64,000 bases of DNA from Vreelandella neptunia (GTDB taxonomy: Bacteria; Pseudomonadota; Gammaproteobacteria; Pseudomonadales; Halomonadaceae). Below, one piece after another: positions 1 to 64,000 of the stretch. The stretch's first letter is position 1; each line of letters begins with the position of its first letter. Under the pieces are notes generated by a model. That model saw nothing but the letters and a program-made list of their open reading frames with translations, was not told the origin of the DNA and did no database searches. Location of the stretch: positions 3,534,001 through 3,598,000 of the forward strand of contig NZ_CP140255.1 of the NCBI RefSeq assembly GCF_034479615.1. Direction: 5' to 3'. Both the position numbers and the translations under genes were made by a program.

Positions 1-68
1 CCTGTCGGGCTTGACCGATCGTCGCGAGATGCACGGATTCGCAGTAGATCAGTGTTAAGTCCGACAGG
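1..68. repeat. 68-bp inverted-repeat element next to polA
   Basis: Bases 1-15 and 54-68 form an inverted repeat matching at 13 of 15 positions, with 38 bases between the arms. It lies just downstream of the polA stop codon. It could act as the polA terminator, although no T-run follows it on the minus strand within the window, or it could be a small repeated element. The window starts at its first base, so the left edge may be cut. Confidence 0.5.
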
Positions 69-71
69 CTG

Positions 72-2861
72 CTAGTGCGCCTCATCCCAATTGGCGCCAC
101 TCTCGGCTTCCACAATTAGCGGCACTTTCAGTTCAGCCGCGCCCTGCATGCGCTTTTGCACCTGCTCGATAAACGCCTCGACCTGCTTCTCGGCTACCTC
201 AAACACAAGCTCATCGTGCACCTGCATGACCATCAGCGCATCGAACTCGCCTTCCGCGAGCCATGCATCCACGTCGATCATCGCCTGCTTGATAATGTCG
301 GCGGCAGTGCCCTGCATCGGCGCGTTAATCGCAGTGCGCTCGGCGCCTTGGCGGCGGTTACGGTTTTGCGACTGAATTTCCGGTAGATAAAGCCGCCGCC
401 CCAGCACGGTTTCGACAAAACCATCCTCCGCCGCTTGAGAGCGAATACGCTCCATATAGCGGGCCACGCCGGGATAGCGGTCAAAGTAGCGATCAATATA
501 GGTTTGCGCCTGGTTGCGCTCGATATGAAACTGGCGGGACAGCCCCCAGGCACTCATGCCATAGATCAAACCAAAGTTGATCGCCTTGGCGCTGCGGCGC
601 TGATCGCCAGAGACCTTTTCAAGGGAGGTGCCGAAGACTTCCGCCGCCGTGGCGGTGTGAATATCACGCCCTTCGGCAAACGCTTCCAACAGCCCTTTAT
701 CTTCAGATAAATGCGCCATAATGCGCAGCTCAATTTGCGAGTAATCGGCGGCGACAATACGGTAGCCGGGGCGGGCAATAAACGCCTGACGAATTTTGCG
801 TCCCTCTTCGGTACGGATGGGGATGTTCTGTAAATTGGGATCCGACGACGACAGCCGCCCGGTCGCGGTGACCGCTTGATGGTAGCTGGTGTGTACCCGA
901 CCAGTGGCTTTATTGAGCAAGCGGGGTAGCTTATCGGTGTAGGTGGACTTCAGTTTGGCCAGCCCCCGATGCTGCATAATAACCTTGGGCAGCGGGTAAT
1001 CCAGCGCCAGTTCCTCCAGAACGCCTTCGGCGGTGGAGGGTGCGCCTTTGGGCGTTTTCTTGAGCACCGGGATTTTCTGCTCTTCAAACAGAATTTGCCC
1101 CAACTGCTTGGGCGAGCCGAGATTAAATTCGCGCCCGGCCAGCTCAAACGCCTCGCGTTCTAATTCGCCAATGCGCTGCTCTAACTGTTGGCTCTGTTTG
1201 TGCAGTAGCTCGGCATCTACCGCTACCCCGTTGCGTTCAATGCGCGAGAGCACCTTGATCAGCGGTAGCTCGATATTGTCTAACACTTCGGCCAGGCGCC
1301 CTTCGCTTTCGACCTGGGGACGCAACGTTTGCTGCAGCCGCAGGGTAATATCAACATCTTCGCAGGCATAAGGCGCCGCTTGTTCCAGGGCGATCTGGTT
1401 AAAGGTCAACTGCTTGGCGCCCTTACCGGCAATCTCTTCAAAGGAGATGGTCTTTTCACCCAGATACTTGAGCGCCAGCGAATCCATATCGTGCCGGGTG
1501 GCGGTGGAGTTGAGCACATAGGAGGCCAGCATGGTGTCAGCAAAAGGGCCTGCCACGGAAATCGCATAGTTGGCCAGCACGGAAATGTCGTACTTGAGGT
1601 TTTGGCCAATCTTGGTTTTTGTCGGGTCTTCCAGCAGCGGTTTTAGCGCCGCCAGCACCGTTTTGCGGTCAAGCTGCTTAGGTGCATCCAGGTAGTCGTG
1701 GGCAAGCGGAATATAAGCCGCCTCCCTCGCTTCCAGCGAAAAGCCAACCCCGACGATTTCTGCGTCCATGTAATTAAGGCTGGTGGTTTCCAGATCAAAG
1801 CAGAAGCGCTCGGCGTTTTGCAGTCGATCCAGCCAGCGCTCGAAGTCTGCCTGTTCGAGAATGACCTGATCTTCACGGACAGAGGCTTGCACAAAAGTGC
1901 TCGCATTCTCGGATTCGCTACTAACTTCCTCGGCGCTTGCAGGCGCAGGCTCGCCGCCTTTAACGTCATCCACACCTTCGTCTTTGCCTTCCAGCAGCTC
2001 GCCCAGCCACTGGCGGAACTCCATCTCTTTATACAGGGTGACCAACGCTTCACGATCCGGATGGGCAATATCTAAATCGTCCAAGCCCACCGGCAACTCG
2101 CAGTCGACTTTGATGGTGGCCAACTGATAGGAGAGAAACGCCTGCTCGCGATGCTCTTCAAGCTTCTTGGGCAGGGTTTTGGCGCCCCGGAAGGTGAGCG
2201 TTTTTACTCGCTCTAAATCGCCATAAATGGTCTCCAGCCCACCACCCATGCCTTGTAGCAGGCCGATAGCGGTTTTTTCCCCTACGCCGGGCACGCCGGG
2301 AATGTTATCCACCTTGTCACCCATCAGGGCGAGAAAATCGATAATCAATGCGGGCGGCAGGCCGAATTTTTCTTCTACGCCCGCCTCGTCCAGGGTTTCA
2401 TCCTTCATGGTATTCACCAGGGTGATATGGGCATTGACCAGTTGCGCCATATCCTTATCGCCGGTGGAGATCACTGCATCGCGGCCCGCCTGGGTGGCGT
2501 GATGGGCCAGGGTGCCAATCACATCGTCCGCTTCGACGCCTTCAATACACAGCAGCGGCAGGCCCAGCGCTTTTACGCAGGCGTGCAGTGGCGCGATCTG
2601 GCTGCGCAGATCATCAGGCATCGGCGGACGGTGCGCTTTATAGTCGCTGTACAGGTCATCACGGAAGGTTTTGCCCGGCGCGTCAAACACCACGGCCATA
2701 GGGCTTTCAGGGTAATCCTTAATCAGCCGCTTGAGCATGTTCAACACGCCCTTCACCGCGCCCGTTGGCTGACCATTGGAGGTCGTTAGCGGCGGCAGCG
2801 CATGAAAGGCACGGTACAGATAGGAAGAGCCATCGACGAGGACGATCGGAGCGCGAGCCAT
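72..2861 (-). CDS. polA: DNA polymerase I
   Basis: This 929-residue protein is DNA polymerase I, which removes RNA primers, fills gaps in lagging-strand synthesis and acts in excision repair. The N-terminus LVDGSSYLYRAFHALPPLT is the 5'-3' exonuclease (FEN) domain, with GDKVDNIPGVPGVGEKTA as its helix-hairpin-helix. The middle holds an intact 3'-5' exonuclease (FDLETTSLNY, near residue 355). The C-terminal polymerase has motif A (VAADYSQIELR), motif B (RRSAKAINFGLIYGMS) and motif C (MQVHDELVFE). Length matches E. coli PolA (928 aa). An in-frame TTG lies two codons upstream, but the ATG at 2861 aligns with the family start. It is transcribed away from thrB. Confidence 0.98.
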   Translation of the reverse strand: MARAPIVLVDGSSYLYRAFHALPPLTTSNGQPTGAVKGVLNMLKRLIKDYPESPMAVVFDAPGKTFRDDLYSDYKAHRPPMPDDLRSQIAPLHACVKALGLPLLCIEGVEADDVIGTLAHHATQAGRDAVISTGDKDMAQLVNAHITLVNTMKDETLDEAGVEEKFGLPPALIIDFLALMGDKVDNIPGVPGVGEKTAIGLLQGMGGGLETIYGDLERVKTLTFRGAKTLPKKLEEHREQAFLSYQLATIKVDCELPVGLDDLDIAHPDREALVTLYKEMEFRQWLGELLEGKDEGVDDVKGGEPAPASAEEVSSESENASTFVQASVREDQVILEQADFERWLDRLQNAERFCFDLETTSLNYMDAEIVGVGFSLEAREAAYIPLAHDYLDAPKQLDRKTVLAALKPLLEDPTKTKIGQNLKYDISVLANYAISVAGPFADTMLASYVLNSTATRHDMDSLALKYLGEKTISFEEIAGKGAKQLTFNQIALEQAAPYACEDVDITLRLQQTLRPQVESEGRLAEVLDNIELPLIKVLSRIERNGVAVDAELLHKQSQQLEQRIGELEREAFELAGREFNLGSPKQLGQILFEEQKIPVLKKTPKGAPSTAEGVLEELALDYPLPKVIMQHRGLAKLKSTYTDKLPRLLNKATGRVHTSYHQAVTATGRLSSSDPNLQNIPIRTEEGRKIRQAFIARPGYRIVAADYSQIELRIMAHLSEDKGLLEAFAEGRDIHTATAAEVFGTSLEKVSGDQRRSAKAINFGLIYGMSAWGLSRQFHIERNQAQTYIDRYFDRYPGVARYMERIRSQAAEDGFVETVLGRRLYLPEIQSQNRNRRQGAERTAINAPMQGTAADIIKQAMIDVDAWLAEGEFDALMVMQVHDELVFEVAEKQVEAFIEQVQKRMQGAAELKVPLIVEAESGANWDEAH

Positions 2862-3040
2862 AACCAAGTTCCATTGTTAAATAAAATTGCTTCAAAGAAT
2901 TGCCAATAAGAGTGACTCATATGATACGCGTTGCACAGGCAGCCTGCAGAACCAAACTCGACTCTCTTATCACAACAACGCTGCCAACTGAGCGACCAAG
3001 CCGCTACAATAATGGGCTTAGCAACCTGGGCGAGACTCTC

Positions 3041-4000
3041 ATGGCTGTATTTACTCCGCTTAGCGACGCACAGGTCGCCGCGTTTTTAGAAAAATTTGAT
3101 GTGGGCAGTTTTGTTTCCCTTAAGGGAGTCGCGAACGGCACCGAAAATTCGACATTTTTTGTGACTACCGACCACCGCGAGCTGGTGTTAACCCTGTTCG
3201 AACAGGGCGAGCACGCGGAACTGCCGTTCTTTGTCGAACTGCTGGACTACTTGGACGAGCACCGTTTACCGGTGCCCGGCACGATTCACGATCGTGAAGG
3301 GATCGCGCTGCATAGCCTGGAGGGCAAGCCGGCGCTGCTATTTCCGCGCCTGCCTGGCCGCCATCCAGAAGCGCCCAATTTAGCCCAATGCCGTGCCTTA
3401 GGCGATACTTTGGGTCGCCTACACGTGGTCTCAAAACATTTTCCCGGCCACCGCCCCAACCCGCGGGATCTCAACTGGCTGCACGTGATGCACCATAAAG
3501 TTTTGAGTTACCTAAGCCCCGCGGATCAAACGTTGATGAAGGACGAAGTCGACGATTTCGAAAGCGCCTTTATGCAACACGGTGAATTGCCCCAAGGCGC
3601 CCTGCATGGTGATCTGTTTCGCGACAACACCCTGTTTGAGGGTGACCAGCTTGGCGGTATTATCGACTTTTATAACGGCTGCACTGGGGATCTTCTGTTT
3701 GATCTGGCGATTGTGGTCAACGACTGGGCCTCTAATGACGATGGCACGCTCAACGCTGAGCGCTACAATACGCTGTTGAGCGCCTACCTGGCGCGCAGGC
3801 CGTTAACGGCAGATGAACGGGAGCTATGGCCCACCATGCTGCGCATGACAGCACTGCGCTACTGGCTGTCACGCCTGCTGGTGGTCTATGTTGACCCTCC
3901 GGCCCACGATTTGACGCCCCACGACCCCGAGCGTTTTCGAACCATATTAACTGCGCGCATTGCCCACGGTGCACTGCCGCTACCTGAGGTTTCTGCATGA
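3041..4000 (+). CDS. thrB: homoserine kinase, type II (ThrB)
   Basis: This 319-residue protein phosphorylates homoserine in threonine biosynthesis. It belongs to the aminoglycoside-phosphotransferase-like fold used by pseudomonads and relatives, not to the GHMP kinases. The catalytic loop is LHGDLFRDN and the metal site is IIDFYNGC, followed by DLLFDLAIVVNDW. An upstream ATG at 2900 would add about 47 poorly conserved residues; the start at 3041 gives the N-terminus MAVFTPLSDAQVAAFL, typical of the family. Its TGA stop overlaps the speA start by four bases (ATGA), so the two are probably co-transcribed and translationally coupled. Confidence 0.93.
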   Translation: MAVFTPLSDAQVAAFLEKFDVGSFVSLKGVANGTENSTFFVTTDHRELVLTLFEQGEHAELPFFVELLDYLDEHRLPVPGTIHDREGIALHSLEGKPALLFPRLPGRHPEAPNLAQCRALGDTLGRLHVVSKHFPGHRPNPRDLNWLHVMHHKVLSYLSPADQTLMKDEVDDFESAFMQHGELPQGALHGDLFRDNTLFEGDQLGGIIDFYNGCTGDLLFDLAIVVNDWASNDDGTLNAERYNTLLSAYLARRPLTADERELWPTMLRMTALRYWLSRLLVVYVDPPAHDLTPHDPERFRTILTARIAHGALPLPEVSA

Positions 4001-5913
4001 GTGTGATGGCTACGACTAGCCCTGCCCTTCGCGCACGGCGCACCTGGAATATCGATCAATGGGGTAGCGGTTACTTCGACGTGGATGACCAAGGCCAGGC
4101 CCTGGTGCGGCCGCTGGGTAGTGATGCCGAAGGCCCGGCACTACCGCTGAGCGGCTTGGTTCGTCAGCTGCAAAGTGCCGGGCTGCGCCTGCCGGTGCTG
4201 GTACGCTTTAGCGATATTCTTCACGATCGGGTGGAGCAGCTGTGTGGCGCTTTTGATGCCGCCATGAGCGACTGCGACTACCAGGGCGGCTACACCGCCG
4301 TTTATCCGATTAAAGTGAACCAGCAGCGCCGGGTGGTCGAAGAAATTCTGGCTACCGCCGAGCGCGGCAATGGCCGTGTGGGGCTGGAGGCGGGCAGTAA
4401 GCCGGAGCTGCTGGCCGTGCTGGCGCTTTCCGACGGCGGCTCCTCGCTGATTGTCTGCAATGGCTACAAAGACCGCGAGTATGTGCGGCTTGCGCTGCTG
4501 GGTGAAAAACTCGGCCACAAGGTCTATTTGGTGGTCGAAAAGCTCTCCGAGCTGCAGTTGATTTTGGAAGAGGCGAGAGAACTGGATGTTACTCCGCGTA
4601 TTGGCCTTCGCGCCCGCCTAGCCTCGGTGGGTAAAGGCAAATGGCAGAATACCGGCGGCGAGAAATCTAAGTTCGGCCTCACCGCCAGCCAAATTCTTGA
4701 GGTGGTAGACACGCTGCGTCGCGAGGAGGCGCTGGAAAGTCTTCAGCTGGTGCACTTCCACCTGGGCTCCCAGATCGCCAATATTCGCGATATTCAGCGC
4801 GGGCTGCGTGAGTGCGCGCGCTTCTACCAGAACCTGATGCAGCTGGGAGCGCCCATTGACACCGTGGACGTAGGCGGCGGTCTGGGCATCGATTACGAAG
4901 GCACTCGCTCGCGCAGCTTCTGCTCCGCCAACTACTCGATGCGTGAATACGCCCGTAACGTCGTCAGCGCCTTTGCCCAGCTGTGCCAAGAGGCGGATCT
5001 GCCCCAGCCTCATCTCATCAGCGAATCAGGCCGCGCGCTGACCGCCCACCATGCGGTGCTGATCACCAACGTGATTGGCGAAGAGCGTATTGATGACACC
5101 CCGCCTGAACGACACGCCCAAGAGGATACTCAAGTTGAGTTACTCTGGCGTGTGTTCGAACAACTCGCCACTGCCCAAGAACCGCGCATGTTGGTCGAAG
5201 CTTGGCACGACCTGCTTCAAGCTGTGAGCGAGTTGCAGGAACGTTTTGTGATGGGGTTGAGTGATATTACCGCCCGCGCTGAAGGCGAGCGGGTCTATAT
5301 GGCCGCCTGCGCGCGACTGCGCACCCAGCTGGATACCCGTAACCGTGCCCATCGGGAAATTATGGACGAGCTGGCGGAGAAGCTCGCCGATAAACTGTTC
5401 GTCAACTTCTCGCTGTTTCAATCAGTGCCTGACGTTTGGGGTATCGAGCAGATCTTCCCGGTACTGCCCCTTAGCGGGCTGGATCAAGCGCCCACCCGGC
5501 GGGCAGTGATTCAGGACATTACCTGCGACTCCGACGGCCGCATCGACAGCTATGTCGATGGCCAAGGCGTAGAGAGCACCCTGCCGCTTCCAGAGTGGGC
5601 TTCAGAGGATGAACGCTGGCTGGGGTTCTTCCTGGTGGGCGCCTATCAGGAAATTCTTGGCGACCTACACAACCTGTTCGGCGACACCGACTCCGTAGAC
5701 GCTGCGCTCAATGCAGATGGCGAGTGGACGCTATCCAACCCGCTAGCCGGGGACTCGGTGGCCCAGGTGCTTGCCTACGTCAACTTCAATGCCAATGTGC
5801 TCAAGCAGAAGCTTACCGACCAGCTAGCCGCAAGCGGCTTTACTGCTGACGAGCAAGCGCGCTTCGCAGCGAGCCTAAGCGAAGGGCTGGAAGGCTACAC
5901 CTATCTTGAATAA
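3997..5913 (+). CDS. speA: biosynthetic arginine decarboxylase
   Basis: This 638-residue PLP enzyme converts arginine to agmatine, the first step of the arginine route to putrescine. The PLP lysine lies in YPIKVNQQRRVVEEI (about residue 108). Further family signatures are VHFHLGSQIANIRDI, VDVGGGLGIDYEG and LISESGRALTAHHAVLI. The length agrees with SpeA (about 630-660 aa). The start overlaps thrB by four bases. The stop codon lies inside the first copy of a short tandem repeat. The protein is acidic, as is usual for salt-adapted bacteria. Confidence 0.96.
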   Translation: MSVMATTSPALRARRTWNIDQWGSGYFDVDDQGQALVRPLGSDAEGPALPLSGLVRQLQSAGLRLPVLVRFSDILHDRVEQLCGAFDAAMSDCDYQGGYTAVYPIKVNQQRRVVEEILATAERGNGRVGLEAGSKPELLAVLALSDGGSSLIVCNGYKDREYVRLALLGEKLGHKVYLVVEKLSELQLILEEARELDVTPRIGLRARLASVGKGKWQNTGGEKSKFGLTASQILEVVDTLRREEALESLQLVHFHLGSQIANIRDIQRGLRECARFYQNLMQLGAPIDTVDVGGGLGIDYEGTRSRSFCSANYSMREYARNVVSAFAQLCQEADLPQPHLISESGRALTAHHAVLITNVIGEERIDDTPPERHAQEDTQVELLWRVFEQLATAQEPRMLVEAWHDLLQAVSELQERFVMGLSDITARAEGERVYMAACARLRTQLDTRNRAHREIMDELAEKLADKLFVNFSLFQSVPDVWGIEQIFPVLPLSGLDQAPTRRAVIQDITCDSDGRIDSYVDGQGVESTLPLPEWASEDERWLGFFLVGAYQEILGDLHNLFGDTDSVDAALNADGEWTLSNPLAGDSVAQVLAYVNFNANVLKQKLTDQLAASGFTADEQARFAASLSEGLEGYTYLE

Positions 5914-5984
5914 CCGATCTTGAATAACCGATCTTGAATAACCGATCTTGAAACTCAGTCTTGAACAGCTCGTCTTGAATAGCC
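5905..5984 (+). repeat. tandem 14-bp repeat spanning the speA stop codon
   Basis: The unit CTTGAATAACCGAT occurs three times exactly (5905-5918, 5919-5932, 5933-5946). Three degenerate copies follow, beginning CTTGAAACT, CTTGAACAG and CTTGAATAG. The first copy encodes the last residues Leu-Glu and the TAA stop of SpeA. This looks like local slippage expansion of the 3' end of the gene. A role in mRNA stability is possible but unproven. Confidence 0.85.
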
Positions 5985-6019
5985 CACACTAAATAGCAAG
6001 TGTTGGGTTATGCCAAACA

Positions 6020-6056
6020 GAAACGCCACCCTGATTTTTGGGGTGGCGTTTCTTTA
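6020..6056. terminator. bidirectional rho-independent terminator
   Basis: A 12-bp perfect stem (GAAACGCCACCC at 6020-6031 with GGGTGGCGTTTC at 6041-6052) carries a T-rich 3' side on the plus strand and A-rich sequence on the left. It lies between the convergent speA and fumarylacetoacetate-hydrolase genes and can end both transcripts. Confidence 0.9.
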
Positions 6057-6081
6057 CGATCCCACACTGTCTAGCAATTCG

Positions 6082-6747
6082 CTACTCGACAACGCTGGTT
6101 TCAACTTCCAAACCGCCGGTCAGGGTTAAACGTAATTTTGAACCGCGAACCAGTTCACCAACCCCTGAAGGCGTACCGGTCAAAATCACATCGCCCGGCT
6201 CCAATGTGAAGTGGCGGCTCATTTCGGCAACCAGCGTAGGTACCGCAAAAATCATATCAGCACCTTCACCATGCTGACGTTCTTCACCATCAATCTCAAG
6301 CGTGAATGCTAGTGCATTCCAGTTAGGAACACGGCTTAGCGGCAGAAACGCCGAAAGCGGACAAGCACCATCAAAGCCTTTAGCGATTTCCCAAGGGTGC
6401 CCTTTCTCTTTTAGCTTCGTCTGTACATCGCGTAGCGTTAGATCCATCGCTAACCCGATACCGACAATCGCACGCTCGGCTTCATCCAGGGTGGCGTGGG
6501 TTAAGGTTTCACCCACCAACAACGCAAGCTCGACTTCAAAATGCATGTCACCGAGTGAAAACGGCGGATCCAGCGGTTTAGCGAGATCCACAACGCTGGT
6601 GGAGGGCTTTATGAATAGCAGCGGCTCTGTGGGAACCGGATTATCCAACTCTTTCGCATGGTCAGCATAATTACGGCCAATGCAGACAACCTTGCCCAGC
6701 GGGTGGGGAAACTCCTGGCCATCGGTAAATTGTGGAACAAAACGCAT
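6082..6747 (-). CDS. fumarylacetoacetate hydrolase family protein
   Basis: This 221-residue protein is a single-domain member of the FAH superfamily (acylpyruvase / YcgM type), which cleaves or isomerises small 2-oxo acids using a divalent metal. Visible signatures are VVCIGRNYADHAKEL near the N-terminus, the metal-binding FEVELALLVGE (about residue 70) and DVILTGTPSGVGEL near the C-terminus. The frame opens at 6768, but AAGGAG sits properly spaced before the ATG at 6747, so that start was chosen. The exact substrate cannot be told from sequence. It is convergent with speA and shares its terminator. Confidence 0.9.
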   Translation of the reverse strand: MRFVPQFTDGQEFPHPLGKVVCIGRNYADHAKELDNPVPTEPLLFIKPSTSVVDLAKPLDPPFSLGDMHFEVELALLVGETLTHATLDEAERAIVGIGLAMDLTLRDVQTKLKEKGHPWEIAKGFDGACPLSAFLPLSRVPNWNALAFTLEIDGEERQHGEGADMIFAVPTLVAEMSRHFTLEPGDVILTGTPSGVGELVRGSKLRLTLTGGLEVETSVVE

Positions 6748-6865
6748 GGCGGGTATTCTCCTTCTCATTATGCGTGCCGCATTTGCAACGACAGGCGCAA
6801 CAGTTTACCCCACCTATACTAAGGTTCCACACCCTTCAGCCATGAATTTGTTTCCCCACTGCACG

Positions 6866-7885
6866 TTAGCGATATTGCTGAGCCTGCTGATCAGGGCTAT
6901 GAGCCAGGAAATCAGGCCGTTGTTTAGCCGCCGCATAAGGCTCCCGGCAGCGATTATCCTGGCGATTGAACACGAAGAAGACGTTGCTACGCGGATCAGG
7001 CGATAGGTTGGCGTTAGAAGCATGCAGCGTATTGCAATCAAACAGCAGCAAACCGCCCGCTTTGCCTTTTGGCGCTTCAATACCGTGTTCAGCCACTAGC
7101 TCGGTAAGTGCCTCGGGGCTTGGCACGCCAACTTCCTGTGCTTTCAGCGAGCTTTTGTGGTTATCCTCAGGCGTTTCCCCTAAGCACGGCACAAACTTTT
7201 TGTGCGAACCGGGAATCAACATTAACGGGCCGTTGAACTCATGGTTGTCGGTTAAGATCAGCGATGCGCTAACCGCGTGCATCGCAGGCATGCCATCTTC
7301 CGCGTGCCAGGTCTCAAAGTCGGAGTGCCAGTTAAAACCCTTACCGGCAAATCCAGGCTTATAGTTAATACGCGACTGATGCACATAAGGGTCGTCGCCA
7401 ATAATTTGACGAGCGGCGCCCGCGACACGCTCATCGCTGGCCAGCTTTCCCAACCGCTCAGAGAGGAAGTGCACCGCAAACAGCGAGCGGATTTCCTGGC
7501 TCTCTGGCTCAGTGACACTGAAGTCTTGATTGAGATATTCATCGTTGCTCATCAGCGCCTTCATTTCCTGGCGCAGCTCTTCAAGCTCTGCGCCTTCAAT
7601 GAGGTTGGGAATAAACAGAAACCCTTTACGCTCAAACTCATCAAGTTGCGCCTGGCTTAAAGGGCCGGAAAGCTGACGCCCCTTAACCACTGCATCTTGG
7701 CGTGGCAGCCAGGTTTGTGCAGGAGCACTGGCTAAGCGCGACGGGTAGGCATCCTGACCCTGTGTCCGCTGACCCTGCGTACTGCGAACGTTCCTATTAG
7801 TAGTATGAACGTTAGGTGTATCGGCCATTTCGCTATATTGCTTATGGGCGGTTACAGCATTTAGCGGTGTGCTTTTGACTGTCAT
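6866..7885 (-). CDS. ectD: ectoine hydroxylase (EctD)
   Basis: This 339-residue Fe(II)/2-oxoglutarate dioxygenase hydroxylates the compatible solute ectoine to 5-hydroxyectoine. The family signature FNWHSDFETWHAEDGMP supplies the first two iron ligands (His and Asp of HSD). LLFDCNTLHASNANLS supplies the distal His, and SNVFFVFNR completes the core. The first 55 residues are a variable leader before the conserved part. AAGGAG precedes the ATG by about ten bases. No ectABC genes adjoin it, so hydroxylation is encoded apart from synthesis, as in Halomonas. It is strong evidence for a halophilic host. Confidence 0.95.
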   Translation of the reverse strand: MTVKSTPLNAVTAHKQYSEMADTPNVHTTNRNVRSTQGQRTQGQDAYPSRLASAPAQTWLPRQDAVVKGRQLSGPLSQAQLDEFERKGFLFIPNLIEGAELEELRQEMKALMSNDEYLNQDFSVTEPESQEIRSLFAVHFLSERLGKLASDERVAGAARQIIGDDPYVHQSRINYKPGFAGKGFNWHSDFETWHAEDGMPAMHAVSASLILTDNHEFNGPLMLIPGSHKKFVPCLGETPEDNHKSSLKAQEVGVPSPEALTELVAEHGIEAPKGKAGGLLLFDCNTLHASNANLSPDPRSNVFFVFNRQDNRCREPYAAAKQRPDFLAHSPDQQAQQYR

Positions 7886-8039
7886 CTAATCCACTCCTTG
7901 TATGATTAGGTTTCAGATCGAACATATTGCACGTATAAAGATTAGCGTACATATAAACAAAGAGCACGGTTGTAACGTCGTGCAGGCAGTAGCCTAGACC
8001 ACTAAAATTCCCTCGCAAGGCATAATTTCTGGTTTGATA

Positions 8040-8052
8040 ACGTAGGTTACGT
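8040..8052. promoter_or_regulatory. 13-bp palindrome, possible operator
   Basis: ACGTAGGTTACGT is a perfect inverted repeat (5-bp arms, 3-bp spacer) between the divergent ectD and lipoprotein genes, followed by an A-run. It may be a regulator-binding site, but no regulator gene is nearby and the arms are short. Confidence 0.3.
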
Positions 8053-8155
8053 GAAAAAAATTGAAAAGTGGCTTGTTAGGCAATAAGTCACCTAAACAGC
8101 TCACTTCAAGCCACAATGATAGCGGCTAATGTTACTCATCTTTTTATCTAACTAA

Positions 8156-8629
8156 ATGGGAAATCATGCTTTGAAAAGGCGGCTACCGAATTATGGATTT
8201 ATCAGCGCGCTATTAATAACCGCCGGGTGCTCCTCAGCAACAATGGATACCCACGAGACAGCGCATCACCCTAATGAAGCATTGATCAACACCTACTGGA
8301 AGCTGGTGACGCTTGATGGAGCGCCGGTCGTCACCCATGAGAATTTCCGTGAAGCGCATTTGGTTCTTCATCAAGAGGCTTCCCGCTTAGCCGGCGCTAC
8401 CGGCTGTAATACCCTGATGGGCAGCTACCTGATGGCAAACGATCGCATCGCATTTGGGCAAATCGCCAGCACTAAAATGGCCTGCCCTGCGCCTCAAATG
8501 AAAACTGAGCGAAATTTTCTAGCCGCACTCAAGCAAGTAACAGCATGGAGTGTGGATGGCTCAAAGCTTGTGCTGCTGGGCGATGACAGTGAACCATTGG
8601 CGGCCTTCGAGGCAGTGCATCTTTATTAG
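8156..8629 (+). CDS. META-domain lipoprotein (HslJ-like)
   Basis: This 157-residue protein is a predicted lipoprotein of the META / HslJ family. The N-terminus is basic (KRRLPNYG), then hydrophobic (FISALLITAGC), ending in a lipobox with the modified Cys at about residue 25. The mature part has the family pattern: NTYWKLVTLDGAPV, GATGCNTLMGSYL and STKMACPAPQMKTERNFLAAL. HslJ-type proteins are linked to envelope stress, and the exact function is unknown. It is probably the last core gene before the tRNA scar. No clear terminator follows. Confidence 0.8.
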   Translation: MGNHALKRRLPNYGFISALLITAGCSSATMDTHETAHHPNEALINTYWKLVTLDGAPVVTHENFREAHLVLHQEASRLAGATGCNTLMGSYLMANDRIAFGQIASTKMACPAPQMKTERNFLAALKQVTAWSVDGSKLVLLGDDSEPLAAFEAVHLY

Positions 8630-8788
8630 CACTATGGGCAGGCAACATTATCTTTAAGGTTATAACATTGGCTGGTTATCTGACGTATATGCTGATGAAA
8701 GCAAGCATTATGGATAGCTCGTTATCCACAGGCATATCTAAGTAGTGGGTGTGGATAACGTCAATACTGGATAGATACTACAGATACG

Positions 8789-8812
8789 AAAAAGCCGCCC
8801 TTTCGGACGGCT
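8789..8812 (-). terminator. rho-independent terminator of the former tRNA-Thr gene
   Basis: On the minus strand the sequence reads AGCCGTCC, loop GAAA, GGGCGGCT and then a T-run. The stem has one G-T wobble that pairs only in the minus-strand RNA. It lies 42 bases beyond the CCA end of the tRNA-Thr fragment and is read in the same direction, so it is most likely the original tRNA terminator. Confidence 0.75.
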
Positions 8813-8853
8813 TAATCTAATTCTCTAACGCTTAACTTTTAACCACTAATTAG

Positions 8854-8901
8854 TGGTGCCGACACCAGGAGTCGAACCCGGGACCTACTGATTACAAGTC
8901 A
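8854..8901 (-). other. tRNA-Thr(TGT) 3' fragment, attachment-site scar
   Basis: Read on the minus strand, this is the 3' portion of a tRNA-Thr gene: anticodon loop CTTGTAA (anticodon TGT), the 3' side of the anticodon stem, the variable loop, T-arm GGGTTCGACTCC and acceptor end GTCGGCACCA. It closely matches the bacterial tRNA-Thr(TGT) consensus. Upstream of the anticodon loop the match collapses: the 5' stem could pair only through wobbles, and no D-arm follows. An integrase gene starts about 170 bases away, so this is read as one att site of an element inserted in the tRNA. The other att copy and intact tRNA were not seen here. Confidence 0.82.
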
Positions 8902-9073
8902 ACCTAATTAATGACTTATGTAGTCACATACTGTGTTAGCTAGAACTGCGTACCACATTATAAGCCACTGATACTACGTGTCAAATTCGGTTTATTTTGT
9001 AATTTGCCATGCCGTTTCCTCTCATTGGATCTCATATAGTGTCACGAGAAACGGCACGCATACGGTACGCAAA

Positions 9074-10486
9074 ATGAAAACGGAAAAAAATACTAATTCT
9101 CAAAGACGACTACTCACAGATGCCGATATTCGTGCGCTCCCGAAGGGCAAAACGGCGACAGAGTCACAAGCTGGACGAGGGACGGGTGCCACTATATTTG
9201 AGGCTCGCGAGTCTGGTGATATTGATGCTTACTTCAGAGTACGGATGAATGGCAAATCTACAAAAATTAAAATCGGCATATTCAAACGCACTGACAAAAA
9301 ATCAGGTCTCACCTTGAAAGAAATTCGCGATAAAGCACGCGATTTGTCAGCGATTGCCGTTAAACACGGCGATGTTAAGAAATATCTAGAGTTGCAAAGG
9401 GAAGCTGAAGAGCGGGAAATTCGTGAACGTGAACTCGCCTTTTCAGAAGCATTAGTAGCCGCTGAAGAAGAAAACAAGACGGCAAGCTTTGAAGAGCTAT
9501 TCATAGACTATATTGATAGTCTGGAAGGAACGAGAGGGATTGAGTATATCAAGGAATTGAGAAGGGTTTTAAATAACGAGCTTAAGCAAAATCACCAAAT
9601 AATAATGAACAAAAAAGCAAATTCAATAACTCCAAAAGATATAATAGAGATATTACAACCCATTTGGGACCGAAACTCAAAGAGCATGTCCGGAAAAGTT
9701 CGGGCATATCTCCATACAGCGTTTGAGTTTGGGTTAAAAAATGAACACTCACTTAAGCGCAAGAATAAGTCAATTTATTGCTTAGACAGTAACCCGGTCT
9801 CATCAATACCCAAAGACCACAAGACAAAAGCCATAAAAAGATCTTTAAACTCAAAGGAGCTCAATTATTTCTGGCACTCATTCTTGAAGTACGAATCAGT
9901 TGGCCCGGTTGTCACGCGTTTTTTACTTTTTCTTACCGCCACTGGTGGACAAAGGGTCATGCAGGTAGCGCGAGAGCCGTGGACAAGCTACGATTTACGC
10001 AGAGGAGTGTTGAAGACAGAACATCGAAAGGGAAAAATTGAACCTCGTATACATTTAGTTCCTCTTACTGAAAGAGCAATTAAATTATTGCAAGAAGCAC
10101 ATTCCATCAACCCCAGTTCAAAATACCCTTGGTCTACAAATGGCAAAAAACCGATTGATATTAATACCCTAAGTGACGCTGTAAATAAGTGGATTAACTC
10201 ACCATTATCGGTCATGGATGGTGAAGAGTTTGAGAAATTCACACCGCGTGATTTAAGAAGGACCTGTGCACAAATAATGCAATTTAAAGGAATACCAGAC
10301 CTAGATTCTGACATTCTTCAGTCGCATGGAATAAATGGTGTTGTAGAAGATCACTATCGAAATAACCCCTACGCTTTTATGCCAAAAAACTGGAACACTA
10401 TTAATGCATTTGAAGAAGCACTAAATGATATCTTGAATGGGAAAGACCTCGACAAGGATGACATCTATAAGTTTGACTTCTTATAA
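9074..10486 (+). CDS. tyrosine recombinase / integrase
   Basis: This 470-residue protein is a phage or island integrase that recombines att sites. An N-terminal arm-binding region (RLLTDADIRALPKGKT onward) precedes a core-binding region, and the catalytic domain begins near residue 270. It has box I Arg in TATGGQRVMQ (about 292), box II in TPRDLRRTCAQIM (about 393, where the usual His of HxLRRT is replaced), LQSHGINGVVEDHYRNN and the nucleophile Tyr at about 427. An upstream ATG at 8978 would add 32 unlike residues, so 9074 is preferred. It lies beside the tRNA-Thr scar, the usual place for an island integrase. Base composition is more AT-rich than the core genes to the left. Confidence 0.92.
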   Translation: MKTEKNTNSQRRLLTDADIRALPKGKTATESQAGRGTGATIFEARESGDIDAYFRVRMNGKSTKIKIGIFKRTDKKSGLTLKEIRDKARDLSAIAVKHGDVKKYLELQREAEEREIRERELAFSEALVAAEEENKTASFEELFIDYIDSLEGTRGIEYIKELRRVLNNELKQNHQIIMNKKANSITPKDIIEILQPIWDRNSKSMSGKVRAYLHTAFEFGLKNEHSLKRKNKSIYCLDSNPVSSIPKDHKTKAIKRSLNSKELNYFWHSFLKYESVGPVVTRFLLFLTATGGQRVMQVAREPWTSYDLRRGVLKTEHRKGKIEPRIHLVPLTERAIKLLQEAHSINPSSKYPWSTNGKKPIDINTLSDAVNKWINSPLSVMDGEEFEKFTPRDLRRTCAQIMQFKGIPDLDSDILQSHGINGVVEDHYRNNPYAFMPKNWNTINAFEEALNDILNGKDLDKDDIYKFDFL

Positions 10487-10559
10487 AAGCTGACAAGCGA
10501 GCGTCCAGTAACGGATAAATGTTTATCTATATATAACCATAGTATTCAATGGACTAACT

Positions 10560-10769
10560 ATGAAAATCACTTTTGAAGTTGATGATGACTTATATGCACA
10601 GGCACTAGAGTTTGCCGAACCAGGCTTAGATAAACCATCAGACATTGTTCAAGCTGCGTTGCAAACCTATGTGCGAGTAAAAGCAGCGCGCCGTCTTGCT
10701 GAATTAGGCGGTAATGCACCATCGATGTCGGATATTCCACAACGTCGTGGGGAACCTCCAAAGGAATGA
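10560..10769 (+). CDS. VapB-type antitoxin, orphan
   Basis: This 69-residue protein resembles type II antitoxins of the DUF2191/VapB family: an N-terminal beta strand and ribbon-helix-helix (MKITFEVDDDLYAQALEFA), then DKPSDIVQAALQTYVRVKAARRLAELGG and an acidic-proline tail. Such genes normally overlap a PIN-domain VapC toxin. Here the stop overlaps an ATG at 10766 that reads Met-Lys-Val-Leu, as many VapC proteins begin. The frame then leaves any PIN homology and ends about 33 codons on. The toxin has therefore been lost and only its first codons remain. That reading is an inference from the four-codon match. Confidence 0.7.
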   Translation: MKITFEVDDDLYAQALEFAEPGLDKPSDIVQAALQTYVRVKAARRLAELGGNAPSMSDIPQRRGEPPKE

Positions 10770-10849
10770 AAGTGTTGTCTTACATACTTATTATTTTAGA
10801 AACGAGGGTCGACGTCGCGCTCAAAGTACGTTTTTTCCCATTGCAGCTA

Positions 10850-11020
10850 TCGGCCGAGGCTGTGTGAAAACGCTTGAAGAGTCTCGGTCCGGCCAAAAAA
10901 TGATCAAAAATCGCGCTCCCTCGCTAAATTTGAGTCATCTTCATTGCGAAATTTCTCCAGATTTCGCGTACGGGCATCAACTTCTGGACGGCTTAACAGT
11001 TTTCACACAGCCTCGACCGA
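10850..11020. mobile_element. 171-bp MITE-like element
   Basis: Two 22-bp inverted repeats with one mismatch (outer end TCGGYCGAGGCTGTGTGAAA) bound 127 bases with no coding capacity. Terminal repeats at this distance are typical of a non-autonomous element or of an insertion sequence reduced to its ends. I see no clear target-site duplication. It lies where the toxin partner of the VapB-like antitoxin should be. Confidence 0.7.
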
Positions 11021-11175
11021 ACCCCGACCTTAAATTAACCTTAGCACATGCCGTGCACGAATTGATCCATTCCCGTAGCCACCTATAATGCCATTTTTTG
11101 CTTGCCCCCTATCTCTGCCCTTTCCAAACTGGATCTACTATCTTTACCGTTAGCAACTCCTGTAGGGAAATGATC

Positions 11176-11601
11176 ATGCCATCGTCAACCGACTGTGAAA
11201 GTAATTTTGAGAGACAAGTGGCTGTACTATTCGGTGCTAGTGAGGATCACAGCTTAGATGTACTGATCCGACAGGGAGCCCCTCTGTCGGCTATTGATAG
11301 GGTCGCCGAATATGGCGTGAACGCTGGGGAGCTGGGTATTATCAGTAAAAATGCTCTCAAGCGTAGATTGAATAAAGGAAAGCCTCTCACCCCCTGCGAG
11401 GGTGACAAACTTTATCGAGCTATTATGGCAACACTCTTCGCAACATCGATTTTCCGCAACAAACGAAAATCAGATATTTGGCTTAATAAGCCGCGAAAAG
11501 CGTTCGAAGGGCGCACTGCGCTGGAGGCTACTGCAACCACACCGGGGTACAAGTCCGTTGTAACGCTTCTTGATCAACTTCGTCACGGATTTGCCGCTTG
11601 A
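11176..11601 (+). CDS. Xre/MbcA/ParS-type antitoxin
   Basis: This 141-residue protein looks like the antitoxin of a RES-Xre type II toxin-antitoxin pair. The N-terminal half has a helical Xre-like region (GIISKNALKRRLNKGKPLT). The C-terminus carries the toxin-binding DUF2384 pattern: KPRKAFEGRTALEATATTPG then VVTLLDQLRHGFAA. ATGs at 11098 and 11170 lie in frame; AGGGA before the ATG at 11176 has the best spacing. A RES-domain NAD+-degrading toxin should follow directly, but only decayed sequence does. Confidence 0.72.
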   Translation: MPSSTDCESNFERQVAVLFGASEDHSLDVLIRQGAPLSAIDRVAEYGVNAGELGIISKNALKRRLNKGKPLTPCEGDKLYRAIMATLFATSIFRNKRKSDIWLNKPRKAFEGRTALEATATTPGYKSVVTLLDQLRHGFAA

Positions 11602-11870
11602 ATTTATTTTTCAATCAGTCGCTACGTCGTCGGCTTTCTTGATTTTCACATTCACCCAGAGCACCTTAGCGCCACCACTCTATTTTTTCGCCCGGTACTC
11701 GCGGCTGTCACTGCGCCGTCTGAGGGTATTAGCGGTACATGTCGCCGCCATAGCAAAGTGGACTACATTTTCTTGGTCAATACCTCGCATGGTAATTCTG
11801 AAACGGTGCAGTACCATTTCCGGCGGTTTCTAGACAGGGAAGCGAAAACTATGAGCATGCACTCATCAAG
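11602..11870 (+). pseudogene. possible decayed RES toxin
   Basis: The stretch directly after the antitoxin has no intact frame matching a toxin. One frame reads LYFFARYSRLSLRRLRVLAV followed by HVAAIAKW. This is similar in spacing to the conserved RES-domain segment around LALLEVLVH, and neighbouring frames give KVDYIFLV. Several frame changes would be needed, and an IS5 copy ends the stretch. The call rests mainly on position after an Xre antitoxin. It could be unrelated junk. Confidence 0.3.
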
Positions 11871-11874
11871 CTAG

Positions 11875-13030
11875 GGAAGGTCTGAATAACTGCCGATATT
11901 CATCAACGCTTACTTGAGCCGACAAAAAATCGAAAATTCAGACACTCTTCTCCCTTTCTTTGTGTATTTTTGCTCCTTTCCCGCTCATTGAGCGGGAAAG
12001 GAGCGCAATCGCCTTATTCCCATAGGTATTTCTCACTGATCAGCAGGTTGCTGAACGCCGCCAGCAAGTGCAGGCGCTGAGTGTTTTTGGCCAGTCCACG
12101 ATAGCGAGCCTTGCCATAACCAAAAACTTGTTTGATGTACCGAAAGGGGTGCTCCACCTTGGCACGGATACTGGCTTTGATGTTTTCGACTTTCTGTCGC
12201 CTGGCATCTAGCTTCTTGCGGGTGCCAGGCCGTTTGGCAATATACCAAGAGATATCGTTGCGGTGCTTGTGCTCGTCGCGTTTTTGAATACCCAGGTAAC
12301 CGGCATCACCGAAGACGCGTTGCTCTTCACCGTGAAGGAGCTTATCGGCAGGCACAATGTCATGGACATTGGCAGCCGTGGTCTCGATGCTGTGAATCAA
12401 CCCAAGCTTATCGTCGACACCTATATGCATTTTCATGCCAAAGTGCCAAGAGCTACCTTTTTTAGTCTGGTGCATTTCCGGATCGCGCTCGCCTTTTTTG
12501 TTTTTGGTGGAACTAGGCGCAGAGATGATAGTGGCATCGACAATGCTCCCTTCGCGCAGCATCAGGCCATTTTTCTCTAGGTGGTTGTTCACTTCCTGGA
12601 ACAGCACCTTGCCAAGGCCGTGGTGTTCCAGAAAATGGCGAAACTTGAGAATCGTGGTTTCGTCCGGCAATCGGTCTAGTTTCAAACCGGCGAATTGGCG
12701 CATGGACTCGATCTCGTAGAGGGCGTCTTCCATGGCCGGATCGCTCAGGTTGTAAAACAACTGCATGCAATGGACGCGGAGCATGGCAGACAACGGATAC
12801 GGAGGCCGCCCGCTCTCGCCCTTGGGGTAATAACGGGCTATCTTCTTCTCCAGCTGCGTCCAGGGGATCAGCTTGTCCATCCGCTCCAGAAAGAGTTCGC
12901 GGCGAGTCTTTCTCTTCTTGTTCTGGTACTCGGCTTCGGAGAAGGTGATTTGATCCATGGCAGCACTGAATCCTATGCAGTTGACGATAGCCGTATTATC
13001 ACTGATGGCAGTGACTTTTTCAGAGCTTCC
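11875..13030 (-). mobile_element. complete IS5 family insertion sequence (1156 bp)
   Basis: The ends are GGAAGGTCTGAATAA on the left and its imperfect inverse (TTTTTCAGAGCTTCC) on the right. The element is flanked by CTAG on both sides (11871-11874 and 13031-13034), the 4-bp target duplication typical of IS5. It carries one intact transposase gene on the minus strand, so the copy may be active and recent. Confidence 0.93.
12014..12958 (-). CDS. IS5 family transposase
   Basis: This 314-residue DDE transposase moves the surrounding IS5 element. It has the IS5-group N-terminus (QITFSEAEYQNKKRKTRREL), the N2 region IVDATIISAPSSTKNKKGERD with the first catalytic Asp, GMKMHIGVDDKLGLIHS, the second Asp in VFGDAGYLGIQKR, and the C-terminal RAKVEHPFRYIKQVFGY with the catalytic Glu. 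The gene is full length and undamaged. Confidence 0.95.
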   Translation of the reverse strand: MDQITFSEAEYQNKKRKTRRELFLERMDKLIPWTQLEKKIARYYPKGESGRPPYPLSAMLRVHCMQLFYNLSDPAMEDALYEIESMRQFAGLKLDRLPDETTILKFRHFLEHHGLGKVLFQEVNNHLEKNGLMLREGSIVDATIISAPSSTKNKKGERDPEMHQTKKGSSWHFGMKMHIGVDDKLGLIHSIETTAANVHDIVPADKLLHGEEQRVFGDAGYLGIQKRDEHKHRNDISWYIAKRPGTRKKLDARRQKVENIKASIRAKVEHPFRYIKQVFGYGKARYRGLAKNTQRLHLLAAFSNLLISEKYLWE

Positions 13031-13034
13031 CTAG

Positions 13035-13751
13035 GAACGCTGGCGTCCAAAGCGCCCCTCTTAAAATGAGTGGTACTAAGATATAAGCATGATTATATGA
13101 TTGAAGTACGAGCCCTCGGACTCTCGAAAATTACTAGTGAAGTGAAGCTACCCAAAAAATTATTTCAATGAAATGACGAGCGGAATATGGCATACCGAGG
13201 CATGTCGGTGCCGCAGGTAAATTAGAAACTGCGTTTTATTCGCGCGCCGTCTTGTCTCAACTCTTACCTCGCTCAACTTTTCTAATGTTCTTGTGGGCTT
13301 ACAACAGCAGTCCTGACAATAAAAAGGGCCATAAAGCTCACGGTTGGTTCGCTTCATACGCTGCCATTTTATGACCTCTTTCTCTCAGGTGCATGGGCTT
13401 CGCACAGAGGGAGTAGCTCTCCAAGTGTATACAGGGTATCTCACAGAGCGCCACAGGTTCGTTTTCGCCTACAGAGGTGAGTATGACACTGTCGCGGAGT
13501 TAATCTCGGGAAGCCGCGATGACGTATGACCCTCGTTAATCATAGGCCGTTTGGTTTAATCGAACACTGGATCGATGTGCCATCGTCAATAAACGTACAA
13601 TGGGATTAGTTTAACTTTTAAAGCAGAATAGCATTCGCAGTTGCCAACTTGCTGTATTAGGCACGCCCAACAATAATGCGGTGAGTGAGGGAACCTTAAG
13701 CTGTTTAAAAAGTGTGCCAGGAAATCCAGAATACAAGAACCACGGCTTGTA
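13035..13751. other. 717-bp gap without recognisable gene
   Basis: Only short frames occur, such as a 61-codon frame on the plus strand at 13344-13529 and a 65-codon frame on the minus strand at 13160-13357. Neither has a recognisable motif or a convincing ribosome-binding site. The first 34 bases continue the sequence interrupted by IS5. I read the gap as decayed island DNA. Confidence 0.5.
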
Positions 13752-14267
13752 TTAGCAAGCGCCATAATTCTGGTAACCCGCGACGATTGCTTTAACGTAA
13801 CGCTCAGCATCAGCCTGCGCGCGGTGAGGTATAGGTAGGTCTTTAAGTACGTGTTGAAGCGACAATATGTGCTGTTTGCTGAGCAATTTATGCAGCTGAT
13901 GAAAATCAGCTAATTGGAACGAAGGCTCTATGTTTGCGGCATCGAAGAGCCTGCTAATCCAGAAAAAATCTGAATCCAAAGCATCACAAAACACTGTTTC
14001 AAAGCCGAGCATGTCATTCAGCTTTTCCGCAGCATCAACGACATTTAACCCTCGCTCGAACAATTCATCACGAGCGATCCCGTGTATAGACTCTGCAACA
14101 TGATCCCAATGCGACCACTCATCAAGGGGGCAAATAAGAAAGCCTTCACTGTTACCTAATGTGTCGGCCCACCCAAGCTCTATTGGATAGCTGCTGGGCC
14201 CAAGCCCGGACGCTTCAACATCAATGAAAGTTATCAAAGGAAGATCAATCGCGGCTAAAAAGTCCAC
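13752..14267 (-). CDS. DnaQ-like 3'-5' exonuclease
   Basis: This 171-residue protein has the DEDDh exonuclease motifs: ITFIDVEASGLG (Exo I, residues 12-23), VFCDALDSDFFW (Exo II, near 92) and HRAQADAERY (Exo III, near 148). It is a compact catalytic domain without partner domains. Related small RNase T-like nucleases occur in mobile islands, but the substrate is unknown. The start is a GTG at 14267 with AGGAG somewhat far upstream, so the true start is uncertain. It stands alone between gene-poor tracts. Confidence 0.75.
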   Translation of the reverse strand: MDFLAAIDLPLITFIDVEASGLGPSSYPIELGWADTLGNSEGFLICPLDEWSHWDHVAESIHGIARDELFERGLNVVDAAEKLNDMLGFETVFCDALDSDFFWISRLFDAANIEPSFQLADFHQLHKLLSKQHILSLQHVLKDLPIPHRAQADAERYVKAIVAGYQNYGAC

Positions 14268-14601
14268 TTGGTCGCTACACTCCTGCTTCTGTTACGGTTT
14301 GTTTGTGACCGTTCTTTGCGAAAAAAACCTAGCAACCCCTCCCTGTACGATAAGGCACTTAGCGCTTTAATCTGGTATGAAAAGAATTTTCAAACAAGCA
14401 CTTTTGTAAATAATTATCAAAATATAATTCAGCTTAGAGTACTCATTAATTCACTGTCAGAGTCAGACAGCAGGCTTTATCGAAGCCCAAGCCTAAAATT
14501 AACCTACAACAGTAAACAGGAAGATTTAAACTTCATTATTCACAATAAATCAATTTATCTTATCTTGGCTATATTGATATCACCTAAACAGATCACATCA
14601 G

Positions 14602-14715
14602 TTATTTTTTTTCATTTTTTCGACGCCGAAGAACATACCCCGCTGCAATTAGCGTCCCAAACATAATGATCAAAATTGGTGAAACGCCAATTAAAAACTG
14701 TAATAACTCGCTCAT
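14602..14715 (-). CDS. 37-residue single-pass membrane protein
   Basis: A short frame begins with ATG at 14715, preceded by AAGGTGA at good spacing. It encodes MSELLQFLIGVSPILIIMFG, then TLIAAGYVLRRRKNEKK and a TAA stop. Residues 6-29 form one strongly hydrophobic helix followed by a basic tail, so it is predicted to cross the membrane once with the C-terminus inside. A TATAAT lies about 35 bases upstream of the start. Such proteins may be type I toxins, phage or island membrane factors, or regulators; no family is recognised. The surroundings are very AT-rich, unlike the rest of the chromosome. Confidence 0.6.
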   Translation of the reverse strand: MSELLQFLIGVSPILIIMFGTLIAAGYVLRRRKNEKK

Positions 14716-14750
14716 AAATTTCACCTTATTAAATTTAATGGTACAATAAT

Positions 14751-14756
14751 ATTATA
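14751..14756 (-). promoter_or_regulatory. candidate -10 box for the small membrane protein
   Basis: The minus strand reads TATAAT here, 35 bases before the small protein's start codon. No good -35 box is seen at 17 bases. The tract is AT-rich, so chance matches are likely. Confidence 0.35.
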
Positions 14757-16517
14757 GTATAAAACACCTTCCTGACTATAAAAATTATAAAAAAATACAA
14801 TATCATTTTAGCTTACCACCCCCCCTCACCAATCCTCTAATACAAACTAAAAACATTACCTACCCCCACTTTTACTTTTTAATTAGCACCACACAACATT
14901 GCGCTTTATAATTTAGCTCTTTGAATTGTTATGATGCAAGAATTTTTATACCCACACGGCAATGTTTCATTGCTATAAATGTAATCCTTCAATTTTTAGA
15001 AGGGCCGGCACATTAACCGTTCATGTCACTCAGCCACACTCAATAGCATGTAGAAAACGCCGAACCTGCATTGCTCCGGTCCCCTTTCCATAAAGCATGA
15101 TAGGTGCCCTAGTCTCTAAGCATTTTGCTCGAACGAGACAGCCACTTGATTGCGGCCCGCTTGTCCTCGATTATCTTAATCGCAAGATGACTAAAGGTCG
15201 CAATCCTATCAAAACGTTCCGACGCCACGGAGTCAAGGTTCTTGCCTCCACGTCTGGGGCTGCTTACTGACGATTTTTTTAGATTAATAACTACGCTCGA
15301 AGGTCAACCTGATGCATAGCCACGATTTTCGCAGGCATCTACTCCGCCCACTTCTGCTTGATCATTCTCAACAATGATGCCATGAAACCACACTGGCAAG
15401 CATTTGAGAGGCTCGACCTCATGTGATGAAATTATGCGAGGCTGCAAATGACGCCAAGAAACCGCATTGGCAAGCGTTCGAGGGTTCGAACTGCACTTAA
15501 GACGAGTGACCATTTCTTACCCCGCCCCTGATGAAGACTTTATAAAGTCAGCAGCTTTATTGCGGATCCACTCGACGCCCATGTACGCCTGAAAGGTACA
15601 ACCATCGAATGCCAGCACCGACGGCCAGCCCATGCTTTCTGCAATCCAGAGCAACAATGTGTAAAGGGACAGTGAAAGTATCGTACTCACAATTGCACTC
15701 ATCAATACCTTAGGCAGGCGCCGCTCCGAGGTCAATGTAGGACGTTGATACACCCAACGATGAACGTGGCAGCTCCCAATATTAGTCAGGGGATAGCATT
15801 CACAAGCCACTGTCAGTTGTTTGGGTCGCGATTTAGCATGGTGTGCGTTTTTCTTTTCGCTTTGAGCTCGTGAGTGACATCTTGGCAGCCTGTGTTAGTC
15901 AGGTGGCACGGCTCTTTAATACTACGCGCTCATACCAAGTCTTATCTTCGTCACACAACACGCAGTGGGCACGCTTGTGTTCATACAGCAGGCGTTCTAA
16001 TGAGTACTCATGCTGTCCATAACCAAAACCTGGCAGCGAGGGCCCAGATATTCCGGCATCAATTGATAGCATCAGCGATGCTGACCTTGCTGGATAAGCG
16101 GAAGCGACTTCTACTCTCGTATTTGCTGAGTCCTGGCTCAAGGGGCTAAAGTCAGACAGGCCCAACTGGTCTCGATATTTCAACCAGTAACAGATTAGCT
16201 GCTGATACCAACCTACCCGCGGTTGAGCTCAAGCACTTCCGGATATGAACCAACTTCTGCGTGTCGTCGTCATAATCCGTCATTAAAATCAGCTTGCTGG
16301 AGATGGGCCCAGCATTGAGGCAGTAACCGTTATTGGTACACGGACCCTCAAGTTCACCATGCCGATCTCAGCAAATGCCAGCGTATCCAGGAAGCCGCAC
16401 ATGTTGACACCGTACGCTTGGACAGAAGTGTTCACAGGCTTAAATTCACTTGATGTAAGAAAGTCCCGCATGAAGGGGGTAAGGTGCATTAAATGACCCC
16501 CAAAGGAAATGCGGAAA
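14757..16517. other. AT-rich then decayed tract without supported genes
   Basis: From about 14.38 to 15.0 kb the sequence is strikingly AT-rich. The remainder has normal composition. Minus-strand frames at 15517-15810 (with a hydrophobic stretch AIVSTILSLSLYTLLLWIA), 15899-16183 (with a Cys-pair HCVLCDED) and 16289-16489 could be fragments of island genes. None has a recognised domain or clear start, and stops interrupt the longer readings. I find no RNA gene or intact CDS here. Confidence 0.4.
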
Positions 16518-16518
16518 G

Positions 16519-16544
16519 CAAAAAGCCCCGCAACAAGCGAGGCT
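16519..16544 (-). terminator. rho-independent terminator
   Basis: On the minus strand AGCCTCGC, loop TTGTT, GCGGGGCT is followed by TTTTTGC. It lies 26 bases beyond the stop of the 104-residue gene and ends the two-gene transcript of 16570-17099. Confidence 0.8.
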
Positions 16545-16569
16545 AATTAATATAATTACAGGTGGATGA

Positions 16570-16884
16570 TTAAGATTTTTTCAGCTTAGCCATCAGCATT
16601 TCCTTCATCTTTTTAGAAGAACGTTCTACAAACATATCTTCTGTTTCTTCCCGCTTGGGCTCACCAATGGCATCACTTAACTCTTTAACAAAGCCATCAT
16701 CTTCAGCGATATTTTTGGCCAGATCATAAAGCTGTGCGCTTTTCACATCCTTTGGTAAATCAGTCTTCTCTGCAGCGGAAACTACGCTTTCAGCTATGAC
16801 AACCGGGAAGGAACTATTCTTTGCAAGAAGATTTCGATTTTCCGGGGCTTTTTGAAAAGTGTAGTAATTATAAAAACTGCTCAT
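16570..16884 (-). CDS. hypothetical protein, second gene of a two-gene operon
   Basis: This 104-residue soluble protein is not recognised. The N-terminus is aromatic (SSFYNYYTFQKAPENRNLL), the middle is an amphipathic helical region, and the C-terminus is a Lys/Met-rich helix (SSKKMKEMLMAKLKKS). No signal peptide or membrane helix is seen. The start overlaps the upstream gene by four bases (ATGA), and a terminator follows closely. The pair is therefore a genuine transcription unit although its role is unknown. Confidence 0.65.
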   Translation of the reverse strand: MSSFYNYYTFQKAPENRNLLAKNSSFPVVIAESVVSAAEKTDLPKDVKSAQLYDLAKNIAEDDGFVKELSDAIGEPKREETEDMFVERSSKKMKEMLMAKLKKS

Positions 16885-17099
16885 TGACGGCCTCCCGAGC
16901 TCGCACCATTGGAGTTGCTCCCTGAAGTCTTAGCTTGCTCAGCATTCGTCTCTTGATCACGCATTTGCTGAAAATATCTACGAAATAAGCCTTGAAATGC
17001 TTCTACGATAATATCGACTATTTTTTCTTTAGTTTCCGTCTCAAGCTTAGAGAACAGACCAAATAACTTTTTCAATAACCATGATATAGGGTTTGCCAT
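16881..17099 (-). CDS. hypothetical protein, first gene of a two-gene operon
   Basis: This 72-residue protein is not recognised. Residues 1-50 form amphipathic helices (NPISWLLKKLFGLFSKLET, then IIVEAFQGLFRRYFQQMRDQ). The tail is a low-complexity Gly/Ser/Asn linker. GGAGG precedes the ATG at 17099. The amphipathic start suggests membrane-surface binding or oligomerisation. It could equally be a small structural or toxin-like factor. It overlaps the next gene by four bases. Confidence 0.65.
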   Translation of the reverse strand: MANPISWLLKKLFGLFSKLETETKEKIVDIIVEAFQGLFRRYFQQMRDQETNAEQAKTSGSNSNGASSGGRQ

Positions 17100-17649
17100 A
17101 GTGCCTCCATTTATGTGTCTAAGGCTATCTATCGGCAGCTACAAAGAAAAATTAAATAAAAAATTCCCGTCGGGTGACCGGCAGGGCTTAATGGTCTGTG
17201 GCGGCTAGAACTATTCAGCGCCAGCCTAGGAACATAGTAGGGCAGCCGTTGAGCTAATACAGCATGTGGTATTTAATTAAATAGCGCACAGTTTCGCGCA
17301 CCCCACTTTGCCAGCGCCATAGAGAAGTTTTCAGCCGCATCCTCTATGCTGTGCTAGTTCTGAGTTGGGTAATAGCAGCTTGCTCTTTATGCTCACTCTC
17401 GATAACCGCAAGAGACTCTCGATATTCCCAGGCCTCTGCCTTCATTGTCCAATGAACCTCAGCCTGATGATCATCCACTACCTCACGCACCTGAGTAAGA
17501 GGCACATTGAAAAATTCCTTTCGTGCATTAAGGCGATTGACCTGATGGGCAGCAAACCTCTTGTGCAGCTCACGTTCAAGCGTTGGCGCATCCTCTGAGA
17601 ATATCATGGCATGCACATCAAACGAGAAAGGTGAATCGCCCCGAGTATT

Positions 17650-18477
17650 CTAGACACCCGTTAGGCTCTTAAAGTAACGCCTTTCATACTCAACCGGTGA
17701 TAAGTTATCACTTGTCCCGTGTCGGCGCTTTGGGTTATAGAACATTTCAATGTAATTGAACACGTCACGTCTAGCCGCTTCGCGTGTCGAATAAATCTGT
17801 CGCTTGATTCGCTCTCGCTTGAGGAGTTGAAAGAAGCTTTCAGCAACGGCGTTGTCATGACAGTTACCACGTCGACTCATGCTGCCCACCAACTGATTAG
17901 CTTTCAGAAAGCTTTGCCAGTCTCCACTGCTGAACTGGCTTCCTTGATCCGAATGCACCATCACCGATCCTTGCGGCTTGCGTCGCCAGACTGCCGATAA
18001 CAAAGCATCCAGCACTAATTCCGAGGTCATACGAGACTTCATCGACCAGCCAACCACTTGACGAGAAAACAGGTCGATAACCACCGCTAAGTAAAGCCAG
18101 CCTTCGTATGTTCGGATGTACGTGATATCCGTCACCCAAGCAACATTTGGCGCTGTTACTTCAAACTGACGGTCTAAATGGTTAGGTGATACAACAGCCG
18201 GTTTTCCACCGCCATAGCAGCCAGGGCGTCGTCGGTAGCCCGTCTGGGAGCGTAAACCTTCCCTACGCATCAGGCGGGCCACTCGGTGCTTACCGCAGGC
18301 TTCGCCAGCCTCACGCAAATCCTGGTAGACCTTGCGATAACCATATACACCGCCGCTTTCAAGCCACGCATGCTTGACCAATCCCAAGAGACGCTGATCA
18401 TCCCGGTCTCGATTAGACAGTACTTTTTTGCACCATGCGTAGTAGCCGCTAGGATGCACGGCCATCATGCGGCACAA
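17650..18477 (-). CDS. IS3 family transposase OrfB (integrase core)
   Basis: This 275-residue DDE domain has the IS3 order: HTH_21 region (VYGYRKVYQDLREAG), then the rve core with VAWVTDITYIRTYEGWLYLA (first Asp), VMVHSDQGSQFSS (second Asp) and NCHDNAVAESFFQLLKRE (Glu). It is normally made as an OrfAB fusion by -1 frameshifting on a slippery run in orfA. The open frame continues upstream of the listed Met, as expected for the fusion. Confidence 0.93.
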   Translation of the reverse strand: MCRMMAVHPSGYYAWCKKVLSNRDRDDQRLLGLVKHAWLESGGVYGYRKVYQDLREAGEACGKHRVARLMRREGLRSQTGYRRRPGCYGGGKPAVVSPNHLDRQFEVTAPNVAWVTDITYIRTYEGWLYLAVVIDLFSRQVVGWSMKSRMTSELVLDALLSAVWRRKPQGSVMVHSDQGSQFSSGDWQSFLKANQLVGSMSRRGNCHDNAVAESFFQLLKRERIKRQIYSTREAARRDVFNYIEMFYNPKRRHGTSDNLSPVEYERRYFKSLTGV

Positions 18478-18524
18478 ACGCCGTATCGGATATTGGCTCG
18501 CATGGTTTTGAATAAACGCGTACC

Positions 18525-18803
18525 TCAGTCGGACTCCCTGGCGAAGTACGCGGTGGCCTTTTTTAATATATCTCGCTCTTCTGACACGCGCTTTAGTTCA
18601 GCCTTCAAACGACGGTTTTCAGCGTGGAGATCATCATCTTCTTGTCGTTGTTCTACCGGCTTATCGTAGCGCTTGATCCAGTGGTACAAGCTGTGGCCTG
18701 ACACGCCTAACCGCTCAGCGACTTCGGCAACGCGATGGCCGCGCTCTACCACCTGTTTAACGGCTTCGATTTTGAATTCTTCAGTGTAACGGGGACGGTT
18801 CAT
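18525..18803 (-). CDS. IS3 family transposase OrfA
   Basis: This 92-residue protein has the IS3 OrfA helix-turn-helix (YTEEFKIEAVKQVVERGHRV) followed by a leucine-zipper-like coil (AENRRLKAELKRVSEERDI). Near its 3' end the minus strand has six A residues then G (18559-18564), a classical slippery site for the OrfAB fusion transposase. Confidence 0.93.
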   Translation of the reverse strand: MNRPRYTEEFKIEAVKQVVERGHRVAEVAERLGVSGHSLYHWIKRYDKPVEQRQEDDDLHAENRRLKAELKRVSEERDILKKATAYFARESD

Positions 18804-20191
18804 GGATCCTCCTAGATGCCTTTAGTATAAGGCCTAGAGGTGTCTACGAAACCCGGGGCGATTCAAGGAACACTTGCGTCACCTAGCTCGCGTACACGAT
18901 CAAGGGGCTCTAAACGACGTGTCATTCCTATTTTGAAAACGCTTTCACCAAACGAGCCAACATTAGAGATGATGTAAACATGACCGCGCCTAGTCTGCTG
19001 AGCCATGGAGATCGCACGCTGTTCTTTCGACTCCGCGGCTTGTAGTTGAAGCTCAAGCTCTGCAAGCCGAGCCTCATACTGGGAGCGCTCAGCTTCAGTG
19101 GCATTTTCAAGCTGTTTTCGTGCTTCGGCCATGGCCTTGGCCAGCATCCTCTCTTCTTTTTCTGCCTCTTTGATAGCCTTCTCAAAATCCCTTCGCGCTT
19201 TCTCTTCTTCGCGCATTTGCTCTCGAATGGCGCGCTGCTCTTCTTGCTCGATTCTACGGAGCTCCATAACGGAGACTGCCCACTTCAGCTCCTCAAGCCT
19301 GGCCTGCAAATAGAGATCAGTAATGCGCGCGTCTTTAAAAGGCTTGCCGTTATGGTTGACCAGCGCAAAAGCATCCATTATGCCTTGGCGGAGCTTTCCG
19401 TAATTGTCATGCTTTACCTTGGAAAGAATTGAATCCACCTTTCCGTTAAATGCATCGACAGCAAAATGGATGGCATATTCGCGGCGGATACGCTCAACAT
19501 AATCGCAATCACCAGCACGGCCATTCTTAGCCATGTCAGTGCTTTGTTTGCGAACCTGCTTTAGCCGCTGCCCAGCATCTTTATGAGAAAAGTCTTCGGC
19601 CAAATCATCAAGCAGGCTGGCGTTAGGCACTATGTAATCGTCGTGATACCCCTCAATAATATTCTTCATGGCTTGCGCAGTGCGTTCATAAAGCTTGGCG
19701 TTTTCTACTGCTTTGAGTGCGTCACCAGCTGTTTCTTCAGCCTGCTTGCGAGCATTGGCAATAATGTCGCTAGCGCGATCATGCGCACCTGCAAGCACTT
19801 CCTGGGCTTTACTATCAACATTCTTAGCGCGCTCGCGAATAGCCTTAGCTTCTTCTCGGGCATCAGAAATCATCTTATCTGACTGTTCTCCTGCCTTTCT
19901 TCGCACGCTTAACGCATCCAAACCTGCATTTTCACGAGCTTTTAGTGATTCCGCCAACAGCCGCTTACACTCCAGATCAGACTCCTGCCACAAGCGACCA
20001 GCCTCTTTTTTGGCATCAAGTATCAACCTAGTGGCTTCTGCCTCAGCATCTTCAATAGCTTGGTATTTAATTAAGTGCTCAACCCTGCCACTCAGGTTTG
20101 ATATTTCTCCATCTCTAGTAGCTAGTGCCTCCTCCAGACTGGCTATTAGCTTGCTTTTTTTCTTATTTTTCAGCGAGGTCAATCCATAAAA

Positions 20192-21293
20192 CCTGAATTC
20201 AAACATTAAGCGCAGCACCCGCGGTTTCCAACGCTCCTGAATACTCTCCCAGGAACACTTGTGCCGGTGTCCGATATCCCAAGCGTTTTCTGGGGCGGTT
20301 ATTCAGCTTGGCAACGACTCGCCTCAGTGCTGAGTCGCTCACCTTTCGGAAGTCCGTCCCTTTCGGGAAATATTGGCGGATCAGTCCGTTGGTGTTTTCA
20401 TTGGTGCCACGCTGGCATGAGCGGTACGGATCGCAAAAATAGGTCGTGGCCGAGACGGCCTTGGCAACCTGTCGGTGCTCGGCGAATTCCGAACCGTTAT
20501 CCAAGGTGATGGTTCGCACTGCACCTCGGCGTGGTTTTAATAACCGGGTCATCGCTTTGGCCGCCCCTGTGGCTGTGATCGTCGGCAGGCGCGCTGCCAA
20601 GAGGTATCCGCTGCGTCTCTCGACCAGGGTCACTAGGCCGGATTCTTTGTGGCCCTTGAGCACCGTATCGCCTTCCCAATGGCCGATATAGCGCCTTTCT
20701 TCCACGTCGACAGGGCGTTGTTCAATGCCTACCCGGTGTGGAATTTTGCCCAATCCCGCATGCTTGGCCAATTGACGCTGATAGCGCCGCTGGCGTGGTA
20801 GGCGGAGTCGCTTCCATAATTCGCCGCCGTGTTTCTTGTCGTCCCAGATTAACGCATAGATCCACTGATGGCTTACGTAAACCCCGTTGGCATTCGCCAT
20901 GAAGCCACTAATTTGCTGGGGGCTCCATTCGTCCATCAGTTGATCAGTGACCCATCGAATTAGGCTGGGCAGTCGCTTCGTCACTTTCCAGGCGCTGCGT
21001 CGACGCCGATCACTTCTCAATTGAGCCTGCTCAGGCGCATAGCCAGCAGTAAGCCCATTGCGTTTTATCTCCCGGCTAATGGTGCTGCTGTGAACCCCGA
21101 TAGCCTTGGCTATCTGTCGCTGGCTGATGCCAGTCTCAAGGTAAGCGAAAATTTGGTATCGTTGGGCCTGGGTCAGTTGTCGGTATCCCATTCTCTGCTT
21201 CACTTTGGTCGGTAAAGTCGAGAGGGTACCGGCGCTGGCCCTCCTTCCTCTACTGTGTGATCCAAAGTGCTGCGGTTATTCTATGAATCCAGG
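20192..21293 (-). mobile_element. complete IS30 family insertion sequence (1102 bp)
   Basis: The ends read CCTGAATTCAAAC on the left and TATGAATCCAGG on the right, imperfect inverted repeats. AA on both sides (20190-20191, 21294-21295) is the 2-bp target duplication. It restores the reading frame of the host DUF4041 gene, which fixes the boundaries. It carries one intact transposase. Confidence 0.88.
20199..21203 (-). CDS. IS30 family transposase
   Basis: This 334-residue transposase has the IS30 N-terminal helix-turn-helix (MGYRQLTQAQRYQIFAYLE, SQRQIAKAIGVHSSTISREI) and the DDE core: YIGHWEGDTVLKGHKESGL (first Asp), TITLDNGSEFAEH (second Asp) and GTNENTNGLIRQYFPKGTDF (Glu). The start is a GTG at 21203. 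It is intact. A related, diverged remnant lies at 22598-22858. Confidence 0.95.
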   Translation of the reverse strand: MKQRMGYRQLTQAQRYQIFAYLETGISQRQIAKAIGVHSSTISREIKRNGLTAGYAPEQAQLRSDRRRRSAWKVTKRLPSLIRWVTDQLMDEWSPQQISGFMANANGVYVSHQWIYALIWDDKKHGGELWKRLRLPRQRRYQRQLAKHAGLGKIPHRVGIEQRPVDVEERRYIGHWEGDTVLKGHKESGLVTLVERRSGYLLAARLPTITATGAAKAMTRLLKPRRGAVRTITLDNGSEFAEHRQVAKAVSATTYFCDPYRSCQRGTNENTNGLIRQYFPKGTDFRKVSDSALRRVVAKLNNRPRKRLGYRTPAQVFLGEYSGALETAGAALNV

Positions 21294-21360
21294 AAAGAAC
21301 ACCCTAGAAGAGCTAGCAGCAGCAAGCCCCCAGTTATTAATTCATTTTCCATCGTCAAAT

Positions 21361-21389
21361 CCCCTGTTTGTTACTTGCTTATACAGGGG
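21361..21389 (-). promoter_or_regulatory. hairpin enclosing the DUF4041 ribosome-binding site
   Basis: CCCCTGT and ACAGGGG form a 7-bp perfect stem with a 15-base loop. On the minus strand the 3' arm (ACAGGGG) is also the purine-rich ribosome-binding site, eight bases before the ATG at 21352. The structure could mask that site. It might equally be a chance hairpin. Confidence 0.4.
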
Positions 21390-21576
21390 TAACATTAACT
21401 AAGGTGAGGCGAATTTACTATTTACTTCACTTTTACATACGTCCCGTCGCAGGGGCAGGACTTGTCATCTCGTATTTTTACAATTGCGCCAACAACAAAA
21501 GCTGCACCCTCGCTTTTTTCACGGCGTCATTGATCGACTGCTAATTCCTAACTCTGCCTTTTGCAACCATCCCTTT

Positions 21577-21938
21577 TCAGGCTGGTACTAGTTCTGGATT
21601 CTGCGATACCGTTTCCGTTTCGGGTTCTGGAGGGATCACCAAGCCAACAGCCTCACGGCCAGCAGCGATTTTAGTAAACGATGGGTTGGAGTCTTCAAGC
21701 GTTGCTTGCCAGTGAATTACTACCTTCGATTTTTAATCACCTCGCAGTATTTTTGATCTAGTTCCATGAGCCGGAAGTGACGATGTAGATTCTCGCAGGC
21801 AATCATTGTTGAGCCGAAGCCACCAAATCAATCCACTACCATATCGCCGATCTTGTTGGTGTTGCCCCAAAAATTCTCAACAAACTCAACCAGCATCTGT
21901 GTGATGTGGAATTGCCGCATTGTCGAGCCGCGACTCAT
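21577..21938 (-). pseudogene. DNA N6/N4 methyltransferase remnant
   Basis: The minus strand reads HITQMLVEFVENFWGNTNKI then GDMVVD, stop, FGGFGSTMIACEN and RLMELDQKYCEVIKNR. This is the C-terminal end of a phage/plasmid-type DNA methylase, where intact relatives read HPTQKPVEL, then D-PFGGSGST, then MELDPKYCDV. An in-frame TGA replaces the Pro codon before FGG, and a frameshift follows near 21738. Beyond it another frame continues to a stop at 21577 as WQATLEDSNPSFTKIAAGRE and PPEPETETVSQNPELVPA. The N-terminal catalytic part is absent. Confidence 0.75.
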
Positions 21939-21941
21939 ATA

Positions 21942-22320
21942 CCCCCTTTCATGCAATTAACTATCTATTGCATGAAAGCCCCTCCCATGCAATTAAGTCA
22001 ACGTAATGTGCCCCTCCCCCCTTCCATGCAAGTAGTTATTGCATGGAAGCCCCAAAATTCGAATAAAAATTATGAGAGCTCTTCTTAAAAAGCTAATGCA
22101 TCATGCCCCCCTTTCGTGCAACTACTACTTGCATGAGAGGGGGGTACAGTGCGGTATTGCATGAGAATGTCGTTTTTTAATTGTTTCAGTTACCTCATCC
22201 ACTAATAATCTGAGAGCTCTTCTTAAAAATTCTATTGCATCGCCACCCCCTCTCATGCAAGTAGTAGTTGCATGGGAGGCGGTCGCGATGCGGTATTGTA
22301 TGAGAATGTGATTTTTATTT
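21942..22320. repeat. array of four related hairpins in degenerate direct repeats
   Basis: Four imperfect palindromes share the core CATGCAA, a 7-11 base loop and TTGCATG: 21942-21982, 22016-22053, 22106-22144 and 22243-22282. Each is flanked by a C-run on the left and often a G-rich or GCCCC right side. The last two lie in a degenerate direct repeat of about 105 bases with a 138-base period (22074-22178 and 22212-22320). Both units begin GAGAGCTCTTCTTAAAAA and end with TGCGGTATTG, ATGAGAATGT and a T-run. No coding frame explains the region. Confidence 0.8.
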
Positions 22321-22416
22321 GCATCAGATACCAAATCAGCTATTAGTGATCACACGTTTTAAATTTCGTAACCAAGATGATTGTTCAAATAATGCGTGGT
22401 TTTTTTACCAGCGCTC

Positions 22417-22552
22417 AAAGTACGCTGTGTGTACTTTTCAGTACTCCACAGATACTCTCAGCGCACTTGGCGTTGACACTATTACTTCAAGCCAACAATA
22501 TTAAACATTACATCGCTGAAAATGTGCTCTAAAAGTACACTGAGTGTACTTT
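22417..22552. repeat. pair of 21-bp palindromes, possible operator pair
   Basis: AAAGTACGCTGTGTGTACTTT (22417-22437) and AAAGTACACTGAGTGTACTTT (22532-22552) differ at two positions. The second is a perfect palindrome around a central G. The centre-to-centre distance is 115 bases. They look like binding sites for a dimeric regulator or replication/partition protein, but no matching gene is adjacent. Confidence 0.6.
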
Positions 22553-22597
22553 AGAGACTTCTTAGAGTGCAAAGCTAGCAATTTAAATTTTTAAAAT

Positions 22598-22866
22598 GAT
22601 GTCTCCGCAAAGACCTATTTTTGCGACCCGTACCGCTCATGTCAGCGTGGTACCAATGAAAACACCAATGGCCTGATTAGACAGTATTTTTCTAAAGTTA
22701 CTGGTTTCCGAAAAGTGACCAATGCCGAGCTACGAAGTATCGTCAATAAGCTAAACGATAGACCAAGAAAGCGGCTGGGATACCGAACCCCAGCCCAGGT
22801 GTTCTTAGGTGAATACTCAGGGCCACTTAAAACCGCAGGTGCTACACTTATTAGTTGAATTTAGAA
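22598..22866 (+). pseudogene. IS30 transposase C-terminal remnant
   Basis: The plus strand encodes the last 86 codons of an IS30 transposase: VSAKTYFCDPYRSCQRGTNE, NTNGLIRQYFSKVTGFRKV, NDRPRKRLGYRTPAQVFLGE and a stop at 22858. It is similar to, but clearly diverged from, the intact copy at 20199-21203 and lies in the opposite orientation. The 5' three quarters are missing. TGAATTTAG after the stop resembles the element's terminal repeat. Confidence 0.9.
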
Positions 22867-23144
22867 AACTGATAGCACAGGGCAACGGCAGCGTCTTTTT
22901 TCGCGAATTCTCTTTGACTGCGTCGTATTGATGCATGTCATCCAGCTTGGGCAGCTAAGGCTATGGAAGCAGGGTACAGGTTGTTCAGAGTTAAATTTTC
23001 ACACGACTAAGCCGTGAAAATGCCATGCGTAAAAGCACCGCACATAGCTTAGTCGAGCACAATTCTCTGGTGGGTTAGCCCAGCACCACAAGCGCTGGGT
23101 TTCTAGCTTTATTAAGCAACGATTTAACAACTTACTTTAAAAGA

Positions 23145-23864
23145 CTAGCCAGCTCTTTTTCTCTCTTCGATGACTAGTACTATACCTGGGAAAAGCCTTC
23201 CTATTTCATCGTTAAAGTATGCTAAGCACTCATATGGAAAATAACTCGCGTAAGCAACTTTCCTTCCCTTAACGCGTTCAAAGCCATCGCAGTTCTTCAG
23301 CCAACTTTCTACTCGGTCCCTTATATACCTTTTTTGGTCTTCCTCACCATCGGGAAGCTCGTTGAGCGTCACATATGGCACAATAAAAGTAGCTGCATAC
23401 CTGTGGTTAGCTTCATAGACCTGTAATTTCCCAGCGTCATCCCATGCTTCTTCCAGACCAATCCCCACATTAGCCCAACCTGAAGGGCTTTGACGACCAA
23501 TAGATTGCCAGGCCTGTTTAGCTTCAAATGCGAAAGAGGTATTTTTGTTGCTAACGTACAAGTCACAGCGCCCAAGTCTATCCCTTGGATAATCGGGCTC
23601 CACCCCCCCTTCTTTTTCTTCCTTAACCGAGTGATGTTTGTTAGCAATAAATTCTTCCAGCGCTACCCAGGGACCTAACTTCTTTTCACCTCTCCATGCA
23701 GCCCCCGCCAATATGCTGATTGAAGCCCGTTCGTTGTGCCACCAGCAATTTTCTTCGTGCTTATGAACCTCACAATAGTCATGAATGGCATCTATCCATG
23801 ATTCAAGTAGAGGTTTCAGTTGCATGTACTCTGCTTTGCTCTCGATTTTAACCAAGTTATCCAC
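23145..23864 (-). CDS. PD-(D/E)XK nuclease-like hypothetical protein
   Basis: This 239-residue protein has no family I can name. It shows a plausible restriction-endonuclease fold: an N-terminal helix with Glu (HNERASISILAGAAWRGEKK), then RLGRCDLYVSNKNTSFAFEA followed by K, which supplies the Asp and the Glu-x-Lys of PD-(D/E)XK enzymes (residues about 97-117). The remainder is mixed alpha/beta. It is a lone gene with no methylase or DNA-recognition partner adjoining, except the methylase remnant 1.2 kb away. It could be the surviving half of a lost restriction-like system. The nuclease assignment is an inference from motif spacing. Confidence 0.6.
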   Translation of the reverse strand: MDNLVKIESKAEYMQLKPLLESWIDAIHDYCEVHKHEENCWWHNERASISILAGAAWRGEKKLGPWVALEEFIANKHHSVKEEKEGGVEPDYPRDRLGRCDLYVSNKNTSFAFEAKQAWQSIGRQSPSGWANVGIGLEEAWDDAGKLQVYEANHRYAATFIVPYVTLNELPDGEEDQKRYIRDRVESWLKNCDGFERVKGRKVAYASYFPYECLAYFNDEIGRLFPGIVLVIEERKRAG

Positions 23865-24386
23865 TCAACATCTCTCTCAATTATTATGTTTTCGATACAG
23901 CACCACGACTGCTTAAGGTACATCTTACCTGCCAAAATTTAATGAGCCAGGACTAAGTTGCAAACATTTTGTAAAGAGTGAATAGACGCGTATGCGTACG
24001 CAATAGATAAAAGGTTGCATCAGAATATTTCCAGCCACCACGCATTCTGAAAGATTAGGGCGTGGTTTTCTGGTTCGGAATTACTTCGTTGTGTCCGCAA
24101 AATTCGGCATAAGAAAACGCACCTGTAACAGGACCATGACGCCCTGCGCGAACAGCAGAATGCATCCATAGTCTCTCCCAACAGATGTAGTCCAGCCAGA
24201 ACCCGCCGCCTTGGTCAAAGAGCCAAAAAGGCCATTAATCAGGCCCGCCGGCTGTCCCAGCGCTACGATGTGTAGTCGTATTGACGACACCCTTTGTCGC
24301 ACAACACACTTAAGCTAAAGATCTCATTAGGCTTAGTTTTTCGATAAACTGTTTGCCTTCTTATTTTTCTTAGCAAGGACGTGTGT
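23865..24386. other. 522-bp gap before recC
   Basis: One minus-strand frame (24081-24302) has a hydrophobic, Gly-rich reading (LINGLFGSLTKAAGSGW, CILLFAQGVMVLLQVRFL). It may be the end of a lost membrane transporter, but it has no usable start or recognised motif. A promoter for recCBD must lie in the last part. I see no RNA gene and no second tRNA-Thr att copy. Confidence 0.35.
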
Positions 24387-27300
24387 ATGCCTGCTCCTGC
24401 AATCGGTAGTGCCAATCATGAAAAAACCCAGGGGCTCATCGTCCTTCAAGGCAATCGTATGGAAGATCTCCGCGATGTCACAATGGCTTGGCTTGCCCAC
24501 CGCCCATTGCACCCGCTGGAAAAAACTACTTTTTTAGTACAGAGCAACGGGATTGCTCAATGGCTAAAAATATCGATGGCAGAAACGCAAGGCGACGCCG
24601 GGCGCGGTATCAGTTTGGGAGCAGATGTAATGCTACCGGCACGGTTTCAGTGGATAGCCTACCGGCAGGTGATTGAAGCAGTTGAAGGTGAAGGAAGCGT
24701 GCCCTCCCATTCGCCTTTCGATAAGAGCCAGCTACGTTGGCAGCTACTTAACCTACTGCCGGAGGTGCTTGATGACCCGCGATTTGCGCCGTTGGCGCGC
24801 TATTTAGAAGATGATCCGGATACGCGCAAGCGCTACCAACTTGCCGAGCGCATTGCAGATTTATTTGATCAGTACCAAGTCTATCGTGCCGACTGGTTAA
24901 ACGTGTGGGAGTCAGGCAAGGATACGCTGACTCGCTCCTCTTTTAATACCGCCGGAGTGGGTCAGGCACTGGACGAAGAACATCTGTGGCAGCCAACACT
25001 TTGGCGAATGCTGGGCGACGAGATTGCAAAGCGCCTGGGTGAAACGGCGCGCCAAAGCCACCGCGGCGCGGTGCATCAACGCTTTAAAGCGGCGGCGGCC
25101 CAGCTGACCGAGCGGCAGGATGGGCTGGCTCAGCGCTTGGTAGTGTTTGGTATTTCCTCATTGCCACAGCAGATGCTAGAAGTGCTCGCCGCGATCGCGC
25201 CGACTACCGAAGTAATATTGTGCCTACTCAATCCCTGCAAGCACTACTGGGGCGATATCATTGAGTCCCGAGAGGTTTTACGACGCCATCATCGCCAGCG
25301 GCGCAAACAGGGAATGCCCGCTGATCTTCAAGCGTCGCCTGAAGCACTCCATTTGCACGCGCACCCGCTTCTCGCCGCTTGGGGCAAGCAAGGACGAGAC
25401 TACCTTCACCTGCTTGGAGAGCATGACGATACCGAGCGCCACCTCGAAGCCTTCGCAGCTCTTCAGCAACCGGTGGATTGCTTCGTAGCACCGGATACGC
25501 GCTACCTACTGGGTCAACTGCAGGATGATATTCTTGACCTGCGCCCGCTGGCTGAAAGCCGCCATTGTTGGCCAGCCTTAATGCCGGATGATCGCTCCAT
25601 TGCCTTTCACGCCTGTCATGGGCCGCAACGTGAGCTTGAAGTGTTGCACGATCAGCTGCTAGCGGCCTTTGCTGAAGATGCCACCCTGCAGCCGCGCGAC
25701 ATTATTGTAATGGTGCCTGACATCAACGATTACGCCCCCTACATTGAGGCCGTCTTCGGACAGTTTTCCCCCTTTGAAGAGCGTCACCTGCCCTACCACC
25801 TTGCCGATCAGCAGCGTCGCCATCGCGAGCCGCTCCTGGTAGCACTGGAAACGCTACTCTCGCTGCCACAACTGCGCTTTCGGGCCAGTGAGGTACTGGA
25901 TCTTTTGGACATCCCGCCGCTACGCAATGCATTTGGCCTAGCAGAAGGCGATATGGCGGCGCTGCAACGTTGGATCCACGATGCCAATATTCGCTGGGGG
26001 CTTCACGCCAAGCAGCGCACATCACTTGGACTACCGGAACACGACGACCTGCACACTTGGCGGTTCGGTTTAGAACGGATGCTCATGGGCTACGCCGTAG
26101 GTGAACCTGACTTACAGGGTGACGACTGGGAAGGCATCGTACCCTTTGATGAAGTCGCCGGGCTGGATGCACGACTTGTCGGTTCCCTCTACCGCCTGGT
26201 GCGCACGTTGGACACCTACCGCGAAGACCTGGACGTCACCCAGGGCGCCGAGGCATGGGCGTCCACCTTGAGCCAACTGCTAACTGACACGCTCGCCCCG
26301 ACAAGCCCGCGGGAAGAGCAACTTTTAGGGCAGGTGCAAGTAGCGCTGGAAAGCTGGCAGCAAGAAATCCAAGAGGCCGATGTCACACTAGCGCTTAATC
26401 TCGCTATCGTGCGTGAAAGCTGGCTTGATCGCATAGATGAGCCACAACTGGCTCAGAACTTTATGGTCGGGCGAATCACCTTCGCCACGTTAATGCCGAT
26501 GCGCGCAATCCCTTTTCGTCAGGTCTATATGCTGGGCATGCAAGATGGCGCCTACCCACGTAAAAGTGAAGCACCCGATTTTGATCTGATGGCTATTCGC
26601 GGGCATTACCGCCCTGGCGACCGTTCACGGCGCGATGATGACCGCTATCTCTTTCTTGAGGCGTTACTTTCCGCCCGAGAACGGCTGGTGATCAGCTGGT
26701 GCGGTTTCAGTTCCCAAGATAACAGCGAGAAGCCACCCAGCGTGCTGGTCGGCCAATTACGCGATCACCTAGCCGCAGGTTGGCAACTGCCTGCCCAGCC
26801 CGACCCATCCATGCTGACGTTTAGCGAGCGCGAAAAACACAAGCAGGCATTACTGGCCAAACTGACCTCAGAGCATCCGTTACAGCCTTTCGGACATGCC
26901 TACTTTGACGCCGCATCACCGCTTTTTACTTATGCGCGCGAGTGGCAAGCAATCCGTCACGGTATCCACAAAGACACTGCCCAAGAGAACGCACCACTGC
27001 CGCTATGGCAGCCGGAAGGCTGCATCACTCTGAGTGCCTTAACCGGGCTTTTGCGTGATCCTGTCAGTGCTCTATTTCAGCAACGTCTTTCTACCACCAT
27101 GCGAGACGAGCGCGCCGATAGTGAAGATGACGAACCCTTCGCCTTTGCAGGGCTAGCCAAATGGCAGCAGCGAGAGGCAATGCTGCAACCGCTCGGCCAA
27201 CGCGCTGCCAGCGACCGCGAAGTGGATATCGACACGTTATTTAGCCAAGTCGAAGACCAGCGCCAGCGCGCCGGTGACTACCCCCCTGCCCCGGTCGGGC

Positions 27301-28031
27301 CGATCATGCGCCGCGAGTTATTAGAACGCCTACCTGAGACGCTCAGCACGTATCGTGAGCAGCTCGCACGCTTTCCTAGCCTCATGCAACCGGCTCCAGC
27401 CGTCACACACGCCTGCCAGGTATCTCTACCGAACCACACTGACGCTATCCACATCAGCCTCGAAGACACTCTCGATAACGTCTACTGCAATGAAACCGAG
27501 GTAGCGCGAGTGGTATTACTCACCAGCCAAGTGCATCAAGGCGATCACTGGCACTGGGCACAAATCACCCGGCACTGGCCCGCGCATTTGGCACTGCAGA
27601 TAACACACCCGAATGCCTCAACGCTTTTGGTATCTCCCAGCGGCACGCTGGAAATTCCTGGCATGCCCACCGAAAAGGCCATGGCCTGGTTAGATACGCT
27701 TATCGAGCAATGGCTTGGCGCCATGCAAGCACCGCTGCCTACCTACCCGTCGTTGGCATTTGCGCTACTTGATCACCTGAAGCCCAGCACCGATTGGCCT
27801 GACATCGATACATTGCGCGAGGACCCCGATCTTATGGAAGCGTGGAAAGAAACGTTCGAGACACTCACCGAGCGCAGCCCGCTCACTCTTCGTGAGCTGC
27901 CCACGTTAGAGACATTTTTCGACTGCGCTGACTTTTTGCCCGCCTGCCAAGCACTTTATGGTGATCTACACCGCTGTATCACCAATGCCGCAGCGGCAAA
28001 CAATACCGCCAACGCTGAGGAGAACACCTGA
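24387..28031 (+). CDS. recC: exodeoxyribonuclease V gamma subunit (RecC)
   Basis: This 1214-residue protein is RecC, the inactive helicase/nuclease-fold subunit that splits the DNA strands and scans for Chi in RecBCD. The N-terminus LIVLQGNRMEDLRDVTMAWL matches the RecC start (about residues 17-36). Later hallmarks are VFGISSLPQQMLEVLAAIA, ERHLPYHLADQQRRHREPLL and MRAIPFRQVYMLGMQDGAYP followed by RKSEAPDFDLM. A GTG lies two codons upstream, but AAGGA is better spaced for the ATG at 24387. It overlaps recB by one base (TGATG). The order recC-recB-recD without ptrA is usual outside the enterics. Confidence 0.95.
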   Translation: MPAPAIGSANHEKTQGLIVLQGNRMEDLRDVTMAWLAHRPLHPLEKTTFLVQSNGIAQWLKISMAETQGDAGRGISLGADVMLPARFQWIAYRQVIEAVEGEGSVPSHSPFDKSQLRWQLLNLLPEVLDDPRFAPLARYLEDDPDTRKRYQLAERIADLFDQYQVYRADWLNVWESGKDTLTRSSFNTAGVGQALDEEHLWQPTLWRMLGDEIAKRLGETARQSHRGAVHQRFKAAAAQLTERQDGLAQRLVVFGISSLPQQMLEVLAAIAPTTEVILCLLNPCKHYWGDIIESREVLRRHHRQRRKQGMPADLQASPEALHLHAHPLLAAWGKQGRDYLHLLGEHDDTERHLEAFAALQQPVDCFVAPDTRYLLGQLQDDILDLRPLAESRHCWPALMPDDRSIAFHACHGPQRELEVLHDQLLAAFAEDATLQPRDIIVMVPDINDYAPYIEAVFGQFSPFEERHLPYHLADQQRRHREPLLVALETLLSLPQLRFRASEVLDLLDIPPLRNAFGLAEGDMAALQRWIHDANIRWGLHAKQRTSLGLPEHDDLHTWRFGLERMLMGYAVGEPDLQGDDWEGIVPFDEVAGLDARLVGSLYRLVRTLDTYREDLDVTQGAEAWASTLSQLLTDTLAPTSPREEQLLGQVQVALESWQQEIQEADVTLALNLAIVRESWLDRIDEPQLAQNFMVGRITFATLMPMRAIPFRQVYMLGMQDGAYPRKSEAPDFDLMAIRGHYRPGDRSRRDDDRYLFLEALLSARERLVISWCGFSSQDNSEKPPSVLVGQLRDHLAAGWQLPAQPDPSMLTFSEREKHKQALLAKLTSEHPLQPFGHAYFDAASPLFTYAREWQAIRHGIHKDTAQENAPLPLWQPEGCITLSALTGLLRDPVSALFQQRLSTTMRDERADSEDDEPFAFAGLAKWQQREAMLQPLGQRAASDREVDIDTLFSQVEDQRQRAGDYPPAPVGPIMRRELLERLPETLSTYREQLARFPSLMQPAPAVTHACQVSLPNHTDAIHISLEDTLDNVYCNETEVARVVLLTSQVHQGDHWHWAQITRHWPAHLALQITHPNASTLLVSPSGTLEIPGMPTEKAMAWLDTLIEQWLGAMQAPLPTYPSLAFALLDHLKPSTDWPDIDTLREDPDLMEAWKETFETLTERSPLTLRELPTLETFFDCADFLPACQALYGDLHRCITNAAAANNTANAEENT

Positions 28032-31000
28032 TGCCGCCATCCACCACATCATCTTCATCCGCGGCCTCTCAGTCGTCTTCACGCCCTCTCGCGCTTGCGC
28101 TACCGCTGCGTGGAAGTCAGCTGATAGAGGCCAGCGCCGGTACCGGTAAAACCTTCACCATTGCCCTTTTGTATGTGCGTCTGGTGCTGGGTCACGGCCA
28201 ACCCGATGATGATAGCCATCCCCAAGTTAACGGCTTTCATATGCCACTAGTGCCACCGGACATCCTAGTGGTGACGTTCACCGAAGCCGCCAGCCAGGAG
28301 CTTAAAGACCGAATTCGTGCGCGGTTGGTACAGGCGGCCGAAGCATTTCGCCCGCATAACGAAAGCGAAGACTTAAGCCAAAGCGATCCTCTACTTGCAG
28401 AGTTACGCAACGACTACCCTCGCGCCACCTGGCCTCACTGCGCCCGCCGGCTAGAGGTCGCCGCCGAGTGGATGGATGATGCCGCTATCTCGACCATCCA
28501 TAGTTGGGCACAACGCATGCTCAAAGAGCATGCCTTTGATAGTGGCAAGCTGTTCCAACAGGAAGTCGTCAAAGACCTTGCCGAGATGACCCAAGAGGCG
28601 GTCTTCGACTACTGGCGTACGCGCGTCTACCCTCTCAGCGAATCGCTAGCGGCCGCCATGGTGGCGCTGTTTGCTTCGCCCTTTCAGTTACACAAGGCGC
28701 TGCGTCCATTACTGCAACGACGCGATGCCACGCTATGCTTGGGCGGGGAGCCCTTGCAAGCGGGCGATATTCAGGCCCAACTGAACGCGCTGATTGAGCG
28801 GCGCGAAGAACGTCAAAGAGCCGTGGCAAAAGCACGTAATACCTATTTAAAAGACGCCAATGCCATCCATCAGGCACTCCGCGATTTGCGCGGCCAGCTC
28901 AACGGCAACACCTTCCGGGATAAAAAAGACGACGCCAAATTTGATAGTTGGCTAGAGGAACTAGCGGCCTGGGGACGTGGTGAGTTAAACCTGGATGACA
29001 CCAGCTTCGTGCCCAAACTAGCCACTAGCCGTTTCAAACTCAATAGAGGCGCCACCCCGCCTACGTTTGAGCTTCATAGCACACTAGAAGAATGGTTAAG
29101 TATCGATACATCGGTTAATGAGCAGGCTCAGACGCTCAAGCCCCACGTTTTAGCCGACGCACGCGAGTGGGTCTCCACGCGGCTTGCGGAGCAGCTCGCT
29201 CAGCGTGCGCAAATGGGCTTTGACGATATGATTCAAGGGCTGGACAAGGCGCTCAGCGGCGATGGTGGCGAAACACTGGCTAATCGGCTGCGCGGGCAAT
29301 TCCCCATTGCGATGATCGATGAGTTTCAGGACACCGACCCCGCGCAGTACCGTATTTTTGATGCCATCTATCGGCTCAGCGATAACGATCAAGCCTCTAG
29401 CCTGATCCTAATTGGAGACCCAAAACAGGCGATCTACGGCTTCCGCGGCGGTGATATCTACACCTATCTCGATGCCCGCCGTGCCACTTCCCCGCGCCAC
29501 CACACTCTCGCTACCAACTTCCGATCTAGCGAGGCCGTTGTCGCTTCTGTCAATCAGCTGTTTAGGCATGCTGAAGACACCTTCCCCCGTGGCGCCTTTC
29601 GTTTTGCCGTGGAAGGAGGCGAAAGTGATAACCCTATGCCGTTTCATTTTGTGGAAGCTAACGGTCGGGCAGAATCGCTCCTGCTCAATGGCAATCCCTC
29701 CCCCGCGCTAACGACATGGCTGGTGGGCGATGATGACGAACCCATTAACACGGAGCGTTATCTTGAACAGGCCGCGCGTCACTGCGCCAATCAAATTGCG
29801 ACGTGGCTAAACCAGGCATCTCACGATGAAGCGGGGTTTCAGCAGGCGGATAAACCATTCAAGCCGCTAAAGGCGAGCGATATTGCCATTTTGGTACGTG
29901 ACCGCAAGGAAGCTGCGGCCATCCGTGACGCGCTAAGCGCACGCGACCTAGCCAGTGTGTATCTCTCAGATCGTGACAGCGTCTTTGCAACGCCAGAGGC
30001 CAGCGACCTCTGGCGTTGGCTGAAAGCAATCGCGGAGCCGGATGTGGTTTCTACACTACGCACTGCGCTGGCGACACCGACGCTCGGGCTATCGCTTTAC
30101 CAACTCGACAACTTACAACGCGACGAAATGGCCTGGGAAGCGACTCAAGAGCGTTTCGCGGGCTATCGCACCCGCTGGCAACAACGTGGTGTGCTTCCTG
30201 CGCTGCGCCAGCTGATGCACGACTACCAAGTGCCCGAACGATTGCTGGCAAACGCTAAGGGCGAGCGTCGTCTTACTAACCTGCTGCATCTGGCCGAGTG
30301 GGCACAGAATGCTAGCGACGCGTTGGACGGCGATCACGCGTTGATTCGTCTACTCGGCGAACAGATTGATGAGCCCGGCGGGGATGAACAGATCCTTCGC
30401 TTAGAAAGCGATGCTGAGCTGATTCAAGTCGTGACCATTTTTAAGTCTAAGGGGCTCGAATACCCTATCGTCGCGCTGCCCTTTATTTGTTCGTTTAAGG
30501 AGATCAACGGCAAGTGGGGTACACCACTGTTCCATAGCGATGATGGCCGGCCGCTGCTAGAGCTTTCACAAAAGAAAGATGAGGCAAAAGCTAGCTTTGA
30601 GGCTGCCAACGACGAGCGCCTTTCCGAGGAGATGCGCCTACTCTACGTCGCGCTTACGCGAGCCCGGCACGCGACGTTCATTGGCCTAGCACCGCTTAAA
30701 GTGGGCAATAGTAAAACGGCCCAGCTGGATAAATCCGGCATCGGCTACTTGCTCGCCGGTGGTGCAAAAATTGCTGATTTGTCGGCCGTAAAAGCTGCCT
30801 GGCAGACGCATACTAAAGCCTGCCCGGGGATTACGCAGGCAACCGCGGACAGCGACGATGTCCTCTATCAACCTCCGGTAGGTACTCAAGCGCTCAAGTC
30901 GGCGCTGGCGGCCAATCATCGTGCCTTTACGCCGTGGTGGATTGCCAGTTACTCATCGTTGCAACAAAAAGGGGCCAATGCGCCAGAAACGCCCCAAGCC

Positions 31001-31804
31001 GAAGTAGAGAGTGAAGAGCACCAGCCGGTACGCCCCGCTCCTCTTACTGGCACGCCAGAAGTAGCTACGTTGCACGCCTTCCCCCGCGGCCCCAACCCCG
31101 GCACTTTCCTGCACGGTGTGTTAGAAACGCTCGCGAATGAAGGTTTCAACCTTGCCGAGCGTGATTCATTGGTGATTGCCCGTATGAAACAGGGTTGCAT
31201 TGTGCGCGGTTGGGAAACGCACGCGCCCGTACTGGAAGCCGGTATCACAGCGTGGCTCAACACCCCGCTTGCGGCACAAGGCCACGATGGCCCGACGCTT
31301 TCTTCGCTTACCCATTACCGTGCTGAACCGGACTTCTGGTTTGCTACTGCAAATGCCAAGACGCCGGTGCTCGACAAACTGGTTAAGCAAACACTTTTTC
31401 CCGGTGAATCACGCCCCTCGCTGGGGTTTCAGCAGCTCAACGGTTTGATGAAGGGCTTTATTGATCTGCTGGCAGAATATAACGGTCAATACTACGTCAT
31501 TGACTGGAAGTCGAACTGGCTAGGACCGAATGACAGCGCCTACACCCAGGACGTACTCATGCGCGCAGCCCTTGATAAGCGTTACGACATGCAGCTTTCG
31601 GTTTATCTGCTGGCGCTGCACCGTCACTTGCGCCAAACCCTGCCCAATTATGATTACGACAGGGATGTAGGCGGCGCGATGCTGGTATTTCTGCGCGGCA
31701 TCCATGCACCGAGCCGCGGCGTACTCAACATCAAACCGCCGCGTACCTTTATCGAACGCCTGGACGCCATGATGGCGGGCGCCAGCGACAAGGAGGTTTC
31801 CTGA
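28031..31804 (+). CDS. recB: exodeoxyribonuclease V beta subunit (RecB)
   Basis: This 1257-residue protein is RecB, the 3'-5' helicase and the only nuclease of RecBCD; it also loads RecA. The UvrD-type helicase has Walker A in IEASAGTGKTFTIALLYVR (about residues 34-52), Walker B in AMIDEFQDTDPAQYRIFDA, ILIGDPKQAIYGFRGGDIYT, and motif VI in RLLYVALTRARHATFIG. The C-terminal nuclease has NPGTFLHGVLETLANEG, then GFQQLNGLMKGFIDLLAEY and YVIDWKSNWLG with the catalytic Asp and Lys. All key residues are present. Start overlaps recC and stop overlaps recD, giving translational coupling. Confidence 0.96.
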   Translation: MPPSTTSSSSAASQSSSRPLALALPLRGSQLIEASAGTGKTFTIALLYVRLVLGHGQPDDDSHPQVNGFHMPLVPPDILVVTFTEAASQELKDRIRARLVQAAEAFRPHNESEDLSQSDPLLAELRNDYPRATWPHCARRLEVAAEWMDDAAISTIHSWAQRMLKEHAFDSGKLFQQEVVKDLAEMTQEAVFDYWRTRVYPLSESLAAAMVALFASPFQLHKALRPLLQRRDATLCLGGEPLQAGDIQAQLNALIERREERQRAVAKARNTYLKDANAIHQALRDLRGQLNGNTFRDKKDDAKFDSWLEELAAWGRGELNLDDTSFVPKLATSRFKLNRGATPPTFELHSTLEEWLSIDTSVNEQAQTLKPHVLADAREWVSTRLAEQLAQRAQMGFDDMIQGLDKALSGDGGETLANRLRGQFPIAMIDEFQDTDPAQYRIFDAIYRLSDNDQASSLILIGDPKQAIYGFRGGDIYTYLDARRATSPRHHTLATNFRSSEAVVASVNQLFRHAEDTFPRGAFRFAVEGGESDNPMPFHFVEANGRAESLLLNGNPSPALTTWLVGDDDEPINTERYLEQAARHCANQIATWLNQASHDEAGFQQADKPFKPLKASDIAILVRDRKEAAAIRDALSARDLASVYLSDRDSVFATPEASDLWRWLKAIAEPDVVSTLRTALATPTLGLSLYQLDNLQRDEMAWEATQERFAGYRTRWQQRGVLPALRQLMHDYQVPERLLANAKGERRLTNLLHLAEWAQNASDALDGDHALIRLLGEQIDEPGGDEQILRLESDAELIQVVTIFKSKGLEYPIVALPFICSFKEINGKWGTPLFHSDDGRPLLELSQKKDEAKASFEAANDERLSEEMRLLYVALTRARHATFIGLAPLKVGNSKTAQLDKSGIGYLLAGGAKIADLSAVKAAWQTHTKACPGITQATADSDDVLYQPPVGTQALKSALAANHRAFTPWWIASYSSLQQKGANAPETPQAEVESEEHQPVRPAPLTGTPEVATLHAFPRGPNPGTFLHGVLETLANEGFNLAERDSLVIARMKQGCIVRGWETHAPVLEAGITAWLNTPLAAQGHDGPTLSSLTHYRAEPDFWFATANAKTPVLDKLVKQTLFPGESRPSLGFQQLNGLMKGFIDLLAEYNGQYYVIDWKSNWLGPNDSAYTQDVLMRAALDKRYDMQLSVYLLALHRHLRQTLPNYDYDRDVGGAMLVFLRGIHAPSRGVLNIKPPRTFIERLDAMMAGASDKEVS

Positions 31805-33846
31805 TGAGTGTTGCCTACATCAATGACCGCCAGGCACTACTGACACTGCTGTTCCAATGGAGCAGTGCAGGCTGGATTCGCGACCTTGACGCTGCGTTTG
31901 CCGATCAACTCGCTCAGCTCACCCCAGAGGCGGATACCACCTGCCTGCTCGCGGCCGCGCTTGTTAGTCACTTGGCAGGGCAAGGCCACCTGCTACTTGA
32001 TCTTCAGCAACTGCAGGCACACCCGCGTTCTCTGATTGCAGTACAGCCGCAAGAAGCTAAGAATGACCTCGCCACACCGGAAAGCTTTATCGCTGCACTC
32101 GCTGCTCACGACTGGGAAAAAGAGCTCCGCCGTTGGACCGCTGTCGGTGAAGGTGACGGTAACGAGCCACTCGTGCTTGACGGCTCCCGCCTCTACCTTC
32201 GCCGCTACTGGCGTCACGAACAGCGCATCACCGCTAAAATTGAAGCCCGAGTTACGCAAACTACTGAATGGGCCGCCGAAGACACCCGTGCCCTTCTTGA
32301 CTGCCTTTTCCCGCGCGATGACACCAATGCCAGTGAGGCCCGCTGGCAGAAAATTGCGTGCGCTTTAGGGGCTCGCTCACCGTTTGCAGTCATCACCGGC
32401 GGCCCTGGCACGGGGAAGACCACCACGGTCATACGACTCTTGGCACTGCTGCAGAGCCTGAATATCAAGACGGGCAATCCAGCTTTGCGGATTGCCTTAG
32501 CAGCCCCAACGGGTAAAGCCGCTGCGCGGCTGAATGAATCTATTGCCAAGCAGGTTGAAGCACTCAGTGAACTTGCATTGCCTGAAGGCGCACAGGCGAC
32601 GATTCCCAAAGAAGTCAAAACGTTACACCGGCTATTGGGGGCACGCCCGGACACCCGCCATTATCACTATCACGCACGACGCTCACTACCGTTTGATATG
32701 GTGGTGGTCGATGAAGCCTCGATGGTGGATATCGACATGATGGCCGCCCTGCTTGATGCATTACCGCCGCACGCGCGATTGGTGCTACTCGGGGATAAAG
32801 ACCAACTTGCCTCCGTCGAGGCCGGTGCTGTGCTGGGCAATTTATGCCAACGCGCGGACGTTGGTTATTACAACGACGAGATCGCGCACTGGATCGAAAC
32901 CACCACAGGCTTCGTGTTAGAAAACGATTACCGAGATACCCGCGGGCGCGCCTTAGACCAATCCGTCGCCAAGCTACGCCACAGCTTCCGGTTTGATAGC
33001 CAGAGTGGTATCGGCCAGCTCGCTCATGCCGTCAATGCAGGCGACGCATCTCAAGCGCTCAAGGTTATTAAAGACCAGACATATACCGACCTCACCCACA
33101 TTAAGCTCTCAACAAAGGCGCCATATCCAAAACTGACGGCGCTTGCCGTGGCAGGCCGTAAAGATAACGCGAGCGCACTGGGACTAAGCCACTACTTGCA
33201 ACGCATTCATCGTCAAGAGACACGGCCTGCTATAAGCGCTGGTAAAGCACGTTGGGATGCCTGGGCAGCCGATATTCTTGATGCTCACACCGCCTTTCAG
33301 CTGCTGACACCGTTACGCCAGGGACCTTGGGGAGTCGAGGCCCTCAATGAACGCATTGAGCAAGCGCTGATGCGCGACAACCTGATTCATAAAACGGAGG
33401 ACACCAGCCATTGGTACGAAGGCCGCCCGGTGCTTGTCACGGGTAACGATTACGGACTAAAGCTAATGAACGGCGATATCGGCATTACGCTCAACGCGCC
33501 GCGCCAATTCGATACGCAAGCCACAAGCGAGACGACAGACGATAGCGGCCTCACCCTTCGTGTTGCTTTCCCTGACGGCCAAGGCGGTATCCGCTGGGTG
33601 TTACCTAGTCGGCTGCAGCGTATCGAGACGGTCTACGCGATGACCGTGCACAAGTCGCAAGGCTCGGAGTTTGCTCACACCGCGCTGGTGATGCCCGATA
33701 CTCTGTCTCCAATTCTTACCCGAGAGCTGATTTACACCGCGGTCACCCGGGCTAAGAGCACGTTTACACTGCTCGATGCCAACGAAGGCCTGCTAGCGCA
33801 TGCTATTGAGCGGCGTATTCAACGCCATAGCCGACTATTTGCGTAG
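31804..33846 (+). CDS. recD: exodeoxyribonuclease V alpha subunit (RecD)
   Basis: This 680-residue protein is RecD, the 5'-3' helicase of RecBCD. It has Walker A in VITGGPGTGKTTTVIRLLAL (about residue 197), LAAPTGKAAARLNESI, Walker B in MVVVDEASMVDIDMMAALL, LLGDKDQLASVEAGAVLG and motif VI-like YAMTVHKSQGSEFAHTALV followed by YTAVTRAKSTFTLL. AAGGAGG precedes the ATG, which overlaps the recB stop by one base. A strong hairpin lies about 50 bases after the stop. Confidence 0.96.
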   Translation: MSVAYINDRQALLTLLFQWSSAGWIRDLDAAFADQLAQLTPEADTTCLLAAALVSHLAGQGHLLLDLQQLQAHPRSLIAVQPQEAKNDLATPESFIAALAAHDWEKELRRWTAVGEGDGNEPLVLDGSRLYLRRYWRHEQRITAKIEARVTQTTEWAAEDTRALLDCLFPRDDTNASEARWQKIACALGARSPFAVITGGPGTGKTTTVIRLLALLQSLNIKTGNPALRIALAAPTGKAAARLNESIAKQVEALSELALPEGAQATIPKEVKTLHRLLGARPDTRHYHYHARRSLPFDMVVVDEASMVDIDMMAALLDALPPHARLVLLGDKDQLASVEAGAVLGNLCQRADVGYYNDEIAHWIETTTGFVLENDYRDTRGRALDQSVAKLRHSFRFDSQSGIGQLAHAVNAGDASQALKVIKDQTYTDLTHIKLSTKAPYPKLTALAVAGRKDNASALGLSHYLQRIHRQETRPAISAGKARWDAWAADILDAHTAFQLLTPLRQGPWGVEALNERIEQALMRDNLIHKTEDTSHWYEGRPVLVTGNDYGLKLMNGDIGITLNAPRQFDTQATSETTDDSGLTLRVAFPDGQGGIRWVLPSRLQRIETVYAMTVHKSQGSEFAHTALVMPDTLSPILTRELIYTAVTRAKSTFTLLDANEGLLAHAIERRIQRHSRLFA

Positions 33847-33896
33847 TACCACTATTTGCATCGTTTCACTATCAACATAGCTCCCCTCAGTCACCA

Positions 33897-33931
33897 CGCC
33901 CTAGTGCGACATAGAACGTCGCACTAGGGCG
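33897..33931 (+). terminator. 14-bp perfect hairpin after recD
   Basis: CGCCCTAGTGCGAC (33897-33910) pairs perfectly with GTCGCACTAGGGCG (33918-33931) around a 7-base loop. The following TTATGATGA is only weakly T-rich. It probably ends or reduces recCBD transcription before the ATPase gene, which starts 37 bases on. An attenuating or mRNA-stabilising role is equally possible. Confidence 0.75.
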
Positions 33932-33967
33932 TTATGATGAGACGAGTGGGCAACGAAGGAGTCGGCC

Positions 33968-36085
33968 ATGCAGTGGGAACACATCTTAGACGTGAATGCA
34001 GCATCCGCAGCCGATACGAACAACGATCCGCAGGAGCGCCTCCTGGCACAATTAATCACAGTGCGAACGGTGATGTTTCAGGGCAAGGATTGCGGGTTGG
34101 ATGACATGGACTGGCAGGGCCTCTTTAGTTGGCTAGGCATCAAAGTACCCAAAGACGCCGAAGGAAGCCATCACTATGGTGATTACTCTCCCACCCTTAA
34201 ACGCTGGTGGAAGCGCACCTCGGCTGCGCTGGATACAACAACACCTGTACACAACGCGCTTACCCTCCTATGCGAACATATCGCTGATCTACTGCAGCTC
34301 GGTGTGTTAGAAACACGCTTGCTAATGCTCACCTGGCTGAGACTGCGCTACCCGCAGATGAACCCGGTGCTAGCGTGTGTAGAACACACGCGAACCAAAA
34401 AACTGTTGGCACAGCTGACAGGTCACAACAGCGATGAGGTTCATTTATGCTTACAGGAGCACGGTCGCCTATTAATGTTGGGGCTACTTTCTTATCAGCA
34501 TAACTTACGCGCGTTGGATCTCGATGACAGCCTAACAGCAGGCCACATGCTGCTCAGCCTGGCGCCGCTGGTCAACCACGATGTCAAGGCACTCTCATCC
34601 AGCGCGCTGCGGGGCTATATCACTGAGCGTTTGATGAGCCTGTGCCCCACACAGCCGCCAGGGGCATTCACACTAGCAAGCTTTGACGCCGTTCCCCTGC
34701 GCCAATTGACCGTTGATTATTTACGCCAGGCGCTTGATACCCAACAAGCGGGCGCTAACGTGTTGATCTATGGCGAACCCGGGGTGGGTAAGACCGAGCT
34801 GGTAAAAGCGTTAGCGTCGCTGTTGAGTGTGCCGCTTTACGGTGTGCCAGTGGTCGACAATAACGACGAGATGCTCACGCCAAGTAAGCGTTTAAGTCGC
34901 TACCAAGTAGTGCAAAAGCTTATCGATCGGCGACCTGGGCTGATCATGTTTGATGAGATTGAGGATGTCATCAACGATGAGGAGGCGCTCCCCAAGGGCT
35001 GGATGAACCAACTGCTGGAGAACAATTCCACACCTGCCCTGTGGGTGAGTAACAGCGTGCACTGGCTTGATCCCGCTTATCTACGCCGTTTTGACATGAT
35101 CATCGAGGTAAAAGCCCAGCACGGCGAGCAGGCCAAAGCCCACTATTGCCAGTTGCTCAACGAGCTACCGGTGACCCCTCAAGGGCGCCAGCAGCTGGCG
35201 CTACAACCTTGGATGACCCCCGCTGCTGCTGATCAACTATGCCGTTTAGGGCGCTTGTTCAACCCACGTACACCAAAGCGTAACGAGCAGCATATCGACA
35301 CCCTGATGACACATCGCCTGCGTGCGTTAGGAAAATCGCTTTCGCGTACTCAGAACGATAAGACACTTGCCACAGGCCCCACTATGCCCGCGTACCGCAT
35401 TGAGTGGCTGAATACGCGCCCAGGGCTTGAAAACATTGTGCAGCGCCTAACCCGACGCCAGCGTGGCCGCTTGTGCTTGCATGGACTACCCGGCAGCGGC
35501 AAGACAGCACTGGCGCAGCACTTAGCCAAGATTCTAGGTTGCGAGCTGATCACTGCCCATGCCAGCAGCCTGCTAGATAAATATGTGGGTGGTACAGAAG
35601 AGAAGCTTGCTGCGCTGTTTGCCCAGGCGCGTGAGAAAGGAGCCGTACTGCTGCTAGATGAAGTCGACACCCTGCTCATGCAACGCGACAACAGCATGCA
35701 GAGCTGGGAAATTTCTCACACCAATGAGCTATTGGTACAGATTGAGAATTTTGACGGCATTTTGCTGGCCACCACCAACCGCGTGGATAGTCTGGATCGT
35801 GCCGTCATGCGCCGCTTTGATCTTAAGGTGGAGTTTCTGCCACTAGCACCCGAGCCATTACGTGATTTGCTCAAGGAAGTGCTACCCGCGCGTGACCATC
35901 AGCGTCTGGCGACCATTCCAAATAGCCACTTAGCACAAAGATCCCTTACTCCAGGGAATGTGCGCACCGCGCTAGACCAACTCGACCTGCGTGGCCTGCC
36001 CATCCGTTTGAACACACTGATGGACGCCCTGGCCCTGGAAGAGCGTGAACAGCACGGCAAACGCCAGCCAATAGGGTTTGTGTAA
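33968..36085 (+). CDS. double-AAA family ATPase
   Basis: This 705-residue protein has two AAA modules after a helical N-terminal region of about 240 residues. Module 1 has Walker A GEPGVGKTELVKALASLLS (near 270) and Walker B PGLIMFDEIEDVIND. Module 2 has Walker A HGLPGSGKTALAQHLAKIL (near 509), Walker B AVLLLDEVDTLLMQRD and the sensor/arginine-finger segment LLATTNRVDSLDRAVMRRFD. Both modules look competent for ATP hydrolysis. Module 2 resembles FtsH/VCP-type AAA proteins. AAGGAG precedes the ATG. The substrate is unknown. It may be co-transcribed with the gamma-glutamyl-related genes that follow. Confidence 0.85.
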   Translation: MQWEHILDVNAASAADTNNDPQERLLAQLITVRTVMFQGKDCGLDDMDWQGLFSWLGIKVPKDAEGSHHYGDYSPTLKRWWKRTSAALDTTTPVHNALTLLCEHIADLLQLGVLETRLLMLTWLRLRYPQMNPVLACVEHTRTKKLLAQLTGHNSDEVHLCLQEHGRLLMLGLLSYQHNLRALDLDDSLTAGHMLLSLAPLVNHDVKALSSSALRGYITERLMSLCPTQPPGAFTLASFDAVPLRQLTVDYLRQALDTQQAGANVLIYGEPGVGKTELVKALASLLSVPLYGVPVVDNNDEMLTPSKRLSRYQVVQKLIDRRPGLIMFDEIEDVINDEEALPKGWMNQLLENNSTPALWVSNSVHWLDPAYLRRFDMIIEVKAQHGEQAKAHYCQLLNELPVTPQGRQQLALQPWMTPAAADQLCRLGRLFNPRTPKRNEQHIDTLMTHRLRALGKSLSRTQNDKTLATGPTMPAYRIEWLNTRPGLENIVQRLTRRQRGRLCLHGLPGSGKTALAQHLAKILGCELITAHASSLLDKYVGGTEEKLAALFAQAREKGAVLLLDEVDTLLMQRDNSMQSWEISHTNELLVQIENFDGILLATTNRVDSLDRAVMRRFDLKVEFLPLAPEPLRDLLKEVLPARDHQRLATIPNSHLAQRSLTPGNVRTALDQLDLRGLPIRLNTLMDALALEEREQHGKRQPIGFV

Positions 36086-36126
36086 CGAAGCCGCTGATAA
36101 GGGAAGGAGACAACACCATAGATCAC

Positions 36127-36498
36127 TTGCAACGCGATATACAACGCTGCCCTCGCGTCGCTGTATATGGCACGCTCAAGCAAGGTTGCCACAACCATTA
36201 TTGGCTTGACGGCGCGACCCTGCTCGGCCGTGACCGCCTAACCGCTCTCACTCTCTATGACCTTGGCCCTTACCCAGGGGCCAAAGCGGAGGTGTCAGCT
36301 GGTGCGGTGGTCGAGGTCTACGCCATCAACGCCAAACAACTGGCCTTACTGGATCAGCTGGAAGGCTACTTCGCGCATGCCCCAGGTCAAGGGCTATACA
36401 ACCGCGCAATTTTTCCTACCCAACACGGCGAGGCGTGGTGCTACCTCTACAACGCCGAGACTAAGAACGAGGCACGTATCGAGGACGGGGAATGGTAA
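36127..36498 (+). CDS. gamma-glutamylcyclotransferase-like protein
   Basis: This 123-residue protein has the GGCT/AIG2 fold signature: RVAVYGTLKQGCHNHYWLDG at the N-terminus (substrate loop YGTLK-G), LYDLGPYPG, VEVYAINAKQLALLDQLEGY with the catalytic Glu and YNRAIF after it. Family members cleave gamma-glutamyl amides to 5-oxoproline. The start is unusual: a TTG at 36127 opens the frame, but AAGGAG is better placed for an in-frame ATA at 36118, as if an ATG there had mutated. The 3' end overlaps the next gene by seven bases. Confidence 0.82.
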   Translation: MQRDIQRCPRVAVYGTLKQGCHNHYWLDGATLLGRDRLTALTLYDLGPYPGAKAEVSAGAVVEVYAINAKQLALLDQLEGYFAHAPGQGLYNRAIFPTQHGEAWCYLYNAETKNEARIEDGEW

Positions 36499-37143
36499 GG
36501 AAGCGTTTACAGCCCATGCTCGGACACGTGACCGTTTGGCTAGGCCGAAAGGGCTGGATTCGCCAGCATGGCGACCGCTATGACAGCTTTGTGGCGTTGG
36601 AAAGCGAGCAACCCAACGGGGCTTTTTCGATTGAGACTGCAGATCGAGGCTCACCGATCACCATCATGGCCATCCATGGCGGCAAAAATAGAGCCGGGCG
36701 CATCGTCACTTGCTAAGCGGATCCCAGGTAATACGTTTAATTATTACAATTTTAACGGACAAAAGAGGCGTCACAACTGGTATTTGCACAGCACCAGCAC
36801 CGAGTTTGACGAGCCAATCGCCTTAGCGTTTGCAAGCGGCTCAACGGTAGCAGTAACGCTTTATGGTTGCATGGGTCGAGGCGCTATTGCCTATAACCGA
36901 GGCGACAACGTTGAACTCCGACACCAGCTTGAAATTAAGTTGAAACGCACCGGTATGAAAAGCCGCCCGCATCCTATGTTTCACGGCTGTGGAAGGCACA
37001 ATATTTGTAACCGGGGCCAGCGCGACCTTCAGCTTGAGCTAACCCCGCGGCTACGCCTCTGCCCTTTTGCCTGGGGCAAACGGCGCGTCTTCATTGATCG
37101 TGTGCGGAAAGTGCTGGGCGACGATGATAATCTAGACAGCTAG
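36492..37143 (+). pseudogene. poly-gamma-glutamate hydrolase-like (YjqB/DUF867), frameshifted
   Basis: Two frames join into one family match. Frame one reads DRYDSFVALESEQPNGAFSI and RGSPITIMAIHGG. Frame two continues KIEPGASSLAKRIPGNTFN, HNWYLHSTSTEFDEPIALAF and HPMFHGCGRHNICNRGQRDL. The break is at a run of five A residues (36684-36688). With four A residues a continuous 216-residue protein results, a normal length for this zinc-dependent family. The visible metal-ligand candidates (HGG, LHST, Glu) are kept. It may be a recent loss, a sequencing error or slippage-controlled expression. The start overlaps the upstream gene. Confidence 0.82.
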
Positions 37144-37187
37144 GCTTCAACCCCCGAGCCACCGACCAATTGACAAGTGAGGCTGGT

Positions 37188-38093
37188 ATGTCATTACCCG
37201 AGGCATTTCCACTAAAAGATATTCCCCGTATCGAGGCCAGCCCCGACGACTACCGGCTGATTGAGCGCGTTCCGTTTACTAAGCCCGATGCTGCATTTCC
37301 ATTAACGTTACACCCGGCCGTCGGAGATGAACGAACCTTCGTTGTAGCCGATGTGGAAACCACCGGGCTAGATACGGAAGCAGATAGTATCATTGAGTTG
37401 GGCTTAGTCCGCGGTGAGTATAGCCCCAGCGGCGCACGTATAACGTCTATCACTGATGCACTCAGCCGCTTTGAAGATCCTGGCAAACCAATTCCTAAAG
37501 AAATTACCCAAATTACCGGTATCACCGATGCTGATGTCGCCGGCCATCGTATTGATGATGAGGAGATTGCTACGTGGTTTGAGGGAGACCCACTGGTCAT
37601 TGCACATAATGCCCGGTTTGATCGTCCCATAATGGATCGACGATTTCCCTTTTTAGCAGAGCGCGGTTGGGCATGTACGGCCAGTGGTATTCCATGGAAA
37701 ACGCTTGGGTACGAAGGACGCAAACTGGAATACCTGCTGCTGAAGCATGGTTATTTCTATGGTGGACATCGCGCCGAAGTGGATTGCTTAGCCACCGCTT
37801 GGTTGATGCATATTAATCAGGAAGCGTTTTCACAACTACTTACCAGCGCGCGCCAGCGCACAGTAGTTATTCGGGCGTTTGGTGCGCCTTTTGATGTAAA
37901 AGACACGCTCAAAGCCAGAGGGTATCGCTGGCATTCGGGCGATAAAGGGCCTAATAAAGGCTGGTGGACAGAAGTGGATGCCAATGCTATCGAAGAGGAG
38001 CAAGCATTTCTAAATGCCACCTACTCCCAAGGGTCGGAGCATGCGCACTATGAACCACAGACAGCTCGCACTCGCTTCAAAGGTATGAAGTAA
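37188..38093 (+). CDS. DnaQ-like 3'-5' exonuclease with C-terminal extension
   Basis: This 301-residue protein carries a DEDDh exonuclease: VVADVETTGLDTEADSIIEL (Exo I, near 52), PLVIAHNARFDRPIMDRRFP (Exo II, near 138) and GGHRAEVDCLATAWLM (Exo III, near 195). The last 80 residues form an added domain (RAFGAPFDVKDTLKARGYRW, NKGWWTEVD) seen in some stand-alone exonucleases, possibly for nucleic-acid binding. An upstream TTG at 37170 is in frame; the ATG at 37188 with GTGAGG before it is preferred. It could trim DNA ends in repair alongside RecBCD, which is an inference from location. Confidence 0.85.
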   Translation: MSLPEAFPLKDIPRIEASPDDYRLIERVPFTKPDAAFPLTLHPAVGDERTFVVADVETTGLDTEADSIIELGLVRGEYSPSGARITSITDALSRFEDPGKPIPKEITQITGITDADVAGHRIDDEEIATWFEGDPLVIAHNARFDRPIMDRRFPFLAERGWACTASGIPWKTLGYEGRKLEYLLLKHGYFYGGHRAEVDCLATAWLMHINQEAFSQLLTSARQRTVVIRAFGAPFDVKDTLKARGYRWHSGDKGPNKGWWTEVDANAIEEEQAFLNATYSQGSEHAHYEPQTARTRFKGMK

Positions 38094-38537
38094 AATGGAA
38101 CTGCCTACTCAGTGAAATTGTTATCCCCTATATCATGACTACCTCATCGCGTTCGTGCTCTAAACCTGGGAATTGCGAAACTGACCATGCTGCGCGCTGC
38201 GTTCAGCATAAGATTTAGAGGTCGATACTATTCACAATGCTTCGACTACAGGAACTAAAAAAATCATAGTGTTCCGAGACAGAAGGCATGCTCTCGTATT
38301 ACAACCAGCAGGCCTTATCCGCAGCAGAGAGTTGCGCTCAGGCTTGCGTAGTGTTGCCAAGGACGTGTGGCACATATGGCCGTGTCAGTAGACGCCACTC
38401 CAAGCCTTTTGGCACTGACCTCATCGGCCAATTCATTCTTCACCGACTTTATCACTGAGTCGTGCCTAATCAGATGCTCGCGTTCGATACAGCAGGTATT
38501 ATGAAAAGAGCTTTGAAATAAACGTGGTATCGCAGCA
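38094..38537. other. 444-bp gap between convergent units
   Basis: This lies between the plus-strand exonuclease gene and the 3' end of the minus-strand defence-like operon. No frame with recognisable homology, no RNA gene and no strong terminator hairpin were seen. It marks the left edge of the operon. Confidence 0.5.
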
Positions 38538-40658
38538 TCAGGCGAACCAGGGGCTCATGTGACCATATCCAAATACGAATGCTAGCTTACGCGCCCGAGT
38601 TAGGCTCACATAAACCAGAGCTCGCTCTTCATTCTCTCGCTGGCGGCGGGTAACGGCATCTGACGCAGCGCTCACTACAAAATCGAGCGGAAGTAGTCCT
38701 CGGTTAACCGAGGCGATGAATACTGCATCAAACTCAAGACCTTTTACCCGGTGCATAGTGGCTAAGTTCAGAGCGCCATCGGGTGTGCGCGTGCTGCGGC
38801 CATCTAACAAGTGACAACGCTGTTGACGGCTTTCTAACGCATGTTTTAGTTCTGTGACTTCTTTGCGTGTTCGCGCAATCACACAGCAGGCCTCTGGTAC
38901 TAAAGCATTATCTTCTATGGACACTAATATCGCCTCGGCTTGCTCGTCCATGCTATCGAAGCAGCGTATTTCTGGCGCAGGCCCGTGCATCAAAGAGTGA
39001 TAAAACGCCTGGGTATCTTCACCGCCATCTAAGTCATCAACGGCGACACCTTCTAATACGCTCACTGCTAGTTGACGCGTTTCATCAGTGGTGCGGTAAT
39101 TCACTTTTAACCGCGCACTGCGGCCTCGAATGTTGATTCCACACTGGCCTAGCACCACTTTGTTTTTGCCGTAAATCCGCTGGTGACCGTCGCCCACCAT
39201 AAACAGATCATTTTTACCTTCAGGCACTAATGCTCGCAGTAGCATAAACGCCTGAGTGCCCATATCTTGGGCTTCATCAACAATCACGGAACTGATGGCA
39301 GGCCGCAGATCAGGGTTAGCCTCCAAGAGCTTGCGCGCGTCGCGGTAAGCATCATCAGCTTCTTTGAGATGGTTACTGGCCAATAAATGACGATAACGTT
39401 CAAACACTGGCCAAATCTCCGCTCGCTGCTGGCGATTCAGGCGCGTACCACGCCCCAAGCGTGATGCTTTTTTATAAACCTCTACCGTCGTCACTGACTG
39501 AGGCTGAACCACCCTGGCCCACTCTTCTTTGAAAAATGCCACCGTCAGGTCTGAGCTAGCGGGCTTTTCGGCGTAGGCATCATTCCACAACCTGTTTTCT
39601 TCTTTAGCATTCATCAACAGGCCATAGTCATAGCCCACTTTTTTGAGAAAGCTAACTACCCACGCATCTAAGTTCACCACCTCGATATGTTTTAGCACTG
39701 CCTGTGAACAAATCTTATTTAAATTTTGCTGAATATCGGCGGCCAAATTACGGGTAAAGGTGGTGAATAAGACTTGACCCTCGCTACTCCCTTGCTTTTC
39801 AGCAAGTTGCTCTGCCAACCATTTAGCACGGTGCATCGCGACGACCGTTTTGCCGGTACCCGCACCGCCTAAGACACGCACTGGGCCGTTTTTATCGCCA
39901 GTAGACAAACGCCGCTGGGCTGGATGCAAGAAGACACGCCATTTTTCCAACGACTGACTTAGCACTTCTTGCAAAGCTTGTTCATTATCGGCCACCGCGA
40001 AATGTGCCCGCGATTCCGGCCGCGCTAATGCGGTACTGAAGTCCTCAATGTCCACCTTATCAGGAACTGTTGGCACGGTTTCTTGATACGCCTCTTCAAA
40101 ACTCGCCCCGGCCATCAACATGAATAGGCCTTCGTAAGCATCTGGAGGGAGCTGGTCATTATCGCGAGCAATCTCAAGATCTGCTTCAATTTTCATACTG
40201 CGTATTAAAGGAATCGTTTCTTCCGGCACGCCTAGCTGCATCAACTGCCTATCACGAATCGCATCAAACAGACCAGCTTGCACTGGGGGCATGGGTTGAT
40301 GGGCAGGGTTCTGTAAAACTCCTTCTTCAACGGTAAACATCTGCAAGCTGCCGGTATTGGGGTTAACTTCCACCTTTCGCTTTGCCGCCCACGTATAAGC
40401 CGGTTCGTGATGGTCCACATACAGCATTAAATAGAGGTTTTCTTTTTCGGCAGCAGCCAAAATAATGCGCACGTCTTGATTGGCACGTATTGAGCGCAGC
40501 TTGTTGTCTTTAAACGCGGTCAATCGTTCATAGTGCAACCCACCATGCTGAGGATCCTGTTGGAACAGCATCACCGCCTTGTTAGCTTGGCTCTGTTCAT
40601 TGGGTGTGAGCTTTAACAGGCTTTCAAAATACTTTTCGGAGAAGGCTACGCTGACCAT
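38538..40658 (-). CDS. UvrD-like SF1 helicase with N-terminal RelE-like domain
   Basis: This 706-residue protein is the last gene of the operon. Residues 1-95 (VSVAFSEKYFESLLKLTPNE, LTAFKDNKLRSIRANQDVRI, YLMLYVDHHEPAYTWAAKRK) resemble a RelE/ParE-type ribonuclease or gyrase-toxin fold. Then comes a UvrD/Rep helicase: Walker A VLGGAGTGKTVVAMHRAKWL (near 262), Walker B SVIVDEAQDMGTQAF (near 457), NLATMHRVKGLEFDAVFIA and VYVSLTRARKLAFVFGYG. An upstream ATG at 40730 lies in the previous gene; AGGAG before 40658 fixes the start, one base past the upstream stop. DNA unwinding is likely. Whether the RelE-like part is catalytic cannot be judged from sequence. Confidence 0.88.
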   Translation of the reverse strand: MVSVAFSEKYFESLLKLTPNEQSQANKAVMLFQQDPQHGGLHYERLTAFKDNKLRSIRANQDVRIILAAAEKENLYLMLYVDHHEPAYTWAAKRKVEVNPNTGSLQMFTVEEGVLQNPAHQPMPPVQAGLFDAIRDRQLMQLGVPEETIPLIRSMKIEADLEIARDNDQLPPDAYEGLFMLMAGASFEEAYQETVPTVPDKVDIEDFSTALARPESRAHFAVADNEQALQEVLSQSLEKWRVFLHPAQRRLSTGDKNGPVRVLGGAGTGKTVVAMHRAKWLAEQLAEKQGSSEGQVLFTTFTRNLAADIQQNLNKICSQAVLKHIEVVNLDAWVVSFLKKVGYDYGLLMNAKEENRLWNDAYAEKPASSDLTVAFFKEEWARVVQPQSVTTVEVYKKASRLGRGTRLNRQQRAEIWPVFERYRHLLASNHLKEADDAYRDARKLLEANPDLRPAISSVIVDEAQDMGTQAFMLLRALVPEGKNDLFMVGDGHQRIYGKNKVVLGQCGINIRGRSARLKVNYRTTDETRQLAVSVLEGVAVDDLDGGEDTQAFYHSLMHGPAPEIRCFDSMDEQAEAILVSIEDNALVPEACCVIARTRKEVTELKHALESRQQRCHLLDGRSTRTPDGALNLATMHRVKGLEFDAVFIASVNRGLLPLDFVVSAASDAVTRRQRENEERALVYVSLTRARKLAFVFGYGHMSPWFA

Positions 40659-40659
40659 T

Positions 40660-43600
40660 TTAAGCTCCTGAGTCCAATTCATGTAAGGTGGCTGCCAACG
40701 CGTCGACAGACGTGCAGATGTGCCAGCCATCGGCTTCCAAATAAGGTCTTGCGGCGGCTTGATCCTCTATTTCTTCTAACAACAGCGCGACCTTTTGAGC
40801 GTCGAACTGAAGCTCAACTTCCCCCACCACCTCATCGAACTCTCCTGCAGTCAGTTCTTCAGCCACCCGCGCCTGAGCGGGCCATACAATATCGTGTCCT
40901 TTAAGTGCCATCGCTAGCGATTCATCTAACAAAGTAAACCACTCAGGATATTGCTCGGAAGAAGCCTTCTCTAAAGGTGCCTGCTGCTCTGGCCATAGAA
41001 AACCCGCCGCAATACCACTGCTTTTCGACTCCGGCGTCCATGCATAGAACACCGGCAAGAACTGTAGGAAATTAAAGGCTGTCCATAAGCGCTGCCATTG
41101 ATAGCGGGCAGCATCTTCACTGCTGTTGTTAATGTCGTAGACGAGCGTTGCCATCACGCGAGTCAAATCTAAAGTGGTCAGCAATTCTTGAGCAGCCACT
41201 ACCTCTAAGGTCAGCGTGGCAGGTCCATGCTGATCTAACAGTGAAACGCTACCCGTGAGAGCTACAGGTTCAGGTGTTAGGTCAGTAAACGAGGCGGGTA
41301 AACCCCTTAGGTTATCCAGCACCCGCTGCTTGATAGCGGTGTCAGCCAGAGATTTTCCAGGCAAGCACTGAAAGAGAAACAGTAATGCCTGTTTTGCCAG
41401 GGCGTCGGTATTCTGTTCGCAAAGAAAATGCAGCAACAGCTGGAAAGTCGATTTACTTAAATGTTCCGCCGTGTTGCTAACTCCAGCCTTCACGGCCAAA
41501 CCTGCAATTGCCTGATGATTGTGTTCAGGGGATGTCATTCCCGCTGGTAGGGGCACATCCATGGCTTTATCGCCCATCACACTATTGATGTCGTACCAAT
41601 TGAGCGACCACACCACAAAACCTGCATGAACAAGTGCTTGGCGCTTGAGTAAGTCATCGTTAGCGGTACGAGCATGGTATCGATAGCCATCTAGGAAAAT
41701 AGCCACCGGTTTTAGCTCACTACGTGCTGGCCACATCACAAAATCTGGGCGACTGGCAAACTGAACACCTTCAGGAGCGCCCAAATCTACCTGTGGCTCC
41801 AGCTCATAACCTACATCGCCTATCGTCAGACGATAGCCGTGCTTACCACGAACCACGTCCTGAGAAACCCGTACCTTCTGCTCTGCTACGCAGGAGGTGC
41901 CCGAAAAACGCGTTAAGGCTTCAGGAAAACGCGCTTCTAGTTCGCTGTCTATCCAGGGGTTGCCACCCAAGGCACTCAGTGACTCTGCGTTCTTGACCCA
42001 CTCATGGCCCCCTTTTACTACCTCTTTAAGCATTTCTAGCGCCAGCCCTTTGCTGGTGCTCTCCATGCCGTAGGCATTGCGATATTCAAGCAGGCAGCGG
42101 TAACAACCATCCATGGTGTTGTCGTAACAATCGCAGCGATCCATCACTTCATACGCCATCTGAAACACGGCCTGCATGTTCTCAGCGCGGCTTAAAAGCT
42201 CGTGCAAATAACCTGTTCCACCAGGCACCGAGTCATATAACACAATAAAGTGTCTACGCTCGTCGGTTTCACCTATTGGCTCGCTTTGATATGCCACTCG
42301 CAAGTGATCAACCTTACCCCCAAAGCGGCGCTTTAGCCCCAGCTGTAAAGCTGCCACAAAGGAATTAACCTGCTCCTCTGTGCCACCCGTCGCCAACCTG
42401 GGCAGTAAAATTCGCAGCCCTTCCGAGGTAAAACGGCGGTAAAGATATAGGCAATTTTCGATGCCAAGATCTTCTTTACCGCTCGCTAGCTTTTTAGGTC
42501 CACGGGAGTAGCGGCATGACTTTAGGTGAACAGCCTCCTTTTTACCGGCGGCTGCCGCTTTTGATTGCACCGAACCGCACTCTCTGCAAATGGGAAACCC
42601 AGTCCGTTGGATATGCTCACCGGCCACATCAAAGTACATCTCCTCGCCCTCTCGTCGGCCAAAATTCACCTCCAAGAAGTTAGCCGCCCGGATAAACTCA
42701 AACCCAAAGGGCTTATCCTTATCATCCAGCACCCAGGTAATCGTGATGTCTGACGGTGCAAAGTCGATCAACATCTGCTTATTGAAGAACACCGGCTCGC
42801 GATCATCAGAGCGATCGTCCAACTGTGCTTCTTTCGCATTGGTAAACGCATACACCTGGGTCATTTTCAGCATTTTGGTGCGTGCGCTTGCATCACCCCA
42901 CTGATTGGTACGGCAACGCGGGCAGGTTTTATCACTAAACCCAGCGCTGGGGTCATCCGCTGGGGCGGAGTAGTGGCAACGGGGGCAGAATCGCCAGTCT
43001 TGAATATTACGGCCTTTAGCCGTTTCCACACGGGTTACGGTGACACGTCGGCTACCCGCATAAAACACCGATTCAGGAGCCAGCTCGGTGAGTGCCGCCT
43101 GGGCAGGACGCTGGTATTCATATTCGCGCTTGATGAACTCGCGCTCGGCACCGCTGCCCGCGACGGCTTTATCCGAGCGGAAAATCACCGAATGAAGTGT
43201 CGCGCCCTCTTCGGGAAACGCGTAATTCGGTAGTAGGCCTTCATCGGTAAAGAAGTTAAGCGTTTCGCGCTTATTCATGCGTATCCGCATTCCCCGGTAG
43301 CCTGCTGACTCCCGCTCCAGCTCCATCATTTCTGCTTGAGTATGCTCATCCTGAGGTTGCTTGCGCAGCTTTTCTAACTGCTTGTCTAGCTCTTTAATTG
43401 TACCCGCCATTCGCTGACGCTCATCGGCGACCAACCTGAGTCGATTCAGCACATAGAGCCGCAGATGATCTTCACTATGCTGGGGGCCACCAAACAGATA
43501 CTGGCGCAGTAGCTCTTGGTCTTCATCACTTAATTGGGTTGCCACATGGCTGACAAAGCCATCCCACACTTCCTGCATGTTGTGTTCAATAAAAGTCAGC

Positions 43601-46600
43601 AGCGTGTAGGGAAAACGATCTTGCTGCGTTTTCTCAACGACATCCAATACCGGCTGCATGCCGGCGGGCACAACGTTTTCGCCCTTTGCCGCACGGGTCC
43701 AGCAGTCCATCGCGTAGGCCAACAGCTGGCGGCGCAACACATGGCGTGCTTTTAGGAAAACAGCTGGGGGTTCTACCGGTGTATCCAGCATTCGGCTGGG
43801 GTCGGCATAAAACACCAAATCATGGGGTCGACCGTTAGCTACGGTTAACACAAATGAGTTGCCGTCCCGGCGACCACCGCGTCCTACCCGCTGCAAATAA
43901 TTGGCTTGCGCAGGTGGCACGGAACATAGCAATACGCTGGACAGGTCACCAATATCAATCCCCATTTCCAGCGTCGGCGTCGCTGAAAGCAGGTTATATT
44001 CCCAAGGTTTGTCACCTTTTATAAAGCTGTTTTCCACCCGCACCCGGTCACTACTGGCCAGCAAGCCGGTATGTTCGTGAGCAATCACGCGGTGAATTTC
44101 ACCGTGTCGGAATAGCGTACGATACAGCGAATCACGCAACGGTCGAGTATGCTCATATACCCGACGTGGGTCGGATGCGTTGAGCAATGGCAATCCTATC
44201 CACTGGGCAGCATGGTCGGCAGGTAAATGAAGCGGCCGATAACCTGGGCATTCTACGGCCTGTATATCGCAAGTAATGGCTAGTTGTTCTGGGTTAAGAA
44301 CCCAAAGCGCAACACCACTTTCGTTTTGTTCTTGCCGAACTAACCCGGAAGCACACAGCGCTTCTAAAGCAGTGACGATAACTTGCTCACGCTGCTTTTT
44401 ATCAACGAGCGCTTCAGGATTTAAGCACCCTAACCAGCGCTCGTACCAAGTTTGAACATTATTGCTGTGTGTAAGTAGCTCGTAGCCTTCACCGTTACCC
44501 GTCGCTGGGTATTTTGGGCGCGGCGACCCAGGCCCCAGCGGGGGAACATAGTGCAAAAATTTAAGTAAATACGCAGTACCCGATTTTTCTCGGTAATATC
44601 GCAAATCCTCTAAACCAACCGCACCTAAATGGGTCATGTGTTGCATCAAACCCACCATAAACCCAGCGGCTGCCTCACGATCGATTCGGTAACCCAACGT
44701 ATTATCTACCGTCTCAGCCCAATGCGCGGCGGCTTGTTCAACCCGTACCAACGGCCAATCCAATGCCGCTATGCCCAGCCGATTGAGTGACCGCCCCACC
44801 TGGGAACGCCAGGCCACATCCTCCAATGCCTGCCACAACATACGCTGACGAATTAACTGCAGCAGGCGTTCCGGGGCTTTCACTTCGCCGGTTAATTCAA
44901 AGTGCTCAAAATCAGCGCTAAAGCGCTGGTCGGGTGGCATAAACTCACGCAGATAGTAGGGCAGCGACAGCCGCCCCTGAAGGCCTGCATGGTTCAGCCA
45001 GAACGCTTCAAACTGCTCAGGTAGCTGCAGAATGGGTAACGGCTCAGCGTGGCTTTCAAGCAGTTGGGTTAACGCCATACGCACGTTATTTTGCCAGGTA
45101 CGCGCAGCGAAAAAGCCTGCCCGATGGGTGGCATCCTGCACCGAGTCACTGAAGGTCAGCAGCTTGCGATCGTCGTTATCACGGCTGCTAAATAGCTGAT
45201 GAATGGCCACTGCGCTTAGGCTGGCAGCCCGCGCACCAAACACAATTAACGACTTTTTAGCCGCACAGTAAGGGCAGCTGTTTTCATGAATCACGCGATT
45301 CACGCCACCACGGGTTTCTTCTTTTAGCTGGTGTGGTTTGCTTACTCGCACCAGCGCTTCATTGACTGCCTGGCACCCTTTACATGCGCCAGTAAAATCG
45401 GCTGCTGCTGTTTTGCCACACTGGCAACACACTTTAAAATTATGAAGCACCGTGCCAGCAGGAGATTGTTTTTCGCCCTGCTGCCAAGGCAGTAACAAGG
45501 TGGTTTCCGCATGGTGGCTAAAAAAGCTGGAATAAATAGCTTGAAGCTCTGTTTCCACCACATCATCGGTGACAGCTCCGCCTTCCATACGGGTTAACCA
45601 CGCAGTGCCATGGCACTCACGACACTGCACCAACGGCAAGCGCACCTGGGGCTGGTCTTTGGGCGGCTGGTCGTCACCAAACGACAACAGCGGAGCATGT
45701 TCTAGAGCGCTTTCTTCTCCTTCGGATACATGCCCTGCAGATATGTGAACAGTGACATCAGGCTCCCGAAGGGTTCCCACAATCCGTCGTAGTTCCCGAG
45801 ACCACAGCTGCATACGCAGTTGCACAAAGGGCCGCCCGACCTGATCTCTCGCATGGGCCACCAACGACAACAGCGCCAGCAACGCCTGCTCAGGCTGGCG
45901 TGCAAACTGCTGTGGCACCTGCGCCGCTAATTTATTGACTAGTGCTTGGAACGTTGGCGTACCGCTACCCAGCTTTAACTGGCGCAGCAAGTTAGCCACT
46001 TGGCCATGCTGCTTTAATTCCGCCCCTAATGCTTGGCGTCCTGTCTCTGTCGAGAGCGCATCATCAGGTGCCTTACTGAAAAACAGCTGATAAGCCGTAT
46101 ACAAATACGTATCTAACCCTTCCTGCAACGCCACCTGTAACGCTTCTGGGCCAATTTGCGGATTTAGGTTCAAAAACGCGATGTTATCCAGGAACTCGGT
46201 GTCACTCATGCGCTGCTCAGCAATCACCGAATCACGCCCAAACGGGCTGGAGAAAATATCCCCCGCATACGAAAGCAGCCCGTTAACACTGTCATCACCG
46301 CCCAGCGTTGCAGAAGTGCCTACACAAATAAGCTGCTCGGGCTGCATATCAAAGCGTGCCCGTAAACGACGGATCAACAAAGAAAGATCTGTTCCCTGGG
46401 CACCATCAAAGGTGTGTAGCTCATCGACCACCAAATAACGCAGCGTATCTTGCCCATTGTGCGCCCACAGCTTTTGATCTTTTGGGCGCATCAGCAGGTA
46501 ATCCAACATTTTATAGTTGGTAAGCAGTACGTCTGGTGGGTTATTGCGCAGGGTGTCTTTATCCGTGATGACCTGATCTGGCCCCATCATCTTACTCCCC

Positions 46601-47109
46601 TGGCCATCACCGCCAACAAATAGCCCAACTCGCAGACCTTTTAGCGCAGGTTGCTGGTAAACCTCTTTGGCAAAACGCTTAGCTTGGTCAGTCGCCAGCG
46701 CGTTCATTGGGTAAATCACGATGGCTTTAATACCAGGGTCATTCGCCCGCTGGCAGTGATCAAGCACCGGGTACATAAAACACTCGGTTTTGCCTGATCC
46801 TGTGCCGGTAGCGACTAGGGTATTCGCCGCTTTTCGATCAGAGGCCAGGCGCTGCCACGCCTGCTCTTGATGAGCATAAGGAGGAAACTCTGTTTCAAAC
46901 CCCTTAAAAAAATCTCGCCCCGATGCGCCGATTAAGAACGGCAAGCCCACCGAAATATATGGCCCTTTAATAAACGCCTCACCGCCCTGCTGCTCTTCCA
47001 CCAAGCGCTGAAACTCGCCTTTGAATGGCACCGTTTCGGTTTCAAAACCAGTCACAATAAATTCGCGCAGGGCGGCAGAGACTTCACTAGCAAGTAGGCC
47101 GGGGATCAT
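40660..47109 (-). CDS. giant DEAD-box helicase with DUF1998 (DrmA/DrmB- or DruE-like)
   Basis: This 2149-residue protein is an SF2 helicase with a DUF1998 end. The N-terminal motor has Walker A VATGTGSGKTECFMYPVLD (about 99-117), NALATDQAKRFAKEVYQQ, the Walker B variant RYLVVDELHTFDGAQGTDL and motif VI LQRVGRGGRRDGNSFVL (near 1080). Several zinc-ribbon Cys sets follow (CCQCGKTAAADF, CPYCAAKKS, CPRCHYSAPADD, CPRCRTNQW, CRECGSVQS). The DUF1998 signature is GGTGYLHELLSRAENM then RCDCYDNTMDGCYRCLLEYR. Similar giants occur in Druantia (DruE), and the two parts resemble DISARM DrmA plus DrmB. The ATG at 47109 has AAGGA at good spacing; an upstream TTG is less likely. Confidence 0.9.
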   Translation of the reverse strand: MIPGLLASEVSAALREFIVTGFETETVPFKGEFQRLVEEQQGGEAFIKGPYISVGLPFLIGASGRDFFKGFETEFPPYAHQEQAWQRLASDRKAANTLVATGTGSGKTECFMYPVLDHCQRANDPGIKAIVIYPMNALATDQAKRFAKEVYQQPALKGLRVGLFVGGDGQGSKMMGPDQVITDKDTLRNNPPDVLLTNYKMLDYLLMRPKDQKLWAHNGQDTLRYLVVDELHTFDGAQGTDLSLLIRRLRARFDMQPEQLICVGTSATLGGDDSVNGLLSYAGDIFSSPFGRDSVIAEQRMSDTEFLDNIAFLNLNPQIGPEALQVALQEGLDTYLYTAYQLFFSKAPDDALSTETGRQALGAELKQHGQVANLLRQLKLGSGTPTFQALVNKLAAQVPQQFARQPEQALLALLSLVAHARDQVGRPFVQLRMQLWSRELRRIVGTLREPDVTVHISAGHVSEGEESALEHAPLLSFGDDQPPKDQPQVRLPLVQCRECHGTAWLTRMEGGAVTDDVVETELQAIYSSFFSHHAETTLLLPWQQGEKQSPAGTVLHNFKVCCQCGKTAAADFTGACKGCQAVNEALVRVSKPHQLKEETRGGVNRVIHENSCPYCAAKKSLIVFGARAASLSAVAIHQLFSSRDNDDRKLLTFSDSVQDATHRAGFFAARTWQNNVRMALTQLLESHAEPLPILQLPEQFEAFWLNHAGLQGRLSLPYYLREFMPPDQRFSADFEHFELTGEVKAPERLLQLIRQRMLWQALEDVAWRSQVGRSLNRLGIAALDWPLVRVEQAAAHWAETVDNTLGYRIDREAAAGFMVGLMQHMTHLGAVGLEDLRYYREKSGTAYLLKFLHYVPPLGPGSPRPKYPATGNGEGYELLTHSNNVQTWYERWLGCLNPEALVDKKQREQVIVTALEALCASGLVRQEQNESGVALWVLNPEQLAITCDIQAVECPGYRPLHLPADHAAQWIGLPLLNASDPRRVYEHTRPLRDSLYRTLFRHGEIHRVIAHEHTGLLASSDRVRVENSFIKGDKPWEYNLLSATPTLEMGIDIGDLSSVLLCSVPPAQANYLQRVGRGGRRDGNSFVLTVANGRPHDLVFYADPSRMLDTPVEPPAVFLKARHVLRRQLLAYAMDCWTRAAKGENVVPAGMQPVLDVVEKTQQDRFPYTLLTFIEHNMQEVWDGFVSHVATQLSDEDQELLRQYLFGGPQHSEDHLRLYVLNRLRLVADERQRMAGTIKELDKQLEKLRKQPQDEHTQAEMMELERESAGYRGMRIRMNKRETLNFFTDEGLLPNYAFPEEGATLHSVIFRSDKAVAGSGAEREFIKREYEYQRPAQAALTELAPESVFYAGSRRVTVTRVETAKGRNIQDWRFCPRCHYSAPADDPSAGFSDKTCPRCRTNQWGDASARTKMLKMTQVYAFTNAKEAQLDDRSDDREPVFFNKQMLIDFAPSDITITWVLDDKDKPFGFEFIRAANFLEVNFGRREGEEMYFDVAGEHIQRTGFPICRECGSVQSKAAAAGKKEAVHLKSCRYSRGPKKLASGKEDLGIENCLYLYRRFTSEGLRILLPRLATGGTEEQVNSFVAALQLGLKRRFGGKVDHLRVAYQSEPIGETDERRHFIVLYDSVPGGTGYLHELLSRAENMQAVFQMAYEVMDRCDCYDNTMDGCYRCLLEYRNAYGMESTSKGLALEMLKEVVKGGHEWVKNAESLSALGGNPWIDSELEARFPEALTRFSGTSCVAEQKVRVSQDVVRGKHGYRLTIGDVGYELEPQVDLGAPEGVQFASRPDFVMWPARSELKPVAIFLDGYRYHARTANDDLLKRQALVHAGFVVWSLNWYDINSVMGDKAMDVPLPAGMTSPEHNHQAIAGLAVKAGVSNTAEHLSKSTFQLLLHFLCEQNTDALAKQALLFLFQCLPGKSLADTAIKQRVLDNLRGLPASFTDLTPEPVALTGSVSLLDQHGPATLTLEVVAAQELLTTLDLTRVMATLVYDINNSSEDAARYQWQRLWTAFNFLQFLPVFYAWTPESKSSGIAAGFLWPEQQAPLEKASSEQYPEWFTLLDESLAMALKGHDIVWPAQARVAEELTAGEFDEVVGEVELQFDAQKVALLLEEIEDQAAARPYLEADGWHICTSVDALAATLHELDSGA

Positions 47110-47196
47110 TTTTATATCCTTAAAGGGCAATATAATTTAAAATTTACAAACAAATCGCCATAAATTTAAAAAAACCGTATAAAGGTTAATGTAAAT

Positions 47197-49098
47197 TTAA
47201 TTGAAATTATTAATAGACACAGCCTTCCATCCCCATTCACTACGTTTTTTATTGAAGGTCAGAAGAGCAACACCTTCCACCAAACCTTCGTCTTTAAGGT
47301 TATGTATTTTCACCAAATCCGGAGGGATAAAAATCTCGGAAGAAGTAAAACCAAGCCCCGTATCATTAATCCTCACTAGCTCCTGAAACTCTTTTCGCAA
47401 TGACTGAGATGCCACTGAGCAGCTCTTTTTCGCTGAAAGCACCCGATATCTGGTTCCATCCTTGGTCGTATACTTGGAGAGTCTGACTAAGATAGAGTCA
47501 CCTACTTTGTACTCTTCATTTAAATTAGAAAAAGGTATAGTTCCGTCAATTTTTGTTTCTACTAGAAAGTGAATTAATTTTTTCTGTTGATTGACGTTAT
47601 CTACTACTCCAATACGCTCGAAGAAAACATCCCATTTTACTTCTGAATTTCGGCTGGAAATTAAATGAATCTGAAATCTATTTTGGGCATCCCACTCACC
47701 TTTAACACGAATTGCACTCCCAGCTAGTGAATTCTGAATATTAAATTTACTTTCAGGAATGACCACTTCTATTGGATCAGAAGCTGTTTTCAGATACAGT
47801 TTCCTTTTCGGCTTGCTTTCTTTTCCTGGAATAGTGAACATTTCTCCAAGATTCGCTGTAATCCATGGGAGCTGACTAAACAAAAGATCCTCTGCTGACC
47901 CTTTTTGGCTGCGATAAAACTCATCATTTGAAGCTAGAATTGATGCATCTAAATACCAATCCTCAGTAATATAATCTTCAATTTCAGCAGGAATTTTTGT
48001 TCCCTCTTTTTGTTTAGCTTCAAGAGTGCGTTTAATCTCATACTTCGCCTCTGGAAACTGGCCTCGTTCAATCATCAGTGTAGCTACTTTTAACCTAATT
48101 TTACTTGAATATCGATCATCCGGTGAACACAAAAGTGCTTTACAATAGCAACTGAGGCTTACTTCATCCCCCTTTTTTGCGGTAATATTACCTAGCAGCT
48201 CCCAGGCCCAGTATTCGTTGGACTTTGCTCTAGTTACCTCAATAGAAAATGCCAAAGCGTCGTCACTTCTATCCAACTCTAAAAGAACTTTAGCTTTATT
48301 CAAAACAAGCCAAATATTGTCTGGATAAGTTGAGATCGCCTTGCCCAAGTAAGGGAGTATATAAACTAGTGAATTCTGATCATTACCTTTGGCAGCATCC
48401 TTGCTGGCCTGCTGAATTACCCTCTCTGCCAGCGCTGGAAGCTCCTTACCGTCATCCGTTTTAAATCGCTCCCAATCTTCTGGACGTAAGAACTCTAGAT
48501 TCCACAACTGACAGAAAGCCGCCATATTAAATCGATCATCACTAGCCAGCTTTGCTGCCACCTGCAGCATCACAGCATGAAGCAGCGATGGCTTTTCAAC
48601 ATTAAGCTTCATATATTGATTAAGATTCTTCTTAATTTTTACGAGGTTATTATCGCCTTTGCTTAACAAGGGCTTTGAAAGACGGTACAGTTCCCAACCG
48701 AACGATATTGATAATTCTGGATCCCCGGGGTTATCTTGTAAGAGCTTCTGATACAGTGCAATGGCATTGTCGTGTTGCCCCGCCTTACTCAACTGTCTGG
48801 CTTCGTTGACGAGTTGACCCTCGGGATTACATAGAGAGATGGCAAGCTGACGCTGTTTAGTTAGCACATCATCGTTCTCGGGCACAGCAATTGCTTCAAG
48901 CTGCTGGCGGTAATGGCTGAGATTAGTCTGCTCTCCTGCTTTAGCGTCCCGCTTAATCAAATCAATCAAGCACCAGCCGAAAGCCCGATCATCCCACTCA
49001 TCTTTATTGGGGACACTCATTCTTTGCAACGCCATTTGATAGGCCTCATCTATCTGGCCAGCTTTCCGCTTCGCAAAAATGTCTTTACTGGTAATCAT
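47197..49098 (-). CDS. TPR-like protein with C-terminal OB-fold-like region
   Basis: This 633-residue protein is not assigned to a named family. Residues 1-400 are alpha-helical repeats of tetratricopeptide type (KAGQIDEAYQMALQRM, AGQHDNAIALYQKLLQDNPG, LGKAISTYPDNIWLVLNKAK, GQFPEAKYEIKRTLEAKQKE). Residues from about 430 are beta-rich with S1/cold-shock-like patterns (GVVDNVNQQKKLIHFLVETK, EEYKVGDSILVRLSKYTTKD), suggesting nucleic-acid binding. The start overlaps the RecD-like helicase gene by four bases. Base composition is clearly more AT-rich than the methylase and the giant helicase. It is likely an adaptor or sensor for the adjoining helicase, an inference from coupling. Confidence 0.75.
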   Translation of the reverse strand: MITSKDIFAKRKAGQIDEAYQMALQRMSVPNKDEWDDRAFGWCLIDLIKRDAKAGEQTNLSHYRQQLEAIAVPENDDVLTKQRQLAISLCNPEGQLVNEARQLSKAGQHDNAIALYQKLLQDNPGDPELSISFGWELYRLSKPLLSKGDNNLVKIKKNLNQYMKLNVEKPSLLHAVMLQVAAKLASDDRFNMAAFCQLWNLEFLRPEDWERFKTDDGKELPALAERVIQQASKDAAKGNDQNSLVYILPYLGKAISTYPDNIWLVLNKAKVLLELDRSDDALAFSIEVTRAKSNEYWAWELLGNITAKKGDEVSLSCYCKALLCSPDDRYSSKIRLKVATLMIERGQFPEAKYEIKRTLEAKQKEGTKIPAEIEDYITEDWYLDASILASNDEFYRSQKGSAEDLLFSQLPWITANLGEMFTIPGKESKPKRKLYLKTASDPIEVVIPESKFNIQNSLAGSAIRVKGEWDAQNRFQIHLISSRNSEVKWDVFFERIGVVDNVNQQKKLIHFLVETKIDGTIPFSNLNEEYKVGDSILVRLSKYTTKDGTRYRVLSAKKSCSVASQSLRKEFQELVRINDTGLGFTSSEIFIPPDLVKIHNLKDEGLVEGVALLTFNKKRSEWGWKAVSINNFN

Positions 49099-51980
49099 GA
49101 ACTCAGCCCCTGTGTCAGCATCACCTCAACATCTGGCAATAAAGATCCTGGGCTACAGGCAGTAATCAATGGCTGGTATTTGGTGAAACGCTTCTTACCA
49201 TCAAAAAATATGTCGCATACCGCCACATCATTACCCCGGGAAAAGCTATAGCGAACATGCCATTGATACTTCTCAGCATTCTGTATGTTGATATCCTGCT
49301 CAGCCGCAAGCGGGAGCAAACGCTGATGAAAATCATTGATGAAATCATCTTCGAAATGAATTTGGTCAGCGGGTATCACAGATCCGACAGCAATTGGCTG
49401 CCCCACCAGCGGAGATAAAAGATTTTGAACATGGACTGCAAGGATTGACGGTATTGTTGCAGTTACATTCGTAATTTTTCCCTTACTATCGTATGCAATA
49501 TTCACCCGCGCATATTCATTGCCCCTATGGAACGTGTACGCTTCCTGATGTTGGTTATGGGCAATAGAGTTGATAGAAATGGTATGATCAACTATCAGTT
49601 CTCGAACCCTACCAAGCACTCCAAGCAGAAATTGCGCTTCTGCAGGGATTCCGTATGTTTCATCAGAACTAATCGGTTCATTTGCTTCGGCAACCGTAGG
49701 TGGTGTCACCATCTCACCTACTCTCAAGTGTTGATCTATTTGGCCAGATTGACTTGCTTGGACACCAGTCCCAGTTGAAAAATTAACTGGTTTTGGCTCC
49801 GAAGTTGGCACACCAAGGCCCGGCCGCCGAACTGATTTCAGTCCGTCACCGATCTTGATGTTCGGTGAGTCAAGTAACCACAAGCGATCTGAGGTCCGTG
49901 TAATCGCTGTATAAAACCAGCGAAAATAATCCTCTGTGAGTTGATTTTGGTTAGTTTTACATTTAACAAACACATTATTCCATTCGCTACCCTGAGCCTT
50001 GTGACAGGTAATGGCATAGCCATATTTCAATCGCAGCGCATTGAAATATGGGTCGGACATTAACGTGTCCTTAAACTCCAAACTGCCGCGTTTGAGGCCC
50101 TTATTGCGCATGCAGAAGTCGACGTACAAAGCTTTGCTCTCATCGGAACTTAACGAAGGCAAATCACTGTATAACAAACTTTCGAATATCTTCGCCTCAA
50201 AGAATTTTGCATTTCCATCGAGATCCCTGAATCCTACAATGACGTCTTTAAAGGCGAGAAAAATATTAATACTTTCGACTTTGCCAGTATCACTATTTCT
50301 TCTTTTGATTGTTACACTACGACTCTCGGTGGCTCCCAGAACCTCTCTAACCAGCCCGAAATCACCATTAGAAATGAAAAATCCGTATGCACTGCTGTTA
50401 CTTACAGCCATAACCTTGTCGCCGGCCTGAACGTGCTCGCGCCCTGGGAAGAAATGCTCCCTGATCCGACGGTTATAGGCCGCAACATCGGCATTTGAAT
50501 AGGCGATCACAATGGACTCACCGTTGATCCTGCCACCACAGGACTCAAGGTACCGATCCATCAAGTTACCATGGCTGACTGGCTGTACGTCCGGTGTACT
50601 GAAATCTACCGAAAGTTGATTAAAAACACGCTTTTTCAACGCATTACGCAACATGATGGAATTCCCCATTACGCCGCTAACTGCCTTTTGCCGTACAACT
50701 TCTGTCAACTCATAGCTGGTTGAGCGTACACTGTGCTTTTTAAGCAAGTAATTCTCGTCCAGCGCCGGAGAGAATGACATACCAACGGGTGGCAGCTGCG
50801 CATCGTCGCCAATAAAGATGACCTTTTTGCTATGATCGTTATGGTCGAGATTTACATACTTCAGAAAGTCTCTGAGCACATACCCCGAGCCGAAGCGAAA
50901 GAACTCCGCTTCACTGTACGCATCAGAAACCATGGATGCTTCATCTACAATGAATATGGTATCAGCTGGAAGCTCATTTACCGCAAGCTCAGCGTAAAAC
51001 TTATAAGTTTCAGTCCCATCAACATCAGCATCTTTATATTCCTGAATATCCTTGAAAGAATAAATGGTTCGATGCAACGTATAAGCATTAGATTTCGTTT
51101 TATTTGCGATAACTTTCGCAGCTTTACCCGTCGGAGCAGCAAGGACATAGTTGCGTCCTATAGATCGGAAATACTCTGTTAATCCCTTGGTAATAAAAGT
51201 TTTACCCGTGCCGGCATAACCACGTAAAAGAAAAGCGCTATCATCGTTTGATGACAAAAATTTACCTAGCTGTTTGATCAGATCAGCTTGGCCATCAGTC
51301 AGGGTATACTCCCCAAATGCATCTTCAATTTTCAGAAGCCTGCGCGTTGCTTCCTCTTCAAGATTTATGTTGCTGGATGCACGGGAAGCAGCATTGCGAA
51401 AAGCTGACAGGCGAGCTTCATCCAGCGATGAGTTCAAATCATCGATTTGGGTACGGGCCTTTGAAGCCTGAATATTGCCGAGCTCCCGCTTAGCTTCCTC
51501 TAACTGCTGTGCCAAGCGCTGGTTTTCCGCATTCAGATCACTTTCGATCTTCTCTGGCGGTACTGGAATAACAAAGTCCGGATACTCGCGACCACCATCC
51601 TCGCTATAAGTAGAAAACAACCACCGTCCGAGCAGATAAGCTTCTTTCAATAGCCGAACAGCTTGCTCATTATTAATGTCACCGCCATGAGCCGCTTTGT
51701 TCCCGTAGCATCGAATAGCATGCAGCTTTTGCCGGATAGGGCTTTCCACAACAGATTCAAATCTTTCAGTCTTCAACTGCTCGAACAGGCCGTCACCAGG
51801 CTCACTTCTCAATTCCAGTTCCTGGTACAACAAGCCGACCAAGGTCTCAATAAAACAGCGTAGCTTTATGGTTGCAGCTGCCGGATCATCATGAACATAG
51901 CTTTCAGCCTGAATCGCGTGCTTGCACAGTTCTGGCCACCTGGATTCTAATTGGCAGAAATTTTGCGATTTGTTGTTCAT
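49095..51980 (-). CDS. DUF4145-like domain fused to RecD/Pif1-type SF1B helicase
   Basis: This 961-residue protein starts with a HEPN-like DUF4145-type domain (DDPAAATIKLRCFIETLVGL, IRQKLHAIRCYGNKAAHGGD; the R-x4-H style motif is not clear-cut). A coiled coil follows at about 150-200, then a RecD-like helicase: Walker A LLRGYAGTGKTFITKGLTEY (near 255), APTGKAAKVIANKTKSNAYT, Walker B IFIVDEASMVSDAYSEAEF (near 343) and YAITCHKAQGSEWNNVFVKC with YTAITRTSDRLWLLD. The final 200 residues are an unassigned domain. It overlaps both neighbours by four bases, so all three are translationally coupled. Similar DUF4145-helicase proteins are found in defence islands. Confidence 0.85.
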   Translation of the reverse strand: MNNKSQNFCQLESRWPELCKHAIQAESYVHDDPAAATIKLRCFIETLVGLLYQELELRSEPGDGLFEQLKTERFESVVESPIRQKLHAIRCYGNKAAHGGDINNEQAVRLLKEAYLLGRWLFSTYSEDGGREYPDFVIPVPPEKIESDLNAENQRLAQQLEEAKRELGNIQASKARTQIDDLNSSLDEARLSAFRNAASRASSNINLEEEATRRLLKIEDAFGEYTLTDGQADLIKQLGKFLSSNDDSAFLLRGYAGTGKTFITKGLTEYFRSIGRNYVLAAPTGKAAKVIANKTKSNAYTLHRTIYSFKDIQEYKDADVDGTETYKFYAELAVNELPADTIFIVDEASMVSDAYSEAEFFRFGSGYVLRDFLKYVNLDHNDHSKKVIFIGDDAQLPPVGMSFSPALDENYLLKKHSVRSTSYELTEVVRQKAVSGVMGNSIMLRNALKKRVFNQLSVDFSTPDVQPVSHGNLMDRYLESCGGRINGESIVIAYSNADVAAYNRRIREHFFPGREHVQAGDKVMAVSNSSAYGFFISNGDFGLVREVLGATESRSVTIKRRNSDTGKVESINIFLAFKDVIVGFRDLDGNAKFFEAKIFESLLYSDLPSLSSDESKALYVDFCMRNKGLKRGSLEFKDTLMSDPYFNALRLKYGYAITCHKAQGSEWNNVFVKCKTNQNQLTEDYFRWFYTAITRTSDRLWLLDSPNIKIGDGLKSVRRPGLGVPTSEPKPVNFSTGTGVQASQSGQIDQHLRVGEMVTPPTVAEANEPISSDETYGIPAEAQFLLGVLGRVRELIVDHTISINSIAHNQHQEAYTFHRGNEYARVNIAYDSKGKITNVTATIPSILAVHVQNLLSPLVGQPIAVGSVIPADQIHFEDDFINDFHQRLLPLAAEQDINIQNAEKYQWHVRYSFSRGNDVAVCDIFFDGKKRFTKYQPLITACSPGSLLPDVEVMLTQGLSS

Positions 51981-53185
51981 TTCGATATCACCCTAAGCCC
52001 TTTCCTCAATAGGACCCGCTCAAATACATAAAGGCCATGTGGTACAAAATCATTCTCTTTAACGAATTTATTGATCTCCTTTTTTCTCATAGGGAGAGGG
52101 ATGAACGAGTCAACTTCTAACTGCTTATCTCTCGCAATTAGCGGAGCGATATCCTTTTCAAAATCAAGCTCAAGCTCGAAAACAGCGGAGACACCTATTT
52201 CGAAGTTATTCATTTCCAAAAAGAAGTCGTAGAAGGCCGCCTTGACTGCAAGCTGGTAAATATTTTCATCAATACCAAGTTCTTCAAGCAGGCCTCGCTT
52301 GAAACAGAGCTCTATATCAACTTTCCCGAAAGGGTCTTTGTCTGTTCTCGAGAGGCCTTCGTTCATCGTGATATGATATTTGGATTTCCCACCGGCAACC
52401 CTCGCCGACCTCTTACTCAGTACCACTTCCTTGCCTTTCCCACCGTCACAAATCAGAAGACAGTTCACTCCAAACGATGTGAAAAATGGTCGATAATTTA
52501 GAAACGTGTCTGAATTCGCTTTGGCTATTTCATGCCCTCTCTCTTTCAGCTCATGGTAGATCGATCGAAAAACCCGGTGCGTAAAATAGTCTGTTTTGAA
52601 AAGATCGATTTCAACGCCGGGATTTTCCTCTTCGCCAAACCGGGTAAATCGAAGGTTGAAAACACCGTATTTGTCACCGTTGAAAATCATTCCCTCAGTT
52701 GCTTCGAGAAACTTTCGCCCCACGAGCACACGGTGTTTTCCTATTAGCTTAGCTAACTCTTCAATTCCGGTGATTTTGACAAGATCATTAAACGAGCTGC
52801 CACCATCAAACGAGGTGTCTTCGTGAAACTCGGTAAACTGGGAATCCATATAACCGAGCTCTTTCTCTTTGGATCGGAGTTCGTCCTTGAGGTGTTTTGG
52901 CATGTTGATATAAAGGCACCGCTTCTCACCAAAGCGCGATATTTCCCGTGAAAAAATGTTCCTTTTTTCAAATTCAGGATCTCCAGTCGCCAGATCAACG
53001 ACGTTGATTGCCTCTTTCTTCTTCCGGTAGGCCAAAATCTCTGAACGAACTCTTCTCCGGAACATTGTCTTGCGAATACCGGCATAAACCTGCTGAATAC
53101 AGAACAAAATGACAGAGCCCACTAGCAGGTAGAACAGCTCCGAAGTGCCATCATTCGTTATCCGGTCAATAAAAGCCTGAAACAT
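51977..53185 (-). CDS. membrane-anchored Nudix-like protein
   Basis: This 402-residue protein has one N-terminal transmembrane helix (SELFYLLVGSVILFCIQQVY, residues 15-34), a basic stretch, a middle region of unknown fold, and a C-terminal domain with a degenerate Nudix box. That box reads HITMNEGLSRTDKDPFGKVD, then ELCFKRGLLEELGID at about 286-300. It keeps the two-Glu core LLEELGI, but the leading Gly-x5-Glu is displaced and the usual Arg-Glu pair is Arg-Gly. It may hydrolyse or only bind a nucleotide derivative at the inner membrane. The start follows the 81-residue gene's TAG directly (TAGATG), with GGAGAAG overlapping that gene's end. It is a candidate effector of the operon. Confidence 0.7.
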   Translation of the reverse strand: MFQAFIDRITNDGTSELFYLLVGSVILFCIQQVYAGIRKTMFRRRVRSEILAYRKKKEAINVVDLATGDPEFEKRNIFSREISRFGEKRCLYINMPKHLKDELRSKEKELGYMDSQFTEFHEDTSFDGGSSFNDLVKITGIEELAKLIGKHRVLVGRKFLEATEGMIFNGDKYGVFNLRFTRFGEEENPGVEIDLFKTDYFTHRVFRSIYHELKERGHEIAKANSDTFLNYRPFFTSFGVNCLLICDGGKGKEVVLSKRSARVAGGKSKYHITMNEGLSRTDKDPFGKVDIELCFKRGLLEELGIDENIYQLAVKAAFYDFFLEMNNFEIGVSAVFELELDFEKDIAPLIARDKQLEVDSFIPLPMRKKEINKFVKENDFVPHGLYVFERVLLRKGLRVISK

Positions 53186-53431
53186 CTACTTCTCCGTTTC
53201 TGAATTAGCAAACGCTACCCAAGCTTTCCGGTACTCTTCTTCCTTGCTCGGCTTAAAGAACGAGGCTTTATATTCCACCGTCCGCTCTACTGGCCTGTCA
53301 GACAAAGCATCGTCTAAGTAAAATTTTATTACCGTGCCCTTGGTCAAGTCCCGCTTACACGCTTTGTTAACCAAGCCTGTATAGCCAACTTGTGTATTGC
53401 TCACTGGCAAACTATCCATGTCGAACCTCAC
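53186..53431 (-). CDS. 81-residue paralogue of the methylase C-terminal tail
   Basis: Residues 31-81 match the last 50 residues of the methylase encoded at 55389-60449. This protein reads GTVIKFYLDDALSDRPVER, TVEYKASFFKPSKEEEYRKA and W; the methylase reads GTVSKTYLDDTLPGGPSER, TVEYKAPFFRPDREEDYRVA and W. The first 30 residues differ. Its start overlaps the 3' end of the DUF262 gene by 20 bases, and it abuts the Nudix-like gene. It is either a functional small subunit that mimics the tail or a leftover of a duplication that placed the DUF262 gene behind the methylase. Conserved reading frame and close packing favour function. Confidence 0.8.
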   Translation of the reverse strand: MRFDMDSLPVSNTQVGYTGLVNKACKRDLTKGTVIKFYLDDALSDRPVERTVEYKASFFKPSKEEEYRKAWVAFANSETEK

Positions 53432-55385
53432 CGATGATTGCGCTCTCGCTCAATTCATCCTTAAACGCCCATCGTTTGCACGCAAAGTCGATCATGCGAT
53501 TCTCTATGCGGTCCAATAGCCGGACATACTGGTTAAACCGTTCTTCATCCTGCACATCAGGGCTGACCCAGTTCGTTGATGCGCCAAACACCTGATTGAA
53601 ATCCTTGATGACCTCAGCTGTTTGGGCAAGGATTGCTCTTTTGGAAGCAGTCTCGTTCTCTTTAAGATGCTTGAGTTTTTCTTCAATCGGCTTGTTGCTG
53701 AAGCTGGCATTCACGCCCCACTCCAACAGCATCAAATTACCGAGCCGACGTTTTTGATGGCTGGTTTTGACTGGATCATGACCATGAAAGGGGCACTGTC
53801 TGGCATAAATATGCTCTATCTGCGCATAGTCATTATGGCGGTTGGCCTTGCTAGCCTTCAGCTGTAGGTCAATGCTGCTGGTGCGAGTCGCGTCTAGCGC
53901 TTGCTCATAATTCGCGAGGAAATAACGTAGACCGCGCCATGTCGCAAAATCCATATTCTGATCAAGTTCACTCAGTCTGAAGCTGGCTTTAAAGGCATCC
54001 AATGTTTTATGGCCATAAGACTTCACAAAACCTAATAGCGAGTTATGACACTCATTGACGGCCTCTTGGATGCTGTGTTTATTGGTGGCTCTGGCGACGT
54101 TGTTATAAACAGCATGTGCAATATTGAAGAGCTGCCCGTGACCACTATCTGCCCGCGCACCACCGACAGGCAGCATATAGACACGGAAATTGACCCGCTC
54201 AATCGCCTGCAGCAGCTCAAGCAAGGCATTAGCTGTAATGTGTTTTTTATCAAACAACCACATACTGCATAGGTACAAGGGGAGCACACCGGAATGAGCT
54301 GTCTGGACCCTGATTAAATCAACAACATCAGCAAGCTTGGCCTGATCGCCAAAAAATGTAGACCGGTGTTGCGACTTTGCATTGAACAGCACTTCGTAAT
54401 AACGCGAACAATCCGACAGAAACTCGACAAACTCTTTCAATTTTTTCGCGTCAGCGTCCCCACCCTTTTGTAGAGAAAAAGCGGATTTAAGCTTGTTATA
54501 GGCAGCGTTGCTTTCTTGTTTTCGGAAGCCGAAATAAACAATCACCGCTGAACGCAGCAGCTGTTGTTTGTCGATATCTGACAGGTGATGCGCGAGCGCC
54601 AAATTCCTAAGAATACGCCCCCACTCCGCGTTGATCGTATCCTGCAAGCCTTTGAATCGTTTTTTGATCGCATAATAGATCAGGTAATTTTTGACCTTTT
54701 CCAACTCGGTCAATGGCTTGCCGCGGTTATTGATTACTTCGAACATCATGCCGGCTTCGTCGGCATTCTGGGGTTGATAGGCAATCATGCCTAAGCGCAT
54801 GGTGACAATATCAACCCATCGAAGGGCCTGATCAGCGCTGTAGGCCGTGCGTTGCGTCCACTCCTCAATCTGCTTATAGGCTTCTATGAGTCGCTTCTGG
54901 GACAAGTACTCGATTGTCTCCTTTTCAGCGTTGCCTTTTAGCAGCGCCCGAAAAAAAGCCTCAATATCGCTGTTGAGCATCAAGACAGGCTGAAAATCTT
55001 TTAATTCTGAACCTCGCCCGATATACGACTGATAGAGGTCAGACTCGCCAGGAGATAACGCAGTGGGGTGTTCAACAACAGTCACCAGAGCATTTATCAA
55101 CATAGTCAAGGTGGTCAGGCGTTGCTGCCCATCAACAATGTCGAAAACGGGGTAGTCAGGCGTGTGATCTGGTCCAGGTACTAATACCAACGTCCCAGTA
55201 TAATGCAAACCACTGCTTTTCGATTCTGCCAAGACCTCAAGATCATCCAGTAGCGCTTTGACCTGTGATCTCTCCCAGGCGTACCCACGCTGGTAGTCCG
55301 GAACGCGAAAGTACCTACCAGGAAACAAGGCCGCCAAGGACGTAAGCGACTGGATAACCTGATCTCCCCTAATCATGGACTGCAT
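53412..55385 (-). CDS. DUF262/DUF1524 (GmrSD-like) nuclease
   Basis: This 657-residue protein has an N-terminal DUF262 domain (YFRVPDYQRGYAWERSQVKA at about 23-42; VFDIVDGQQRLTTLTMLINA at about 80-99, holding the DGQQR motif linked to NTP hydrolysis). A C-terminal DUF1524 HNH-type nuclease follows (YAQIEHIYARQCP near 535, then RLGNLMLLEWGVNASFSNK). The His of EHIY and the Asn residues fit the His-Me finger site. GmrSD-type enzymes cut modified phage DNA, and related proteins accompany methylases. AAGGAG overlapping the methylase end serves the ATG at 55385. Next to a methylase it may be the restricting partner or a guard against modified DNA. Confidence 0.9.
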   Translation of the reverse strand: MQSMIRGDQVIQSLTSLAALFPGRYFRVPDYQRGYAWERSQVKALLDDLEVLAESKSSGLHYTGTLVLVPGPDHTPDYPVFDIVDGQQRLTTLTMLINALVTVVEHPTALSPGESDLYQSYIGRGSELKDFQPVLMLNSDIEAFFRALLKGNAEKETIEYLSQKRLIEAYKQIEEWTQRTAYSADQALRWVDIVTMRLGMIAYQPQNADEAGMMFEVINNRGKPLTELEKVKNYLIYYAIKKRFKGLQDTINAEWGRILRNLALAHHLSDIDKQQLLRSAVIVYFGFRKQESNAAYNKLKSAFSLQKGGDADAKKLKEFVEFLSDCSRYYEVLFNAKSQHRSTFFGDQAKLADVVDLIRVQTAHSGVLPLYLCSMWLFDKKHITANALLELLQAIERVNFRVYMLPVGGARADSGHGQLFNIAHAVYNNVARATNKHSIQEAVNECHNSLLGFVKSYGHKTLDAFKASFRLSELDQNMDFATWRGLRYFLANYEQALDATRTSSIDLQLKASKANRHNDYAQIEHIYARQCPFHGHDPVKTSHQKRRLGNLMLLEWGVNASFSNKPIEEKLKHLKENETASKRAILAQTAEVIKDFNQVFGASTNWVSPDVQDEERFNQYVRLLDRIENRMIDFACKRWAFKDELSESAIIGEVRHG

Positions 55386-55388
55386 TGA

Positions 55389-58300
55389 CTATTGCTCCTT
55401 GTCCTGTTGACTGAAGATCTCCCACGCCACGCGGTAATCTTCTTCCCTGTCTGGCCGGAAAAACGGAGCTTTGTATTCCACTGTGCGCTCTGAAGGGCCG
55501 CCCGGCAGAGTATCGTCTAAGTAGGTTTTGCTTACCGTGCCTTCGGTCATGTGTTGGATATTTTCCCAGCCGAGTGCGACGTTTTGTGTCGTTTGTTCAG
55601 AGGAGTGGATGGCGAAGTGGGTGCCGTCTTTGAGATCGCTGGCGCGAGCCTTGCGCGGCAGGCCGACGCCGGCGATGCCGATGTTGACACTGAAAACAAC
55701 TCGGCCATTTTGGTCATACCAGGTGTCGGCTTCGTTCTGCTGAAGAACAGGGAACTGTACGCGGTAGAGGGTGAGCAGTTCTTCCAGCGTGAGGCCGAGG
55801 GCCTGGGCGACGAGGACGTCGATTTCGACCAGGGCCTGACGGCGGGCGAAATCGGTGCGCAAGGCGTTGTTTCTTTGCCATTCGAGGGTGAGGTTGGCGA
55901 AGAATTCCTGCGGTAGTGCTGCAATGGGTTCTCGGGTGGCCCACTGCTGCTGACGGAAGCTGTCTTGCCAATTGGATTGCCAGAGGTCTGCGTAGTGGTT
56001 GGTAAGGCAGCTTAGCGCCAACACCCTAACAACCATAAATTGAAGCAGACCGAGATTGTTCATAACAGGGAGCCCGCGCAAAGTATTGACCCTTGCATGC
56101 CCCATACCCGTCGTCTTAATGTAGAAATCAATAGGTAGCGACAATCCCGCCGCACTAAAGGCCAAGAGCTCACTGCTATTCAGGAAAGCCGATGAAATTA
56201 CCGTTGATAAATTCCGGGGTCCCGGAGGAACTATCGCTCCGATGAAGGTACGTTCTCCAGACTGGCTCAACATATCGCGACTGACAAAGCGATAATACTC
56301 CGTCACCAATTTTTCTCGATGCTCCCCCTCCTCCACCCACGTCACACGCGGGGTACGGTCACGGTAGGTGGCAGGGTTGCAGGCGGGCACATAGTTGGTA
56401 CGCGGCAGGTAGTCGTCCGGCAGGGTTTGCAGGTCGAGAGGATCGTAAGCCCTTGGTGTATTGCATTCCTGCCGAGGCGTTTTGTAAAGTGGGTTGCCGA
56501 CGAAGAAATGGGGTCCGGAGAGTATCCAATCTTCAGGAAGTTGCGAGAATTTTGTATCCCGCTTGATGGTACCGTCTTTCTGACTTGCAGTTTCATCGAA
56601 CATGTAGCTAGAAAAGTACTCACCTTTCAGATCTGCCAACCGCCGGGGCTGGGCGGCGAACTTATCCAGTACCGCCATCAACTGCCGAGCGTGCAAGGCT
56701 GGCATGCGGGCTTCCAGTGCATCAGTGCCGGCTTCGTCGTAGAGCTGGGCAAACAGGGCCAGTTCGTGCTGGCCGATTTCAATGATGCGGTCGCGGTGAC
56801 CCGCTAACTCCCAGCTCCCCTTTAAACTGTCCCCTTCTCCAATACCGCTTTTAATGCCAGGCACGGGCCCAGCACCACCGCTTTGATAGCACGCATCTAC
56901 TGTTGAGGGGTCGAACACATTTGAAATTGAATCGAATTTTGTTTCATCTCGGCAAGGTCCGTAAATGTTTACCGAAAACTTTACCCATATCATGATTTCG
57001 GCAAAAAGCAGCCGTACGTTGGTGTATTGGAAATGCCTACGAAGACGGTTGTATACCTCCCGCCGGAATCCTCCACCTTTGGGGTCGTCATAAATCCCCT
57101 CCGGATGAAGGAAGCCACTGACGCCCTGTCCGTTCACATTGGCCCAGGCAAGGGGCAGGAAGCATTTATACAGGTTGGCCTTTTGCCCCGCGAGCTGGGG
57201 GTAGTTCTGGGTAGCGTTCAGGAAGGCCTGCGAGCCTTCCGCTTCTGCCAGTTCGGCAAACCAGGCATCCTGCAGTTGTGGGCTACGCTCAAAAGCCGCT
57301 TCGCGCTCATCGGTTAGCTTCTTGGCGCTGAGTTTGTGCAGTACAAAGCGAGGGTTGTAGTCACCCAGCACACCGCCTTCTTGCCATTCCACCTTGCGCC
57401 AAGGCGGGTTGCCCAGGGTGATATCAAAACCGCCGCGGTGGGCAAAAATATCCGCAAAGGCTAGCTCCCAATGGAAGAAGCGGTACTGCTCGTCTAGCTG
57501 GTGGGCAAACTTTAGGTTGGCGAAGAAGGGGTTTTTGAACAGCTTTTCCAGGTTTAGCTCGCCGCGCTGATTGCTGACTTCCCGGGCGGCTTGTGTTTCG
57601 GGGCGGGTTTCGGCACGCAGGGTTTGCTGCAACTCGTCAGCAGCGAACAGATCTTCCACCGGTTTGGCAAAGAAGTTTTCCTGGGCAATAGGCGCGTCTT
57701 CTAGTGCAGCGTCTTCGCCTAGCAGGCTTTCCTGAGCGGGTGCGAAATCGAAAGTGCCTTGGGTATTTAAAATCGTGTTGAGTTCAAACAGCCAGGTGCT
57801 GCGATCGGGCAACTGGTCGACATTTTCCAGCGGCCAGAACCACAGCGCGCACCAGTAATCCATGGCCAGCTTTAAGCGCCGGAATGGCGAGGCAATACGG
57901 GCGTTGGTGTTGAAAATACCCTGGGTGCGAATCGCGTCTTTTTCGTAGGTGCTGGTGTGGTGTAGCACATCACCGGTTTGTCCCCATAAAGGGAATGTGT
58001 CTTCGGTACGCCTTCTGTCTTGCGCCAGCATTTGGGTGTGTTCCCGCCACAGGCGGTCGACGGCTTCACTGAGCAGCTGAAGCGTTTTAATCTCTTGAGC
58101 ATCTAGCGGGGCGCAAAACGCTTTTTGCCACGCTTTAATTTTTTTAAAAGCCTCTGGCCGCAGCTGCTTGGCGGTTCTATCGCTGTACCCCACCATACCG
58201 GGGTCGGGCAGCAGGAAGTGGTAAATTTCATTCGCTTTGCGCCCGTTTGGGGAGCCTTCGCCTGTGGTTGGCGTTTTTCCTGCTAGCAGGCTTTCCGGTG

Positions 58301-60449
58301 CGAGGCGGCGTGGAGCGGTGTTGTACCACAGGCCATCTTTGTGCTGTTTCTTCAGCGCACTGGCGGGGTACACCTCGCGGCGTGCACCGATCAGGCTGTT
58401 GCCGGTAAACAGCTGGTAGCCAAACCAGGGCACGTTGTGGCCGCCACTGAGGGCGTTCAGCCACAACGAGACTTCCGCCAGTTCCACGGCGATAGGGTTT
58501 AAATCCACCCCATAAACGTTGTGGTCGGCGATGTGCATTTTTACCCGTTGCAGCGCCAACGGGTACTCTTCATGGGGTATGCGCTGGTTTAGCTCTTGCT
58601 GTTTACGGGTCAGGTAGGCTTCTGCCAGCTGGTTAACGGCTTCATTCAAGAACGCGGCGCTGCCCATGGCGGGTTCGCAAACCGTCAGGTTAAGAATCTC
58701 GTCGGCGGTAACGTGCTCGGTTAAGCGCTCTTGTAAGGTGTACTTCACCAAGCTTTTGGTTAGCACTTCCGGGGTGTAGTAACTGGCGGATTTTTCCCGG
58801 TCGCGCCCGGCCATGCGGTAGATGAATTTACCCTTTGGGTGAGTCCGCAGGCTAAGTTTTCCTTCTACCTTGTCGTAGACGCGCTCTTTTTCATCGAACT
58901 CTTCAAGCTGCTCGCGAGTGACGAAGTAGCCGGTATCGAGTTCGTCCGGGTTAACGTTCTCGCCTTTGGGGGCTACTTCATAAAGATCTTGGGTGGCGAA
59001 AAAGCCCCGGTAGCTCAGCAGCGCTTCGTACACCGCGCCTAGCTGGTTAATACCGAGCTGGGTGTAACTCACGCGGCCACGGCGTTTGCGGCCCCCTCTT
59101 CCTGACGTACTGGGCCTTGTCAGCGACATGCTCTGAATCACCTGCTGCAGGGTGTCGTTGCTGAAGGTGACTCGGTTGAGCAGCGGCGTTTTAGCGGGGT
59201 CGAACAGGTGGCTGTCTAACCCTTGCAGGGTAAAGGCGTTGGCGGTGCTTTCGTGCAGCTGATCGCCCTGACGGCTGGCGCTGTTGCCGTTATAAATTAG
59301 GCCGAACATGCGCTGCAGGCTGTGGTGAAAATAGTGCCCACGGCGACTTTCTTCGCTGGTTAAGCGCACACTTTCCAGCTCGCGCAGGCTTTCCAGGCTG
59401 TAGCCCATTCGCCAGGTTTCGTCTTCGGCGGGCAGGTAGCCGAGTTCCGGGCGCGCTTCGATATAGAACAGAAACAGAATGCGGTACATGGTGCGCAGGC
59501 ATTCTTTGGATAGCTGGTCGGGGTCTAGCGCGTTGCTACCGCTGTAGATGCCTTCTTTGCGGTCCCGGGCCTGTTCGATGAGTTGTTCGGCGGCTTCGTT
59601 GCCCAGCAGTTCGATGGCCTGGCGCAGGGCGTATTTGAGGTCGTCGGAGACGGCAAAGGCGTGCTTGTGGCTGTTTTCGTCCAGGCTGTCCAGCCGGCAC
59701 TCTCCTTGCTTTCCACCGTTTCCAGGGGGAGCTAGGCTTTCCCGGTGTAGCAGAACCGCGGTGGCTTTTAGGGTTTTGTCCTCCCGGCGGCCAAGAATCT
59801 CTTCCCAGTCAAAGCGCAGCATGCGGTTTTGCGACCACTTGTAGCGGTCAATCAAAATGCCTTGGCGGTCTGAAATCAGCAGCACCCAGCGGGGCGGGTT
59901 TTCGTTATACGGCGCGGCTTGGCGAAACACGGCATCGTTAAGGATGCTGTACCAGCTGGTATTGGTTAGCGCATCACTGTGCGGCCCTTCGCCCAAAAAC
60001 TGGTTGCTGTGCAACTGCAGGGAAAGCGGGTCTTCGCCTTCGTTGTTGGCATCGAGCGCCCCCAGCACCCAAAGCTGTTCACCCAGAGCAGACAGCACCG
60101 GCAGTTCGGTATTCGAGGCTAGCTGGCGGTTTTCCGGCTGGTAGGGAATACCCAGCACGCCCATCAGCGTTTTAAAGAACTCCCGCTGCAAGTGAATGCG
60201 CTCGCGGGTATTACGTTCGGTTTTTAGGGTGTGGCGCAGGGCAAAATAGCGCTGGTTCAGGTTACGCAGGCCGCGGTGAGGGCTTGGCTCTTCCCTGCCC
60301 GCTTGTTTGGCGGCGTCTTCGCGGCTGTTCCACTCTTCAATGGTGTTGGCAAAGTCGCCTTGGAATACTTCTGCTAGGTAGTGCGCGCTGAAGAATTCGT
60401 TGTCGTTGGTTAAGCCAACGAACGTGGCGACGGTTTCTTGTACGGCCAT
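55389..60449 (-). CDS. Eco57I-type adenine DNA methylase, 1686 aa (DrmMI/PglX-like)
   Basis: This large N6-adenine methyltransferase has motif X near 554 (SASYYTPEVLTKSLVKYTLQ), motif I near 591-600 (TVCEPAMGSAAFLNEAV), YGVDLNPIAVELAEVSLWLN near 655 and motif IV near 1015 (DITLGNPPWRKVEW). About 400 residues separate motifs I and IV, far more than usual. The 550-residue N-terminus has no PD-(D/E)XK or DEAD motif I can see; the C-terminal third is probably target recognition. It ends in a tail duplicated in the 81-residue gene. AAGGAG precedes the ATG, 30 bases from the SNF2 stop. It probably marks self DNA; class 1 DISARM and BREX use comparable enzymes. Confidence 0.9.
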   Translation of the reverse strand: MAVQETVATFVGLTNDNEFFSAHYLAEVFQGDFANTIEEWNSREDAAKQAGREEPSPHRGLRNLNQRYFALRHTLKTERNTRERIHLQREFFKTLMGVLGIPYQPENRQLASNTELPVLSALGEQLWVLGALDANNEGEDPLSLQLHSNQFLGEGPHSDALTNTSWYSILNDAVFRQAAPYNENPPRWVLLISDRQGILIDRYKWSQNRMLRFDWEEILGRREDKTLKATAVLLHRESLAPPGNGGKQGECRLDSLDENSHKHAFAVSDDLKYALRQAIELLGNEAAEQLIEQARDRKEGIYSGSNALDPDQLSKECLRTMYRILFLFYIEARPELGYLPAEDETWRMGYSLESLRELESVRLTSEESRRGHYFHHSLQRMFGLIYNGNSASRQGDQLHESTANAFTLQGLDSHLFDPAKTPLLNRVTFSNDTLQQVIQSMSLTRPSTSGRGGRKRRGRVSYTQLGINQLGAVYEALLSYRGFFATQDLYEVAPKGENVNPDELDTGYFVTREQLEEFDEKERVYDKVEGKLSLRTHPKGKFIYRMAGRDREKSASYYTPEVLTKSLVKYTLQERLTEHVTADEILNLTVCEPAMGSAAFLNEAVNQLAEAYLTRKQQELNQRIPHEEYPLALQRVKMHIADHNVYGVDLNPIAVELAEVSLWLNALSGGHNVPWFGYQLFTGNSLIGARREVYPASALKKQHKDGLWYNTAPRRLAPESLLAGKTPTTGEGSPNGRKANEIYHFLLPDPGMVGYSDRTAKQLRPEAFKKIKAWQKAFCAPLDAQEIKTLQLLSEAVDRLWREHTQMLAQDRRRTEDTFPLWGQTGDVLHHTSTYEKDAIRTQGIFNTNARIASPFRRLKLAMDYWCALWFWPLENVDQLPDRSTWLFELNTILNTQGTFDFAPAQESLLGEDAALEDAPIAQENFFAKPVEDLFAADELQQTLRAETRPETQAAREVSNQRGELNLEKLFKNPFFANLKFAHQLDEQYRFFHWELAFADIFAHRGGFDITLGNPPWRKVEWQEGGVLGDYNPRFVLHKLSAKKLTDEREAAFERSPQLQDAWFAELAEAEGSQAFLNATQNYPQLAGQKANLYKCFLPLAWANVNGQGVSGFLHPEGIYDDPKGGGFRREVYNRLRRHFQYTNVRLLFAEIMIWVKFSVNIYGPCRDETKFDSISNVFDPSTVDACYQSGGAGPVPGIKSGIGEGDSLKGSWELAGHRDRIIEIGQHELALFAQLYDEAGTDALEARMPALHARQLMAVLDKFAAQPRRLADLKGEYFSSYMFDETASQKDGTIKRDTKFSQLPEDWILSGPHFFVGNPLYKTPRQECNTPRAYDPLDLQTLPDDYLPRTNYVPACNPATYRDRTPRVTWVEEGEHREKLVTEYYRFVSRDMLSQSGERTFIGAIVPPGPRNLSTVISSAFLNSSELLAFSAAGLSLPIDFYIKTTGMGHARVNTLRGLPVMNNLGLLQFMVVRVLALSCLTNHYADLWQSNWQDSFRQQQWATREPIAALPQEFFANLTLEWQRNNALRTDFARRQALVEIDVLVAQALGLTLEELLTLYRVQFPVLQQNEADTWYDQNGRVVFSVNIGIAGVGLPRKARASDLKDGTHFAIHSSEQTTQNVALGWENIQHMTEGTVSKTYLDDTLPGGPSERTVEYKAPFFRPDREEDYRVAWEIFSQQDKEQ

Positions 60450-60479
60450 CTGGTGTTGCTCCTTAGCCCACCCGGGCGT

Positions 60480-63410
60480 TTAGGCGTTTTCCCGGGTAAA
60501 CACGGCGATGATCTGAATAAACGGCACCGGCTCGATGGTCAGGGTGTCTTGCACCCAGGTTTCATACTCGTTGAACACCCGTTCGATGCGGTTCAGGCGC
60601 TCTTCCTTGCGGGCGGCTTTAAAGTGTTCGGCCTGGCCGGAGCGCTCTAACTGAAGGCTTAGCTGGTTAACCTGGCGGCTTTTTAGTGCGTTAAGTGCCG
60701 TTAGCTGTTCGGCAAGCTCTGCTTGTTTGGTCGTGGCGTAGGCCTGCTGGCGCTGCTGCATTTCGGCGTTGGCCGCCTGAATCACTGCTGGGCGCAGGGC
60801 TTCTAGTGCGGCTAGATTGATAGGCTGAGCACGGTTGGGCAGTTTGTTGTTCAGTTGCAACAGCTGCAGCCACTCTTCGGCGCTTTGTACTGCTATCACG
60901 CCTTGCGCTTGTGAGGTGCGGCAGCGAATAGCAAACCATTGCCAAATAACCGGGTGGGCTTTGCGGTTAGGGATCAACCCGCTGACGAGAAAGACGCTTT
61001 CATCCGGCTGTAGCGCTTGAGTAACCGCCTGGGTATCTGGCAGGGCAAGCACTGGCGCACTGTGACGGGCTACCTGGGCCAGCAGCTTATCTTCCAACCA
61101 CTGCATGGCGGGGTGCTGGGGCCATAAATAATGCAGCTTGGGCCAGGCATTTTCATCCTGCCGGCTGCGGCGGATCTCGTCTTCAAAGCGGGCTTTATCG
61201 GCCGTGAGAATCAGGCTGCCATCGTGTGGGCGAATTTCTGGCGGTAGAAAGCGAAAGCGGTAATCCAGGTCGTCGGGTGGCGTTAGCGTCAGCGTTTGCC
61301 GCTCTTGGTTGGCGGTAAAGGCCACTTGCTTGCGCTCACGGTTAATTGCCTCTAACGCTTGGTGGGCAAACGCGAAATCACTGGCAAACAGGCTGTAGCG
61401 CTCTGTGGTTTTTTGATGCGTGTGCTGTTCGGCTTCTTCTGCTTTGGGTGTGCTGTCTTCTGGGTTAAGAAACAGCGCCAGCAGGTCGTCGCCTTCGCTG
61501 GTGGCATCGGGTTGGTACTGAGCATCGAAGGCACTGGCATCGGTGCCGGTGGCCATGGCTTCTATGGTCAGGCCTTCTTCGGCTTCGGCATCGTGCACCT
61601 TCATAAAGGTGGCTGGGTCACCGATATTCTTGTAAGCCTGCTCGTCTTTCTCTTTGAGTATTTCAAGAATGCGCTGGTCGCCGCGCACCTGGGGGTTATC
61701 GCTCTGGTTAATCAGGTAGGTAATGATCGGTGTTTCGGTTTGGCCGTAACGGTCTACCCGGCCATTGCGCTGCTGGAATACCATCAGTGACCAGGGCAAA
61801 TCAAAATGCACAAGCCGATGCGACAGGTAGTGCAGGTTAATGCCCTCGCTTGCTACATCAGAGCACAGCAACACGCGCAGCTTGCTTTCCTGTTTACCAA
61901 AGGCTTCTACGATGTCTTGCTGTTCGATATCGCTCATGCCGCCGTGCAGTATTCGCAGGGCATCTTCTTTGAGCTTGAGATCATCCATGAGCTGGCCGTG
62001 CAGCCAGTTAAGCGTTTCGATACGCTCGGAGAAGATCACCAGGCGGTCTTCAGTGTTGGTTTTTTTCCAACCAAAGGCACTGCTTTTCAGCAGTGTGAGT
62101 AGCTCGCGGTATTTGTTGAAATTGTCTGGTGTGACGTTACGCAGCGCTAGCAGCAACGAATGCAGCGATTGAATTTCATGCTGTTCGTCTTCGCTTATCT
62201 GCTGATACTCAGCCCCGCGGCCTTCTAGCTTTTTAATGCGCTGTTCAACCGACACCTTGGCCGCCGCTGGCGAGCTAAACAGGGATTTCTGCAAACCAAT
62301 ACGCACTAGCTGCCCGTTTTTGGTTGCGCTGTGCTCGCCCCTGTAGGTGAAAGGCACCTCTAACAGCGCCTGGTAGGCGGCTTCTTCTTGAGGCGACGCG
62401 TCCAGATAAATATCGTTCACTACCCGCTCTTTGAACTCTTGCTGTACTTGATTGCGGATATCTTTCTTAAAACGGCGAATGACCAAGCCTTTGTCGCGGA
62501 AATCTTCTTTGGCGTAGTCGTCGGGGTCGGAGATCGCCGTGGGATCGAGCATGTTCATCAGGCTAGCAAAAGAACGCGCTTTGCCGTCGTGGGGCGTGGC
62601 CGAAAGCATGATGAGGGAGTCTGACCGCCCTGCCAGCAGCTGAGCCAATTTGGCACGCTGAGAGCTTGAACCGCGCTCTGCTACGTTATGGGCTTCATCA
62701 ATCACAATGATGTCCCAGTAGGCTTGCTCTAAGTGGCGGCGGTATTCGTTGTCTTGCTTGAGGGTGTCGATGGAGATAATCGACTTGTCATAGTAGTAAA
62801 ACGGGTTATGGTTACCCGGAATATTGTTGCGTACCCGCTGTAGACCAGCAGAATCTAGCCGCGTGAGCGGGATGGTAAAACGGTTCCACATTTCTTTTTG
62901 GAACTGGGTCATCATGCTTTTCAGCGTGAGCACCAGGATGCGCTTGCCTTTGCCACGTCGCATTAGCTCGGTCATTAAAATGCCGGCTTCTAGCGTTTTG
63001 CCTAACCCCACCGCATCAGCAATCAGAATACGCTGGCGGTTCTGCTTGAGTGCCTGCAGCGCGGGGTTAAGCTGGTACGGCACAGGGTCCATCGCGGCCT
63101 TGTGGCCCAGGTGAATATTGTCATCTGCTGGGGTGATCTGGCGCAGCTGAGTTTCAATAAACAGGCGGCTTTTTTCAAAGCCTGGGGTCAGGTCCTGCTC
63201 TAAGCAGGTTTCGGCGGGGTCGAGCACGCGAATAGCATCTTCGGCTTCTTCAAGCTGAGTGAGAAAGCGGGCGCTTTTGCCACTGACCAGTTCGGAAAGA
63301 CCATCCACGGTGAGGATATAGCCCCCGTCATCGCTGGCATCCGCGCGGCGAACAATCCATTCACAGTCGCGGATAACCACACGCGCACCGGGGGCGTAGA
63401 GAGCTGACAT
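60480..63410 (-). CDS. SNF2-family helicase (DrmD-like), first gene of the operon
   Basis: This 976-residue protein is an SF2 SNF2/HepA-type DNA translocase. It has motif I LIADAVGLGKTLEAGILMTE (about 130-149), motif II DIIVIDEAHNVAERGSSSQR (near 235), motif III LIMLSATPHDGKARSFASLM, and the C-terminal motor LLCSDVASEGINLHYLSHRL with VFQQRNGRVDRYGQTETPII (near 520-560). The C-terminal 200 residues contain a coiled coil (EQLTALNALKSRQVNQLSLQ). AGGAAA precedes the ATG. It leads the nine-gene unit, and no internal promoter is obvious. A SNF2 helicase placed before an Eco57I-type methylase is the arrangement of class 1 DISARM (drmD-drmMI). Confidence 0.9.
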   Translation of the reverse strand: MSALYAPGARVVIRDCEWIVRRADASDDGGYILTVDGLSELVSGKSARFLTQLEEAEDAIRVLDPAETCLEQDLTPGFEKSRLFIETQLRQITPADDNIHLGHKAAMDPVPYQLNPALQALKQNRQRILIADAVGLGKTLEAGILMTELMRRGKGKRILVLTLKSMMTQFQKEMWNRFTIPLTRLDSAGLQRVRNNIPGNHNPFYYYDKSIISIDTLKQDNEYRRHLEQAYWDIIVIDEAHNVAERGSSSQRAKLAQLLAGRSDSLIMLSATPHDGKARSFASLMNMLDPTAISDPDDYAKEDFRDKGLVIRRFKKDIRNQVQQEFKERVVNDIYLDASPQEEAAYQALLEVPFTYRGEHSATKNGQLVRIGLQKSLFSSPAAAKVSVEQRIKKLEGRGAEYQQISEDEQHEIQSLHSLLLALRNVTPDNFNKYRELLTLLKSSAFGWKKTNTEDRLVIFSERIETLNWLHGQLMDDLKLKEDALRILHGGMSDIEQQDIVEAFGKQESKLRVLLCSDVASEGINLHYLSHRLVHFDLPWSLMVFQQRNGRVDRYGQTETPIITYLINQSDNPQVRGDQRILEILKEKDEQAYKNIGDPATFMKVHDAEAEEGLTIEAMATGTDASAFDAQYQPDATSEGDDLLALFLNPEDSTPKAEEAEQHTHQKTTERYSLFASDFAFAHQALEAINRERKQVAFTANQERQTLTLTPPDDLDYRFRFLPPEIRPHDGSLILTADKARFEDEIRRSRQDENAWPKLHYLWPQHPAMQWLEDKLLAQVARHSAPVLALPDTQAVTQALQPDESVFLVSGLIPNRKAHPVIWQWFAIRCRTSQAQGVIAVQSAEEWLQLLQLNNKLPNRAQPINLAALEALRPAVIQAANAEMQQRQQAYATTKQAELAEQLTALNALKSRQVNQLSLQLERSGQAEHFKAARKEERLNRIERVFNEYETWVQDTLTIEPVPFIQIIAVFTRENA

Positions 63411-63669
63411 GTCTGTTTCCTGGACGTGCTGAAGAATTTATACCGCAAACAGGGAGCGATAGAGAACGGAGACGATGACACACATACCCGACATCTTTTT
63501 CGCATTAAATCACTTCATTGCGAAGAAAAGCACAATCAGATTAGGATACCACTCTGTAAAGCTCGGGCACAGCACGCAGATCAGCATTAACGTTTGGGTC
63601 AAGTACAAACCTAGAAGCTATTTACCTTGCTAAGTGGAAGTTAGCTGCCGATTCCACGCGGGGATCAGT

Positions 63670-64000
63670 TTATCGAGACGACCACTTCATAAAATCGTGC
63701 AGCGCTGGGACCTGCAACCCCATGTCGTCGGAAAACTGATATTCATCCTCTGACATCATGTTGGTAGCGTAAGCCCGTAACCAGAACTTGCGTTCATCTG
63801 CGGTCAGAACATACCCCTTGTCCTGCTCACTGCCTTTTAACCTATCAGGTATTGCCCAGCCGCGTTTTGAAAGCCTAGCAATTGTAATGACTAAATGAGT
63901 CATCAGTTCTTGTTCAGGAGCTACATATTCATGAAATTCTGGCCAGAATTCCTCATCACCGGGTGACCCTTGCCAGCCTTTAATACGGTTTACCTCATTA
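63670..64000 (-). CDS. hypothetical protein, cut by the window edge
   Basis: The minus-strand frame is open from the window edge to a stop at 63670, giving at least 110 codons. It reads NEVNRIKGWQGSPGDEEFW, PEFHEYVAPEQELMTHLVIT and YQFSDDMGLQVPALHDFMKW. An internal Met at residue 34 is not a likely start because the frame continues convincingly before it. No domain is recognised. It lies 259 bases upstream of the SNF2 gene in the same direction and may belong to the same locus. Confidence 0.6.
   Translation of the reverse strand, partial: NEVNRIKGWQGSPGDEEFWPEFHEYVAPEQELMTHLVITIARLSKRGWAIPDRLKGSEQDKGYVLTADERKFWLRAYATNMMSEDEYQFSDDMGLQVPALHDFMKWSSR

Follow-up and report, generated by a model that had tools for sequence, protein, structure and literature searches.

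A palindromic site array beside paired palindromes in a mobile defence region of Vreelandella neptunia

The DNA analysed here, called the window, is a stretch of 64,000 nt from Vreelandella neptunia (GCF_034479615.1, NZ_CP140255.1:3,534,001-3,598,000); positions are counted from its first letter. Four inverted repeats lie in non-coding DNA at 21942-22320. Their building block is the 11-mer TTGCATGRRAG, which is arranged as inverted pairs round a short asymmetric centre and also occurs as unpaired half-sites at 21982, 22157 and 22296. This array forms the left half of a conserved block of 658 bp. The right half holds two near-identical 21-bp palindromes, P1 and P2, with the motif AAAGTACRCTGWGYGTACTTT. 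The features, with strand where one applies, are as follows.

21942-22599 (658 bp): conserved non-coding block with hairpin array and paired palindromes, 87% identical to Vreelandella populi L011:10029-10686
21946-21978: hairpin 1, with inverted arms TTGCATGAAAG round a centre of 11 nt; forms the left edge of the conserved block
21982-21992, minus strand: unpaired half-site TTGCATGGGAG
22021-22049: hairpin 2, 11+7+11
22066-22203: direct-repeat unit R3, 138 bp, holding hairpin 3
22104-22146: hairpin 3, core 22111-22139; 22106-22144 exactly inverted relative to V. populi
22157-22167, plus strand: half-site TTGCATGAGAA, 28 bp past the right arm of hairpin 3
22204-22340: direct-repeat unit R4, holding hairpin 4
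22233-22295: hairpin 4, core 22250-22278, the longest stem
22296-22306, plus strand: half-site TTGTATGAGAA, 28 bp past the right arm of hairpin 4
22417-22437: palindrome P1, AAAGTACGCTGTGTGTACTTT
22532-22552: palindrome P2, AAAGTACACTGAGTGTACTTT, 115 bp from P1
22866-23058, plus strand: frame-shifted remnant of a GmrSD_N/DUF7834 gene; the V. populi counterpart, L011:11196-12731, follows the block

The initial annotation described four hairpins of the same design inside 138-bp direct repeats, with G-rich sequence after each. All four are indeed built on one 11-mer, but only hairpins 2, 3 and 4 have the 29-bp layout of 11+7+11; hairpin 1 has arms of 11 and a centre of 11 bases. The direct repeats (76-79% alike) enclose hairpins 3 and 4 but not hairpins 1 and 2. 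Likewise, G-runs follow hairpins 3 and 4 only, and CCCC follows the other two. The description of the region as non-coding, repeated and tied to a mobile and defence region is supported, and the roles proposed there included recombination sites. The conserved unit, at 21942-22599, extends beyond the array that had been described.

In the window, a PD-Lambda-1-like DUF4041/T5orf172 gene abuts an IS30-type transposase gene at 17650-21203, with IS3-type genes nearby. A large defence cluster at 38541-55388 encodes TOTE/PDC-M16 proteins, a DruE-like helicase and a GmrSD/DUF262 protein. Only one integrase was found there, encoded by a Phage_integrase gene (8972-10483, a frame of 504 codons) that lies 11 kb from the array and about 6 kb from a polA-like gene at the window start. 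It may belong to the island of the window itself.

Chance is excluded as the source of the four hairpins. Among 200 dinucleotide-shuffled versions of the region, a single one had any comparable hairpin, compared with four observed in 379 bases, and CATGCAA...TTGCATG pairs are found nowhere else in the 4.95-Mb genome (0.02 are expected by chance in 64 kb). Nine hairpins of this strength occur in the whole window, and four of these are in the array.

Two of 82 genus genomes carry the array, namely that of the window and that of Vreelandella populi strain MC. With the strict hairpin pattern, no further arrays were found in 84,980 species, V. populi alone showing the array context. When up to two mismatches were allowed, 275 family genomes gave elsewhere only isolated chance matches, all singletons. 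The covariance-model search proposed in the initial annotation (R1, 390 genomes of the order) matched only the window's own genome; V. populi was absent, probably because it lay outside the sample. The array had no blastn match among plasmid and phage records. In viral contigs, the strict pattern matched three contigs, all at the same chance palindrome within one coding gene. No description of the array was found in the open-access literature. To the extent covered by these searches, this particular site has no earlier description; mobile islands with clusters of palindromic sites for binding or recombination are, as a kind, already known.

The number, order and spacing of the sites are the same in V. 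populi at 87% identity, and the 11+7+11 geometry of sites 2, 3 and 4 holds in both species. The centre GTAGTAG is present in five of the six copies of these sites, one copy being inverted, and the core word is invariant. Seven of the 11 stem pairs are invariant in sequence across all eight hairpin copies; what is preserved is thus the sequence and not the pairing alone, as expected where a protein binds. The left edge of conservation coincides with hairpin 1, where different truncated genes are joined in each genome: an apparent broken DNA methylase gene (judged by eye) in the window, and in V. populi a 3'-terminal piece of umuC, whose break lies no more than about 3 bases from hairpin 1. Fragments of umuC on opposite strands bracket the V. 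populi island, at L011:9851-10021 by recC and at 16624-16845 by lldD. We did not accept umuC as a simple insertion target there, given the opposite strands of the flanking pieces.

The two halves of the block differ in how well they are kept. The palindrome half (22296-22599) is 91.7% identical between the species, against 82% for the linked pseudogene (p = 0.0025). The hairpin half, with hairpin 3 flipped back, is 86% identical against the same 82% for the frame-shifted GmrSD remnant (p = 0.21, not significant), so its divergence is about that of the adjoining pseudogene.

Hairpin 3 (22106-22144) matches V. populi at 39 of 39 positions when inverted and at 32 of 39 when read directly (0 vs 7 mismatches). 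Such an inversion is a DNA-level behaviour. Flips and arm-by-arm correction are properties of palindromic DNA and, we infer, can alone yield symmetric changes. The compensating arms quoted in the initial annotation, CTTTC/GAAAG and CTTCC/GGAAG, are both present, but the conclusion drawn from them, that selection keeps the stems paired, is not supported. Changes on both sides were seen in 2 of 11 stem pairs. When partners were shuffled among the sequences (eight hairpins from two species, a sample of low power), 236 of 500 shuffles equalled or exceeded the covariation score and 212 of 500 the count of both-sided changes. The same annotation had taken a lack of further copies and of covariation as grounds for giving up its view; covariation was no better than in shuffles, and copies were limited to one further genome.

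Of 275 family genomes, exactly seven contain the AAAGTACRCTGWGYGTACTTT palindromes, and each of these has two copies separated by 72-116 bp. Further pairs are at L037 9012/9116, L038 8488/8560, L039 9137/9241, L040 7017/7089 and L036 4600/4716. In four of the seven genomes, an Integrase_1 (PF12835) tyrosine recombinase and a partner of about 130 aa lie 0.6-0.8 kb from the pair, where a defence island ends. For comparison, any Integrase_1 gene was found in 21 of the 275 genomes. Some of the pair-bearing islands encode type I restriction or BREX-like systems, as read from translations. No Integrase_1 gene is present in the two array carriers (G000 and G034), and no hairpins of the array type are present at the four Integrase_1 loci; the array is thus linked to the integrase only through the AAAGTAC pair. 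The palindrome pattern gave one unrelated phage match in viral contigs. G088 may have a diverged pair (L103:230, 354) ahead of an integrase that resembles these. G210 (L101:72-400) has five copies of the palindrome GTGTTTCCGGGGGAAACAC, about 71-83 bp apart, adjoining another Integrase_1 gene. The palindrome pair, which is better conserved than the array, is the more general lead.

Downstream of the block, V. populi has two GmrSD/DUF262 genes; the remnant at 22866-23058 of the window corresponds to the first of them. The islands of V. populi, G027 and G040 share one hotspot junction near lldD, at which the GmrSD genes of V. populi occupy the place of the integrase in the other two.

Our best explanation, which we hold tentatively, is that the array could be a palindromic protein-binding or recombination region of a defence island mobilised by a tyrosine recombinase. 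The inverted pairs and single copies of TTGCATGRRAG would most likely be bound by a putative dimeric protein, which may have been the recombinase now lost or may be an accessory protein. The array would then be part of the end or control region of the island, with a role in recombination or in island control, and the AAAGTAC pair points to the Integrase_1 islands of this genus. The genome of the window retains no Integrase_1 gene, and the copy in the window is therefore probably a relic. The 11+7+11 geometry, the nearly constant centre and the invariant core word argue for this explanation, as do the matching arrangement of sites in V. populi, the edge of conservation at hairpin 1, the inversion of hairpin 3, the association of the AAAGTAC pair with Integrase_1, the shared junction near lldD and the better conservation of the palindrome half. 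The lack of Integrase_1 in the array genomes, the lack of such hairpins at the four Integrase_1 loci, a hairpin half not significantly better conserved than a pseudogene (p = 0.21) and the opposite strands of the umuC pieces argue against it. A more specific version seems improbable to us: Integrase_1 would drive a family of defence islands not described before, and the array would be the end of such an island at which recombination uses several sites, with the tandem 11+7+11 sites beside the conserved palindrome pair as a platform for exchanging defence cassettes (such as GmrSD, BREX or type I restriction genes).

Known systems resemble the array to different degrees. Core sites of tyrosine recombinases (lox, dif/pdif, the lambda att core) have inverted arms of about 11-13 bp and an asymmetric centre of 6-8 bp, which 11+7+11 fits; in the array, too, the centre is nearly constant while the arm ends vary, and its block is linked to palindromes beside Integrase_1 genes. 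With limits of 9-13 bp for the arms and 6-8 bp for the centre, sites 2-4 of both species have this geometry and site 1, by its centre, does not. Unlike these core sites, the array has sites in tandem, and its islands have no recombinase in either genome, nor does a cognate recombinase adjoin the array in either. To our knowledge, the arms are nothing like dif/pdif. Integron attC sites are also imperfect palindromes that can fold as single strands, and they too occur near tyrosine recombinases, but the array lacks RYYYAAC/GTTRRRY boxes (judged by eye only), IntI and gene cassettes between the sites. Strand-biased circularizing elements (SEs) and GInts, the latter reported also from Halomonas, are multi-gene tyrosine-recombinase islands of Gammaproteobacteria; SEs have inverted terminal motifs and carry intA-tfp-intB-srap and terminal repeats of 13-19 bp (PMC10214605). 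The related islands here differ in having one Integrase_1 gene and the protein of about 130 aa, none of them together with the array.

Operators are a serious rival, though we consider them unlikely. Here the array would consist of sites for a repressor encoded by the island, with the downstream defence genes or the former integrase under its control and no recombination at the sites. Several half-sites at fixed spacing, the position of the block ahead of the two V. populi GmrSD genes and a sigma-70-like TTGACA-18-AATATT/AATAGT, which both species have between P1 and P2, are consistent with this. However, the promoter count is no higher than in shuffles, and the first GmrSD gene is 0.75-1.2 kb from the array. 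The GmrSD pairs of G046, G020 and G239 have no array upstream, and the related pair of an E. coli plasmid sits between hsdS and hsdR.

Incidental palindrome expansion is equally to be taken seriously, and we regard it as rather unlikely. A hairpin-prone sequence would have been locally duplicated and inverted, by template switching in replication or by cruciform resolution, and would have no function. The flip of hairpin 3 is what such a process could produce, mutual correction of the arms explains symmetric changes without selection, and in the only two genomes that carry it the hairpin half has diverged much as the linked pseudogene has. Functionless expansion does not sit well with the number and spacing of four sites and extra half-sites being kept in two species, or with the 7 of 11 stem pairs that are invariant in all eight copies.

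A structured non-coding RNA, either a riboregulator or an RNA antitoxin with tandem repeats, is less likely than these two, and we judge it quite improbable. The region is non-coding, adjoins defence genes and has a very stable predicted fold (z about -9). The values for the two strands (z = -9.8 on plus, -8.9 on minus) are similar, so neither is clearly preferred. The imperfect stem pairs of the plus strand comprise 4 G-U and 5 A-C, and this balance favours no strand as RNA. A Rfam scan of both strands gave nothing near the gathering score, the hairpins having only chance-level matches to miRNA and snoRNA, and promoter- and terminator-like sites in the region are at the level of shuffles. Together with covariation that did not exceed the shuffles (low power, eight sequences), this speaks against the structured RNA family of the initial annotation. 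A kissing-loop contact between hairpins 3 and 4 was rejected, since their loops are complementary in the window but not in V. populi. Type III toxin-antitoxin RNA repeats (ToxIN) also adjoin a defence gene in tandem, but the unit of the array is much longer, no ToxIN-family toxin was seen in the interval, and there is no sign of selection at the RNA level.

The REP-like element also proposed there, or a MITE-type repeat moved in trans by a RAYT or another transposase, shares with the array short imperfect palindromes as inverted pairs in non-coding DNA, but is refuted by copy number: REP/REPIN copies are many and dispersed, and the array is at one locus per genome in two genomes, with chance singletons only in the 275 family genomes and its context in V. 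populi alone among 84,980 species (strict pattern).

The reading of the locus as palindromic DNA sites thus replaces the first one, as RNA or REP. The palindrome pair exposed beside the array is a marker, within Vreelandella, for defence islands of a tyrosine-recombinase type. Should the recombinase of the island use these sites, they would reveal how defence genes are exchanged at a single chromosomal hotspot.

Follow-up and report, generated by a model that had tools for sequence, protein, structure and literature searches.

A small open reading frame (ORF) in the genome of Vreelandella neptunia is very probably (about 85%) a displaced armB 3′ end, stranded when a DUF262 gene joined the cargo-collecting ArmB-ArmC junction of an ARMADA type II operon. 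It lies in a 64,000-nucleotide stretch of contig NZ_CP140255.1, which was analyzed as a whole and is called the window here. Displaced gene ends show where successive insertions adjoin and in what order they came, so that the growth of a defense operon can be read from one genome.

Organization of the locus

An earlier note on this DNA had claimed that the tail of a methylase is duplicated as a separate small gene across a DUF262 gene, and DNA alignment, an independent repeat finder, and a protein match all bear this out. The methylase, encoded at 55389 to 60449 on the minus strand, ends with TEGTVSKTYLDDTLPGGPSERTVEYKAPFFRPDREEDYRVAWEIFSQQDKEQ, and the small ORF, at 53186 to 53431 on the same strand, ends with TKGTVIKFYLDDALSDRPVERTVEYKASFFKPSKEEEYRKAWVAFANSETEK; as the note said, it is exactly the DUF262 gene that separates the two copies. 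Their nucleotide alignment covers 132 bp with a score of 116; 300 shuffles averaged 22 and reached no more than 35. The repeat finder returned the same pair (53218 to 53349 and 55421 to 55552, 72% identical), and the last ~53 codons of the methylase match the small ORF with 57% identity across 53 residues (within-locus E=2e-14). The 4.95-Mb genome holds these two copies and no third.

The displaced piece (53189 to 53347, minus strand) is homologous to ArmB residues 1634 to 1686 and has a sharp left edge, and the first 25 to 30 codons of the small ORF gave no match to the methylase. It has the same orientation as armB, is 5′ truncated, runs to about the native end, and sits beyond the insert, as a scar should. 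The listed GTG start at 53431 gives 81 aa; the ATG at 53419 is likelier and gives 77 aa (53186 to 53419). The start overlaps the DUF262 stop (ATGGATAG), and the TAG stop is directly followed by the ATG of a 402-aa gene, with a purine-rich site ahead of that ATG.

From its sequence matches, the locus is classified as an ARMADA type II defense operon, ArmA-ArmB-ArmC-ArmD, with all genes on the minus strand. ARMADA type II has been described (Bell et al. 2025 preprint, PMC12458937) as a BrxHII-like ArmA, a PglX-like ArmB, a YprA-like ArmC, and a GajB-like ArmD in strict order. The window has the same four genes in the same order, but ArmB and ArmC are 8.3 kb apart and at least two cargo modules occupy that space, and the portions of that paper available to us mention neither cargo nor displaced ends.

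ArmA (60480 to 63410) is a BrxHII/RapA-like SNF2 helicase, also resembling DrmD (PADLOC DrmD, 1.9e-98, and BrxHII, 3.5e-64; Pfam SNF2-rel_dom). Among public contigs it is closest to Marinobacter loci (84 to 85% identity), and it is 95% identical, over the part read, to ArmA of one genome of its own genus. ArmB, a 1,686-aa N6-adenine methylase of the PglX/type IIG/DrmMI kind (PADLOC IIG, 1.8e-252, and DrmMI, 2.9e-58; Pfam Eco57I), counts as PglX-like by its Eco57I, DrmMI, and weak PglX matches. At about residues 1141 to 1500, its identity to close relatives falls in blocks to 40 to 55%, with flanks above 80%, as would be expected for exchange of target-recognition domains.

Cargo 1 is a 657-aa DUF262/GmrSD-like protein, also HEC-06-like (53412 to 55385; Pfam GmrSD_N, 1.9e-33, and GmrSD_C, 2.6e-7; PADLOC HEC-06, 3.2e-49). 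Cargo 2 begins with the 402-aa gene (51977 to 53185), for which there was no Pfam or PADLOC match and no homolog among the other loci collected here; a hydrophobic stretch is visible at its N terminus. It continues with a TOTE-type helicase with a TBP domain (PDC-M16A; 49095 to 51980; Pfam TBP-TOTE, 1.6e-37; PADLOC PDC-M16A, E=0) and a TPR and S1/CSD TOTE protein (PDC-M16B; 47197 to 49098; Pfam/PADLOC). ArmC (40660 to 47130) is a YprA/DruE-like helicase with an MZB zinc-binding domain (Pfam DEAD, Helicase_C, and MZB), placed in the ARMADA/Druantia branch of the YprA family by that domain and its DruE-like match (PADLOC DruE3, 5.9e-105). ArmD, a GajB-like UvrD helicase (38538 to 40730; PADLOC GajB, 2e-32), follows ArmC. 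A second DUF262 gene lies elsewhere in the same genome (G000:C1:3182028-3182747).

The tail is the normal end of ArmB. The live armB 3′ end (55392 to 55550, minus strand) is conserved in 75 ArmB tails, and its last codons carry a Shine-Dalgarno-like site for the next gene. In an AlphaFold2 model of ArmB residues 1088 to 1686, the tail forms a beta hairpin followed by a terminal helix, with block pLDDT mostly 90 to 97 and 79 in the last block. The ArmB sequence matched no solved structure. A fold search with the C-terminal half of ArmB returned CamA, M.BseCI, and BrxX at a TM of about 0.4, with BrxX/PglX folds matched weakly and nothing informative on the tail. The earlier note had held that a tail match restricted to this one genome would count against its proposal; a family profile of the tail matched 71 loci in 84,980 species genomes and three loci in viral contigs; within the class it was matched in 7 of 369 genomes, and within the family in 20 of 275. 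In most of these loci, the tail is the C terminus of an ArmB of ~1,600 to 1,700 aa. A search of plasmid proteins with the small ORF gave a single match, a cyanobacterial ArmB.

The ArmB-ArmC junction across loci

The ArmB-ArmC junction of ARMADA type II repeatedly collects extra defense genes. Among 66 loci whose sequence takes in both genes, 18 have them less than 150 bp apart and 48 more than 600 bp apart, with none between. ArmA and ArmB lie less than 150 bp apart in 54 of 59 loci, and the exceptions are mostly split reading frames. Most of the scanned cargo consists of defense genes, including a GajA-like OLD nuclease (L066), a TIR protein (L078), TmtA (L042), PDC-M28 (L022), PDC-M49A (L094), PDC-S68 (L031), and Zorya II (ZorA-ZorB-ZorE in L121; ZorA in L124 and L034); some cargo genes had no match. 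The gap is a searchable pocket for new defense genes, and in the family of the window it holds Zorya II.

In Escherichia coli, the ARMADA II junction has matches in 518 of 5,426 genomes; the 60 matches listed are compact, one with an IS3 insertion. No near-identical strain pair with and without cargo was found, and a search of E. coli for near matches to the window DNA returned none. One locus, L057, has two genes between ArmA and ArmB (2654 to 5010), the sole clear insertion at that junction in the set. ArmA or ArmB frames are split by a frameshift, a stop, or (in L120) an insert in L032, L058, L075, L118, and L120, which may reflect either real decay or sequencing error.

Displaced gene ends in other loci

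Each locus's own ArmB or ArmC was searched by tblastn against its own ArmB-ArmC gap; weak matches with E of about 0.002 to 0.008 (L029, L030, L053, L126, and a second match in L123) were discounted as chance. Displaced armB 3′ ends were found in eight loci (the window, L022, L039, L045, L078, L080, L094, and L121), all downstream and on the same strand. ArmC starts are displaced in L042 (aa 1 to 38) and L066 (aa 1 to 25, 100% identical), and displaced armC fragments occur in L094 and L123. At least one piece was thus present in 11 of 61 cargo-bearing loci (an armB end in 8, an armC piece in 4), and 50 of the 61 have no visible scar. The pieces sit between cargo genes or just ahead of ArmC, the loci span Gammaproteobacteria and Clostridia, and the regions upstream of ArmB held no match to the ArmB tail.

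Five of the eight displaced armB ends are damaged where ArmB itself is intact: stops, frameshifts, or a deletion interrupt those in L022, L078, L080, and L094, and that in L045 is truncated to 35 residues. The copies in the window, L121, and L039 are open. A similar open copy of 74 aa occurs in L043 upstream of a TOTE pair 77% (PDC-M16A) and 66% identical to that of the window, on a contig that stops short of ArmB. Shine-Dalgarno-like sites end the displaced copies in the window, L121, and L043.

A further case with DUF262 is L121, from another genus of the same family. There, ArmB is followed by a DUF262 gene 78% identical to that of the window, at the same 3-bp spacing, and then by a displaced armB end of 118 residues; homology between the window and L121 ends where the DUF262 gene ends. 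The last ArmB codons ahead of the two DUF262 genes are alike (SQQDKEQ and SQQEKGQ), and L119, a closer relative of the window, ends differently. The displaced end in L121 is of the local WETTVEY type, starts at another armB position than that of the window, and is 87.8% identical to armB of L120, 87.7% to that of L122, and 86.4% to its own. Because the displaced end in L121 is of the local lineage and has a different start point, the two junctions look independent. The same DUF262 cargo thus appears, from these comparisons, to have entered twice, each time leaving the local armB end behind. Whether an armB terminus travels with the first cargo gene was examined in six pairs, with a result that is suggestive only.

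Origin of the small ORF

Of the two origins proposed in the earlier note, a cassette inserted by recombination with duplication of the tail is supported by independent cases in other genomes, which include the displaced armC starts in L042 and L066, and a portable docking tag is not supported. We infer the order of events, the recombination route, and a role in translation of the next gene as follows. An older insertion would first have placed the 402-aa gene and the TOTE pair directly behind armB. The DUF262 gene would later have arrived between armB and this older cargo, bringing the extreme 3′ end of an armB with it. Of the two joins of the incoming piece, one would have been to armB through homology and the other within the armB 3′ end, by either one-sided homologous plus illegitimate recombination or a single crossover of a circle, the products of which would look alike. 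Homology-facilitated illegitimate recombination and single-crossover integration, from one-end homology or a ligated circle (PMC3240628), are laboratory processes that give such a layout; for the window, the process is deduced from sequence.

The old armB 3′ end would have stayed behind the DUF262 gene as the small ORF, still supplying a stop codon and a Shine-Dalgarno-like site immediately ahead of the following ATG. Because core genes of the operon nearly overlap, a join inside the armB end that kept both would leave the next gene translatable, and this role in translation may be the reason the small ORF escaped deletion. The 50 cargo-bearing loci with no visible scar and the failure to find a near-identical strain pair with and without cargo speak against this account. 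Against a simple scar, too, the ORF of the window retains an open frame that overlaps the DUF262 stop in the manner of a genuine coupled gene, and the copies in L121, L039, and L043 are open as well.

There is a further reading, compatible with a scar, in which selection keeps the frame and end of the ORF as a translational coupler that drives translation of the 402-aa gene. The overlap of its start with the DUF262 stop, the TAG followed by the next ATG, the purine-rich site, and the similar layouts in L121 and L043 speak for such a coupler, which we nevertheless regard as tentative and rather doubtful: there are three cases only, other scars are broken, and a coupler looks the same here as a recent scar.

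Sequence constraint bears both on the displaced end and on the docking tag. In 75 live ArmB tails, nineteen columns each reach a conservation of 93% or more, and these tails break a mean of 0.28 and a maximum of 3 of them. The small ORF of the window breaks 7 of the 19, and dead copies break 6 (L022) and 7 (L094). Measured against L118, the scar and the live tail have similar pS (0.52 versus 0.50), whereas pN is 0.24 in the scar versus 0.06 in the live tail. Constraint on the small ORF as a methylase tail is therefore relaxed relative to the live copy.

In the docking-tag reading, the hairpin-helix tail is a binding module of ArmB and, standing alone, of another member of the complex, such as DUF262. 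The open frames in the window, L121, L039, and L043, the ordered hairpin and helix in the model, and the recurrence of the same DUF262 gene followed by the tail in two genera speak for a tag. We consider it improbable, as the copy in the window has lost 7 of the 19 conserved columns, the DUF262 gene of L029 (57% identical) lies elsewhere in the gap with no tail after it, the cargo beside the tails varies from case to case, and armC starts are displaced in like manner. The earlier note had named loci with the small gene absent or decayed and the system intact as grounds for rejecting a tag, and both kinds were found: tail-less systems are common, and the copies in L022, L078, L080, and L094 are broken and that in L045 truncated beside an intact ArmB. 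We give equally little credence to the specific version in which the small ORF would be translated into a free ArmB hairpin-helix that binds an ArmB partner and connects the ARMADA complex with the DUF262 effector, its surface having changed to suit the new partner.

Substitutions between copies bear on a tandem duplication of the armB end in place, with cargo later inserted between the copies. In codon tests that are rough for want of codons (18 to 114), dN/dS between copies is 0 to 0.12 across L039, L045, L080, and L094 (0.08 in L039; 0.09 in L094, which is dead; 0 over the short readable part of L080, also dead) and 0.47 to 0.50 in L022, L078, and L121. Such low values are no proof of function, as dead copies show them also (0.09 in L094). 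The mostly synonymous differences fit two armB alleles that diverged as working genes before meeting. Direct orientation of the two copies agrees with a tandem duplication, and the values near 0.5 mean that the copies in L022, L078, and L121 also fit an origin in place. We still judge it very improbable for the window, because the copies in L039, L045, L080, and L094 differ mainly synonymously, with two of them dead, and were thus probably different functional alleles already, and because the L121 copy is as near to the armB of other genomes as to its own.

Some phages integrate in the ends of host genes and duplicate them, and the regenerated gene end with a displaced copy beyond the insert fits such a layout, but insertion of a mobile element at an attachment site in the armB 3′ end is highly implausible: the left edges lie anywhere from about 105 to about 350 bp ahead of the stop, with no constant crossover point, and armC starts are displaced as well, which makes a fixed site unlikely, and Pfam and PADLOC found no integrase or recombinase among the cargo genes of the window.

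Relation to known systems

Defense genes embedded in defense operons are already known; the ARMADA pocket and its gene-end scars are described here. Defense modules between the core genes of another system are the subject of guilt-by-embedding (Payne et al. 2024 preprint, doi 10.1101/2024.01.29.577857, as cited in PMC12988326 and PMC12255303). The DUF262 protein of the window matches HEC-06 and the TOTE pair matches PDC-M16, families that, according to these sources, were named from guilt-by-embedding; here the host operon is ARMADA, and gene-end scars record the insertions. DarTG2 sits between hsdS and hsdR of a type I restriction-modification system, a proposed recombination hotspot (PMC12255303). 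It resembles the window as a foreign defense module at a fixed internal junction and differs in its host system and, in the portion of that source available, in having no displaced gene end. In the limited literature covered, the original embedding preprint aside, we found no earlier report of an ARMADA ArmB-ArmC pocket or of displaced ends.

In TOTE conflict systems and in TALON, TPR-CSD and TBP proteins adjoin a YprA helicase of the ARMADA-like kind (PMC12458937, citing Aravind et al. 2022, from the portions available). The gene content of the window is TALON-like, compared without regard to the NERD nuclease of TALON, but its TOTE pair (47197 to 51980) is cargo inside a complete ARMADA II operon. 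This placement suggests a way in which TALON could have arisen.

ARMADA also appears beside Zorya. Among 15 genomes of the family with ZorA2, an armB tail lies upstream, at up to about 4 kb, in nine; six of these nine are inside an ARMADA operon, and three (G481, G504, and G512) adjoin an armB remnant, the stretch read there containing no live ArmB. An armB remnant likewise precedes the Zorya I loci L136 and L137. Some of the free-standing Zorya loci here may therefore have once been ARMADA cargo that was kept after ARMADA was lost.

The loci concerned form two sets. L121, L122, L123, L124, L126, and L130 have a ZorA-ZorB-ZorE set, or genes of the same sizes, between ArmB and ArmC, assigned to Zorya by PADLOC for the proteins of L121 and L124 and by ZorA2 matches in their genomes for the other four. 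The Zorya II loci L131, L132, and L135 have an armB 3′-end remnant just upstream, with no live ArmB in the stretch read.
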